A DNA stretch of 64,000 nucleotides from positions 312,001 to 376,000 of the forward strand of contig JAQGDQ010000121.1 of NCBI GenBank assembly GCA_030141605.1. The letters run 5' to 3'. A program made the position numbers and the translations under genes. This DNA comes from Tubiluchus corallicola (lineage: Eukaryota > Priapulida > Priapulimorpha > Priapulimorphida > Tubiluchidae). The notes under the pieces were generated by a model. It had not been told where the DNA came from, ran no database searches, and saw only the letters and a program-made list of their open reading frames with translations. This document shows positions 1 through 64,000 of the stretch, piece after piece. The first letter of the stretch is position 1; each line of letters begins with the position of its first letter.

Positions 1-438
1 ATATTTTATTGTCATGCTTTTGTCTAATCTCTTACAAAGGACGGGTAAAAAGGACAGATATCAAAGTCTGTCGACAAAATTTTCGCTCAGATACTTTAGC
101 AGGTGATTTACGTGCTGTGGAATTAGATGTATATTAAAGGTAGATCAAAAAAAGTAGATATTCCAAACACTGATGGAAATAGTGTTGGGCAGGTCAATAC
201 TTTTCCTGCTAAGTTACATATATCCAATCACCGGAGAAAATCTGAGCTGATTAACCGATCTCCCGATTCCCAGCTGCATACGTTGCTGATTGGGCTTATA
301 ATATTATGTACACATTATTATAATTACTATAATCTCTATATTTACTGCACTTGTTTTTTTAATTTGAGGTTGTTAATAAAATTCAAAATTGAAAAAAATA
401 ATTTGCTGAAACCATTTATTAAAACCCTGCTTTTCCAG

Positions 439-455
439 GTTTTCTTAAACACAAA
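439..455 (+). other. Spliced 5' leader of the TXNDC9 gene
   Basis: A pyrimidine-rich tract ending in CAG (435-438) lies just before the TXNDC9 start codon. This suggests that the start codon sits in an exon joined to a separate upstream non-coding exon. The promoter and first exon would then lie in or before positions 1-437, where I see no recognisable core element. Confidence 0.45.
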
Positions 456-3054
456 ATGAGTGGTGCTGAGAAGATAGTCGAACAACAGCTACTGGGTGCT
501 GCTCATGTAATAGAAGAACAAGTAGATGCTGAGTTGGAAAAACTAGAACGGATGAATACAGTAAGTATGCAAAAACACAACCAGAACTAGAACTACTATG
601 AATAAAAAGGTTATCAGAACTGAATTTGTTACATGTGTTATGTTCGTTTTGTCTGTCTGGGATTAATCATTTAATAATGAAACATTTTATGTAGATGCAC
701 TTCCAGTGACTTTCATTCAAAAGTGACTAAAAACTACCAAATTTGCAAGATGCCCACATACAGCCATTCACATAGAACATGGAATAGGGGATCGATGCAT
801 ATTTAGACCCCCGCCCACACATTTTTATCTTGCGAAATGCCTACATGGTGCAGGCATATTGTACAGACAGTTATTCTTTCAATCAAGATCTTTAAATCAT
901 TGTGTAATCAGGAATCGTTCAAGTGTATAATTTTTTCAAATGAAGTGCACAAATCTTAATTGCAAATTTGGCAGTACATGTATTGTCTTATAGTCCTTGA
1001 CTCGGTTACACTAAATATCTGGTAAATAATACAGTCACATAACTTGCTCAAATTTATTTTCAGGATGATTTAGAGGAGATCAGAAGGAAGCGATTAGAAG
1101 CAATGAAAAAGCAAGCTGATGAAAGAAAGCAGTGGCTGACAAATGGTAATTTGCTCTTAAGTTTATTGTTATTGGCAGCTAGGGTTAGTGATTTTTCATT
1201 TTACCGATATTTGTTTGAAAAATGCTTCAGTCTAAAGATATTTGTAGACTTGAAAGCAGTGATGCATTTGTGGGTAATTGTTGAGATCTTATTCATGAGA
1301 AATGTTGTGTCAAAATTCAAGAACACTCATTAGCAACCAATTCCGATCAACCGATATTCAGCAATCGATCCGATCGTATAAAATGGTTAGATCAGAATGG
1401 AGGTTACAAAAATTTGCTAGTGTTCTGTAAAAAAGCATTCGGTACTGTAATGTTAGCATTGCTACATACGCAAAGCAAGTACATTGCTACTGCCTCCACT
1501 CATGATATGAGATTTTAAAAAAAAATTAAATGCAAAGACAATTTGGTGGTGATGCAGAAACTTCTGTTTGCATAACGACAATATTTGTGAGATGTGTACA
1601 GTGTAGGTTTACAATACATGTGACACACAATTCCAGTTATTTGGACAAATTTCAGCTTCAATAAAACTTAAATAATTTCAAAGTTAATCTGTACGCTTGC
1701 AATATTGTTTAGCTAAAATTTTTAATTTTTTTATCCTTTCGATAAATTTCAACAATCAGGATACACTCCTAACTCGGTTTGCCGGACCTCCCTTTTACCG
1801 ATATCAGAAAATCGGACAAAATCTGGTCCGTTAAAAAGTCCCGCATTTTACGGACACGGTCTGTTATTTCGCAAGCTGACCACCAGTTTGGCATGCCTTC
1901 ACTTTTTTTACATCAAGTACATCAGTGTGACCATGTGTATATCTCTATGTATAAAAATATAGACTCAATTATGCTGAGTTATTTGAGTCAATAGCTTACA
2001 GTTTTTATATACTTTTGCATAGGCGTGGCCTGTGCTACACGTTTTTAAGACAATTAGATGGTTGATTTTACAATACCATGTGTTTAATATACGCCGCCTA
2101 CTGTATTAGTTTAGTATTGGAAAATACGGACAATCGACAAATTCGTTATGACATCTCCCCGCTTTTGTCCGGCAAACAGAGATATGAGTGTAGTTACATT
2201 TAATTTATGTATGCCAGCAAGCAGAATATGACATTTAATGCTGGAAGTCAAATTAGGAAAACTAATCAATATAATACTGTTAAATTTTTGTATCCATTAA
2301 ATATAAAAAACCATTAAATATATTCTTTTTAGTAGCCGTCTGTCTCTTTTGTAGGTGTCACCACAATGATAGGGCATAGCTGCAAAATATTCGTTAAATT
2401 TACGTGTATCCGTGTAACTTTACAGATATTTGAACATTGTCATAGGTAACTGCTTAAGCAGTGCTTGCTATCAATCAGTACAGCAGGATTTTCAGTAACT
2501 GATAAAAAACAGTGATCCTATGCAGCAAATGTGGCAATTGTTAACTCAGGTATTTTTTACATTTAGGTCATGGTGAATATGAAGAAATAGCAGATGAGCC
2601 GAACTTTTTTGAAACGTGTAAGAAAAGCAAGCGCGTAGTTTGCCATTTTTACCGTGACTCAACTTTCCGTTGTAAAATTGTGGACAAGCATTTAGCAGTC
2701 TTGGCAATGAAACATTTGGAGACAAAGTTCTGCAAGATTAATGCAGAACGATGCCACTTCTTAGTAAAGAGATTAAAGATTCGGGTCATACCCACAATTT
2801 GTTTAGTTTTGGATGGCAAAACTGGTGATTACATTGTTGGATTTGATGATCTTGGTGGAACTGATGATTTCAGTACAGAGATTATGGAATGGAGACTGGC
2901 AAGATCTGATATGGTTTTCTACGAGGGAGATTTATTAAATCCTCCAACCTCATCCAAAGCTGCTGCTTCCTCCAAGCCGATTTTTGGATTTCAGAAGAAA
3001 AAAACGATACGAGGCGGTCAAAATGATGACGACAATTCTGATGAGGATTACTGA
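456..3054 (+). CDS. TXNDC9: Thioredoxin domain-containing protein 9 (phosducin-like protein 3)
   Basis: Three coding exons join cleanly: 456-560 (35 codons, donor GTAAGT), 1064-1145 (acceptor TTTTCAG) and 2567-3054 (acceptor ATTTAG, stop TGA). The product is 224 residues; the vertebrate protein is about 226. It has an N-terminal helix rich in Glu and Leu, then a thioredoxin fold containing [17 protein letters not shown] and [11 protein letters not shown], then a basic patch (KKKTIRG) and an acidic tail. The classical CxxC redox site is absent, as in the whole family. From family knowledge, this cytosolic protein binds the CCT/TRiC chaperonin and modulates actin and tubulin folding. Intron 1 is phase 0 and intron 2 is phase 1. 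Intron 2 carries a MITE. Orthology is clear from the collinear match over all three exons. Confidence 0.96.
1762..2192. mobile_element. pogo/Tigger-like MITE inside TXNDC9 intron 2
   Basis: A 427-bp block (1764-2190) is flanked by TA on both sides and ends in imperfect inverted repeats of about 27 bp. The left end reads CACTCCTAACTCGGTTTGCC and continues GGAC. The right end is its near reverse complement (GTCCGGCAAACAGAGATATGAGTG). The TA target duplication and the GCCGGAC terminus fit the Tc1/mariner superfamily, pogo/Tigger branch. No transposase is present, so it is non-autonomous. The subterminal part holds further CCGATAT / CGGAC motifs. Confidence 0.7.
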
Positions 3055-3381
3055 ATAACTTATTTGTAATATGTAAGGTGTTAGCAGTATACTAATTGTT
3101 CGACTCGTATATGTCTGTATTGATGTATAAACTTTTTTATATGCTTGCTGTTAATGGTGTGTGAGACATCGAACTTCGAGAAAAACTTTCGAGATTACAT
3201 GCAGATTATAATTCGAGGCAGAGACTAAACTGTACTCTCGAATTTTAGAGGACCTCGAAAGTTTGAGAGCAAAGCTGGAATTTCAGCACGAATCCTCCAG
3301 TTCTTTCTTGCAAAAGTTCCTCTATTAACCCAGCTGAATTCACATAAAAATGTGAGTTTTTCACTCACTGCTATCATGAAT

Positions 3382-3387
3382 AATAAA
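3382..3387 (+). terminator. Candidate polyadenylation signal of TXNDC9
   Basis: This is a canonical AATAAA about 330 nt after the TXNDC9 stop codon. It is the first one I see in the downstream sequence. Confidence 0.4.
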
Positions 3388-6300
3388 TACAAATCCGTCA
3401 CTGTGCCATTTTATGCAGTTACATCCACTGGTATTCAGTCTTCACTGCTAAGTGTGACATGTGTATATGATAATACAAAACAAAAATTGTAAAATACTAT
3501 GGAACTGCAACAGTAATGGTTCCTATTGCTCATCTGATAAATTTTAATGAACTGCAGGAGTGTACAACTTTTCTAAATATGCAAAAAAAGCAAGGCCTGT
3601 GGTTTCAGTAAATTTAATTTTCCGGTATAATACTGAAAGTGGAGTTGGGGCTGAAAAAGTCTGAAATACAAATTGAAGGTGTCTGCGTGATAATAATTAT
3701 TAATTTTTGGGTCAATAGGAAAAAGTTTTTCTCAAACATTTTTATTTGGCAATGAGAGAAGTGTTCATATTAAAACCATTCATGATGACCTAGTATTTGG
3801 CTGTTGATACTGAGCCTCAACATCAGTAATAGGCTTGACATCAGTAACCGTGTTGCAAAACATCTGCGGAATTTATTGTAGAAGTATTTAACGAGAAACA
3901 TGAACATGAAACACATAGAAAGCAGAAAAATAAAACATGCAATTGGCAAGAGCTTGTTTTTGCCAGTTACATGTGTTATAAAGTGCAAGTTTTGTATTAT
4001 AAAAACAGCTGTGAGAAACAGAAAATACTTTAATAAAAAACTTATTTAATAATGTAAATTAATCAAGCTTTTTAAACGGTTCTGACTTTTCTTTGGAACA
4101 CTTTCGAGCAGTATTTGTTTAGAAATAAAAACTGTGCACAGCAATGTTGATATATAGTTTCTATCTCGCAAGATTTTTCTAGAATTCTTGTCTCGAGCCA
4201 AATTTTCCGTCTCACATACCACTACTGGCTTTAAGTGTTGTTGTAATATATCTGTGATATTATAAAAGGCAGATTTAAGTTACTCTGGTTTATATAGTTG
4301 GCAAATGACATTATAACTGCTTGCTATACATGTAATGTCTAAAAATTCCTGTAGTCAAATTCAAACTAGAATAAGGTTTCAGTGTTGCAGACATTTGCAC
4401 TGTAGGCTTTTAATACAAAAGGCTTGTAACTGTCAGTTTAGAACAGAGACTGTGGTGGTATGACTGAAACTCTAAATAGTCAATTTGTTTTTGTTTCATT
4501 GCTGTCCTTTTTGTGCAAAGGATCCAAGGTATTACTAAGGTTCGTAGCTTCTTGACTCTGTTCCAAGTTTTCTCAGTGAACCAGAACTCCTCGTATATGA
4601 TTAACATTCTTTCACTAACTATAAATAAGCATAGTTTTTGTTAATCATACACATAAATTTCTTAAACTTGCTCTATTTCTTAAGCTACTTCCTCAGAAGT
4701 GTAACTCGGTAACACAAAGTTTTCAGCATATGTGCCATATAGGCCATGATGTTACAGCATATGTAATTTTCATATATGGCTGTCACTAAAGATTGCCTGT
4801 TTGGCTCTGAGTTTTTCAGGTGTGTTTCTTAGTACATTCTTCCTTTCTTGTTTTAATGCTTTCTGTAAATTTTATCATTATCTTTATTTAGTATCAGGTT
4901 TAATATGGTCATGGACATTTTTTCTTTGTGATATAGATATAATAATGTCCTTTGTGTCATAAAACTTTTTAATTTACTGTTTTGAAGTTTTGTATTTTTA
5001 GGTTTGTATTCATAGTCTCTTGAGCATTTAGACTTAGAAGATGTTTTTACACCTGTTGTGTTTTCACGTAAAATGGTTTTATTTGGTGTAAAAGTTAGCT
5101 AGTATAATTTATAAATATACATGTAATAACTTTATATGCAAAATGCAATTTAGACATTTGGAATAATTGTTCATTTCACATGTGGCTGGCTAAATATACT
5201 TATAATATCTTTTATATACGAAACGCAATTTAAATCTTGCAAACATTCATGCAACTCAAGACAGATCTGCACTTGTTTTTATCTGAAGTCTTAATTAAAG
5301 GGTGGAAGTTTATAGCATAATTCCTTTAACATCGCATTTTTCTCTACAATAAACTATATATGTGTATATAGTATATACATGCACAACCCGTATCCATTTT
5401 TTTCCTAAGACGAAAACTGTTTACTAATGGTTTTCCAACTTAGATTTTATCTTGGCAGTTTAAACTTTTGAAAGTTAGCTCTTCGGCAAAATTGTTTAAG
5501 AAATCCTGTAGGTCGGCATAATTTCCTGACATTTCTCCTGGTGAAAACGTGAAAAATTACCAGTGTGCAGATGCAACCCTACCAGCATTATTTAATTTTG
5601 TCTCTAATTTGCTTGGAGCACATTGAAGTGTTTGGAGTGTATTGACTAGAACATAGCTTTCACCCTTTCAATCAATAAAATTATGATGTTCTCACAGGAG
5701 AAAGTTATAGTTTTTGTTACATTTTGTTATTCAATGTTTATGTCATTTTACATCATTCAACTTGTGCCAATTAATGATTCGTTTTTTGAATGCAAATGAA
5801 TATTACTCCTTTTTCCCCTAACTGAGAGAGACCAAATGTTGAAATTACTGTTTCTGTCAGTGTAGCTTTTGAAAGCAATTTTGAAATTCTTATCTTGAAT
5901 TGCATAATGTACCCCGGAGCTCTTATTCAGTTGATGATCAATTCAGGAGTTTGCAATCAACCAGAAAGTTTCGAATGTTTGTATTTTTCCTGAAATTTCT
6001 CATATTTGCACAAAGCAAGTGCTGCAACAACAAGAACGTTAAACTGGTGTTTTTTTGAGAACAGAGTTTTTGACTATAAAATTTTCTTTACAAGCTTTTA
6101 TTAATGGTTCATTTTAGTGTGTAAAATGTACACTTTTCTTATGCACAGTACAATAGTATTTCATAATTAAAAGAATTAAAGGTTCGTTGTAATATTCGAA
6201 ATTTGGTCATTGCTGACGCTGGCTAGTAGGCACAAACTAACAATTTCGCGGCCCCATCGTCTAATGGTTTGCGACGTTGACCTTTTAGTAAATCAATTAA

Positions 6301-9300
6301 TTTACAAGACAAGAGTTGGTATTGTATGCAATGAATCTTGCCATTTTATTCTGTTTGAATAGATGTGATTTCCCATTTGTAGGATCTCTCGGTTGAACTT
6401 GAATTTATAGTGTCGGTCAGAATCAGTCAATGGTGATGAGAATAAATAAAATTTAATCAGTTTGTAGCCCGGTGTAAAAACGAAAATAACTTGCACTAGA
6501 TGGAATAATGATAGTGTTACGTAGTTATTGGTAGTTAAATTACTTCTAGGGGAGGACAAGCTAGACTTACTTGAAGTTGAGCTAGTACCTTATGTCATCA
6601 TCACTGACCTTACTGCATCATCCCTAAGACAAAAGTGGTAGTTGATGAATTCCAGGACATCAGTTATGATACTGCTGCCCTGTATTATAATTATGGTACT
6701 ATCGGCTCATAGTCATAGACCTGATATTGTCTATAGGCTGCTTGATGTACGAATATCCTATATAGTGACACGCATAATGCCCAATATCGATAACAAATTC
6801 CCAATGTCAAATATTCACAGTCCGCTGTCAGAAAGTATCCACTCAGTTCACTGTCCAAGTGATCCTGATTGGGATCATTTTGCTTGTAGTTACTATCTTC
6901 AGCTTGCAAGCCGCCTGAAAGTAATCGACATCCCCTGAAAATGATAATGGTAGATTCGGTTTGGCGAAAACAAGTGGGGTGCAGTAGCACCCAAAATTGA
7001 ACTTAAGTTATTACCGTATAAGTTAATGGGCTACATTTTTAAGGTGAAGTAAAAGAGTTTTCAGAGTATTCCATTGCGTATAATTTATTCCACATGAAGC
7101 TCATGCTGTGATCGGCGTATTTTGATTTTAGTCCACTAAAATCAAACCAACCCACCCCTGTCTGGCTCTATATTTTGGCAAGATAAGTTAGAACGTTCTC
7201 ATTAATCTATTGGTTTGTCTGGTGCGTGGAAGTAAGCCTGCGCTTCGTCTCGTAAATTCGCCTAAATCATCGTAATTTCCTGAAGGTTGACAGGGCGGCA
7301 ATTTTCAACCAGCGTTTCAGTTTGCGAAGATTAAAGTTTGTATTTATTTCTAACTATGCAATAATTAGCATTAAGTCGAACAGTTTTCGGTTGAAAGAAA
7401 AAACGTTCTACTGGTCGGTGAGTAAAGCATCACAGTACTTCATTGTCAGTAATGATAAGTCTGTCGACTATTGCTAACTTATAATTGCATTGTAATAAAT
7501 TTCAGACGTTTTTCAGTAGTAACTGATGGATTATTGTACAATAATAACATTTAGCACAAAACAGTCTATTTTTTGCTGTGAACTGACAGAGAAAATGATG
7601 TTGATGTTACTCGGAAACAAGTGCATTAATCCGATTAGGCAACCACGATGTTCAGTACTATACCACTGCATGCAATATGCACATACTGTAGCTGCTGCAG
7701 TTGTACAACCGTGGCTACCCTGAGTTTGTGAAACGCAATAATGAGTAACTATTGCCCTGTTTAGAGCTGTTAATTTTACACATTTTACAGACAACATAAT
7801 AATTATTAGCATTATACATCAGTACTTGCAATAATGTGGATAAGTATATTTGTGTATAGCGGTATTAGTCTGAAGACTGTAGACACTGTACATAGTATCA
7901 AAATTATTTTAGTAGCAATGCGGTGTCAAGAACTGAATCTGATTTATATAAAATTCATAAATGCTAAGTACCATGCAAGACCTATAATGCTTCTGAAGGC
8001 TAGCTCAAGAATCAAACTTAGCATATTAGAGGGTGGATAATATTTTTCCCAATTATTACTTTCAAAAGTTTCATAATTCATGAAAAAACGTGTTAAACCC
8101 GATGCAGTCGGTACAGTAACTGTCAATTGTGGTTTCTTTGCATCCTTGTGTTGAATTACTGTACATGGTGGAAACAATGATGATTTATTTACACTTTTAA
8201 TGTAAGGATTCTAACTTATTTAGATTATAAGATACTCACAACAAAAACAATTTTTTTGTATAGGTAATTTAACCCAACAAGGCAAAGTAACCATAAATCA
8301 CAGAAAATGGACTTTTTCTTGCCAAGTTGTGGTTTTTCACTTTTTTCTTGGCTTTCCTGCTTTGACTTTTAGAGTGTGATTTCACCGTTGCTAGTTAGTT
8401 AATTAATGAAAAACCTCAAACTCCACCTTGAAGGTGTAATCTTTAATATTTTTCCGTTGGAGTATTAACTTTCTATTGAATTATAGTCTAACCCGCTTAG
8501 TCACAATAATAATGAACAAGGTTTGAGAGCGCTGATTTGTTCTTGCATACTCTCAAGAACAAGTGTTTCATATTTCATGAAAGTAGTAGTAAGTTTATAT
8601 TAATTGTATTCATAGTCTGTATAGCGATTTATAATGTACCATGTCGTGTCAGTCATTCTATTCTCGCAGAACCTAATTCGTGTTTTGTTTATATGAACCC
8701 TTATTTTTTGCTAAATTAAGAAATGTAATAATAGTCAGCGCTGGGTCTCTTATAGACAGTGGATTTGACGTGCCAGTTACCAACAAAATGAACAAATACT
8801 ATTTAATCTACCTAACAGCAATAATGTTGAAATGGGTCAGTTTATTCCTACAAAGCAACGGAAAACTGCACGACGGACGCGTATTAACATTTGTATGTTT
8901 ATAGTACTCTGCACCGGTGTAACAATGGTCTACTGTTGTCTCTATCAAGATAAATTGACCCGCCTCTCTCTTAACAAGCTGAGTCAACCTTAGTCAGAAC
9001 TGATTTACTAGATGGGCAATATCCTGTGTGAATATTACTCCTCATGAATCTTGATTATAAGTTTTGATCGCTAAGTGGGTGGACAGTACAGTGGTTTGTT
9101 TTTCCAGCTGCGTCCTCTACTTGTTGATCAAAAATCCCACACTGAGGAATAACCCAAATTTTAGTGCCTTCAACTGAAAATTCGTTATCTAAATCAGTGG
9201 GATTGAATTGCAGCGTTTATAAGTTTAGTAATTTTATTGATTTTGTCGACTGGTAAAAGACGTACCAAATGTTTCTTGAGGTTTTTTGCTGATTAATTGC

Positions 9301-10072
9301 CGTACTAATCTGAATTTTGCAGTTAATTTACACAACTGAAAAACTTTATGAAAGCAAATACTAAAGACGCTATTAGAGTTGGAGAGAAAGAGAAAGATGG
9401 GGGGGAACGTATGTGAGGAGGACAAAAGGTAGAGAAGTAAACATAACATGAAGATTAAACTTGTACAAAGGGGAAGAAATGTAAAGGTAACAGAAAAGGG
9501 TGATTAGAGTCTGAATGAAAACGAGGTGGGGTCAGCGAAATCAGGATCATTGCGTACCGACATTCTTCAGGGACATAACTCACAGAAGGACCACGTAGGT
9601 ACGAATGCAATAATTGTAGGGCATACGGTCGTCGGTATAGCATCCTTGAACCCTCAAGTTGACCAGTTAACAGCACAAACAAACAAATTATATTACCAAT
9701 GCCATTGAATTTCTCGTATAAACTTTATAAAACTTGTAACCCCTGGCTGGTAATTGAGTCACTTTTACATGTATACATATGAGTATGAATTTTGTGGAAA
9801 ATTTGTTGAAATTTATAACTTGACTGCTTGCCCATGTAATTCAGCACGATCGTTAACCTTTACTTCTAACCTCATCGGCTTGATAATGTTGACATCTTGA
9901 ACTCAGGGCGATCATCAATCTTGACCTTTTATGCTTAAGGTCAATAGCTGTCTCCAACTTTTTTGAAAAGCGATCAAAGGCGGCAGCCGAAAATTATTGC
10001 TGTTCGCACCGTGAGATCATTTCCTAAATATTGCCTTATGCCTAATTGGTGAATTGTTTTACGATACGCGGT
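3388..10072. other. Intergenic, no supported gene
   Basis: This is AT-rich sequence with only short open frames. None has a family signature, splice-site support or codon bias. A perfect 11-bp hairpin lies at 7121-7146, and a tRNA-like fragment near 6247-6310 is too decayed to call. Confidence 0.5.
7121..7146. repeat. Perfect 11-bp hairpin
   Basis: The arms TTTGATTTTAG (7121-7131) and CTAAAATCAAA (7136-7146) are exact reverse complements around a TCCA loop. No gene neighbours it, and its role is unknown. It could be the tip of a decayed inverted-repeat element. Confidence 0.6.
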
Positions 10073-10164
10073 AAAAATGGCACAAATGAAAAAAATAGCA
10101 AAAAGTGGCACACTTATAAAATATGAGCTTAGAGGCAGGGTTACTGCGATGGTTAATTTTTTAG

Positions 10165-10250
10165 TTATTTTTACCTCTGCCAAGGAAGTTATGCTTCAAC
10201 GCTGTTTGTTTGTTGTTTTTTGTCTGTTTTATATATATAGGCTGTATACT

Positions 10251-10337
<87 letters not shown>

Positions 10338-10429
10338 GTCAGCGTATTATATGTAATATATACATAACAGACAAAAAACAACAAACAAACAGCGTTGAAG
10401 CATAAGTTCCTTGGCAGAGGTAAAAATAA
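10165..10429. repeat. Inverted repeat around a (CT)n(TA)n core
   Basis: The arm at 10165-10230, containing CCTCTGCCAAGGAAGTTATG, recurs as its reverse complement at 10365-10429 with about one mismatch over 65 bp. The centre is (CT)n (10254-10283) followed by (TA)n (10284-10334). A third, diverged copy of the arm lies at 11612-11677. This is probably a microsatellite-associated MITE or two copies in inverted orientation. Confidence 0.75.
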
Positions 10430-10862
10430 ATAAAATAATTATCCCAGTTTTTTGTCTGATATATATATGCGTGTGTGTGTGTGCGTGCGTGCGTGCGTGT
10501 ATAGCAGTCAGCCTATGGACACAAAAACTACGTAACACGTTTCCACGAAACTTTGTGGAGAAGGCGGATAAGAGGCAAGATTCAGATGCATTTTAAGGCA
10601 GATTCCAGATTTAACGAGTAACGATGAACGAGTAACGCAGGGTAACGATGAAAACTGTTATAGTAGACGTTTTTTCGCTCGTTGTTTTTTCCCTAAAACT
10701 TCATCGAACACTATCTACAAGAAACATTCGTGAAGCACTTCACGGAAGTCTCAGGGGAGGGTTATTATTGATTATAATTCTATTTAATGAAGTAAATACT
10801 TTGTGAGTATTTTGCTAGCCCATATAATACAAATACAGGTATATTTTTATATGTTTGTTTGT

Positions 10863-11037
10863 TTATTCATTATAGAAATTATTTGCATCAAAATAATGGT
10901 ATGTGGTAAAATGGCACAGGAAAAAGTGTCATAAATGGAAAAGTAGATAAAAATAGCACAGGAAAAAATGGAACAAACGGAAAAGTAGAAAAAAATGGCA
11001 CATATATTATTTTGATGCGATTGATTTCTATAATAAA
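10863..11037. mobile_element. Fold-back-like element with minisatellite core
   Basis: Imperfect inverted arms of about 38 bp (10863-10901 and 11002-11037) share TTATAGAAAT and GCATCAAAATAAT. They enclose a degenerate tandem array (10908-11001) built from AAAATGGCACAGGAAAA-like units. Terminal inverted repeats with short tandem repeats inside fit a fold-back-type or MITE element. No protein is encoded. Confidence 0.55.
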
Positions 11038-11611
11038 GCTAGAAAGTGCTCAGTAGCAAGCAGATCTCTGCCAAAGCCGAACAACCTTAAACTTATTCAT
11101 CTGATTCTTCGATTAAAAAAAATTAACACAAAGATAAACAAGCAAACATACAAAAATGTGCCTGTATTGGTATTGGCAAAAGACTCGCAAAATGTTTGTT
11201 CATTAAACAGATTTATAATCGATAATGTACGAATGTTCCACATAGTGTTTATATTTACCTTTTTAACCTTAAATTTTGGCGACGGTAATAGACTGACAAA
11301 TATATACGTACCAAGTCACACTATAAGGCTATACGCATTGATAAGCAGAGGTTATAGACAACTTTACACAGTTTTACAAGCGAGAATTTTTCGAAATCTA
11401 ACTGGAATTAACTTGTAGTTGTTTGTCCAGGTGGAGATAGCAAAAAGAAGTTCTAAGCACTCCATCTGAGACCTCTGCAAAGTGTTTCTTGAATGTTTTA
11501 TACGTGGTGTTCGGTCAAGTTTTGCGAAAAGGGAACCGGCGAAGATTCCCATTTTGGCACCAAGTTTATTGGAAATCTGTTAGATAATTTTTACGTAATA
11601 TGCTTACTACC

Positions 11612-11677
11612 ATAACAGACAAAACACAACCAAACAAACGAACTGTGTTGAAGCATAACTTCCTTAGCAGAGGTAAA
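11612..11677. repeat. Third copy of the 65-bp repeat arm
   Basis: This block contains AACAGACAAAA, GTTGAAGCATAACTTCCTT and GCAGAGGTAAA. It is a diverged copy of the right arm at 10365-10429, in the same orientation. It shows that the unit is dispersed rather than unique to the palindrome. Confidence 0.7.
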
Positions 11678-11728
11678 TTATTATCAACCAATGTAACCCT
11701 AACCATAAATACATATGTTACTATGTGT

Positions 11729-11839
11729 GCCAATTTTTTGCTGTGACATTTTTACCGTGCAATTTTTCCTACACCATTTTTTGTACTTTTCCATTTGTGC
11801 CATTTCTTCCCGTGCCATATTGCCTGTACCATTTTTATC
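11729..11839. repeat. Inverted copy of the TGGCACA minisatellite
   Basis: Units such as TTTTTCCTACACCATTTTTT and GTGCCATTTCTTCCCGTGCC are the reverse complement of the array at 10908-11001. The two arrays face each other about 730 bp apart and could form a larger fold-back structure. Confidence 0.6.
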
Positions 11840-11897
11840 TACATCCGAGATTTATATCAAATGGAGCTTTATTTTAAGGTTTGCACGACAGCCATAA

Positions 11898-13585
11898 ACA
11901 ATTCTTGCTAAAAGGATTAGCACTAGTGGCAATTAGACCTGAACAAGACTTTTCGTGCATTTCTATTTTACTGTGTCGAAGTAATCAAAATTAAGACGTT
12001 AGCTACATTAATTAGCATGTTCACACACACGTAGCTGGCTTCATTCAATACAGTTAGAGATTACTATAACAAAGCAAAATGGCACGTGCCGTTCTGAGCT
12101 TGAGTAATAAATAGGTCGATGGGTAACAGCTAGAGTTCAATCGATTAATTGGTTTTGTTATAATATAACTGGTGCTGAGCGAGTTTTAATCATAAAACAA
12201 CATAAAACTTTGTTGATTCTATTATTGCATGAGGGGGCTTTTTGATTATTATTTTTCCAAAAATGTGCAATGTCTTTATATCGATGTCTTTAATAAATAA
12301 CAAGCTAGTAGATAATGTAAGTGCTTTTGTTGTGATGTACAAGAACAAAGACGTGGTGTCCGCAAGGCCCAAGACAATGTGGGTGCCAGGTTTTAATCAA
12401 GGTAGTTCGGTACCTAATCGCCTTTCGCCTCCTACTTATATTGATGAGTTGATGTGGTTGCCATAGTTACTCTATACACCCGCAGGCTTCCGCGCAGCAT
12501 CAGCTGTAACAGATACAGGTGAGCAGCGGACAGGTGCAAATCACATTCTTGAACCGCTAATTTTGTGCAACATTAGTCTGAGCATAAATACGGCATAGCT
12601 AAAATGTTGTGATATTCTGTGAAATTAAGTACTAACGCTTTATTGTTTTTATTGCATTCTAAGACTGGCTTAGTAAAATTTAGAGACCTGCAACACAGGT
12701 AGGCTACGAGAACAAAGAAACTGGCTCAGATGCCGGTCTTTGTCTTGTTTTAAATAATACGTTATACAACTGCACGTTAATTTTAACACAGTTATATTGA
12801 ATTGCCAGTTACTTCTTCAGCATTAAATAACTAGTGTCTATGAATGGATTCCAAATCACTGAAATTTTGCTAAAATTGCTTCAACTGCACACAATGGTTT
12901 TATTTCATAAACTTGACGTATTGACATATGTTGACATTATTGATAGTAATAACCAGTTTTAAAGTACAGAAATCCACTAATTTTGCATTTACATGGATGA
13001 ATCGAATGTAATGAAACAGACGTGTAGAAAAATTTATACAGTAAAGCCATAGCTAAGTATTTGAAAACAAAGTTAAGGGAATTAAACTACTTTACACATC
13101 AAGAGAAGGCTTGTTAGAGTTACATGGATAAACTCTACATGGATGTATCTGGGTACCTGATAATAAAAATTCATTACAAATATTGCATCTTTGGATGTGC
13201 ATACAAAGAGTAAAGATTGGCTGTTACATAATAATACAAATTGTGCATTTGATTAATATTTTATTAGGTTGGTTCATTAACCTATTCACACAGTCTGGCA
13301 TGTTTTATGCACAGCTACAACAAGAATTGAGCGTACATCAGTCTGTATTGTAGTTCTAAAGTCTTTCTGCGTTTGTCTTTGTAAAATACTTTCATCACAA
13401 TAAGTAAAGAATGCTAAAGCAAAACAATGCATAAAGTACAGAACAAAATGCATTCTAAAGTACTGATTGTCTATTTTTTAATTCTTTCAGTGCTGGCAGC
13501 ACTAATATGCAGAATGTTATCATTTTAATGGCATGTTCATAATTAACTTTGCAAAGGAGGCTGTACGAATCTAACAGAAGGCTAC
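11898..13585. other. Intergenic, upstream of the mucin-like gene
   Basis: No gene is supported here. The segment should contain the promoter and any 5' leader of the gene that starts at 13586, but I see no convincing TATA or initiator element. Confidence 0.35.
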
Positions 13586-16500
13586 ATGATGGGAGCAAGG
13601 TTCAAAAGCTGTGCCACATTATTAATGTGCTTTGCAATTGTTCACACAGTGAATACACAGAGTGGTAAGTAGATCCATATGTATTTACTTTTATTTTGCT
13701 TTATACTTTTTTCTTACACTTTCCGTTTAATTAATGCAATGGTTCACTCGTTCAAAGAACGAAGCATGTACATTGTACAACCAGCATTGAGTTTGCTGGA
13801 ATTAACAAGTTAACTGGCGTTTTGTTAAAAAATCTTTACTCCAAATTAAATTACAAAGTCTATATATTTACTGTAATTTTTCGGAGTAAATGGGGCTACT
13901 TTGCATATGCTAATTAATGTAATATCAGTAATTTGCAGGCCAGATAGCCTAGGAGGCGTAAAAGCTATGAATGAGCCTTAACCTTACTACAAAGGATTCA
14001 AGAACCAACTTTAACTTTATTAAACTCTCCAGCTTAAAATTTGTAGTCCCTGGCATTTAATGATACAGATATAATAATCTTAACTGCAAAATTATATATT
14101 GCATTTATATATTGACCTAAATTGCCCTGCATCATATGGAGAAAACCTGGTTTAGAGATATTATTCCTCTTTTTACCAAGAAGATTTTGAATGCTCTAAG
14201 ACTTCACTATTTGATACACGAATTGCATGAACACTGATAACTATGAAATATCCAGTTAAGCCATTAAACTTAATGAAGCATTTTGTATGCTTAGTGAGTT
14301 CACTTGAGTTGTGAAGAATTGTGTGTTATTTTGTTTTATTTCTAAATCCATTTATACAAATTACAATGATATAGCTACACGATTATTTACAAGTAAAAAT
14401 TTAAAATATTTACACATTTACACTAAAATACTAAAAATACACACAATTAGGCACATGACAGAAATAAAAACTACAGAAATTTAAAGTGGATTGTGGTAAA
14501 CACGTAAAGAGCTAAAAACTACTTATAAGTGTCTGCGGTGGAATAAAAATTTTGTAAATTAACTTTTTTTCAGCCTTATGTAAATGCATAAAGGTGATTA
14601 CCACTTATTTGGTAAAATCTGTAATGCATGCATACTGAATATGTTCATTGTTTTTTGCACGTGCAAACTTGCTAAAGTTAATTAGAAGTTTAACATGAAA
14701 ATGCTATATCAATCAACTGAAAGGTTTTCAATAACTTGTTTTACAACGCACTGAGCTTGAAGCTAAATCACCTTCATGCTTACTGAGTCCAGCTCAGCTA
14801 AGCTAGTGGGGTGACGTATTAACTGCTTAGTTTAATAGCGTGACGCAAGCTTCAAAATGTGTACCAGCATAATTAGATTTACTATACTTAGTATCGCGTA
14901 TTAAGTGGCATTAGACAGGTGATATTTTATGCGTTAACACAGAAATAGGCTACTTGAGCGTATGATGTAGTGGTTTTCTTAGTGACTGGTCTAAATACTG
15001 TGTACACTGCACAGTTGTTGTCTTCTTTCTGATTTACAGACCTGACCCATTACCGACATTTGGCATGTTACCCACAAGTTTTGTCTGCCAATTTTTCTAG
15101 TCCAGCAAAAAATGTGTGTAGAATAACATGGTATTCTTCGTCAGTGATCCTTATTTTTTTACAAAGACATTAGAACTTGAATTTAGGGAGGCTTCAAGTT
15201 CTTTGATGAAAATTGGAGATGTGTATAGCCAGCAAAAACCCTTGAAATTTACTGACAGTTTTCATTGGTGCTTAGATCTTTAAATCTGTAGCTTTCATAT
15301 TTTGCTTAGTTCATATTAACATAATAGTCTATGCTCCATCAGAAGTAGGTTATACACTTGTTCTCGGTTATTGTTGCACTGTCATGTCCTGGTATCTAAC
15401 GCCATGTCACTCTAAACACTGGAAGGAGATCAATCTGCACTCGAACCTCGTTTGCCATAAACGTGACATTTCAAATTCCGTTTCACGGCTATAATTCAGT
15501 CAAGCAATATATTCAATGTGTTTGTAATGTAGTAACGTTTTTTTTTTATTAGCTCTGATAATAATTTATGGAATTTTTTATTATCAGGTTGGTGAACCTA
15601 ATTCCTAATTAGTATCTTATGACTTACAGTATCTATATAATTTCACTATACACTAAACTGAATTTATTTACTTAAATAGAACATAACAACACATTCATAA
15701 TACTGAATTAACCACACAAAACACATGTTACTCATTAAGTGAGAAGAACCATAATATTATAATTATGGTCGCCAAATGACTTACATTTTCCATATATAAA
15801 GAAGGAAATGTAATTTTAATACGAATACAATTCATTTCTTTGGCATTCTTTAGAAAAATATGCTTAAAAATTTGTTAGTATGGTAAGATATCACTGTGTT
15901 TACAGTTATTATACAAATTACTAAATTATAAACAATAAAATTTTCCTTTATAAAACTTCTGTTTTGTTTTTAAACCACCCGAAAATATATCCTGCGACTG
16001 TAAACCCACTAAACTGCGTTACTGCTTTAAAGTTTTATTATTATTATTATACCAGTCCTCGTTGAGTTCACTGGTGAGTCCTTTAAAATGCTTTGTCTGC
16101 TGTGTTTTTGCTTTTGCGTTTAATACATGGAATAGAGCTTTTTCAATATCAGGTAAAATTATTTTGAATTCCAGGCGCGTGACTGATTAATCTACAATTA
16201 ATTTCTTGCTTGAATTGCTATAATGTTTTTGATATTAAACGACGGGTGTGCCTTCAAATTTCCAAAACAACTTCTACCAATGTTATGCTAATTGAGCTAG
16301 ATGTCAAAGTGCACATTTCTGACATTGGTAAAACTGATGTTCATTGGGCAGACCTTGAACGTTTCCTTTATACATTTCCCAGATGGACATTATATCAGCA
16401 CAATGTATTATCCATTTGGATGTGTCAACACAAATTTGACAACATAACATAGATCTGTTGAATTCTATGTATTTATCAAAAATTGATGGTTTCTAAACTA

Positions 16501-19500
16501 AAAATAGATTTGAGTACTCCAAAGAAACTTAATGACTTAATTCAAGTGAGAGTGCAGAACCACTCTAGAGCTAATCCACAGCCCCTTCTTACTGATGTCA
16601 TCCCTCTTGCTACATCTTCTGGAAGAGTACGTATATAAAGGAAACATCAAACTCTTAACCATGCCAAACTTTTACTGGGGATAATCAGTAATCTGCTCAC
16701 AGTATATGCCTCTGTTCTTATAGACTAGCTTTAAAGACTTCTCTAGTGGGTAATGAGTAATACACTTTGTCTTATTTTTACAAGAAAAAAATCATCGTCT
16801 ATGAAGTAGTGACACATTGATACTGATTTATTGATAGGCAATACAAAAAGCTTTAGTGTTACATTGATGTCACTGGCCTTCACTTATCAGTGAGATTTTG
16901 GTTTAAAATGTGTAAGTTAAGAAGTTTTGGTTCAAGACTATGATTCAGGTTCTGCATAATGTTTGCTCTGTATGTTGCCATCATTGATGCTCCAGCCTCA
17001 CTGACTCACCAGCACATTTTTCGATGTAACATTTAACAGGTATATCTAAAAGACTGAACTTGCCCTGCACATGTGAAATTCAAAACCAAATGACCAATAT
17101 AACTGCACTTAAACCTGCCCACTTAAAGTGTCCTACTTATCTAAGGCTGCACTTTTGTTAAAAATATGAGTTATTATTGGTTTTTTTTTGCTTTTTAGAT
17201 AATGCAGTATTAGAACAGGAACACAATGCTGTAGATGATAGCTATAGCATTGTTGAAAATAGGAATGCTACAAGTGGGGATAATACAACTGAAGAAACAA
17301 CACCAGATGAAAAAACAGAAACCACCAACTTTAGTCAAAGAACTGTTGCTACAAATAATACAAATGATACAGGTGATACTGATGATAGTCATGCAACCAG
17401 TGCTACAAGTGTAGACAATCGTAGTAGTGCTTCCAGTTCTCCAAGTGCAGTATTGCTATCTGATTATTCTGGAGCTGATAAGTCTTCTTCAACTGTAAAT
17501 TTAACAGAGACAAGCAGTGTTATAACACCAAATATAACACTTGAGAATTTACTAGAAAATCAATCAACCAGTGATCTACCTAAGACAGATCAAACTAAAC
17601 ATGGAATTGAAATAGAGAAATCAAAGATGATTGATGAATCTCTGCTTGCCAGAGATGAAGAAGGTGCATCTGAAATGGATGATGAAGAGACATCTGTTGC
17701 TACAATGATGACTGACTATAACAAAAACTTTACTGTTTTTAAAGGTTCATCGATTGATCCTCTGTCTACATTAGCAGTCCAGGAGGACAGAGACAGTGAT
17801 GAGTCAGACTCTGGTAGTCCCTTTGACGTTTTCTCGCCTAAACCAACATGGAATGATACCAACAAAATGTCTATACCAGATATTGAAGATGATGAAATTT
17901 TGCTTTATGGTAACATGACATTGTGGTTAAAACTTGATAGGAATTGCAGTTTCGATGAAAAAGATGCTGATGAGTTTATAGATGAACTTTTTAGTGCATT
18001 GTCTTCTCAAATCAATATTGACCCTGACAGATTGAGACTGGATTCAATGGACTGTGAAGATTTTACTGTTGGCCTCACACTTTTGAATATCTCAAAAGAG
18101 GAACTCTCCATATTAGAGGAAGATATTGCTAACATGACATTTCAGTTTAGAAATATAACATACACTATTACAGACATCAGTGCCAAGCCATTTGATGATA
18201 TAGATGATTATTTTTATTCTGATGATGCAAGGATGGAAACAATTTTCACGATTATTTATATCTGCATTGCATCTTTTTTGGGGACCATTATTATTTTAGG
18301 TTTGGCTGGGACAGTGTATTGTCTTACACATCGGAAAAGAAGACGTTCATTTAATCTCCAAGACACGGTAAGTTTTTGCCATCTGTGGCAAGTTTGTAGC
18401 ACGTTTCCATATTTACTGTTTGCTTTGTGTTTTTTGTCTGCACAAAAGTTTCTAGTTCTGTGTCCTAGGCATTTATGTAATGCATCAGTGTTGTTTGTCA
18501 GGCTTCTTGTGGCGATCAAGAGGTAAAATTCAAATGAAAATTAATTATTAATTTTAGGTTACTAGCAATATAGTACCAACTACCATCTTTGTGTAAAACA
18601 AATTTCTATTTTTATTTGAGCCTGAGTTGGACTTGCACAAATCTAGTAATGTTATGCATCACATCTGTGGAATATAAGTTTAATATTGCTTGGATTTTTT
18701 TACATTGTCAGCTAGTACTAAGATACTTTAAGAAAAACTGAAAATATAGAATTTTAACATATATTGTTTAATTACATAATTTTCTATACCATTCACTTAT
18801 TTTAAATTCCTGTTAGAATTTGTGTTTGCCTTCTCTGTAACTGCTAATTTACAGTGTCAAACTGTCAAGACCAGCTTTGTGCTTTGAAATCCACCTACAA
18901 TGCTTGTCTTGTTAAACCTACACATTTGCATGCTAAACTAATGAATATACTGAGAGGCACTTGCAGTTTAAGTGGTTTTTAGTATGAATGCATATGAGTC
19001 AGTATGTTTGATTAAAAATCAAAACCATAAAGTAATCAACACAGCAGATTTATCTGTGGAACCATCTAAACTGCAAACTATTCAAACCCTGATAATACTA
19101 ACATGTTTATGAGGACTATTCCATTTCTCTGTAAATAGAAATGGGCAGACAAAAAATACAGGGGCAGGAGACACAGGGGTGTCCAACTAACAGCAATGAC
19201 AAGGAAAACTGAGGTACCTTACTGTTGCACGTGTTTGTGATTTCAAGCCATTCATTACACTACCCTCTTGACTTTCTTTTGGTGTAGTTCAACTTGTTAA
19301 TGAGTTAACAGTCTTAGCATCAGTGCATTTAGTAAATTCAATTCAGGAATAGATAATGCATGACTCGCATCCCTGACATGACACATTTTTTCTTTGTTTC
19401 AGACAGATGCAGTGTGTAGTAACAAGTGTTTGTATGATTGTTGCATGGCTGCTTTAAATTAATAACTGGTTACCACATGTCTATATCATGCAAGAGTTCT

Positions 19501-20521
19501 GTTTTATTTTTATAGAGTGGCTTTGATATGAACTGATTATTACAGCTTGTCAACATGTCTGAAATGTCTGAGATCAAGCCTACTTGAGCAGCTTTTATTT
19601 TTGCTTTCTTGTTATTGTATTATCCTTTATGTTGTACAATATCTTTGCTGGCACTTAAGATACAATTTTGCTTTTTAATTTCAAGTATTGCTTTCTTTTT
19701 ATAAAACGACAACTTGGAATATTAAAACAATGAAAATATTATCATGTATATTTCATTTGCTATTACCGCTATTTGGTCATTAGTAAAATGCAAGTGTTTT
19801 GTGATTTTGTTTTTATTTTATAAGCATAAAGCCTACAGCATATGAAGACTAATTACAAAACCAGATTTAAAAATTAATTTTGTTTTTTAAGTCTGATGCA
19901 GGCTCTAGGCCTATTTAAACTTTTGGTTTCTAAAACACTTATACAGTACTATGCTGATATCACTGCAGTTGTAGTTGAAACATTTGAGTTTTTACATCAA
20001 ATTTTTTGCAAGATTCTTTTAACCAGAATTATTGCACTGTTTTGTAGATGATTAGTTATATGGTTGTTTTGAAAGGTTTTTGTGCGTAGTTTACAAATCA
20101 TTCAAGGATTTTGTTATAAGCATTGTCATGAGCTATTGTAAGAAAAATTAGTCTGTGTGTAACTGAAAAGTACATTTTTTTTATTTTTCAGCCTCACCTG
20201 AATTTTAATACTGAGGACTTTGTTCTGACGAAAATACCTCGTGTCGCTGTCATACCACGACAAAATGGTGCTGACGTCAATGGTAGTGGTCGTACTACAG
20301 AGGCTGCTGCAAACCATGCCAACTCAGCTCAAAGACTTGGACTACCTAAAAATGGCTGCATTATTGGAGTGGACAACCCAGCATACCAAGAAGATGCAAT
20401 GGAAATGTTGGATGCAATGGAAATGACAAATAAGAGCATGTACATTCCTGTTGCTGACTATGATATCGTAGCCAAGGCAACAGCAGAAAGTGAAGAGGAG
20501 GATGGTAAAGTCAGCCTATAG
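13586..20521 (+). CDS. Type I membrane protein, mucin-like ectodomain, NPxY tail
   Basis: Three exons join in phase: 13586-13664 (donor GTAAGT, phase 1), 17199-18367 (acceptor CTTTTTAG, donor GTAAGT, phase 0) and 20192-20521 (acceptor TTTTTCAG, stop TAG). The product is about 525 residues. Residues 1-25 form a signal peptide ending VNTQS. Residues 27-250 are rich in Ser, Thr, Asn and acidic residues, with many N-glycosylation sequons. Residues about 257-360 form a compact block that I read as SEA-like. A transmembrane helix spans about 374-400, followed by HRKRRR. The 120-residue tail contains DNPAY, a candidate NPxY site for PTB adaptors or endocytosis, and an acidic EEED near the end. I do not recognise the family; KIAA1549-like or mucin-like proteins have a similar plan. 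Two Met codons start the frame; I took the first. Additional small exons in the 3.5-kb and 1.8-kb introns cannot be excluded. Confidence 0.75.
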
Positions 20522-23115
20522 TTGATTGTCAAAGATGGAGATCTACTAGATCCATTCCTGTACATATATGTTAGGCTCTTAGCCAAGGCTTGTGTATTTA
20601 TGCCCTTGGTTTATTGTTGCTGAAGTTATATATAAATTTTGAACTTCTTTGCAAGTTTACAGTATATGAAAGTTCAACAAAATAGAAATATTAGTGTTAT
20701 TGAGAGATACTGGTAGGCCTAAATTTTTGGTAACAGTGAATTTTGTTTGTTGTGCTTATTCAAATTGAATAATAATGCAAAAATATTACGATGCAGAATT
20801 TTAATTTTTAAGTCACTTTTGACACTCATTAGTCAGCATTGAAAATCCTATGTGATATTTTTACTCCATGGATCTAAGTGGAATTTTTAATTGTATAACC
20901 TTGCCTTAATACTACTAGTATAAGTAGTGCTCAAAGTAATACAAATTCTGCATAGAATGACAATCATTATTTTCATTGTTTTTTTATTGTTCTTGAATTT
21001 GCATCATTAGTACTTGTTGCTAATACTATTTTATTTGTGTGGAAAATAGCCATTTTTTACCTCGATGGCCTATTAGTATCAATTTTGAAGTAAATGCATA
21101 AATAAAATTCTTATTAAGTGCATACTATAGGTCCATTAGAACTTTACCCTTAAACACTGATGCATGTTCTATTGCAAGATTTGAGAAATTGAGATTGTAT
21201 CCTGTTGCCCAGGGCTGTTTAGCTATTAGCTTGTCACATCTTTATAGAAGAGTAGCTCTAGTAAAGTTTGTTCAAAATAAATGTGCTTGCCATTGTTATT
21301 TTCTGTATGTACATGTAGTTTCATGTTCAACCAGTTTGATATTCATTTGTATATATTAATGAATTTATAGCCATATAACAGTGCCACCCACACTTTTCTT
21401 TGTAAGGTAACTCTGGCCATTGTGATTGTGATATTGTTGCTGAACTTAAGTTTAGGACCTGTTATATACTGTAGAACGTGTTTTTTATTCAATATTCATG
21501 AAGTATTTTTTAGTTGGGCCTATTTTGTCTGTTTATTTTAAATTCGTGCTACCCGTTAAAATTCTTTTATCTGTCTTAGTACAATGGGAAAATGCTCAAA
21601 ACGGGGTGCAGAAAGCATTTTCAACTTTCAGTTAGTAAAAATTGAGGTGTAATCTTTTATTTAGCCCAGACTTTCTGAATTACAATTTTTAGTGCAACCT
21701 TATATAATTGTTCGACACTTTCTTGGTTCAAGTTTTAGGTTAAAAAACTAGATTAAATTTTATTCCCTTATTATATGCTTTGTAAAGGTATAGTTTCCCT
21801 TTTGTTTAATTTAGTGAAATAGACGTTTAGTCTGTAAATTTGGCAAGCCTATGAAAAAATTGTATGTAAAATGCTTGCACAGTTGAAATGAATTAGGTTA
21901 CAGGCCTAATACTACACAACGTTAGTAAGATGCTGCTAACTTTCCTGACCTTAAATGACTCTGCAATTTCAGAGATTATGAAGATCTAATATTATAATTT
22001 TTTTTACTTCTGGATTTATCACATTTTAGGCTTACTTGCAGAAAATGTGCCTAGCTGGATACTCTTTTGTAGGCCTGTACTTGAAATTTTGGTGGAAATG
22101 TGAACTTTATTACTATTATGTTCAGTTATTTGTTGCACACATTTGCCGGTAATTTGTGTTCCTGAAATAATTGTAGTTATACCTGTAACTTAATTTTTGT
22201 TGCATTAATCTATCCTTAGGTAACCTCGTCTTGCTTGAAAAACATATTCAAAAATGATTCCGTGCCCCCCGCTAATGGTAGTCTGTGCGTTCTGTCACAC
22301 CTACAGTCACATTTATTAGTGATTCCTTGAATCTCATTAAATAGCCTGTTGTAGTGTAGAGTTTTGTGTAATTTCACAAAGAATGACCAGCAACCAGTAA
22401 AATTTTGGACAATGTGTTGCTGTCATATCAATTGATGCATAATAATTATTTATTGTTGATTTTATTTCACTGTTTTATAGTTAACATTGGCCAATTAATT
22501 ATAATTTCTAAGACACCAATTTAAATTTTTATAAGATATTAGTTAGAGTAAGCTCACTGTAGTTTTTAGCTTTTCTATGTGTTTTATACTACTCGTTAAA
22601 AGTCAATGGAGTTGAGTTTCATCTTGGGTATAACAGACAGGAATATTTAAAATACATGTACGTAATTCTCAATCGCTCTCTTTCGCCACTGAATAATTGG
22701 CCCTCATAATTGAATTCTGATTGTATGCTACTGCCATCTATTGGGCATTTAGAAGTTTTCGAAAACAAGTACTGTAATCATAATTATTGCACAAAACTTT
22801 TGTATCACGCGTTTTTAATAAGAAACAGGTTCATATGAAACTGTGTTGCTAGTCAAGGGATGGCCAAAATAGAGAAACAGCCCTACTGTATGAAGTGCAT
22901 GCTACATGCTTTTTCGATAATTAACAGTAATTATTGTTAGTCTGAACCTAGTGATCTTTCCTCTTTCTTCTTCTATATTCCATCTGCTTGGAATTGTTTG
23001 GCAACTCAACTCTTTTTTGTTTTACAGGTGAAACATTTTGATTCTTGTCAATTGTATTTTTGTAAAATATCTTGAGGATTGTACGCTATACATTATAATT
23101 ATCCGTCCCAATAAA
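20522..23115 (+). other. Long 3' UTR region with several poly(A) signals
   Basis: This is T-rich non-coding sequence after the stop codon. AATAAA occurs at 21101-21106, at about 21276 and at 23110-23115, so alternative polyadenylation is possible. No open frame of note is present. Confidence 0.45.
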
Positions 23116-23537
23116 CTACATGTTTTTAAACAGTGAGTACTTTGTGCGCAATTTTTTTTATTTCTAAATAAGTCAACACATATCGTCTCTCTGTCATTCA
23201 ATATTTATATTTATCAAAATACTGGCGCTTTGATCATAATAATGTTCAATCTCAAATTTTAATGCATATAGTCTTAATCTATAATTTTCAATTTTTAAAA
23301 AAAATATTAATAAATACCTACTTTTTATAACACTAATGTATGTATTCATTGATTCCTGAAAAATTCTGAAGTTAGAAGTGTATGAAGAAATTGTACTGTA
23401 TATTTAATTTCAAGCGAATCACATCATTTGGGGTAGGGACATTCAATTTTGATATCAGAGCAAGATGAGTTACCCAGTTTTTCGGCTTTTTGCAATTACG
23501 CACATTATACTCTCCTTACAACCTTGACTCTCCATAG

Positions 23538-23621
23538 CCTTTACTTGACCATTCCAAGAATAGGACGGGGGGCTTAAGTTCCTTTACTTAACCATTCTAA
23601 GAATAGGACGGGACTTAAGTT
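23538..23621. repeat. Two-unit tandem repeat of about 42 bp
   Basis: The block CCTTTACTTGACCATTCCAA, with AGAATAGGACGGG and CTTAAGTT, occurs at 23538-23580. It is repeated with few changes at 23581-23621. Confidence 0.75.
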
Positions 23622-23821
23622 ATCAGTCCCGTCGTTGTAGTCAATGCCGATCAGATCCCGTCTATGTTGCTGAACATTTCGCAAGTATGAGTCCAAGCTA
23701 TCTATGATATATATATCTGTTTTGGAAAAATCCAGTCAGCTTTTTAGGCAACTTAATCTTAACAATGAATCCCAACAACAACTTTATTTTAAATTAAAAA
23801 ACAACCTTTTCTCCCATGCTT

Positions 23822-25008
23822 GTACTCCATAAGGATAGATTAAGTGCATCTGTCAAATTGCAAGAAAACTGCGTTACTATGCCTGCAGAAGCCGAATGCT
23901 GCACGGTTTTGCCATCTAGCAACGAAAATAATACTAAACAATTTATATTTTCTTTAACATCGTTAGGTGATGGAAGAAACAAGATAGTGATAAATTACAA
24001 TGTAAACTTACGTACACATTAATCATACTCATCATGGTTATATTAAAAGACATCTCCTTTATAGTACTATATTTGGTTTGCATAGTATTTTCTGCTGTTC
24101 AATGGACATAATAGTGCGCTTAAATTATGCCATTTAAAAAACTGCATATTTTTAATTGTTATTGAAGTAATTATAAATGCACACACTAAGATAAAACTAC
24201 AACGAAAGAAGAAAAACTGGTGCATGCTGTCCAAAGTAGACAGTGTCCAGTCGCTGGCCCACGTCAATGCCCATTGAAAAAATACTTGCGATGATGAGAA
24301 ATATGGATGGAGTTCTGCTAAATCAAACACTGACATTTCAATCTTTACGAACACAGCATTATTTTCTTAATATACCAGTAGATTATAATATGCATTTTGG
24401 CACTCTGCAAATTGGGATAAGGCACACAGTGGCAGAGCGTACTTAATACAGATTGTTGTGGTATGAATCTAGCTTCAAATTTTCTCTAAAATGATGGAGT
24501 GAACTGTCGTAGATGTCACAGCCATGTCCAGATACCTATTTGTCCTGTCTGAAAGAGGTAGGTAGCCATGGATAGTATGACAGCAGCAGTTTTTAACTAC
24601 TTCTTTGCATAAGGCCAACAAGAATCCTTATTGTAATATCTTTCCTTATCAAAGTCATAGTAATCCGTTGAAAGCACCAATGGCATCGCTGATAAAACAC
24701 CAACTGCTTGAAGAATGGATCAATACTGCTAACTTGACAAAATTGTGACATAAAATGCTAATGAGCAATGTTCTCCTGCTATATCTTTCAAGCTCTTAAT
24801 TCATTAAAAAAATTATGGACTTAAAGTCAAAGGATACCACTGTCTTAATGTTAAGATAGTGACCACCTGCGAGTTACGTGGGCGACAGTCAAATAGAGAA
24901 ATTGCACGTATTTATTAATAATGGCACTCTTACAGCATCCAGTTAGGTGTATGGCACTATAGTCACAACAGCTAACGTGTCAAAAAGGATGTTATTTCAT
25001 TCATAACA
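23822..25008. other. Intergenic and 3' end of the kinase gene
   Basis: No coding feature is supported. On the minus strand this is the 3' flank of the kinase gene, with a candidate AATAAA at 24911-24916, about 95 nt after the stop. Confidence 0.4.
24911..24916 (-). terminator. Candidate polyadenylation signal of the kinase gene
   Basis: TTTATT on the plus strand reads AATAAA on the minus strand. It lies about 95 nt beyond the TAA stop of the receptor kinase. Confidence 0.4.
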
Positions 25009-28000
25009 TTATAAATCGGTTTCATTTAAGCCCATTTCCTTTAGTCTCACGTGCAGCACATCAAATTTAGTCCTGTCTGTCGGAATCTGTTTCCAGCAAC
25101 CCAACATTGTGTTGTACACGTTCACTGGGCATGACATGGGTTTCATTAGTAAACCCCCTCTGGTGAGATAAACCACAACTTCACTGTCCGCTCGATAGCT
25201 ATATGGCTTCAGGCCGAAACTGAAGATTTCCCATATTAAGACACCAAATGACCAAATGTCGCTGTACTTGGTAAAAAGGTTACTTTTAATTGATTCAGTA
25301 GCCATCCATCGTATTGGCAGAGTTCTTCGTCCAACCTAAAGTTAAAAGCGTACGATTTTTAATATGTTTCTTGGCAGTCATGGTGGAAGAAATCGTGTTG
25401 TTGGAAGAATGTTGGAAGAAATCAATTTTTGGAACACAAAATTGTTGCAGTGATGTTCGAAATTCACAAAAGCGGAATGATGTAGTATCAACAAGTGCAA
25501 TTTCAACAAGAACAAAGGAACAACAATAGTAAAAAAATAGCAACAACAATTACAACAATAATTACGATTACAATGTAATTACAAATGGCAGCAACTGTAA
25601 CTGGGGAAATGGTGGCAAAACAACAACAACAACAGCAACCACAACAAAACATCAACAAAGCCACAGTGGTCTGCAAAGCATAAAACTAGAAGTTACGTCA
25701 ACGAGGACTTACGTCAACTCACCTTAACATAATCACCTGGGTAAAGTTCTTTTGCTATTCCCAAATCCGCTACTTTGACCCTCATGTCCATACCAATAAG
25801 ACAGTTTCTTGCAGCAAGATCTTTGTGAACATATCCCATTCTAGACAGATAGGCCATACCGGAAGCGATTTGTCCACCAATGTTGGTCATATCATTCACT
25901 GACAAAACGTAACTTATTCGTTTAGTCACATAACCAAACAACCCTTTCTTTAACGTCTTGGACATTGTGTCCCGTTTGGACTGATAGAAATTCTTGCGAG
26001 TCTTAGGGGCATTTGCAATAAGGAAGCTCTTTAAGTCGCCAAACTCTATAAACTCGTACACTATTGATGGTTTTTCGTCGTGGACAGCTCCTATGAGTTT
26101 ATGTACATTGGAATGTTCTGCATTTCCTATGCTGACAGCTTGTCTCTCATGTCTAGACCTGCTATGTGCTGCCATTTCCTGTGAAAACTCCTTCACCATG
26201 ACAACCTTTACTGGATCCTTCTCTGATGCACTGCTCAGCTCGGCTTGATACAGCTGTCCAAATCTACCACTGTACAAAAGACAAACATACTTCAAATTTT
26301 TCCTAGAAAGCTCTGTTAAAGGTCTAGTCCTTCGATGAAGACACTCACTTTCAATGGAACTGACAGACTGGGCACTGGTTAAAGAGATGCTGTCATCAGT
26401 GGTCAGTTGGGACAGACGACTAGTGGACAATCGACTGATTTGTAATTTTGTAGCTGGTTCTTCTACCTGCAACATAAATAAAAGTAGATTTGCTCATCAA
26501 TACTTAGGGGTAGATTGAACTATTTTTACTTTGCCTTGCCTTTTGTAGTCATAACGGACAAAAATGGCATCCCAGTATACCATTCTACCCAGAAAAGATT
26601 TTCTACATAATAAAATAATTATAATCGTAAGTTTACAACAGATGCGCAGAACAAATTATCATCCTCCAAAGGCGTTTTTAGTAAAACAAATTAAAGCATT
26701 ATAAAAAAAGGATGATCTTCTGTAAATGGTGCTAGTGGTGCAAAGGGACTCAGTACAGGGGATTCTTGACATTCAGTGGATCATTGAAAGTGCTTAGATT
26801 GTGGATGTTCGATTCATTATCCTTGTGCAATTTTCGCAGCCGTGTATAAAACACACTGCAAGAACTGACTTCTATTAGCTGATGATTCACTGAAGGAATT
26901 GACTCACAAAACTCGCTGAGATCTTACAATTTAGAATTTAGAAACTAATATACATAGAATTTTTAAACAAAGCTTTCTCTCATTAAAAACAAAAGCAGCA
27001 GACGTGTAAAAAATTTAAACTGTCTGAAGCTTTACTTACTTGCATATGTCCAGATCTGTGATTAAGCATACGTATAATGCAACACGTAATGACGGTGATG
27101 GAGAAGGCATAAACAAATGCCAGCACAATAGCAAAAGCTATTAACATATGAACTTTTTCTTTGTCTTCGGATAAAACCGCAAAAAACCTAGTGCAGTTGC
27201 CAGCATCAACTAAAAACAAAAACATGGATGAGTTTCATACTTAGCGCATTTAATTTGTGCTACGCAGTGTACTTACACGTGCCATACCTGGAAAGATTTT
27301 TGTAAGAACGTTTCCATGCATTGCCAAAATATCTCCAAACCAAACGCAATTTTATATATCCAGGCTCCGTCCCAGCTTCTTCACATTCCGTCTATTTCAA
27401 GCAAGTTTGGCTTTGAAATTCAATATTTGTGGGTGTGCTTCATTGAGAAAACATGTTTAATCATTTCATTTGTTTTAGAATCCACCTGACATGAATGATA
27501 ATGAAACAATCTGTGCTATAATGGCTTTCTTGTGAATTTCTGAATTTGGGAATTGTTTTGTTTTTCGAACGAGCTATAACAGCTAGAAAGATGACATTTT
27601 TAATCTTATTATTTTCTCAAAGCCTAACTATTGATTTTGCCAGTTTATGTTAATAAATGACTTTATGAAAAGGGCTTCAACGTAATCACTTACCTAAAGG
27701 TGAAAATGGAATTGCTTTACTTCTGGTCCCATTGCCAAATTCGTTAATGGGGGTGATAATAATGTGGTATGTTAAGAATGGATTCAAATGATCAAGATCA
27801 ATATTCAGCTGATACTGCTCAGTAAAAATCATTGTTGTGTCGTTGTCGCCAGCATCATAAGACACTATAAACCACGTTTTTGCAGCACTAGTAACATCAT
27901 TCAAAGACGTTTGAGAAAATACTGTTTCATAGTCCCACAACACAATCAGCGAATCACACCCAGGATCGATGACTGCACTGACATTAGTGGCCATCCAGTA

Positions 28001-29387
28001 TGGTGCTACAAAGAATGAAAATAAAAATTTGTATGAGTTTTATAGGATATCTATTATCACATCTATTATGACACAACATTATTAACTTTATTAAAATTAA
28101 TCTTGTTTTATGATTACTTATTGCAACCGAACAAACGCCGTGATTTGCATTGACAAGTAGCTACATACTGCTGACATCATGCTCATGTACTTCTTGGTTG
28201 AGCTCAATAATTTATTTTCCTTACCATCACTATCAAGCTTGGTAATTTATCATAAGAAGACATCGCCATAAGCCACTTCAACAAAACAAGAGGCTCATCT
28301 TGTGACTATTCACCCGAGTTTATTGAAAAAAACCTTAGAAGTGACAAATATTTAAATCTGGTTGAAGTTTAGAAATAATCCCACTCTACTAAACTAAAAA
28401 CGGCCTTTTTGGGCTTTCGTATAGCTTATTCAGGGCAGAAAGTTAATGAAAAACGTTTTGTTACCCTAATGTTGTGATCAGGACATTATGTAGATCGCCA
28501 AAAATTTTATCTATGTGCAGCACTTGAAATTTATTTTGCACTCTATACCAGTAATGGTGATTGTGATAGTTGGAGCTCCCTCCCCCCCCCCCCTCCCCCC
28601 CATGGCTTACTGGACTAATTTCTGGACAACCAACGATGCACGTATTTTTATACAGTTAATCTGTTAAACCAAACGGGTATTGATTAAATCAGCATTTCTG
28701 ATTTGTTAATGAAAGCAGTGGGACAGAGTTTTGGTAGATGCATGTTTACTGAATTGTATTCGTTCCTGCCTTATAGGTGTGAATACCTTAATGAGGACTG
28801 GAAGTGCAAAATGCGCTCCAATACATTTCAGCGCATTGCGCGTTTTTATTCCCATTAAAGGTGTTAACTGTGAGGAGTTGTACTTACGGCACAAACTAAA
28901 ATTTCCGTCACTGATAACTTCAACGATGAATTGTTGTTCTAAGTAGTTATCCAAGCACGTAAGCTGTGAGTAATCCACCATTAGTAAGTCCGAATAGATG
29001 AACAGCCACTCAGCCAGAGAAACTATTGCGCAGTTACATAACCAAGGGTTTCCTTCCAGAAGCCTGGACAACATTAAACATTTGACATTCTTGTGTGTAA
29101 ATGACGACACTCTAGATTAATTAACAGTACCTTAATAATATTATTCTTTTGTTGTACTATCATAGCATATTGATGCAGCATTACAACTTGTTGCTCGTGC
29201 CTCAAAATTTTGATACTCGCAAAACAACTATGAATTTAGATATTATTTGGATGAAAGGCGTATAAGGATGCGACTGCAATTAGTTGATCATTCCTAATTT
29301 ATATACATAAGATCTGAGCAGAAACTGCATGTTAATTTAACAAAATCATCTCGGCTTACCTAATGAACATACAGTCTTGTCCCGACC

Positions 29388-29425
<38 letters not shown>

Positions 29426-32400
29426 TTTAACCAAAGGCTCTGCGTGGGTGGGATGCTTTTAAAAAATCCACGTGGCTATATAAGTGTCGTAATTAAATAA
29501 GCTGCAACTTAAGCTAACTTATTAAAAACGGACTGCTTCAATTATTCTAGCCAATCGGTCAGTTTTATAGTTCCATGTTTCTGCTTTTATAAGCTTCAGC
29601 ACTATCACATCGAAACCAGTCAAGAACTAAACTATAGTAACCACTAGCCATGTAAATAAATTTATTTTCACTGTTCATTTATTTGACGTTTTTGGCTATA
29701 TTCAACAGACTACGCAGATCGTCCAATTACAATATTCGTATGACAATGTCTGTTATGCTTACAGTATTCGTAAAGTTTGCAACGGTAGACTATTCAGAAC
29801 GCTGAGCGACATTGAAGTTAAATCATTGTCCATTAGGTTCCTGAAAATATTTCAGCTACATTAATCTTTAATTTGCACGACAATGATGATGATGAAGATC
29901 GTGATCATGATCACAGTGATGACAATGATGATGATGACAATAACGATAACGATGGTCATAAATGTAATGGTTGTGGTGGTAATGATAATGATGATCAGAT
30001 GATGATAATGATGATGACGATAATAAAGAAAAAACACCGGCGTTAACAAACACATCAATAGTCACAATTATGAACGAAAACGAAGAAAATGAGAGAGCAA
30101 AAAAGAGAATGCAAACGTGAGTATCCAAAAAATCAATTTTATTTTGGTTAAATGTTTCAAAAGGCTCAAACAACTAAGGTGGCATTTACTTATTGCCAAA
30201 CGTGCCATGAACATGATTATGTGAAATGAGGTGGCTACGCAATGCTTAGCTTGGCTACTAAACAGATGACCGCTGAGAACAGAACACTGATCATGGATGC
30301 CTTCCATTTCTTTCGATCTGTAGTGAATATACATCAAAACATAACTAACCCACTTTTGCTTGTTCAATGTATTATCTCAGCAACGTATCCTTGAAAATTA
30401 GCAAGTTTGTAAGGTTCTGGTCCTGCACAGTCATCTATAATCATACTCATCACAGCCTTTATATTCATCATAAGCTAGTGTAGGCTGCAGCCTGGGACCC
30501 CTCAAGCTTTGGTAACATGTGGTAAAAGATCTGTTGTGATAAATATGTGCTAATTTGGTTTGCAATAAATAGTAATTAGTGGTATTTCTTAAAGAAAATT
30601 TATATTGATAAGCAAAAGATAGCTATTCTAGTTTATTTAAAGAATTTGCAACAAGTTTACTTCAAGCTATGTAAATGCCGCTAAAATATGTTGCGAGTAA
30701 AAAATATTAAAGAGGGGCCGGCGAGTTAGAAGGTGGCTCCATCTAAGGGGCCCCCATAATTTCATTAGTCTGGAAGCTCCAAAGAGCATAATCCGACTAT
30801 GACCCTTACGGATACCGGCTTGCGATGTGCCAAAATGCACACAAAACATCGCTAACACTGTAGTCATATAAAATTTCAAGAAAGTAAGAACAATAATAAC
30901 GATTGTAGCAGCAACAGTAGAAGCACAACAATAAGAATAATGACAAAATCTATAACACCACCAGCACTGTCAAAAATAACAGCGAGCAAGAACAGTAGTA
31001 ATAGCAACAATAACAGTAGTAATGACAACCGCAACAAACAGAGACATAACAAGGACAACCAGCAGCAGCTGCAAGTACAGCGTGTAGCAACTACAGCAAC
31101 AATAACTAACACGGATGACGGCTGCTGCCGCGGCAGCTGTGGCAAAACAAGGGCATTAGAATCACCAACAGCAACGACGAAGGCGGCGACGACAACAACA
31201 ACAACTACTACTACTACAGGATCAACAACAACTAGGTGAAAATTTGAAAAAATAAATAATAGTTCATGTCTGAAGAAAAATAAAGTTGAATTGGTTTAAT
31301 ACTTAGGTTTATTTAATTTTGACTATAAATATAACTTTAACCAATCTAAACTTTAAATAGCTTACAAATATTGCAATCTTAGAAGATCGTCAAAAATTCC
31401 ATCGGGCAACGAATTGAGTTTATTGTTCTGTAAATTTCTGAAAAACAAAAAAATTCTTTCATCATTTCTAAAACAAATGTTTAAATAATCGTTCATCATC
31501 ATTAGGTTAGCAGAATTATTTGAAAATTCGGTGCTAATAGTCTAGTCACACTAAAATGGTTCATTCACTGTATTGAACGGCCATACATGAACAAAATTCC
31601 TTCTGCCCTCCACGTTTCAAACGGATGCAGCAGTTTGGCAATAAACCGCTCCTCTTACAATACTCTAGCTTCATCCGTGCTGTTTAATGGGCTAGTATAA
31701 ATATTGATAGCTTCTCAGACTCCAGATGAAATGAACAGATTGTGAAAATAAATACAGGCGCATGCAGATTTAGAACAAAAATAGCTACAGTAGACTCGGT
31801 GAGGATAGTGGTAGTACTTAATACTGCTCAAACAAAACCTTGTGGCGATTTGTGTTTCTTAAATGCTACTATAATATTGCGCTCAAGCGTAGCTTCATGT
31901 ATGTGAAATATACGTTGATATCAAAGTCTCGAACGTTTAAAAAAATGGCAGCTGTAAGCGATTTATTTGCATTAAATTTCTCTGTACAAAATTTATTTTT
32001 AGCAAGAACCAAATCAAGCCAGGCTAGACGCCTTTAAGCACCCATTCCCTTTTAGAAGCAATTTATTTTAGAATTTCCTCAACGCGACGTTTTACACGAA
32101 GAAGCAATTTGAAAGCTGGTCGGTTTTCGCGAAATTCTGAAAGCTTAATTGCAATAATTATAAATGTCCTTGCCATGTTTTCATACAATTCTTACCCAAA
32201 GCTATTATTACTACAGAAACTTCTATCGTAGTCAAGCCTTTGAAAACGTGATGAAAAAGAGAAAAGTGATGAAAACTTGGTGTTGGTCAAACTAGCTTCG
32301 AGTGACGAAATTTCAATAACGATCTTTGTAGGGCAAACAATTTTGATGATTCTACTGTTCTAAATTTCTCAGTTATATATTATGCAAACATACAACACAT

Positions 32401-35400
32401 TCATTCACATGATATTGAATCTAACGAATCTTCAGTCTCTCAGGGGTTTTACGGCTTATTATTACCGTACCTTACACTAAACACTGACTGGAAACTTTAT
32501 CTGTTGTTGAACTGTTAAATAGTCAACATGCAGGAAATGAAATAACTTTCATTCTACATTAAATATTTATTTTAAACCGTACGTCTGACTTCCCAAATGC
32601 ATTCTGCAACTTAGTCCCTGGACGACTCTGACGTCGTAGATTTTGCGGGTTATTATTTTAAGTCTTTCAAATAAATGCGGATCTTAAAAAAGCAGCATTC
32701 CGAAATGGAATCGTTTACAGAGTGCAATGTAAACAATCATACTTGTTGACTAATGTCAACTGTTGACAGATACAACTGAGCCGAATGACTAGGTTAAATT
32801 CACCGGAATATATGGGGCTTAAACAAATTCCATACTGAAAGATATTTCAAGCTTACAAGACTGCAACGAGTGCCTAATTGTCTCATTAGAAAAAGTCTAC
32901 GGGCTAGGCAACTCTGCTAACTAAAACAACATCTCTAAACTCGAGAGTTTTTTTGAGAAATCGGAAATTTGTGTCAAGCATATGATGCACATCTGCGAAG
33001 TATAAACATTTTAAACCAGTACCACATCCGTTTAGCAAAAAATTTTGTGACTTCTTTTCTTAGCTGAATTAGTGAATAAATATAAGTACAAAAACGTATT
33101 TCACACAAAAAGGTATTAAAAGTAGTAAGAGCACAAAGAATACACATAACACGTAAAAACAAAATTTGCTTCTGTACCCTCCAAGGCTTATGAACTTAGT
33201 ACGTTACTAACTTGGCTCACTTGACACCTGCGACGCCATGGTTCAATTATCAGTCGACTTTAAAAATTTAACCGCCAATTCAAGGCTTCTCCCAACTTGG
33301 ACGACACTATGTGCTAACCCACAACTTAAAATATCATTTCTCGGCAAGAAACTCATGCAGAAAAGCTCATTATAATATTTTTTCAGTAAATAGTATTCAT
33401 TTTTTCCTGTTGTAACTCAGCATTTTGTAAATTTGGAGCAGCTTCTGTGCCTGGCTTCACTTGGCTTCTCTGATTGCTTGTTTTTGTTTAGAGACATCTT
33501 AGACAAGATCTCATCCTGTAAGATGCCGCTTGTTCTCTGCTAAGCAAATATTTACACAAAATCACCCGTCTGGAAACACTATATGAGAGAACTCTTTCAG
33601 TGACAGAAAACTTTGTAAACTTGCGGCACTACATATTTGCCATATTTGTGTCACAAACGGGTAGCGAGGCAGGCTGTATACATACTTAATGCATATAAAT
33701 GGCAATGTTATGGACAAATGGACAAGTAAATTTCACTTTACTTATCTTGTAATAGTGGTTTTACCTGACCAGGTATTCCACTGGACACAATACAGACACG
33801 TGACCGTAACGCAGCTTAGGTAAATTAATTTTTGATGCATAGTTTTGTACATCTAGAGCAAACTTTATACTTTTTGCTTACAGATGTTGCATCCTTTTAG
33901 CAGTTTTGCGAGCTAAATACACCATGGACGCGTCCTTATTCCAAAATCTGTTCAAGCTTTACACGTTTGACCCTATCAAGCATTTCATGTTAGTCTGTCG
34001 ATAATATCCAGACTTTACCTGTTCGCTGGATTTACTTATATTTAAACGGTTTAAAAGATAGACTGCAACCAATGTAACACAAGAACAGTATTTTCGCAGG
34101 TCCATATTTTTCGACGTATTCGCAAGTAATAATAAAAACTATAAAACACATCAAAGCTACTTAATAAATCATTTAGCTTTGCAAACTTAAAATACACCAC
34201 TACATATATAAAGACTTACAGATACGTCAAATTGTATAGTCCATCGAAAGCGCCACGTTCCAATGTGTCTATCTCATTGTTATCTAAAAAGCTAAATTAC
34301 AAAGCAAAATGGCGTTATTAAGGGATTTCAGGTGTGATGGGGTGATAATTTATCTGTACGTGATAAAAATAATAAAATTTCGCAGAATATAAAATAAGTA
34401 ATAAGCAGTAAATCCAATAGAAGACTTCAACAAATCAAATACAGAAACTCAGTGTACATCAAAAAAAGCCAATTAAAGATGTGACGAAGTTCCCTATTAT
34501 ATTTTCCCAATCAACATAGCTGTGTGGCAGTGAGTGCAAAAACAAAATTAATGTAAGACTAAATCAAAAATCTTGACTCATATTCTAATTTGGTTATTTT
34601 TGATTATGATCCTAATGACGGAAAAGTTGTTGTTGTTTCTCAACAGCGACAGTGACAGTGCCACCATCACTGCAATCTACATTCTATTTTTATCAATTAA
34701 CATAAAATTAAAAACTCGGTAAAGCGCAAAATACGGCGTGCAAAGCACAGTGATATAGCGAATGTAAAGATAAAATGTAAGACAATTCTCATCTACAAGC
34801 CTAGTTCACTTAAAAACGGAATTGTTTATGCTGCTATAGTCGCCGCTGCCATTACCGTTTCTGTCGCTTAGTATGAAGTAATATGCCAGGTTTCTTCAAA
34901 TCATCAGAAAAAAGTACTGGCGTGATTTTTGAGCACTTTATGTTTTACTATCTACAGCTTGTACAAAGTGTTAATTACAAATTGTTGTTAATTAAACCAT
35001 TGATTATCTCATTCGTGGCCTTCTCTTCCTCTGATTGCTACTTAACTGGCTTCTCCTCGTATGCAACGTAGGCTTACAATCTATACCAAAATTTCAGCAC
35101 TGTCAGGCTTGTACTCGTCGATAACGATGGATCAGCCTTTTAGCCTATACTATACTTGAGCATCTGCTGAGCATCCTCACCAACACGTGCTCTTACAGAT
35201 GTTTTCTCAACAATCTTTTCAGAGGAGAAAAATGAGTAGGACCCAATTCATTAACAAGGCGCAATTTTACCAGTAAACCGCTGATGTTCAGTGATTTAAC
35301 TGCAAGCCAACATTTGAAAATGTAGGCTAAGCAGTGCGTGTGGTCACGTTTTTTGCACGCATGGGCGCAAACATTGGCCGCAACGTAAATCAACATTATT

Positions 35401-38153
35401 TTGCTGAGATAATGTGTTAATAGATTTATTTAACTCGGTTTTAATACATAGTAGCGTTGGTAACAGAGACTTCATAGCGAGCTTAATAGGCGATGTTTTA
35501 CTGGTCCCTTCTAACTAGTATAAAACTTAAACTTGTGCAATAGCTTTTATGTGGAAAATACATTTCTATATGGCGTATTTTTAAAAAGAACCAGCTAAGC
35601 CGTAGAGATTGTGCAAGCAAATCACGACAGCGAAGCTTTATAAGTATGCGTATTCTAACAGCATTATAGCTTTAGTTTATTTTAAATACTAAACTTCCAC
35701 AGAAAGCAAATTATAAAAAAAACAAATGTTAAATTAACTTACAGTTGATTTAAACTTATTAGAGATTGAAAACTTTTCGTTTCGATCAGTTTTAATCCAT
35801 TTTTGCTCACATCTCTGAAAAATTGAACAGTTTTGATGTAAATTATAGTTTTAGAACTATAAATTTTGCCATAAGAGGACATTGCGTACAAACGATGCAA
35901 CATTTATGCTGAAAATGTGATTATATCTTGGAGCTCTATAGCCCAATACCATAGTTTATTTACATTCTTTACGTCAAGTATCAACTCATTTTTACGTAAA
36001 ATCTCACAATATTATTCACAAAAAATTTATTGCAAACGATAACGTTTTGAGAAAGCGCTTTCTGAAGAGAAATCTGATCTTCAGATCAATAATCTAAAAA
36101 ATTGTGAAATTTAAATGCAGAGATATAATTATAATAATGACAATTTAGAAAAAAAATTAGACAAGAGTTGCCTAAATATATGGAAATTGTTGTAAATATT
36201 TTTTATAAATGATATAGTGGGGTTTTACGTAAAAATAAAATTGGCTTCTCTTCTGTAGCATTCATTATACTTAGTCACAACGTACAGAGAACGAAGATCC
36301 GATAACTTCGACTTGGTAAAGTCTACTGTCTTAATTTCGGAGAGATTGCTGTCTTGAAATTTTCTGTAAAATTCAAAGTATTCACAGTATTTTACAAAAC
36401 AAAAAGCTGGTCTAAAGGGCAAAGCTTATTTAGGATGAACAATTTAAACTTCTAGGGTTCAAATATTATACAAAATATTTTTTACCTGGACTGTTAAAAT
36501 TGTTTAGTTACAATAACTATACACATTATCTAAGGTTTTTAACTACGTGGATCATAAAAAAGCCGTAAAGCATAAAACAAAGATATCAGTTATTTGTTTA
36601 ACATTTGTCATGACGCGAACCTGCGACCTATAAATTCTTGTTCAACGCCTCTACCGAACTATGACCATGTTTTAAGGAACTATAAATGAGTTGTGCTGGG
36701 CTCACTTCGATGTTAAAAGTGAATGAAAACTAGTGTAATATTTAGTAAAGTGTATTGTTCTAAAATATAGAAGCAGGAAGACGTGAGTCAAATTATTGTG
36801 GATAAATAGACCTGAAAAGGCATTTCATTGTTGCACTCAACTCCAATACTGTAGTAAATTTTAGAAAGATTTAAAAGAAAAGTAAGCGAAATTGCAAAAA
36901 AAAAATTTGACGGACTGAACACAATCGTCTAAATGACAGACTATCATCTAAATAAAGAAGCTAATGTTCAATTGAATACCTCTGTAAAGCGACAAAATTT
37001 TAGATTCAACGGATGCTATAAACAATTAGAAAGAATTGGCGACAAAAGGTTATTACCTACTGCTACAACCTAACTTCTTTTAAAAAAAATTGACGTTGAT
37101 ATAACGGGCTTTTACTATGTTTTCACTGGGTTTAATTAAGCAATCAACAAAGACTGGAAAATCTGAGCGCGAAGTGACTGAGCATCAAATGAGAAAAATT
37201 TGTTTTTACGTGAACTGACGCGTCGCAATCTGCTGACCAAGCTCACACTAATGGGTAGCATCTAAAACCAAACGAAAAGTCTGAGCAAAGTTTGCTGTTC
37301 AGTTTTCTTTTGAACTTCAGTTCAATAATGGAATGTCATTCTTGCACGTATTTATCCGTATTTATTTGACTCACCTCTTTTTTCAGTTTATAGGTAATCT
37401 ACTAATGCCAAACTTTATTAACAGCATTTTAGTAAATTTCTAATATTAAATTGAGCTTAATTTAAGCTTTGTTCCTGAGGGTATAGTTCCTTAGAACTAG
37501 TTAGGTTTTTAATTTTACATCAGACTCATTTTCTCTTCATATAATACCACTGAACCACACATTGTATAAGTAGCTTTAAGTTAAAAAATTCCAATAAAGA
37601 CAACATATGTTAAATTAAATGGAGGACATTATACTTTCTCACCACATTACTTCATTAATCGGGTTTTAACCGTATCCACATGTAAATTAAATTAACACAT
37701 AATTAAACAGTAATTCGAATTTTCTGTTATTGCTTTTCATCACGATAATTTTTTGTAAATCTCTTGATTCTGGCAACATACCTCTATTCCTCATTCTCCT
37801 GCTTGTCTGTTTAACGCACCACAAACATTTTACCTAAATTCAGTTTCTAGTCAATCACAAACTGAGAAAAGAAGCAAAATATACAGTGCCCTGTCACAAG
37901 AAATAATGTAAAGACTTGAATAAGAAATATAAATCAATAAAATAATTTAAAGATTTTATACATACAGATTTTCCGTATCATGTGGAACATTATCAGGCAC
38001 ATCATTCACTCCCAAGCAGATGACATCAACTATTTCATCTGTGATGACAATACATACTCTATGTACTTCAAGACTAGAAACATGTTTGCTCAATATATAT
38101 GCACAAGCTACAACAAACGGAAAATGAAACAAAGCAAATAACGAAAAGCCCAT
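25009..38153 (-). CDS. LRR-FN3 receptor tyrosine kinase, ROR/Trk-like
   Basis: Ten exons join in phase, 5' to 3' on the minus strand: 38153-37966, 36363-36286, 35814-35743, 34291-34220, 31437-31366, 29063-28888, 28005-27694, 27209-27040, 26466-25723 and 25335-25009. They give 736 residues. Order: signal peptide (1-22), LRR N-cap-like segment (about 30-60), four LRRs (63-160), Cys-rich LRR C-cap with NPWLCNC (161-219), one FN3 domain (about 219-322), transmembrane helix (344-370), Ser/Thr-rich juxtamembrane segment, kinase (about 437-730). Kinase landmarks: YSGRFG loop (first Gly lost), VMVK lysine 472, Glu 487, HKDLAARN (594-601), DLG in place of DFG (614-616), YPGDYV activation site, PIRWM and SDIWSFGV. 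HKD and DLG recall ROR1/2; the LRRs recall Trk. The tail after the kinase is only a few residues. The ligand is unknown. Small exons could have been missed. Confidence 0.88.
28578..28601. repeat. Poly-C tract in the kinase gene intron
   Basis: This is an almost pure C run broken by single T residues, within the intron between the LRR C-cap and FN3 exons. The coding (minus) strand is therefore G-rich and could form a quadruplex. Confidence 0.7.
29391..29420. repeat. (AT)15 microsatellite
   Basis: A pure AT dinucleotide run lies in an intron of the kinase gene. Confidence 0.9.
29879..30031. repeat. GAT/AAT-rich compound microsatellite
   Basis: Degenerate GATGAT, GATAAT and GATCAT units cover about 150 bp in an intron of the kinase gene. 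The open frames across it encode only low-complexity His/Ile/Val runs. Confidence 0.75.
30890..31240. repeat. ACA/GCA trinucleotide-rich region
   Basis: Degenerate ACA, GCA and ACT triplets keep frames open on both strands, giving poly-Thr/Asn or poly-Leu. The region sits in the intron between the last LRR exon (31366-31437) and the LRR C-cap exon. I see no coding evidence. Confidence 0.6.
36607..36666 (-). repeat. tRNA-like fragment, probable SINE head
   Basis: The minus strand contains an A-box-like TAGTTCGGTAGAGGC and a B-box-like GCAGGTTCGCGTC about 30 nt apart, and its ends (GGTCAT and ATGAC) can pair. At 60 nt it is shorter than a tRNA and lacks a proper D stem. A tRNA pseudogene or SINE remnant in the first intron of the kinase gene is more likely than a working tRNA. 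Confidence 0.35.
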
Positions 38154-39450
38154 CCTACTGCATGAGTATCAGCTGTCCGACGACGACATCAAACGAAACC
38201 TTCTGCCGATCTATCACCACACTCTCTGCAGCCGCCCTGGTAGTTCACAAAATAAAAATAATTCTTTGGCTGCTTTATTTTGTAATTAAATAATTTTTGC
38301 AAGTCAAAAAATATTCTTTATTCTGTTGATTACTAGTTAGTCAGTAATCTAAATTACTGCGTTATCAAAACTTATCTCGTACAAATATATCGTTTCAGCA
38401 ATGGGTTTCGTTCGACTGTGAACCATCATGAATTATAATACCTGAGCCTTTGATAAAATCAGTAGTAATCAAACAATGACGTTCCGATGACATTTGATCA
38501 TGAATATTTAATAAGCTGCTCAACCACGTCGCCCTCTTTCCAGAGCAATTTTGAAGAAGCTATTAATGATGAATATGAACGTTGCTGACATATGCGATTA
38601 TGAGATTAATCGTTGCATGTTGACACACCATTGAATTAACACAGGCACATTGAATTTAGCTGGAACGTCCTCAGAAGAAGCCACTGATACTTTGAAAAAA
38701 TTCTATTATTGAAACTTCTGCTCACGCGTTAGCTTCCCTTTTCACCAGAACCAAGCGCAAACTGGAGACGAGCAGTTGTGTATCTCCATAATCTCTTGCG
38801 TAGTCAACGTGCAATTCCCCATTATCCACAACATAAACACAGTGGTATGATCTACGGCCAATAGGCACAGCAGGAACAGCAGCGTTAGAAATATAATCCC
38901 AGCCGTCACGAAATGGGAAGAAAAGGAAAAAGTGTACAAGTCACGTGACTCATCACTGAGAAAACGGACCTTTCGTTTGATGTTGCTCTCGTTTGTTGTC
39001 ATCGCCGCAAAATTAAACAAACTTTCCAAAGATAATAATCAAAGGTTCCACCGGGATTGCTTCCACCAAATGTATACGCTGTGCGTACTGCTTCAAGAAG
39101 CCAAGCTTTCTTGATGACGTCATTTACCCAATTTGCTTAACTAGGATAGCATTCTTAATGCTTAAAAACTTAAAAAACAACAGAAAACTTACAACAGGAG
39201 CAAGTACAGCAGCAGATTTCAACTACCGCAACTAAGCCGTCATATCATATTCTTTCAGTTGAATCCACCATTATGAACTAGAGTGGATTACAGTAGTTTT
39301 ACAGCTGCTGACAGCGGGATGCTATTTTTAAGGCTGCTGTTTTCACTGCTCGAAGCAACAAATATCTAATTTAATTTTTAAAAAATTAGATTGTTTTGGT
39401 TTCACGGCGGCAACACGTGAAGAAAGAAAGAAAACAGGCTGGGCAATTAC

Positions 39451-39453
<3 letters not shown>
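38154..39453. other. Upstream flank of the kinase gene
   Basis: No supported coding sequence. The promoter of the kinase gene should lie here or beyond, possibly with a non-coding first exon. No core promoter element stands out. Confidence 0.35.

Positions 39454-39546
<93 letters not shown>
39454..39546. repeat. (ATT)31 microsatellite, possible LINE tail
   Basis: This is a pure ATT run of about 93 bp. On the minus strand it reads (AAT)n and lies about 550 bp beyond the last coding segment of the LINE at 40093-42903. It may therefore be that element's 3' tail, since several LINE clades end in short tandem repeats rather than poly(A). Confidence 0.8.
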
Positions 39547-39547
<1 letters not shown>

Positions 39548-40092
39548 TTTATTTTTTAAAACTATGTACAGAATACATTCCCTCTATTTGCAGGGATATG
39601 TTTGAAATTTCTAAAAGCATTTACAACGTGTTAAACCTATTCACATATATATAATTCAAATCTAACGCATCAGACACAATGAACGACAACGAGTATATAC
39701 AATAGACATAGTTACCGTAGTTACAAATTACAATTCAACACTACATACATACATAATAAAAGTATAATAATAATATAACGAACATATTTTAATACATAGT
39801 AACAAAAATTTACACGCATTATACACAATGGAAAACAGCGAGTACAATTATAATAAACATAATTACCAATTTTAATGCAAATTCACATAATCATAAATAA
39901 AAACAAAACAGCATATAGAAAACGCGACGAGAGTTGTAAAATTTCATCACCAACAGACTATTTACATGCAGGCGAAAGACGATGCGAATTCATCCGAGAT
40001 AAGATTTGCAAAAGTATTTACAGCATTATTATCCCGGCTAGAGAAAACATAGTCTGAATCTAACGTAGGCAGAGTGCTTTTGGCTTTGTTTA

Positions 40093-41702
40093 CTAATGTA
40101 CATTCAAATAACAAATGATGTACGGAGTGAGGCTTAATAAGCAGTTACATATGCTATTAAGAGCCTGCCAAATTTTGTACAAAAATTCCTTAAAATTTCC
40201 CTGCTTAAGTAATAAACTGAAAGCTAATTTTCTCCTGCTCAAAGAGACAGGGAATGGCATGGGCGTATTAAAAACTTTTATCGGGTTAATACGGGTGTTT
40301 GAACATTGGTATTTGTGGCGACATCTATTTGTCAACATATGCAACACATAATTGTCAATGTCAGTTTTCTTGTTTTGAAACGTAGGTGGTGGTAAAGATG
40401 CTATATCCATGTTAAGCCAGTTTATATCTTGACTGATTTTTAAAAATTCGCCTGTATAGGCTAGCAATTGACGCAAAAAGTGATTATGATTAAAATGAGG
40501 ATTTGCATGACTATTTATCAAGTGTAATTTGACAATATCACCATTTGAGGCAAATAGTACTTTCAGAATAAATTTCGCAGCTACACTTTTAAAGATTATA
40601 TCGAGGGGTGGCAGACCACAGATCAACTCTAATTTTTCACGAGAGTGGTGAAAATTACAGCCTTTTCGAGTTTTCATAACAACATATATAAGATCGTCAA
40701 AGAAGTTATGTTTGCGCACCATCCAAGCTGGAGCACCATACAAAATTATAGATAGTACAAGGGTTTTAAAGAGCAAGTACGGAGACTAAAATCTTTGCAG
40801 AGGGTACATTTTCGTTTGATTTGTAACCATCTATACCATGCTTTTTTCCTGACGTTATTGATTTGTAACTCAAAAGACAACTGCTTGTCTATAACAACAC
40901 CTAGCACCTTACTGCTGTGCACGTAATTAATGCTTTGATTCCCAATTTTCAAAATGACATTTTGGTTTTCCATGCCAAAAGGTAAAACCTCAGTTTTACC
41001 AGGTGAGCAGTTAATAACCTGTCTCCATTGTCTACACCAGATATGAAACCTATCACAGCACTGCTGTCCTAAGTTCACTACATCTGTATCTGTAGAACCC
41101 GATGCAAGGATTGTGCCGTCATCAGCAGTGTCAATGTCTGTTTAAACATATCTGACACATAGAAAATGAAAAGTAAAGGTGAGACAACCAAACCCAATCT
41201 TACAGTCACATTCACATGAAGATTAACTTCCAAGTTTAATACATACTTTTCTATTATAAAGCAAATATTTGAGTAACCCTAACATCTTTCCCTGGGTACC
41301 AGCAGAAAGAAGCCGAAAAACAAGACCGTCTAACCAGATACTATCGAGCGCACGTTGAAAATCGCAACAGATAGTCAGAGATGTGATTTTCTGTAATTGA
41401 TTTTCTTGTATACTGGAAATTAAACGCACCAAGTACCACCCGTAATTGTGATCAGACATGAATCCTTCTTGTTCTTTGTCGATAAGTCCATTTTCGAGCA
41501 TAAATTTTCTTAGACGGTTTGTAATTAGCCATTCTGCAAGTTTTCCAAAGTAAGATGATATTGTTATTGGCCTAAAACTTCCAGGATCAGTATAAGTAGC
41601 TTTATTTTCTTTTTTGATAAAGATCACTTTAAAGTGGCACCATACCCAGATACCTTGTGTCAAACATAGGTTACATAATGTAAAAAAACCGCTTTGGCCC
41701 AA
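40093..41702 (-). pseudogene. LINE reverse transcriptase, frameshifted
   Basis: The piece at 41702-41223 contains the RT motifs FRPITISSYFGKLAEWLI and CCDFQRALDSIW, the A motif that carries a catalytic Asp. Around 41125 the same strand encodes TADDG, the degenerate form of the YADD catalytic box. The pieces at 41078-40746 and 40776-40093 continue the thumb and C-terminal part in different frames. The element cannot produce one continuous enzyme. Confidence 0.85.
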
Positions 41703-42206
41703 AAACCAAGATGATTTAACGGATGAAAACCATCACAATCAACGCTTTTGCCAAATGTGGGAGTCTCTTTGATGGCTGAATTTAAATCATTCATGCAAAG
41801 TCAGAGTTAATTTCCTGGGGTTCATTGCTAAAGTCGTCAATACCAGTTATACTGTGTTCAACAAAAATGCGCCATCTGTCATCGAAATTAGCGTCGTGTA
41901 CATTTTCACCACTGAGAACTTTCATATAGAACTTGGCATAGATCGTTTGGATCAGTGTGAACAGACTCTTTATGAATCACCAATGCAATATCCGACTGGT
42001 TTGTATTAGTAAAAAAATTTTGTACGATTTCTAAAAACCTTGCGACACATTTAATTTAGCGCATTTTTCTTGTAACCATTTATCCGCTGCTAATTTGAGC
42101 TCTTGGTCAAAAATTGATTTTGCCTCGATATATAGGTTTTTATTTGTGAAGTTAGATATTTTCAGATACTCTTTTCTATAATGACGAACTGCATTTGATA
42201 ACATTG

Positions 42207-42890
42207 TTAGATTTTCCAGAATGGTTTTGAATGAGCACATATTACTTTTTTCAGTAATGTTTTTTCATTCGCTTGACCTATTAAGCTCTTGAATATATTC
42301 CAAACTACCCAAGGATCTCGCAAGAGGATAGCTGCGTTTATACGTGGAAAATGCATACGCATTTCCTCTTCCAAAACACCGCTCCAAGCATGCCAATTAC
42401 TATTTTTGAAATCAAACACAGTTCGCGCTCTGGGTGATCTATTGTGTCTGGGTGGAAGTGATATCACAGAGTTTACAACAAAATGACCCATTAGCGGTGC
42501 ACCAGAAAACAATTCTATATCTCTATCAACATTTTGCGTAGTTCTAAATGAGGTTAATTTATGTGTTAATAAAACAATGTCAATAATGCTTTTACCGTTT
42601 ACAGAGCAAAAAGTCTCAGTAAAAGGCGCTGTAGGTGTAATAGGGTAATTGCTGGACCAAATAAAATTATTTAAAAGACCGCCTAGTTCATTCGTCTTTA
42701 CATCCCACATGAAACTTCTTGCATTAAAATCACCCGTTGCAATTACACCATCTAAACCATGGGTTTCAACATACTGGCAAGCTTTAGCTATTGACTTTAA
42801 AACACTTTGCATATGGGAAGAGGCATTAGGCAGTACATATATTGAGGCAATGATCAATTTAAATTCAAAAAGTTTTACTAAAACCCACAC
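42207..42890 (-). pseudogene. LINE endonuclease, 5'-truncated
   Basis: A 227-residue frame contains GDFNARSFMWD, NELGGLL and SIIDIVLLT, which are signatures of the exonuclease-endonuclease-phosphatase fold of LINE endonucleases. The N-terminal catalytic motifs are missing because the element is truncated near 42900. A further open piece at 42240-42031 is the linker between endonuclease and RT. Confidence 0.85.
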
Positions 42891-43067
42891 AGAGTCGGTA
42901 TAGTAAAGCTTCCTAAAATATCGTTTTGACGTCCTAACCGGGGAAAGTGACTAGAGAAAATAGACGACCTGAAAACACTAAGTGATTCTTTCATTTAACA
43001 TTTTTAAGCTACCTGACGAACCGCCCGACTAAGTGACTGAACGTTGGTGACTTGCAGACGAAATCAG

Positions 43068-43220
43068 GCGACTGGGTATCATCATCATCATTAGCCTCAC
43101 CATCATCATCGTCGCCACGCTCATCATCATCTTCTTCTGTTGTTGTTGTTCTACTTCTCCTTCTTCATCGTCATCTGCGTCGTCAATACCACTACCATCT
43201 CCATTATCATCACCACCATA
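43068..43220. repeat. CAT/CTT trinucleotide-rich region
   Basis: Degenerate CAT, CTT and GTT triplets keep frames open on both strands without coding signals. Confidence 0.55.
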
Positions 43221-43708
43221 AATTATTGACATTTTGATTCTTTTGTGTTGTGGCTTGTGAGTTTTTTATACCATGTGCCTATTAATGCTGGCCTATTTTT
43301 ATTTCATTGGAATTAGTAATTTTCTACTACTACTTTGAACTATCAGTAACGTTCTGTCCCTTTAAAAGTATTCACTGAAAATTTTGCTCCGCCTTGTAGC
43401 TCCGTCCACATGCGTTTTACCGTACAGCAATACATACCGAATCCCTGTAAACTCCCGTTACTCCTGTAAAATGGTTGTGTCAGTTCAACCATGTTATCAC
43501 TTTCTGGTTTTGAATTACACATTTTGAACACTTACTGATTCAGGATGACACTAGACTAGCCAGGTGTTGAAACGTCTATAGCCTTGTTTTTAATAATATA
43601 TATTATGCAGTTGTTCTGTGTTTGAAATTAAACGATGCTGCCGCAACAGGGCATCCTTAACAGGGCCTATATTTTTGCAATAGTATTATAGTTGGTTATT
43701 TTCCACTT

Positions 43709-43709
<1 letters not shown>

Positions 43710-43745
<36 letters not shown>

Positions 43746-43766
43746 GTGATAATAATAATAATAATG

Positions 43767-43839
<73 letters not shown>

Positions 43840-43875
43840 CAACAACAATAACAACAACAACAGTAATAATAATAC
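43710..43875. repeat. (TAA)n microsatellite
   Basis: About 165 bp of TAA units is interrupted by TGG and TGA variants and grades into AACAACAAT units. Confidence 0.85.
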
Positions 43876-44343
43876 AAGCTTCTGGGTATTACCCACTTCA
43901 CTTTTATATCCGAAGTGGTCCACAAGTTTTCAGGTTCTGAAGTTTTTATTTTCACGTACCATGCACGGGTATATCAATAATTGCTAAGACTAATATTGTT
44001 GTTGTATCAGAATAATTTACCATGAGACATCAAATTTCAAAACTGTACTTCTCCCAAATGCGAATTGAATCAAATGATACGATTCCAACGCGATGCGCAT
44101 CACCCTATAAGATTTGAATATACTTGCAGTGCATTGCGGGTACTCGTTTGCAAAATTTAACTACGTATTGTAAAAATTAAGCTGAATAAATTTAAATGCG
44201 TAAAGTTTAATAGCAATGAGATTAGGTTTTTGTTTCATATATTAGGCATTACTGGAATATCCTGGATGTTCGCTCACTGGTACCATTTTCTTTAGGCCTG
44301 CTATAATAAATACTAACGAAATGCGTTTTCTAGCTCACAAACC

Positions 44344-44405
44344 GGCAATGCTTGGATTCGAACCAACAAAGTCGGTATTACAATACTATTATATCAGTTA
44401 TCCAC
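44344..44405 (-). repeat. tRNA-like fragment with intact B box
   Basis: The minus strand carries GTTGGTTCGAATCCAAG, a near-perfect T arm (RNA polymerase III B box), preceded by a weak A-box-like segment. The acceptor ends do not pair and no clear anticodon arm forms, so this is a tRNA-derived SINE fragment or tRNA relic. Confidence 0.35.
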
Positions 44406-44409
44406 AGGG

Positions 44410-46255
44410 TTTTCTTTGCACGTGCATATTTACTTAGCACACGCAGTTTGCTAATGATAACCTCACAAAGTGGGTATACCTGTAAAACATTTATTAGCAG
44501 CCTGAGTTCTTGATGGCTATTTTACTTATTTTTTGCAAACAGTGATACAATACAGAGCTGCTCTAAATATATATTACTAAACAGAGTGGAACCAAACTGT
44601 TCTGTCAGTGTTGTAATTGTAGCAGTACTTGAACTACTCTCTTTATACATGTATGCATTTGTTTATGGTCTTGTTGCTGGCAATTAGAGAGGCCTAAATT
44701 GTTCTAACTGAAGATCGATAATTATAATCAGAGAATGTAATACCCGCTTAGGAAAATATTTTAAATTTTTAATATTTTAATTTAAATATTTACAAATTTA
44801 AGCATGTAAAAAATTGTATTAAACATGCTCTCGGATGCCCTCAAAATGCCGTGAAATGCAGAAGAGATAGAAAGAAATTCTTTTTTGAACATTATCTGCA
44901 AAGAAAAGTTGATTAAAATATCTTTTAAGATCTACGAAAACATTGTAAATACTTATTTGTTTTAACCAATTTAAGTTCTTCTATAACAAGCAATTATTTT
45001 GCTTTACAAAAGTGCTTACACGGAAAATGTTACAAGTTATAACAGATCTGTTACCTACATCTAAGTAAGTGCTATCCACCAGGAGATAGGTTTCACTAGT
45101 TCATTAAAACATTTTAAAGTATTTTCAAAGGGGATATTTTATGGAACTCTAACAAAATATCGACTCCATCTCTTTTTGATAGTTTTTGACCATGCTTTTA
45201 TAGCCATCAGCTGTTGAAAGCTAAACTAAGGGGCTCTTCGAGGAAAAATGTTGTTGATACCTCAACTGTAAGAATTAGATTCAATTAGCTTTAGTAATTA
45301 AACTTTATTACAGTTGCTGCTTCAAACGTCTATTTTAAGTAAAATTAATTGATTAGGCCTATACTATACTGTTATACTATTGATTAGGCCTGCCATAAAT
45401 AGTAAGTTAACAACATTTTTATGACGCCACCTGTGACGTACACAAAAAGTGACATATTAATATTCACAGACAATTAAATGCATGGCAGAATTTAGTGAAT
45501 AGCAGACAAAGCTTTATAAGTAAACGGATTTACAGAATATCTTATGTATAATATATATGCCAGTACACATTAAATACTCTTGCTTGGAAGGAAGAATCTC
45601 TGTTAAAAACTATACTAAAAAATTGAGCTAACAATGGTAAGTAAAGTATTGCAATGGTCAATTTTTGTATTAGAAAGTAAAAGAGAAGTTATTTCTAAAT
45701 ATCGAGAAGAATTTTGTTGTGGACGTGTAGGTGAAGATGTATGGTATTGTGATTGTCTAGTGCAAAGTACGCAGCTTGTACAAACATATCCAGGATTAAT
45801 GATACTATTCTGCCGTTGTCTCCACTGCCCGCTCTTCAAATGTGCCGCTGAAAGGTCTTCCGATTTACACGTGCCAGAAAAAAAAACAGAAACTGATAGA
45901 CCAGAAAAAAGCAAAGAAAGCAAATGAAGCAAAGATGGAGTTGAGGTCCAGAAAGAAAAATAGAATTCTCGCGGAAAGCAAGATAATAAACCAAATACGA
46001 TTATGACAGTATAATTATGGTTAGCAAAATTTTGGAGGAGTGGAACCAGGGTCACGCACTATGCAGGCTTATTTTAAATCTCAACAAGAATTAACATCAT
46101 GATAGCAAAATCAGGATATTTAACCAGCGGTAACACTAAGTAACATTTTCATAATATGATTTTGTGTAAGACAGCAGTTTGCTCACTTTGTAGGGCTTCT
46201 TCAATCTTCAAATGTTTACACAAATGACATGCTCTGCAAAACGAGACTCGTAAAA
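44410..46255. other. Intergenic, no supported gene
   Basis: Open frames on both strands around 45615-46055 lack a recognisable domain, consistent codon use or flanking splice pattern. I treat them as chance. Confidence 0.4.
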
Positions 46256-46259
46256 AACA

Positions 46260-46480
46260 TTGAATAAATTCCATCACCACTTTTTATTTCATTTTCATTT
46301 TTTTACATTCACATTTAACAAAAAACATACACTGAATAAATTCCCTAAATTAATTTCAGCCATTTTTTATTTCATTTTCATTGTTTGCATCCTCATTTAA
46401 CAAAAAAACGTACACTTCGAATAAATTCCACCAAATTAATTTCACAATTTTTTATTTAGTTTTCATTTTTTGCCTTCGCA
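46260..46480. repeat. Three-unit tandem repeat of about 75-85 bp
   Basis: The segment GAATAAATTCC, TTTTTTATTTCATTTTCATT and CATTTAACAAAAAAC recurs three times in direct orientation, with the third unit the most diverged. Each unit contains an AATAAA. Confidence 0.75.
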
Positions 46481-47144
46481 TTTTTCAAGCCGGTTCAACT
46501 TTCAAGTATAGACTCTTTCAAGCTTGAAGACACTATTTAAAGCTATAGTACTATTTTACAATAATTTTTACAAAAAAAAACAAGAAGAAACAAAATTACA
46601 AGTGAAATTGGTAATTCTGTGCTTAGTTTCACAGTGCTACCGACTTCAGCTTTTCATAAAAGGTCAAAATAAGCTAAATTTTACCTCAATGGTATCCTAT
46701 ATACGATCAAACAATTACACAGGTTTCGAATTACTGTACGATATAAGCACAACAATATGCATTCACACAATTAAGTTTCGAAAAAATTTTAATTTTCCAC
46801 TGGAAACGGAAAGGTGTACAGGAAACAATATGAATTTCAATTATTTAGCATGTGGGACGCAAAACCGCAAAAATACTGACGTATTTTTAACTATTTATTA
46901 TTTTCCAAATTACGCAAACCGTTTAGTAATTAATGATACAATGACATGGAGATATATCGAAGTTTTGCAAAAATATTTTTGTATTTAAAGTTGAAAGATA
47001 CGCATTATATTCACAGCCATCGGCTACAACTGCGCTATGCCAAACAGAGGGGGAAAGAGGTACAAGTGCAGGAAATTTTTGTATCTGTAACTATCTCTCA
47101 CAAAATGTACTTCTAAAATCCGGCACAAATTGTCAGACTTTCAT

Positions 47145-47187
47145 TTATCCCACTGCAATCCGTTCTGCTTCCTCTTGCTCTCTTTTT
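47145..47187 (-). other. Possible 3'-terminal coding exon
   Basis: A good minus-strand acceptor (GCGTTTCAG) precedes a short frame reading KREQEEAERIAVG and a TAA stop. The acidic and basic helix-like composition is protein-like, but the exon is only 43 nt and no partner exon was found. It could belong to the unrecognised gene at 50.9-54.4 kb. Weak evidence. Confidence 0.15.
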
Positions 47188-48030
47188 CTGAAACGCAAAT
47201 TATGTATTGTGAATTTGTGACCAATAATGAATATGCCTATTGTATATAAAAATTAAAACGTGATAGCCTCTAACAACATAACTAATCCATCGAATATTAG
47301 TATTATCAGTAAAACATCAGCTACCGTACACTTCCAGGAAATTTATCAAAAATCATTTGTCAGTATAAGCTGGTATAAGTGTCAGCGTCTACACTTAAAA
47401 TGAGTGCCAATGAAGTAAAATAGCATAATTACGATTACAAACTATAAAAACGTTTTCCACATAAACTAGAAAAGACAACAGAAGTAATTTAAACACTATA
47501 GTTAATTTGTCCACAACCGTTGAAATAATATTCATTGTCACGCCGACAGCAGTTGGAGCCTGTGACTATCTTTCTGGCTAACTGTCCGTCCGTCTGTTCA
47601 GTCCACATAACAAAATAAAAACTGATGAAGTTATAATTACCTAACTTATTAGTAAACAATTTTACCAAACATTCAGGACATGTATGGTAAAGGATAGTTT
47701 AAAAATGCGGTCCCTTTGTTGTAGGATTATTAATTACTTTCAGTTACTGCTATGAATTTTTGTCATCAGTTTGAGCTAAATACGGTAACACCTTAAATGA
47801 ATTTTCTTTGTGAAATCTGTTTCCCAAGCCATGTGTTTTTTCTTCTTTTTCTTATATGTTGATTATTTTCAATACGTTGATTATTTTCTTATTTTTGCTG
47901 TACTGGCACCATTCCCCCGCTGCAAAAATAGTACCAACAACAAATACTCCCACCTAATTGGGATAGATCCTCCTTGATCTATCCAATATCAATGTATAGT
48001 CACAGGGTTGAAAATGCCAACTCATACATT

Positions 48031-48427
<397 letters not shown>

Positions 48428-48429
48428 AA

Positions 48430-50922
48430 ACTGAGAAGCGTAATCTGCAATTACAGTTACAGCTCACTAAATTGACGTTTATTTTGGTTTTGAACTTGAA
48501 ACGTATTTCCTTCTCCGAAATGAACTATTTGGCAACAAGTAACGTGTTGATTTATATTTCAACTTTCTGGAGTTAATTTATGTTTTAACTGGCTGTCGTG
48601 GCTGATGAACAAGTGATTCAAACCGAGAGCTCAATAACAGCGTACTGGACTGGGTAGTGACGTCAAGCATATTGGTCAATCGCTCCGCCTCCGGTGTGAC
48701 GTAACCATGCCCAGCGTCATTCGAGACAGCAGCTCACGCTGGATAACAACTGTCTTTAGTAAACAACATGACAACTAATGTCTAATCAGCAGATAAACTG
48801 ATTGTGCTGTTTCATACACGTAAATTTGCAGAGCAGCAGTTATTTTTACACGAAACTAACAGTTCTATTAGCTAAAATGACTTTTCAGTTGAAACAGAAT
48901 GTAGAAGCAAAGTTTCAGAGCACTACAAAATGCAGAGTATTATTATAAGGTATTATAACAAGTATTATTACAAAAAAACAAAGCCAGTTAGCCTTGCTTT
49001 AAGCTAAATAAGACAAAAATATTAAGTGCCTCTTGCCTTTGAGCATACGAACATATCATGCCTGCGATGTATTTTTCCTATTTTTAACTGATCACGTGCT
49101 CATCTGCAAGATTTATCCAGTTTTTGTATTTTTCCGTATGTTTGACGATGGAAATGGAATAAATTTGATTGTTCCATTTCATAGACGACCCTCATATCGA
49201 TTGCCCCAGTTACATAAATCCTAATCGATCTTTTAATCATGATTATAACCAGAAAAATAACGTAAAATTAACTAATATCACGCTGATATATAATATAAAT
49301 TTTGACCTCATTTGAATTAATTTTGACCGTGGAGATCTCATTGAGGTTTATAAAACCTGGCCAGAAAAGAAAACATTTTAGCTGAAAAATTTCTGAAAAC
49401 ATTTTGCCTAAATATGAGGTTTCTACGAGTGCGCTCGCTTACTCATAATCATGACAGTTGCTAGGGATTCCCGTGGGTGAACTCAACTCTGCCACTGGGC
49501 CTCAACTATTGCTAACCAAAGCAGACTAGCTCATTTTCTACAACCGACCCAAACCTACTTAAAGGTACGCAGGCTGTATTTTTTGCATGCGGGTTAACCT
49601 TGAGTCATTTACACTGCTAACTCGGGCTTTAATGATCTGAAGTTATAAATTTCTTTAGTTCATTAAGAACTAGATCATCTAGATCATTAAGTGTTGACGT
49701 TTGCGAACATTAAAACAGCGTCATGTGAGCGGTCTAACCTCGTTAGGTTAATTTGTCGTTTTTTAAAGTTAATAAAATAGTTGTTTTTATCTAACTTGCA
49801 AAGTCATAAACTAAACTGAACTGCGATTTTACTGATAGCAAAACGGTTTAAACAGCAACTCATATACGTAAGCGTTGTGTATTTCTTCCTATAATAAACG
49901 AAACGAGACTATATATTTCCATTAATTCACTTGCAATTTGAACCGACAATAACAAAATCTAGAACCAGGCCAATATTTGTCCAGCTAACTAATGAAAAGT
50001 TGAGCATTTTCATTAACAGTATTAGATGCCCGGCAATACGTAACTGCAGCTAAACGTCCCGAACATACCCGTGTTAAGTCAGCTTTGCAGGGGTGTGAAA
50101 ATCTTGCACGCTGATTGGGCAGTCAACGAGAATGATTGACGTTATACTTGACGTCACCCGGCTTACACTGTAACATCTTTAGTTAACTATGCTGTCAATA
50201 GCCGTTTTACCTCTATTTATTTATTTATTCATTTATTGCTAGTGTTAATGTGACATTCCCAGTGAACCGGCTCAACATCTTTTTCCAACTAGATAAAGAA
50301 CCGGGTGAACTTATGGCAGAGGCTAGAAGCACTTTACCAGTATGTAGCCACATATTACAGGTCTATAAAGCAATCATTGTTGCTGCTACATACATAAAGT
50401 TCATTTATACACTTTCGTTCACATTAGCACAGACCCTCACGTGCAAAAATCGTTAATATTACGCTCTGCTTGTACTTTCTTGCTGCTGCGGTTTTAATGG
50501 AAAAATACGAGGAATCTACAACGCTTCTTCTTTTTTTCAACAGATGGCACCACTCGCTTTACGTAGTAAATAAATATAAAGGTACCCTATTCAAGTACGA
50601 AGCGGTAAACATAGACATCGCCTTTACAGCATCTAAGTCATCAATATTATTAACAATTTTATTAAACCTAAGGTTAGGGTTAGGTTTAGGATGGGCTTTA
50701 GCAAACATTAAAAAATACTGCAACTTTATAAAGTTTAATAATGCTCGCCTATCATTCTTATCAAACCATTACATGCGCAGCAACACCGATACCTCTACAA
50801 TGTACTTATTATTATAGTGATTAGTGATAGGACTTACATATTATTATAGTGATTGGACTTACGTTACATTTGATGTTAATTCCTTCGTTATCTTTCCATG
50901 AAAAAAAAACGTCTTCACTTAC
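48430..50922. other. Gene-poor stretch
   Basis: No convincing gene. A short plus-strand frame at 50263-50339 is bounded by a good acceptor and a GTATGT donor. Its translation includes LDKEPGELMAEARSTLP, but no partner exon is visible. Confidence 0.35.
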
Positions 50923-52688
50923 ATCTCCTCGGGCGCAATTGATGTCCCAGACCAAGGCGGGCTACAGATGGAATAAAAAAATAACTTTTTATAAAAGTTT
51001 ATAAAAGATATGCAAATTTTAGAATACAACTTGTCGAAGAATTTCTACCGAAAAAGCTAAATACGTATTTGCTTTGTGTGCGAAATATAATAATAATAAT
51101 ACAGTGTTTTACGGTCATTTCAAAAATACAAGATTCAGTATAACGTGCAATTAAAAATAAAAAGAATCTGGTTTACTTAGCAATAAAAGTGATATTAAAA
51201 CGTCCCAAATGAAAATTTGTGAGAGGTTCTTACTGGTACATTCATCCAAGATAATGACATCAGTGCAGCTTTGCCCTTCAAATTGCTGAAAGTAATTACT
51301 ATGCCAGACTCATCAACATACGATTCAAAGTCGATTGCATTGACTTCCACATTCACCTTAAAACAATTTGATAAAGTATTTAGCTACGACGTTAAAGCTG
51401 GTTTCAATTCAAATTGTTCTTATTAATGTTTTTTTGAAATTTTCAAAAAAACATTTAACAAATTTTATAAATTGTTTCATTTAAGCTTCCGGTTCCAACA
51501 CATGTTATTCACCCACAACTATGACTCTTATTCCCAAAATTGCTACCTGCCATGTCCACAAACCCAATTAAGTGATAACACAGTGAACACACAGATTAGC
51601 GACTAAAACGAACACTTCAATAGAAGAAATTTCAGGAAATATTGATATGTGCCCATAACTTCACTTAATATACCACCATTTAAGTTATTCCAAAATCACA
51701 TGCATTTGTACTGTATTTGAAGTCCTCAACGGTTCCTACAGCACCTAAAAACGTAAACCAGGATTTCCAGCCACAAAAGTGCAAAGGTAGGGGAAAACAC
51801 ACAGGACACTTGGATTTTTTAAAATACGTCCAGGTCACACATTCGTCATAGAACAGGAACTCGCTAAAAGTTCGCAATCTTTAATTTGCAGTAAAATCAA
51901 TCACAGTTATCCTGTATTCTCAGACTTATACGTACATACAGGTATTGCACTTTATACCAAACCATCCGGTTTCGGGAACTGCCAGACAATAGAACAAAGT
52001 TAAATACAACTGTGTAGCTTTGTGTTGTGTGTGTTTAGATTCTCTCTGTATATGATGATCTTCAAAGTCTTCGACTGAGGTTTCAGTAACCCTCATACTG
52101 AAATGCCGACGAGGGCATCCCAGACTCTCAAGATTTAGAAGCTTGCAAAGTACGCCTATACTGGTGTGAAAATGTGACAAACACAAGAAAACATGCCGGA
52201 ACTAGATTTGCAAAATCTTATTCTTCGAAATAAGGGCACCTTTTCTAAGTCAAAATTTCAATTTTAAATTACTACCTAGTAACAACAACAATAGCAAGCA
52301 GTGGCAGCAGTAGCAATAGCAAAACAACACCAACCAGCACCACCTCCATACCCAGTAGTAGCAGCATCAACATCAGCGACAACAGCAACAACAACAGTCA
52401 TTATGATAACAACAACAACAACAAATATAACAGCCTTTACTCAGCACATCTTTAATTTACCACTTCTTCCCAGTCAATCCAGATGTACAATTTTTGCTTT
52501 TTTTTCTTAGGTTCTGCTGTAAACACGTGAAGAACATGTCCATGTCCTTCCCCTGTGTCTTTCAGTACGCGGTGTATATCAGCATCTATGTACCTAAAAG
52601 TATTGCACTGAGAATAGAAATTAAGTTCCACATCACATACCTGTTTTTGCCAAAACACTCACAAACTTAAGCTAGTTTTTTAGCTTTA

Positions 52689-52785
<97 letters not shown>

Positions 52786-53010
52786 TTTCTCACTTCTTTA
52801 TTTATCCCACAATAAAAAAATTCTTTATTGCATGACTTTTTTAATCAAAACTTTTTTAATAGTAGGTTCACGTGCTATTTATTCGTTTACTTATTTATTT
52901 TACGCATTTAATTGTTGTTTGCTTAATTATCTGAATATTTGTTTGTTTTCTTATTTATTTATTCATACATTTATTTATTTGTTCATTTATTTATTTATTT
53001 ATTTATCTAT

Positions 53011-53101
<91 letters not shown>

Positions 53102-54441
53102 TTTTATTTATTTCCTAGCAATTATTAAGCAGTGTACGGTTTTGCAAACACCAGAGAGCAATGAAGTATAACTAAAAAATTAGTTGCAGGTGAACATAAC
53201 TAGCACGTACACCAATTACCTAACAGTTTTTCACTACCTTATAAACAGTTTTTATGGAGCCCTTGAACTGACAGTTTCAAAAAAATGCGATGTTTTGCGA
53301 ATTATTGCGATATTTCGTAAACCTGTTGCGATATTATGCAAAACTATTGCGATATTTCGTAAGACAACTTGAAACGAAATTATACACGGATTTATGTTCT
53401 CTAAAAACGAATTGCAGAGTTACTCCTACGTGCTGCAATGTTATTTAAAAATCCGGAATTTTAAGTTTAAAATAAACTTAAAACTACTGTATTTATTCAG
53501 CGCTTTTATACAATCGGGGAGGAACAGGTATGTATCTCAGGCCAAAAAAAGTGAAAACAGAACATTTTAAATAATGAAAAATGAACAGCGATTAACCTTG
53601 GTCCATTTTCCTTACTAATGTGTATTTGTTGGACTGGACCGAGTTCCATGACCGTCTGTTCAGATTTTTTTATTTATAATAGTCTAATTGTTGGAAGAGA
53701 CCGTGTTATATAATCCATCTGTTCATGAGTTTTTTCCTCACTACAGTCAGAGATTTTTGTATCCGCGCTATGCTGAAATTCTGCATGTAACCTACTTGCA
53801 TGTCTTATCATCATACTATTACAAGTTTCTGTGTAGAAATTTTGAAGTCAAAATTCTTCTCTTAGCAGTGCGTCGTCTACAAGAATGTCGCTACTATTTT
53901 GCGCTTGCCATGAAGGTTACAAATAGGGTAAAAATAGTCGAAATGAATGTCGTAAGACATTTTAATTTTGCGCATATGAAAAAGTAAAACGCTTGTTTGC
54001 CTTAGTGTTTCTTTTTGATGAATCACGATTGTTTTCGAATACATTTTTTACTTATATAGCACAGATTAAAAGGCCCCACTGGACAACAATTAATATTTTA
54101 TTACATTTATTGTAAAATTGAGATTTGGATTTAACAAAACTGAAAGGCAGCATTTGCTTACGTATCCCCTATTCGGATTCCGAGGTGATCAGTGTTATCT
54201 CCGGAGATTTCTGATGCCGGTAGATATCTGATGCCAAACTTGGCTTCGTCGAATGGAGTAGCTTCTTTTTCTACATACTGTATCAGAACTCTGGGATCAT
54301 TACTATCTGGTTGATTAGCAGAATCGATGCTGATCCAGCTTCTGAAGTACACACCTGTGATTCTTCTGGCTGATCCGTCAAGTTCTTTTATTTCAATGAC
54401 GTTACATCTTGATACGCCATCAAATGAAACCGCATCGGCTA
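50923..54441 (-). CDS. Partial multi-exon gene of unknown function
   Basis: Four minus-strand exons are phase-compatible in order: 54441-54162 (acceptor TTGCAG, donor GTAAGC), 52593-52461 (acceptor CTTTTAG, donor GTAAAT), 51356-51234 (acceptor TTTTAAG, donor GTAAGA) and 50961-50923 (acceptor TCTGTAG, donor GTAAGT). The visible product is about 190 residues. It includes VSRCNVIEIKELDG, GVYFRSWISIDSAN, GDTYIDADIHRVLKD, YIWIDWEEV and PALVWDINCARGD. The alternating hydrophobic strands suggest a beta-sandwich ectodomain, but I do not recognise the family. Start, stop and further exons are not seen. An upstream candidate at about 58208-57975 could splice in at the right phase but is unproven. The 52.5-kb exon contains an AAG run giving KKKK, and its GTAAAT donor is weak. 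Confidence 0.5.
52260..52440. repeat. ACA/GCA trinucleotide-rich region
   Basis: Degenerate AACAAC and CAGCAG triplets lie in the intron next to the exon at 52461-52593. The composition resembles the tract at 30890-31240. Confidence 0.6.
52690..52788. repeat. (TCTG)n tetranucleotide microsatellite
   Basis: About 24 nearly perfect TCTG units. Frames across it are artefacts. Confidence 0.95.
52959..53113. repeat. (ATTT)n tetranucleotide microsatellite
   Basis: About 150 bp of ATTT units with a few variants. It follows the TCTG array closely. Confidence 0.95.
53284..53365. repeat. Short tandem repeat with TTGCGATATTTCGTAA core
   Basis: Three to four degenerate units of about 25 bp carry TTGCGATATT and TTCGTAA or TGCAAAAC. 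No coding meaning is apparent. Confidence 0.6.
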
Positions 54442-54819
54442 CTGCAATGTATAGTATAATTATTATTATAATCAGAGATTTATACTTCTACGTCACATTT
54501 CTGTTAAAAATGCATATAAAAGGTAAAAGAATACCACATAATACGTGAAATACAAGCACGTGCAATAACAAAACAAAACGAACAACAAGGAGGCGAAATG
54601 GCAAAACGGCAGTATGGGGATATCTTCGGAGAATCTTACTGAAGAAATTTAAGGGAAAATTGTAAATTTTTCAACAGGAAAAAAGTGTAAGTTCTGGTTT
54701 GAACGGCTCCTGTCATGTTGATTTATCATAAAAATGTAAAAGTATATGTACTGGAAATTTGGCAGCCTTCTCTTGTTGTCTGCTTTGGCATTTTTTGGCA
54801 TAAGCTCTTTATTGTTTAG

Positions 54820-55822
54820 ATGGAATATCATGTTTTTGGGAATAAAAGACAAGAAAGAGCCAAATTTATTAATCGAGGCTCCGAGTGTCAATTGGTTTTA
54901 AAATCCCAAACAATTCCATATCAGACGACCTTGACAGTCAAAGAGCTCCACAGCCGTTTTGTACAGTTGGCCTACGTGGACAGCGTAGTATGCTATAGGG
55001 TGGTGCGTGAACCTACTTTGCAAATTGGGCGGGGCGGTCTTTACTTTAGCGCACAGCCAGATCTATCTAGGCCTGAGAAAAACAAGACAATTTATCAACA
55101 AAGAGAGCAAGAGTTAAAAAATAAAACTGTTGAACAATTGCGAACAATTTTACGCCAAAAGGGCTTGATGGTAGCTGATAGTAAAGCAGAGTTGGTGCGG
55201 CGAGTTTTAGAAACTGAGCTTGGAGAGCCTGGCGTCAGTAAATCAGCTGGTGCAGATGGCCAACCCGGTGGTATAGAGGTCGGTTTTAAAGAGTCGTCAA
55301 CGCGGCAAACTGGCACCGATGACGGGCGTGCTACTGTTGCAGCTTCAACTTCTGCAAGTGTTTTAAGAACATCTACCAGGTCCACGCGCAAAGGCAGCAA
55401 AGACAGCGCAAAAAAGCTGAAGAGTGGAACTGAAAATTCGTGAGCAGTAGCTCAAACTTCAGGCCATGAAGCTGAGACACGAACGTCGGCAAGTAGAGAT
55501 GGCTTCAATTGGTGGTGTTAATGATGACGACAGTCACGACGAGGTCGAGTCCAGGCAGAATGTGGCGCCATGTGCTGGTGAAAGCTGCAAACAGAAGGTA
55601 GCTGACTGGTTACAGACATCCGACGTCCTTGCAAACGAGGTCTCAAATGAAGTCACACCTGCACTGACCTTCGAGTCAAAGACATTTGCACTTATAGATA
55701 TTGGAAGTATGCAAACAACAAATTCAGCAATTAAGAATATAGTTGCACAATTCAAGTGTATTAGTTTAAAAGCCTACACGCTTTCAAAAACAGGATTTCG
55801 TAAATTGATAACTTTTGCATAA
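54820..55822 (+). pseudogene. Broken SAP-domain, Gag-like coding region
   Basis: An open frame of 207 residues (54820-55443) has a conserved-looking N-terminal part, then a SAP motif at residues 100-133 (KTVEQLRTILRQKG and KAELVRRVLE), then a Ser/Thr/Lys-rich linker. Near 55420 the reading shifts by one base into a charged helix (RVELKIREQ, then an in-frame TAG, then LKLQAMKLRHERRQVEM). That helix continues in the second frame at 55466-55822. A frameshift plus a nonsense codon within one coiled coil indicates a decayed gene. SAP plus coiled coil is seen in Gag-like proteins of invertebrate retroelements, which is my preferred reading; a dead cellular SAP protein is the alternative. No protease, RT or LTRs are visible nearby. 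Confidence 0.6.
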
Positions 55823-58800
55823 AAAATTTTTCCGACTTGTCACAATCTTAGTACTTATAATTGACATTATTTTAACTGGTGCGGCCGCCGTCGATTTTAA
55901 TATAAACTGGATGGCGCGCGACCAATTGGTACATAAAGCACGCAAACCAACAGCCAAACAACCTATCGAAACATTTAATTACTTACACGTGGTCATGGCT
56001 GATGCATATCTGTTCATCATAATAATTATCATCAGTGCCATCGCCGTCGTCGTCACAGACATCTTCATTGTTGTTGACATTTTTCAGAACTGAAATTTCT
56101 GACAGTGTGCAGATATTTGATAGCAATCACGAATGAGGCAGCTCAGGCAGGTGAAGGACAGAGCCATTAGTATTTATGTGGGACACGTGATCAAGTGGGC
56201 TAGCTGCTGCACACGCCCTATACAAAGTCCCTTTTTTGACGAAAAGAATTCAACTTTTTAAGTAATATTCATTAAATTCACATTAAATTGAACGCACAGA
56301 AAACATAACAATTTACCTGAATTTCCTGAAGTACTTGTATTGACTTATGTGTATTGTGTAGACGAACAAGCATGCCGAGCGCAAAAAGCAATGTATGCAG
56401 AGATAGATCTATCACATTTTGATTTCACTTTTCCAGTTTTTCTCTTGTTAAATTTCTGCTATGAAACAATTTAAGGCGCTAACTAATTAATTCTTCAATT
56501 TTTAGTCGAATTGCTTTTTAATGCAAAATGTGGACCTGCGTTATTATCAAACAAAGTAAATATCTCGTCAAACGTAAATATGCAGTCATGCAGTTTTTCT
56601 GTTAAGCTTTTTTTTGGAGTTGTAACGGAATTTTCAGTTGTTTTCCCGTGGGCGATCAATTAAGATGCACCTGAGAGATCACAAGGGCTCAGAATCTCAA
56701 GGACCAAGACTTTAACAACTATTATTCAGGCCAAAATGTCATATCTGCTGCGCTAGTTTCCTTGGAAAAATTGAACATTTTCTGTTGGGGACGCCGAAGC
56801 TATGTCTTTACCACTAACAAAGTTTGAGTCAGCCTGTTGGTCGTGCGACTCTCTGAACTCAAGAAGAGTGTATTTTAAATTCGAATTCAAGATAACGAAA
56901 ATCCGTTTGTATCCATCGATGCAGAATTCATTCCAGTATATTTCTACAAAGTTTCATGACAATCGGTTGGGAATTGGTGGAGTCTTAAGCTTTTTTTTCG
57001 AAAATGATATGATCGAACTCATGATAGCAGATCAAAAATATTACCCTGTCGGCTAATATGGAATTTGTTTTGGAATATTTCTATAAAGTTTCATGACGAT
57101 TGTTTGCAAATTAGTGAAGCCTTGGCCACGTCTTTTATAAAATGATGTTACTGCCGTCATCTTAAATTCAACACGACAAAGCGAAAATACGACCCGTCAA
57201 TTGATGCCAATTTTGTTTTCTTGAGACAAAGGTCAAGTCAGAGGAGTTTTTCACAGTTTGCTCATAATGCAGAATCTGAAGTTTATGACTTTGTCGTAAA
57301 CACGGTCTAGTCAATTTTTGTAAATAGTTATAAATACATTTTATTTTTAGCCGTCATTAAATTTCGTTTCTACTCTTTTCGGGTTACTACACAGTAGTTT
57401 AGATTGCACAGACGCATTTGCCTTTAGCAGTGTTACTGATTGGTCATCTCCGTAAAGTCTTTTTTCAGTGATTAGCAGTGTATTTTAATGGCATACAAAT
57501 ATTATATATACAAAGGTGTTTTTCTAAAAAAAATGGATCTTTGTCTAAAGCACTGCCTCAATATGATATAGAATAACACATGGTCAGACTACAGTGTGTT
57601 CGACGAAGTTCAAGTGGCTCAAAATTTAAAAATGCTAATCAGTTAGGGTATGACATCCTCCCAAATCGCCAGCGAGAGAAATACCGCTGATCATTTTCAA
57701 GTTGGATGTTTTAGTAAATAAAGGCTCCACTTCCAAGTTGGAGTACAATACTCCGCTAAAGGGTCAACGTAAGCTTTGTAGGCAAAGAATAAACCACTTT
57801 TACCAAGGACGACGAAGCATCAAAACAGCATGTCGCTAACACGATTAGCTTTTTTTACATATGTTAATGCAGTGTATTCAAAATTTTAAGTCTTTACTAA
57901 TTGTTACGCCAAGTTTGTAACTTGGCCCTCGGAAGGCAGAATCACGCCATCCATCATATTATCGTAACGTGGATTTATTGAGCCAATACGCAAAAACAGC
58001 ACATTTGTTTACACAAAGTTTGTTTGGGAATTTGCCACTTTCGTGTCCATACAGCTATTTGGAGTATTTGATCTATTGCCTGTGCGTTGATGTCACCTAG
58101 TGATGGCGTCACAGAAAAAAACACAAGTGGTGGTGCAACGTGGAAGTTGAAATACACTTTCATAGAGGTAGAGCAATCTGGTTCTACTAGCAGTTTTAGA
58201 ATCTTCAAGCAAGTGCAAAATTGATCATGAGACCAGTAATTTGGCTGTGACTTTTGTTCACCATGTGACAGGTATAATTATCACCCTTCATCAAATCTTT
58301 GTCTTGGGATTTGCTTGTTGCTATCGGGAACAGAGAGCAAGATTCAAATTCAATAAATGTTCAGGAATTTCAAGAACTTCCCGATCACGTTACATCCACC
58401 GAAAGGGCCGATGCATTTGTATGGTGTACCTGGTATAAAAAAGATACACAGAATAGACATATCCGTATACTTATTACGATAATGAAATTTTTTACAGTGA
58501 TAATGTCATGATTTTAGATTACTTTTACATTAGTAAATCAAGATCTAAAACGTTGTAGTTTAACAAATCAATACACCATTCCAATAAAAGAAACTACGAA
58601 GCCTCAAGGTGCTATTAAGCTAGCAAACAAAAGCTACGTGGCCTAAAATTTTTTTAGTAATAATTATATATGAGAATGATTTATGTAAATTCATTGACTA
58701 GAGAAAAACGTTTACATGGCAAATCAACATGTTTTACAATCTAGACATCAAAACAGGCCATAGCGCAACTGCTGGGATTGTTCACAACAATGAGCAGAGT

Positions 58801-59057
58801 TGGAGATGCCTGAGATCACTGTATCATTGAAACAACAATAACGACCACCGATAATGGAAATAACACCTGCATTATTCATTGTGACTAATTAATTTACTTA
58901 ATTAAAGTTCACTTTTTTAGAAGTTTCACACACAGAGTTTAAAACGATAAGCCAACACTGTTTGTGACTATCACATTAAAGCTTGTAAACAACAGGCAAT
59001 CAAAACAACGTAATTTGCGTCGTACATCAAAAATTTTCCTACTTGACGATAGTCAGT
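55823..59057. other. Intergenic with dispersed repeats
   Basis: No supported gene. The segment contains an internal duplication at 56899-57150. A minus-strand candidate frame at 58208-57975 begins after a CTTGAAG acceptor and reads KVYFNFHVAPPLVFFSVTP. It is protein-like but isolated. Confidence 0.35.
56899..57150. repeat. Diverged direct duplication, about 120-bp unit
   Basis: TTTCTACAAAGTTTCATGAC, followed by AATCGG and GTGGAGTCTTAAGC, recurs as TTTCTATAAAGTTTCATGAC, GATTG and GTGAAGCCTTGGC about 130 bp downstream. This looks like an old tandem or dispersed repeat. Confidence 0.6.
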
Positions 59058-60263
59058 CTACCAAAAACGTAGACTAATTATTATTTGAAAAAGCAAGCAC
59101 GTAAACAAAATCAAAATAGTAACAATTTGCAGTTCTGCACAACCAGATGGAGCACTCCGAAATAAGGATTTATCCTCCACTCGAGGAAGACTTATTGGAG
59201 GGCAGCCTTGACTCTTGTAGTCAACAAGCGCAGCTTCCATAGATGCCACTTCATCTGGAAATCCACAGACAAGTTGTTTGGAAAGTGAGTCAGAAATATT
59301 AGCAATCGTAATCCAAGACATGGTGCAATTACAAACAAGTGCAAGAGTTCCAAAATTAACATGGTTCACGTTGCTGCTAAGTCCATCAAGAGATCCCTGC
59401 AGCAGAAGTTGTATTTGGTTTCCAGCGAGGTTGAGTTCCCCAATGTTCTGCATGTACTCAAAAGCACTGGGCTGAATATGTTGAAGACTGATGTCACTCA
59501 GGTCAATTCGTTTTATGTTTCGAGCTCCTTCAAAGGCCAACGGTTCAACCGTTTGGATAGAGACTCCACTCAGACGAAGGACAGACACATCGTGCAGTCC
59601 TCGGAACATGTATGTGGACAATGTGGATAAGGGTGCGTCGAGAATTACTATGTGTTCTACATTGGACAAGCCATTGAAGGCGTCTGTTTGAATGTCCTTC
59701 AGTAAAGTGCTGGCAATCATCAAATAACGCACACGGCTTAGTCCTGAAAAGGAATTGTGTTTTATCACCTGCAACGGATTGAAAGACAGAATAATATTTT
59801 CTATATTTGACGAATCAGCAAAGGCTACCGGTTCAACTGATCTGATCCGGCAATATCCAAGGTTGACCATTCGAACGTTATGCAGATCTGAAAAGGAATA
59901 ACTATCAAGGCGCTTGAGTGGATTCCCCTGCAGATGGATGCTTTGCAGGTAAGGTAAACCACGAAATACGTGTGGTTCAATGATAGAAATGTTGTTATTT
60001 TCTAAAGTAATACTTCTCAAATTTGGTAGATGCTGAAACGCATCAGAATGCAAAGTTGTCAGAAAGTTCCTGCTCACATCGAGATGCTGAGTCTGCACTG
60101 GAATGTCGGACGGAATTTCTGCAAGGTTAATACCCTTGCAGACCACGCTGTTGGCGCTCATACAAAGACAGTTCTCCGGGCAATGTTCTTCTGTCGCAAC
60201 TGTTGCCAGAAGAAAGAGAAGTACCGTGACAACAAATATGAAAGGCGAAGATCCCGAAGCCAT
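59058..60263 (-). CDS. Extracellular LRR protein with C-terminal anchor
   Basis: A single coding exon gives 401 residues. Residues 1-24 are a signal peptide. An LRR N-cap follows with Cys 28, 32, 34 and 42. About ten 24-residue LRRs then run, for example NLRSITLENNNISIIEPHVF. An LRR C-cap begins at LVCNC near residue 308 and ends at Cys 354. A hydrophobic stretch (378-397) is followed by only a few residues, so it is either a GPI-anchor signal or a transmembrane helix without a tail. The protein should sit on the cell surface and mediate adhesion or recognition; the ligand is unknown. The start is supported by a spliced leader acceptor just upstream (TTTTCTTAG, exon from 60278). Family resemblance is general (chaoptin/connectin-type LRR proteins), so no symbol is given. 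Confidence 0.9.
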   Translation of the reverse strand: MASGSSPFIFVVTVLLFLLATVATEEHCPENCLCMSANSVVCKGINLAEIPSDIPVQTQHLDVSRNFLTTLHSDAFQHLPNLRSITLENNNISIIEPHVFRGLPYLQSIHLQGNPLKRLDSYSFSDLHNVRMVNLGYCRIRSVEPVAFADSSNIENIILSFNPLQVIKHNSFSGLSRVRYLMIASTLLKDIQTDAFNGLSNVEHIVILDAPLSTLSTYMFRGLHDVSVLRLSGVSIQTVEPLAFEGARNIKRIDLSDISLQHIQPSAFEYMQNIGELNLAGNQIQLLLQGSLDGLSSNVNHVNFGTLALVCNCTMSWITIANISDSLSKQLVCGFPDEVASMEAALVDYKSQGCPPISLPRVEDKSLFRSAPSGCAELQIVTILILFTCLLFQIIISLRFW

Positions 60264-60278
60264 TTTACATCCAGCAAC
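60264..60278 (-). other. Spliced 5' leader of the LRR gene
   Basis: A minus-strand polypyrimidine tract ending TTTTCTTAG stops 15 nt before the LRR start codon. An upstream non-coding exon is therefore likely. Confidence 0.5.
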
Positions 60279-61934
60279 CTAAGAAAACAAAAAAAAACGC
60301 ATAGAACAACTGTAGTTAAACGAACTTTATATACTATCCTTAATTTTTGGCTGAGGATTGACCCAAATTGCTACTCGTCTGGATGTTGTATTTCTTCTTG
60401 TTCTTATTGTCGAGAAACGACATTTTACAAAAAGCTGAAGGCACCGCGAACTTGCAATGGATAGTCATAAAAATGCATGCAAATGTACTAGAATGAATTT
60501 TGTATCGACGGAGTCGGATTTTCGATCAGCTATTCCACTACTTTGAATTCAAAATGGCGTCATTAACGTCATTTTTCTATACAATATATATTGCGCCATT
60601 TCGCAACGGATCATCACAAAGCTTTATAGAAACATACTACGATCAATTCTGCTTTGATCGACTGAGTCGGATTTTCGACTTGCCATCTTAAATTCATCTT
60701 GAATCAAAAATGGCGCCATCTTGAATTGGGAAAGTACAAATACGGAAAGCTGGCGACTCACTGCGACATTGAAACATACTTGAAAAATCTAATAAACTGC
60801 AAAATTTCGTCATTCAAAGACGGTGATCATTCAAATGTGGCAAGCGGGGGAAAAGTAAACAGTTAAAATTTCCTTTTTTATTTGTTTTTATAACTATTTG
60901 CATTTTACGGAGTTACAAATACATACTAATAATATCGGTAGCTATTTTCAACCAAGTTTATTAATTAGTTGATGAATTAGAAGCTGCAGTTTAATGTGAC
61001 TCTCCAGTAACTTCGTTAATATTCATCGCTACTGCTGCTGCTAATGACGACGACGATGATGATGAAATGGAACCACAGTGGAAATAACAATGATGAAGAT
61101 GGCGATGATGACCAATGATGAAACAACGACGATAAATTATGGAAGGACGATGATAACTAATACAAGAATTAATAAAAAATGTTTGGCTAAAACGATATCG
61201 GATTTATGTAAATGCTCAAAAAAAATATACTTGTGAAATTTTTGTTAAGCCTGGTCCGGTATCGATCTTGCAACCATCACTTCACAACAGTAATTTAGTA
61301 GACCGCGCAATTAACACATTTTATTAAGTGGTTCGTTCAGGATGGAATTACTGTAACCAGACAGCACGAGTTTAATTATATTAAAGCTGAGCCAGCTAAG
61401 CATCGACGCCTGTGCTCATTATGTATTCTATACGGCAACACGATGTCTACTTGTAGAAACTTAAAAACTCTGACTCATCCATTCAAGGGGTGAATCACTT
61501 TTTGAAGCCTTGCGAAGCCAGTTGTCAAGTAATACATAGCAAGCTCGCCACATGCAGGTTTATCGCATTTGATTCTGTGCACACTTGTTCAAGAGACAGC
61601 TTTGCTCGTCGTTGCCTTTTCTACAGCAAATTTAATGGCCCTAGGATGGTTCACATTGTGTTTACCGACTTATATACAAATTTAGACGAAATATGGGGAT
61701 TCGAAGATACGATAAGTTTAGTTAGAAGACAACTTCGCCCCTGAAGAAATTACGCTTATGCTCAAAAACATAGGCAAACTTTCTTATTAATCAACAACGA
61801 AAAACAAAAATATGGTCGGCGTCACGTGAAAAAAGGCAGTGACCTTCAATGAACTTTTTTGCATTGGTGTCTCTGAAAAATTAACCAAGGAAACTAATGG
61901 AACATTAGACAGAATAAAGAAGCTAGTGAAAGAA
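60279..61934. other. Upstream flank of the LRR gene, no supported gene
   Basis: The segment contains repeated GAGTCGGATTTTCGA and AAAATGGCG motifs (60500-60720), probably old dispersed repeats, and a GATGAC-rich patch near 61045-61160. No coding features are supported. Confidence 0.4.
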
Positions 61935-62330
61935 TGAATACGATAAAGAATGAATGAAGGAAAAAATGAAAGAATAAATGAATGAAGGAAGGAATGAGTG
62001 AGTGAATGAATGAATGAATGAATGAATGAATGAATGAATGAATGAATGAATGAATGAATGAATGAATGAATGAATGAATGAATGAATGAATGAATAGACG
62101 AATGAATAGACGAATGAATGAATGAACGAATGAATGGATGAATGAATGAATGGACAAATGAGCGAATAAATGGACAAATTAACGAATGAATGAATGAATG
62201 AATGAATGAATGAACAAACGAAAGAACAAACATGCGAATGAACGAACGAACAGACTAACAAATGAATGAAAGAGCGAACGAATGGACAAGTGAACAAATG
62301 AACGGAGCAGGAACGACTAAACAAATGAAC
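61935..62330. repeat. (AATG)n microsatellite with degenerate flanks
   Basis: A pure AATG core (about 62001-62095) sits in a longer array of GAATGAAT, GAACGAAC and ACAAATGA variants. The Ser-Phe-Ile-His frames on the minus strand are artefacts. Confidence 0.95.
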
Positions 62331-64000
62331 AAACCAACTACCAAGCAAACAAACGAACAAATGCTCGTAGCTGATGTTAAGAGACTGGTGCAATCCACAG
62401 TATAGGCTACCTATTAAAGCAAAACGGGAACCCAATCTTAAACTACAAGGAAAACAATTTAGTCTTTAAATTATTGAAAGGAAGCATACTATTTTTCAAA
62501 AATGACTAACGTGGAAGAATTATTACCACACAAACACAATTTTACGTTCGCGCTACTAGTTATTCGCCATTCGCTAGTTAGACGGGCACCAGTACCTGTA
62601 TTTCGAAAACGCATTGCACAAAAAACAGGTGCTGTACCTCTCACTTCAGACGTATTAGTTTATGATGTTACACACGTTCAACAGCTCGTGTGTTCTCACA
62701 GTGGTAAATCTGAAAATTGAATTTTTATTTGCCTAATTGAACTAGCCTAGTTTTAGTACAAAACAATGAATATCTTACAGTAGCACTGTACTTCGCAAAC
62801 ACGTCCAAAATGCTCGTGGAATATTTTTGTTGTTGAAAACTATGTTAGTTTGTGTCATCCATAGTTGGGCTCGCTCGCCGTTAATTAAGTTTTAATTTGT
62901 AAATTAATTATCAGAAACGCTTTTGCGGTATTAATTGCGTTAAAATGTACACTTTTATCGGACTTGAAAATAGGGTAGTATATGAAAAATCATACTGTCT
63001 TTCTTTAAGGAAGACGCACACAATAAAGTTTTTCCGTATTTGACTAGAGAAATAGAGAATTTTTCAGAAAATTAGAACCCAGGATGCTTGTTTTCTCAAA
63101 CTTGGCAACATTGCTAGTCTTATTTACTTGCCGTTTTCACTGCCTAAAAAAACGAAATTACGCCGGTTATGCAATTATATTAACTGTTTCACCCAAAGAT
63201 TTATTTTAAAAACAAAAACCAAGTTATTTTTATTAATACAACCTTACCGATTCTTTAATTATTAATTACACCAATTGATTTTTTTTAATTTATCAACATT
63301 ACACCTACGATTTTTAAGTAAAAGCAAAGTGCACTAACCGTCTAATATCGTTTGCAGCTTCCCTTTGTTATACTGCCGACACGGAATGATGAACATAAAT
63401 GAGTCGTCTCTACGCCCTAGCCTACCTTTCACTCTAACGAGCGTCTGTCTGAGTCAGTGGGTCTGGGGAAAACAAGGATCGATTTTACAATAAATGAGAA
63501 CATACAAACTTGTGATGACTCAGTGAGAGCGAATTCCCGACTACAAATGATAGGAATCTCGTCTTTGTTGCAGTTTGCATGCATAAGCTCAGCTCGTCCA
63601 CAATGTCACAATAGCGTAAGTTTTTCATTTATCAGGGCTGTCCGTGAGGATGTGAATCGCAGGATAGAATGTAGATTCCCATTGGGATCGGATCACAAAA
63701 GGTCAAAGTTTCCGGCTCTGCATATTTGGGTCTCAAACAATTTTGGACCCTGGATATCTAGGCTTAACATTCAGAACCCAAACAATTTGGACCACAGTAT
63801 TTGATACTTTTTCGTTGACCTCAGGTTAAAAGTCAAGGTCGAGCGTATCTTTCCGTGATCACTGTAAACAAACACTAGGTGGGATGTTTGCGTATTTTTG
63901 ATTATACGTGTACTAATACGCAAAATCTTTTGCGGGGCCTTTGCTAGTCCATGTACTAATTGTACTGGTATGGGCTTAATATATATATATATATAAGATT
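62331..64000. other. Intergenic, no supported gene
   Basis: Short frames at 62502-62720 and 63457-63804 have no recognisable domains. The window ends in a short (TA)n run near 63980. Confidence 0.4.

What the first reader, a model, noticed from the sequence alone, without database searches (positions are those of the whole stretch)
25009..38153. Receptor tyrosine kinase joining LRRs and FN3 to a ROR/Trk-like kinase
Ten exons join in phase into a receptor of about 736 residues: signal peptide, LRR cap, four LRRs, LRR C-cap, one FN3 domain, transmembrane helix and tyrosine kinase. Known relatives differ: Trk receptors carry LRRs plus Ig domains, and ROR receptors carry Ig, Frizzled and Kringle domains. 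I recall no standard family with LRR plus FN3 in front of a ROR-like kinase. This could be a lineage-specific receptor made by domain shuffling, or a Trk/ROR-related branch lost in vertebrates.
Basis: partly seen in the sequence, partly recalled or inferred. Interest (0 to 1): 0.88.

Follow-up and report, generated by a model that had tools for sequence, protein, structure and literature searches.

The report
Shuffled LRR-FN3 receptor pseudokinase gene
Ten predicted exons that join in phase (host likely a mollusc or close relative) link leucine-rich repeats, a likely fibronectin-type domain and a predicted membrane helix to a tyrosine-kinase domain in which several ATP-binding and activation residues are changed, so the protein is predicted to be a receptor that signals largely without its own enzyme activity, in a combination that matched no receptor family we tested.

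Summary
On the minus strand, ten exons (38153 to 25009) join in phase with nine GT-AG introns into a 736-residue single-pass receptor: N-cap, four one-per-exon LRRs, a four-cysteine LRR C-cap, one FN3-like exon, TM helix, tyrosine-kinase domain. The FN3 call is weak but likely right (Pfam fn3 E 0.071 on the exon alone; the only three PDB matches, none significant, are Dscam, NCAM2 and EphA2). "ROR-like" is too specific: the kinase lies among Trk/ROR/MuSK/DDR/INSR/PTK7 on a very long branch, and none of six families is rejected as its sister; the amphioxus and coral LRR kinases found are (only the coral one after correction). New here: a degenerate catalytic core (Gly1 to Tyr, AxK Ala to Met, alphaC Glu to Gln, HKD, DLG, one activation-loop Tyr to Val, APE Pro to Thr), with Lys472, Asp596, Asn601 and Asp614 kept. 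Best reading: a lineage-specific pseudokinase-type co-receptor built by exon shuffling. No close orthologue was found in two protein searches. No transcript was available; the host is inferred (lophotrochozoan, likely mollusc).

The parts
37966..38153 (-). Exon 1 (aa 1-63): hydrophobic start (predicted signal peptide) and reduced LRR N-cap (Cys34, Cys46)
   Evidence: ATG at 38153, donor GTATGT, phase 2; hydropathy and cysteines
36286..36363 (-). Exon 2 (aa 63-89): LRR 1, 78 bp, phase 2-2
   Evidence: LRR_5 match 62-160
35743..35814 (-). Exon 3 (aa 89-113): LRR 2, 72 bp, phase 2-2
   Evidence: LRR_5 62-160
34220..34291 (-). Exon 4 (aa 113-137): LRR 3, 72 bp, phase 2-2
   Evidence: LRR_8 109-167, E 3.2e-16
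31366..31437 (-). Exon 5 (aa 137-161): LRR 4, 72 bp, phase 2-2
   Evidence: LRR_8 109-167
28888..29063 (-). Exon 6 (aa 161-220): LRR C-cap with Cys170/172/197/219
   Evidence: GNPWLCNC...C...C pattern; aligned to an LRRTM chain (107-219) and to the IGFALS C-cap (115-180); cysteines
27694..28005 (-). Exon 7 (aa 220-324): FN3-like domain in one phase 1-1 exon
   Evidence: Pfam fn3 E 0.071 on the exon alone; the 3 PDB matches at E up to 10 are Dscam, NCAM2, EphA2; not called in the whole-protein scan
27040..27209 (-). Exon 8 (aa 324-380): short stalk, predicted TM helix (about 344-370), start of juxtamembrane
   Evidence: hydropathy peak window 346-364
25723..26466 (-). Exon 9 (aa 381-628): Ser/Thr-rich juxtamembrane, kinase N-lobe, basic insert 530-567, catalytic loop HKD and DLG, activation loop YPGDYVK
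25009..25335 (-). Exon 10 (aa 629-736 + stop): rest of the kinase C-lobe; ends NETDL, a predicted class I PDZ ligand
   Evidence: PDZ consensus recalled

Best explanation
This predicted ten-exon gene encodes a single-pass receptor in which LRRs and a likely FN3 domain precede a tyrosine-kinase domain of the Trk/ROR/MuSK group with a degenerate catalytic core, so it likely works as a pseudokinase-type adhesion co-receptor rather than as a self-sufficient enzyme. Shown by sequence: ten in-phase exons, LRR modules in phase 2-2 exons, the FN3-like module in a phase 1-1 exon, one hydrophobic membrane segment, a kinase domain; loss of the first Gly-loop glycine (Tyr445), of the AxK alanine (Met470) and of the alphaC glutamate (Gln489), plus HKD, DLG, ATE for APE, and Val627 for one activation-loop tyrosine; retention of Lys472, Asp596, Asn601, Asp614. 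Inferred: the LRR/FN3 ectodomain binds a protein ligand or a neighbouring cell's surface protein and clusters the receptor; the kinase-fold domain binds ATP weakly or not at all and serves as an allosteric or docking platform; partner kinases would phosphorylate remaining tyrosines (Tyr622, Tyr626, insert Tyr541/559/566), and the C-terminal ETDL would dock a PDZ scaffold. Inferred origin: exon shuffling of symmetric-phase LRR and FN3 modules onto a Trk-group kinase gene, followed by fast change of the kinase.
For: Gene model. Domains. Kinase group: PDB phmmer MuSK 211, TrkC 191, ROR1 181, ROR2 174, IGF1R 166, ALK 162 bits; the 38-row and C-lobe trees keep it with Trk/ROR/MuSK/DDR/INSR rows. 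Catalytic core against 126 other distinct kinase domains (ROR1 orthologues are over-represented): Gly1 is G in 121, AxK Ala in 119, alphaC Glu in 121, the second twin tyrosine in 114, APE Pro in 110; the query departs at all five, and carries HKD (K in 35 of 126) and DLG (L in 38 of 126). Human receptor pseudokinases ROR1, ROR2, PTK7, RYK share HKD, altered Gly loops and a changed DFG (Table 2 of PMC13259870, passages). No NPxY. Symmetric phases 2-2 and 1-1. No Ig, Frizzled or Kringle exon found elsewhere in the window with the relatives tried.
Against: The ATP-anchoring Lys, catalytic Asp, catalytic-loop Asn and Mg-binding Asp are kept, so residual activity is possible; alphaC Gln is also seen in 5 of 126 other domains, whose activity we do not know; ROR1, ROR2, PTK7 and RYK keep the alphaC Glu. 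FN3 rests on weak scores, and the exon 7 model was useless. The kinase is assigned to no family. No transcript, expression or ligand data. The long branch means placement may be an artefact.
Confidence: 0.55

Rival explanations
1. It is a catalytically active ligand-gated receptor kinase, most likely a fast-evolving Trk paralogue in which the Ig domains were replaced by FN3: ligand binding dimerises it and it trans-phosphorylates Tyr622/Tyr626.
For: Lys472, Asp596, Asn601, Asp614 retained; exon layout of the ectodomain (signal peptide + N-cap in exon 1, LRRs over the next exons, C-cap in its own exon) matches that described for vertebrate, amphioxus and Daphnia Trk (PMC2772990 section 20); C-lobe-only tree joins it to Trk, but at 45/60; union with Trk is not rejected, p 0.119; Lymnaea Trk lacks the two IgC2 domains and has an IgC1 instead (PMC2772990, passages).
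Against: alphaC Glu, Gly1, AxK Ala and one twin tyrosine are lost together; no NPxY Shc site, and no tyrosine after Tyr702; the LRR region scores only 18.7 bits against a Trk (P0015); only 1 of 31 informative columns is Trk-specific in the query.
Confidence: 0.3
2. Two neighbouring genes (an LRR-FN3 protein and a kinase) have been joined by eye.
For: No transcripts were available; introns of 0.4-2.8 kb separate the parts; reading past the exon 7 donor meets a stop two codons on, so a secreted LRR-FN3 form is conceivable.
Against: All nine junctions are in phase with near-consensus sites; the top hydropathy windows other than the N-terminal one lie in exon 8, between FN3 and kinase; exons 8-10 alone would lack a start region and signal peptide.
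Confidence: 0.06
3. An ordinary ROR, MuSK or Trk orthologue with missed Ig/Frizzled/Kringle exons.
For: Kinase identity 33-39% to these families (30% for a partial TrkA row).
Against: Among the 16 database proteins used as tblastn queries, ROR proteins with Ig/Frizzled/Kringle and two Trk rows with Ig find in the window only the kinase exons and, for one, the separate LRR gene at 59-60 kb, at E up to 0.05; the query lies outside the ROR clade at 97/95. Of 11 rows without a family name in that tree, five fall into ROR, one into MuSK (100/100), one into Trk (100/97), one with the corals; three (P0032, P0037, P0103) are placed with no family, so a failure to place is not unique to the query.
Confidence: 0.05
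4. A decaying gene copy (pseudogene) that no longer makes a working receptor.
For: Degenerate kinase motifs and a very long branch.
Against: No stop or frameshift in 736 codons and near-consensus splice sites at all nine introns; LRR C-cap cysteines and many kinase-fold residues intact.
Confidence: 0.06

Closest known systems
Trk receptors (including Lymnaea LTrk and Daphnia Trk)
   Same: LRRs between N- and C-terminal cysteine caps, similar exon layout of that part, single TM, kinase of the same wider group (PMC2772990, section 20 and passages).
   Different: No Ig domain found; one FN3-like domain instead; no NPxY; no C-terminal tyrosine; degenerate catalytic core; kinase in two exons where Daphnia Trk spreads it over several; not placed with Trk.
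ROR receptors
   Same: Kinase similarity (ROR1 37% identity); HKD and DLG as in human ROR1/ROR2.
   Different: No Ig, Frizzled or Kringle domain found; outside the ROR clade (97/95); the two mollusc RORs aligned keep HRD, DFG and the twin tyrosines.
MuSK
   Same: Best single-domain PDB kinase match (211 bits; 39% identity); a long kinase insert at the same place; short tail after the kinase (MuSK's recalled).
   Different: LRR + FN3 in place of Ig/Frizzled; no NPxY; degenerate motifs; union with MuSK neither supported nor rejected (p 0.243).
ApLRRTK of Aplysia and LRR receptor kinases of amphioxus and coral (P0004, P0033, P0069, P0020)
   Same: LRR ectodomain on a receptor tyrosine kinase; coral P0020 also carries FN3 (with EGF).
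   Different: FGFR-type (ApLRRTK by its paper; P0020 by its source name) or other kinases; as sisters of this kinase the coral (p 0.00046) and two amphioxus ones (p 0.011, 0.014) are rejected, the amphioxus ones not after correction for nine tests. ApLRRTK itself was not in our set.
Human receptor pseudokinases ROR1, ROR2, PTK7, RYK (PMC13259870)
   Same: HKD, altered Gly loop, DFG changed, beta3 Lys kept (Table 2 there).
   Different: These four keep the alphaC Glu; this one has Gln (EphB6, HER3 and STYK1 have also lost it). Ectodomains unrelated.

Membership tests
Trk | LRRs flanked by cysteine caps in front of the membrane | tested here: met
   (N-cap reduced to two cysteines)
Trk | Ig domains between LRRs and membrane | tested here: not met
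   exon 7 matches fn3 weakly and has a single cysteine; no Ig match, no Ig exon found
Trk | Juxtamembrane NPxY and C-terminal tyrosine | tested here: not met
Trk | Kinase inside the Trk clade | tested here: inconclusive
   p 0.119; C-lobe 45/60
ROR | Frizzled and Kringle (often Ig) ectodomain | tested here: not met
ROR | Kinase inside the ROR clade | tested here: inconclusive
   outside bilaterian ROR at 97/95, but union not rejected, p 0.121; long branch
MuSK | Ig plus Frizzled ectodomain | tested here: not met
   no Ig or Frizzled match in the receptor or elsewhere by ROR proteins; a MuSK ectodomain was not itself used as query
MuSK | Kinase inside the MuSK clade | tested here: inconclusive
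   p 0.243
Receptor tyrosine pseudokinase | Essential catalytic residues substituted | tested here: inconclusive
   alphaC Glu and Gly1 substituted, also AxK Ala, HRD Arg, DFG Phe; beta3 Lys, HRD Asp, Asn and DFG Asp kept
Receptor tyrosine pseudokinase | No phosphotransferase activity | not testable with these tools
   needs an assay
LRR receptor kinases of amphioxus/coral (P0004, P0069, P0020) | Kinase domains are sisters | tested here: not met
   AU p 0.0113, 0.014, 0.00046 (uncorrected, nine unions tested; only the last survives correction; P0033 not tested)
Receptor tyrosine kinase (general) | Signal peptide, ectodomain, one TM helix, tyrosine-kinase domain in one chain | tested here: met
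   (chain predicted from DNA, no transcript; signal peptide and TM by hydropathy only)

The most novel reading that the evidence does not exclude
A founding member of a lineage-specific LRR-FN3 receptor pseudokinase family: symmetric-phase LRR (2-2) and FN3 (1-1) exons were shuffled onto a Trk/ROR/MuSK-group kinase, which then lost catalysis and became a co-receptor, an independent parallel to vertebrate ROR1/ROR2/PTK7 with a synapse-organiser-style ectodomain.
Probability: 0.4. Interest if true: 0.65.

Novelty: new variant of a known kind. Interest (0 to 1): 0.5.

Why it matters
The Trk/ROR/MuSK group built neurotrophin, Wnt and agrin receptors by putting different ectodomains on one kinase. 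A natural LRR-FN3 version with a decaying catalytic core would show that this swapping went on in a protostome lineage, with exon phases that permit it still visible, and that kinase loss in this group arose more than once. It gives a concrete, testable case of a receptor that would signal without its own kinase.

Tried and rejected

Rows dropped: a second MuSK chain (9snu) was left out of the trees as near-identical; 28 of the 120 rows went into the 38-row tree, with 9 PDB rows and the query; the 31-row tree left out three cnidarian-type rows, three LRR kinases and PTK7. A partial TrkA stretch of P0030 was used only.

Literature: 10 searches, all in PMC open-licence full text. Nothing in the titles and abstract starts listed shows an LRR+FN3 receptor on a Trk/ROR/MuSK-group kinase; some listings were capped and subscription papers are not in that library. 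Seen: PMC4200351 abstract and section 5; PMC2772990 section 20 and passages; PMC13259870, PMC8662651, PMC4812194, PMC4883820, PMC6993872 passages only; all others search listing only.

Full report
WHAT IS THERE. Joined, they give an open frame of 736 codons with nine GT-AG introns of 387-2782 bp. Five of nine donors are GTAAGT, of 17 such hexamers on that strand in the whole window. Junction phases are 2 after exons 1-5, 1 after exons 6 and 7, 0 after exons 8 and 9: the four LRR exons are symmetric 2-2 modules of 78, 72, 72 and 72 bp and exon 7 is a symmetric 1-1 module. That is what exon shuffling needs; that it happened is an inference. No transcript was available. Reading past the exon 7 donor meets a stop two codons on, so a secreted LRR-FN3 form cannot be excluded.

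DOMAINS. Pfam finds the tyrosine-kinase domain (E 5.6e-67, 443-725) and LRRs (LRR_8 E 3.2e-16). The LRR C-cap has its four cysteines (170, 172, 197, 219), the N-cap only two (34, 46), and the strongest hydropathy window is 346-364. FN3 is the weakest call: absent from the whole-protein scan at E up to 0.1, E 0.071 on exon 7 alone and 0.13 with flanks. Because FN3 was named before the test, the single-family chance is about 3e-6 (0.071/24,736, my arithmetic). The only three PDB matches at E up to 10 are Dscam, NCAM2 and EphA2 chains (0.4, 1.2, 1.3), none significant alone; that the matched parts are FN3 is recalled. The conserved tryptophan and the LxPxxxYxIxxxxxNxxGxG stretch fit FN3 (motif recalled). 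A single-sequence model gave pLDDT 37 and says nothing.

WHICH KINASE. By phmmer in PDB the kinase scores 211 bits to MuSK, 191 to TrkC, 181 to ROR1, 174 to ROR2, 166 to IGF1R, 162 to ALK; a two-copy EGFR construct tops the list at 233 by adding its domains. A careful ML tree of 38 rows puts it beside RORs at 82/79, outside the bilaterian ROR clade (97/95), on an end branch of 2.51 against a median of 0.22; two coral rows and one unnamed row with a long common stem meet it there, and the program warns of this. Without those, the LRR kinases and PTK7 it falls into a polytomy; with the C-lobe alone it goes to Trk at 45/60. Nine unions were tested: ROR p 0.121, MuSK 0.243, Trk 0.119, PTK7 0.179, INSR 0.093, DDR1 0.201 are not rejected; amphioxus LRR-TK 0.014, amphioxus LRR-sushi-TK 0.011 and coral LRR-EGF-FN3-TK 0.00046 are, only the last after correction for nine tests. 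As a check of the method, of 11 rows without a family name five fall into ROR (97/95), one into MuSK (100/100), one into Trk (100/97) and one with the corals; three (P0032, P0037, P0103) find no family, so failing to be placed is not unique to the query. The honest statement is: wider Trk/ROR/MuSK/DDR/INSR/PTK7 group, family unassigned.

RELATIVES. A search of 5.8 billion proteins scored the 7983 candidates sharing most words and listed 120 of 1677 matches; in those 120 the best local alignment covers at most 56% of the receptor. Within them, the query's LRR region matches 7 (six of which also carry a kinase), and its FN3 and TM-juxtamembrane regions match none at E up to 10. A second search with residues 205-450 found none at E up to 1 among 798 candidates. 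Both searches need shared exact words, so remote orthologues could be missed. LRR receptor kinases do exist elsewhere: P0020 (Stylophora; LRR, EGF, FN3), P0004, P0033, P0069 (Branchiostoma), P0015 (Trk type), and Aplysia ApLRRTK (PMC4200351, abstract and section 5).

HOST. So the window is probably lophotrochozoan, likely molluscan, but not from a close kin of a species in that list. The own genome could not be searched.

LIKELY WORKING. Ectodomain: LRR plus FN3 as in neuronal adhesion proteins such as FLRT and LRFN (recalled). Cytoplasmic part: Ser/Thr-rich juxtamembrane without NPxY, a basic insert with three tyrosines in the kinase, a tail ending ETDL, a class I PDZ ligand by the recalled consensus. 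I commit to a pseudokinase-type adhesion co-receptor (0.55), with an active Trk-derived receptor as the main rival (0.3). The Trk layout described for Daphnia, amphioxus and vertebrates (signal peptide and N-cysteines in exon 1, LRRs in the next three exons, C-cysteines in the next; PMC2772990) is the same here with one more LRR exon; this is the best hint to a Trk origin of the ectodomain, though LRR genes often have one LRR per exon (recalled).

NOVELTY. A new variant of a known kind. The ectodomain swap has precedents (LTrk, Trkl, ApLRRTK); this combination, and a degenerate kinase in it, turned up in none of our searches.

Noticed in passing
window 59058-60278 (-): Single-exon 406-codon frame for a secreted or membrane-anchored LRR protein (LRR_8 E 6.9e-45, weak LRRNT, hydrophobic C-terminus), same strand as the receptor; weakly similar to the receptor's LRRs (27% over 89 aa).
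   Followed up: partly
window 27682-27694 (-): Reading through the exon 7 donor gives a stop after two codons: a possible secreted LRR-FN3 isoform by intron retention.
   Followed up: no
window 40093-42950 (-): Relic of a non-LTR retrotransposon just upstream of the receptor: endonuclease (42207-42950) and reverse-transcriptase (41223-41732) pieces in separate frames.
   Followed up: partly
window 17162-18526 and 20132-20521 (+): Acidic Ser/Thr-rich ectodomain-like frame with a TM-like segment, then a cytoplasmic-looking frame with NPAY; no Pfam family above cut-off.
   Followed up: no
window 2545-3054 (+): TXNDC9-like exon (thioredoxin E 4.6e-8), used to infer the host.
   Followed up: yes
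window 54820-55443 (+): SAP-domain-like frame (E 0.0024, below cut-off) of a possible nuclear protein.
   Followed up: no
window about 39440-39560, 47950-48550, 52700-53100, 61800-62400: Long simple repeats (ATT, GA, TCTG-like, ATTC-like) seen as artificial frames in the ORF lists.
   Followed up: no
database protein P0030: Penguin 'TrkA' record has an insulin-receptor-type kinase at its N-terminus and a second, Trk kinase at its C-terminus: probably a gene-model fusion.
   Followed up: partly
database protein P0113 (Porites); P0075 and P0116 cluster with it: Coral 'ROR1'-named protein carries Gln at the alphaC Glu, HGD for HRD and DVA for DFG (P0113 seen; the other two not inspected): another possible pseudokinase branch near ROR.
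   Followed up: no
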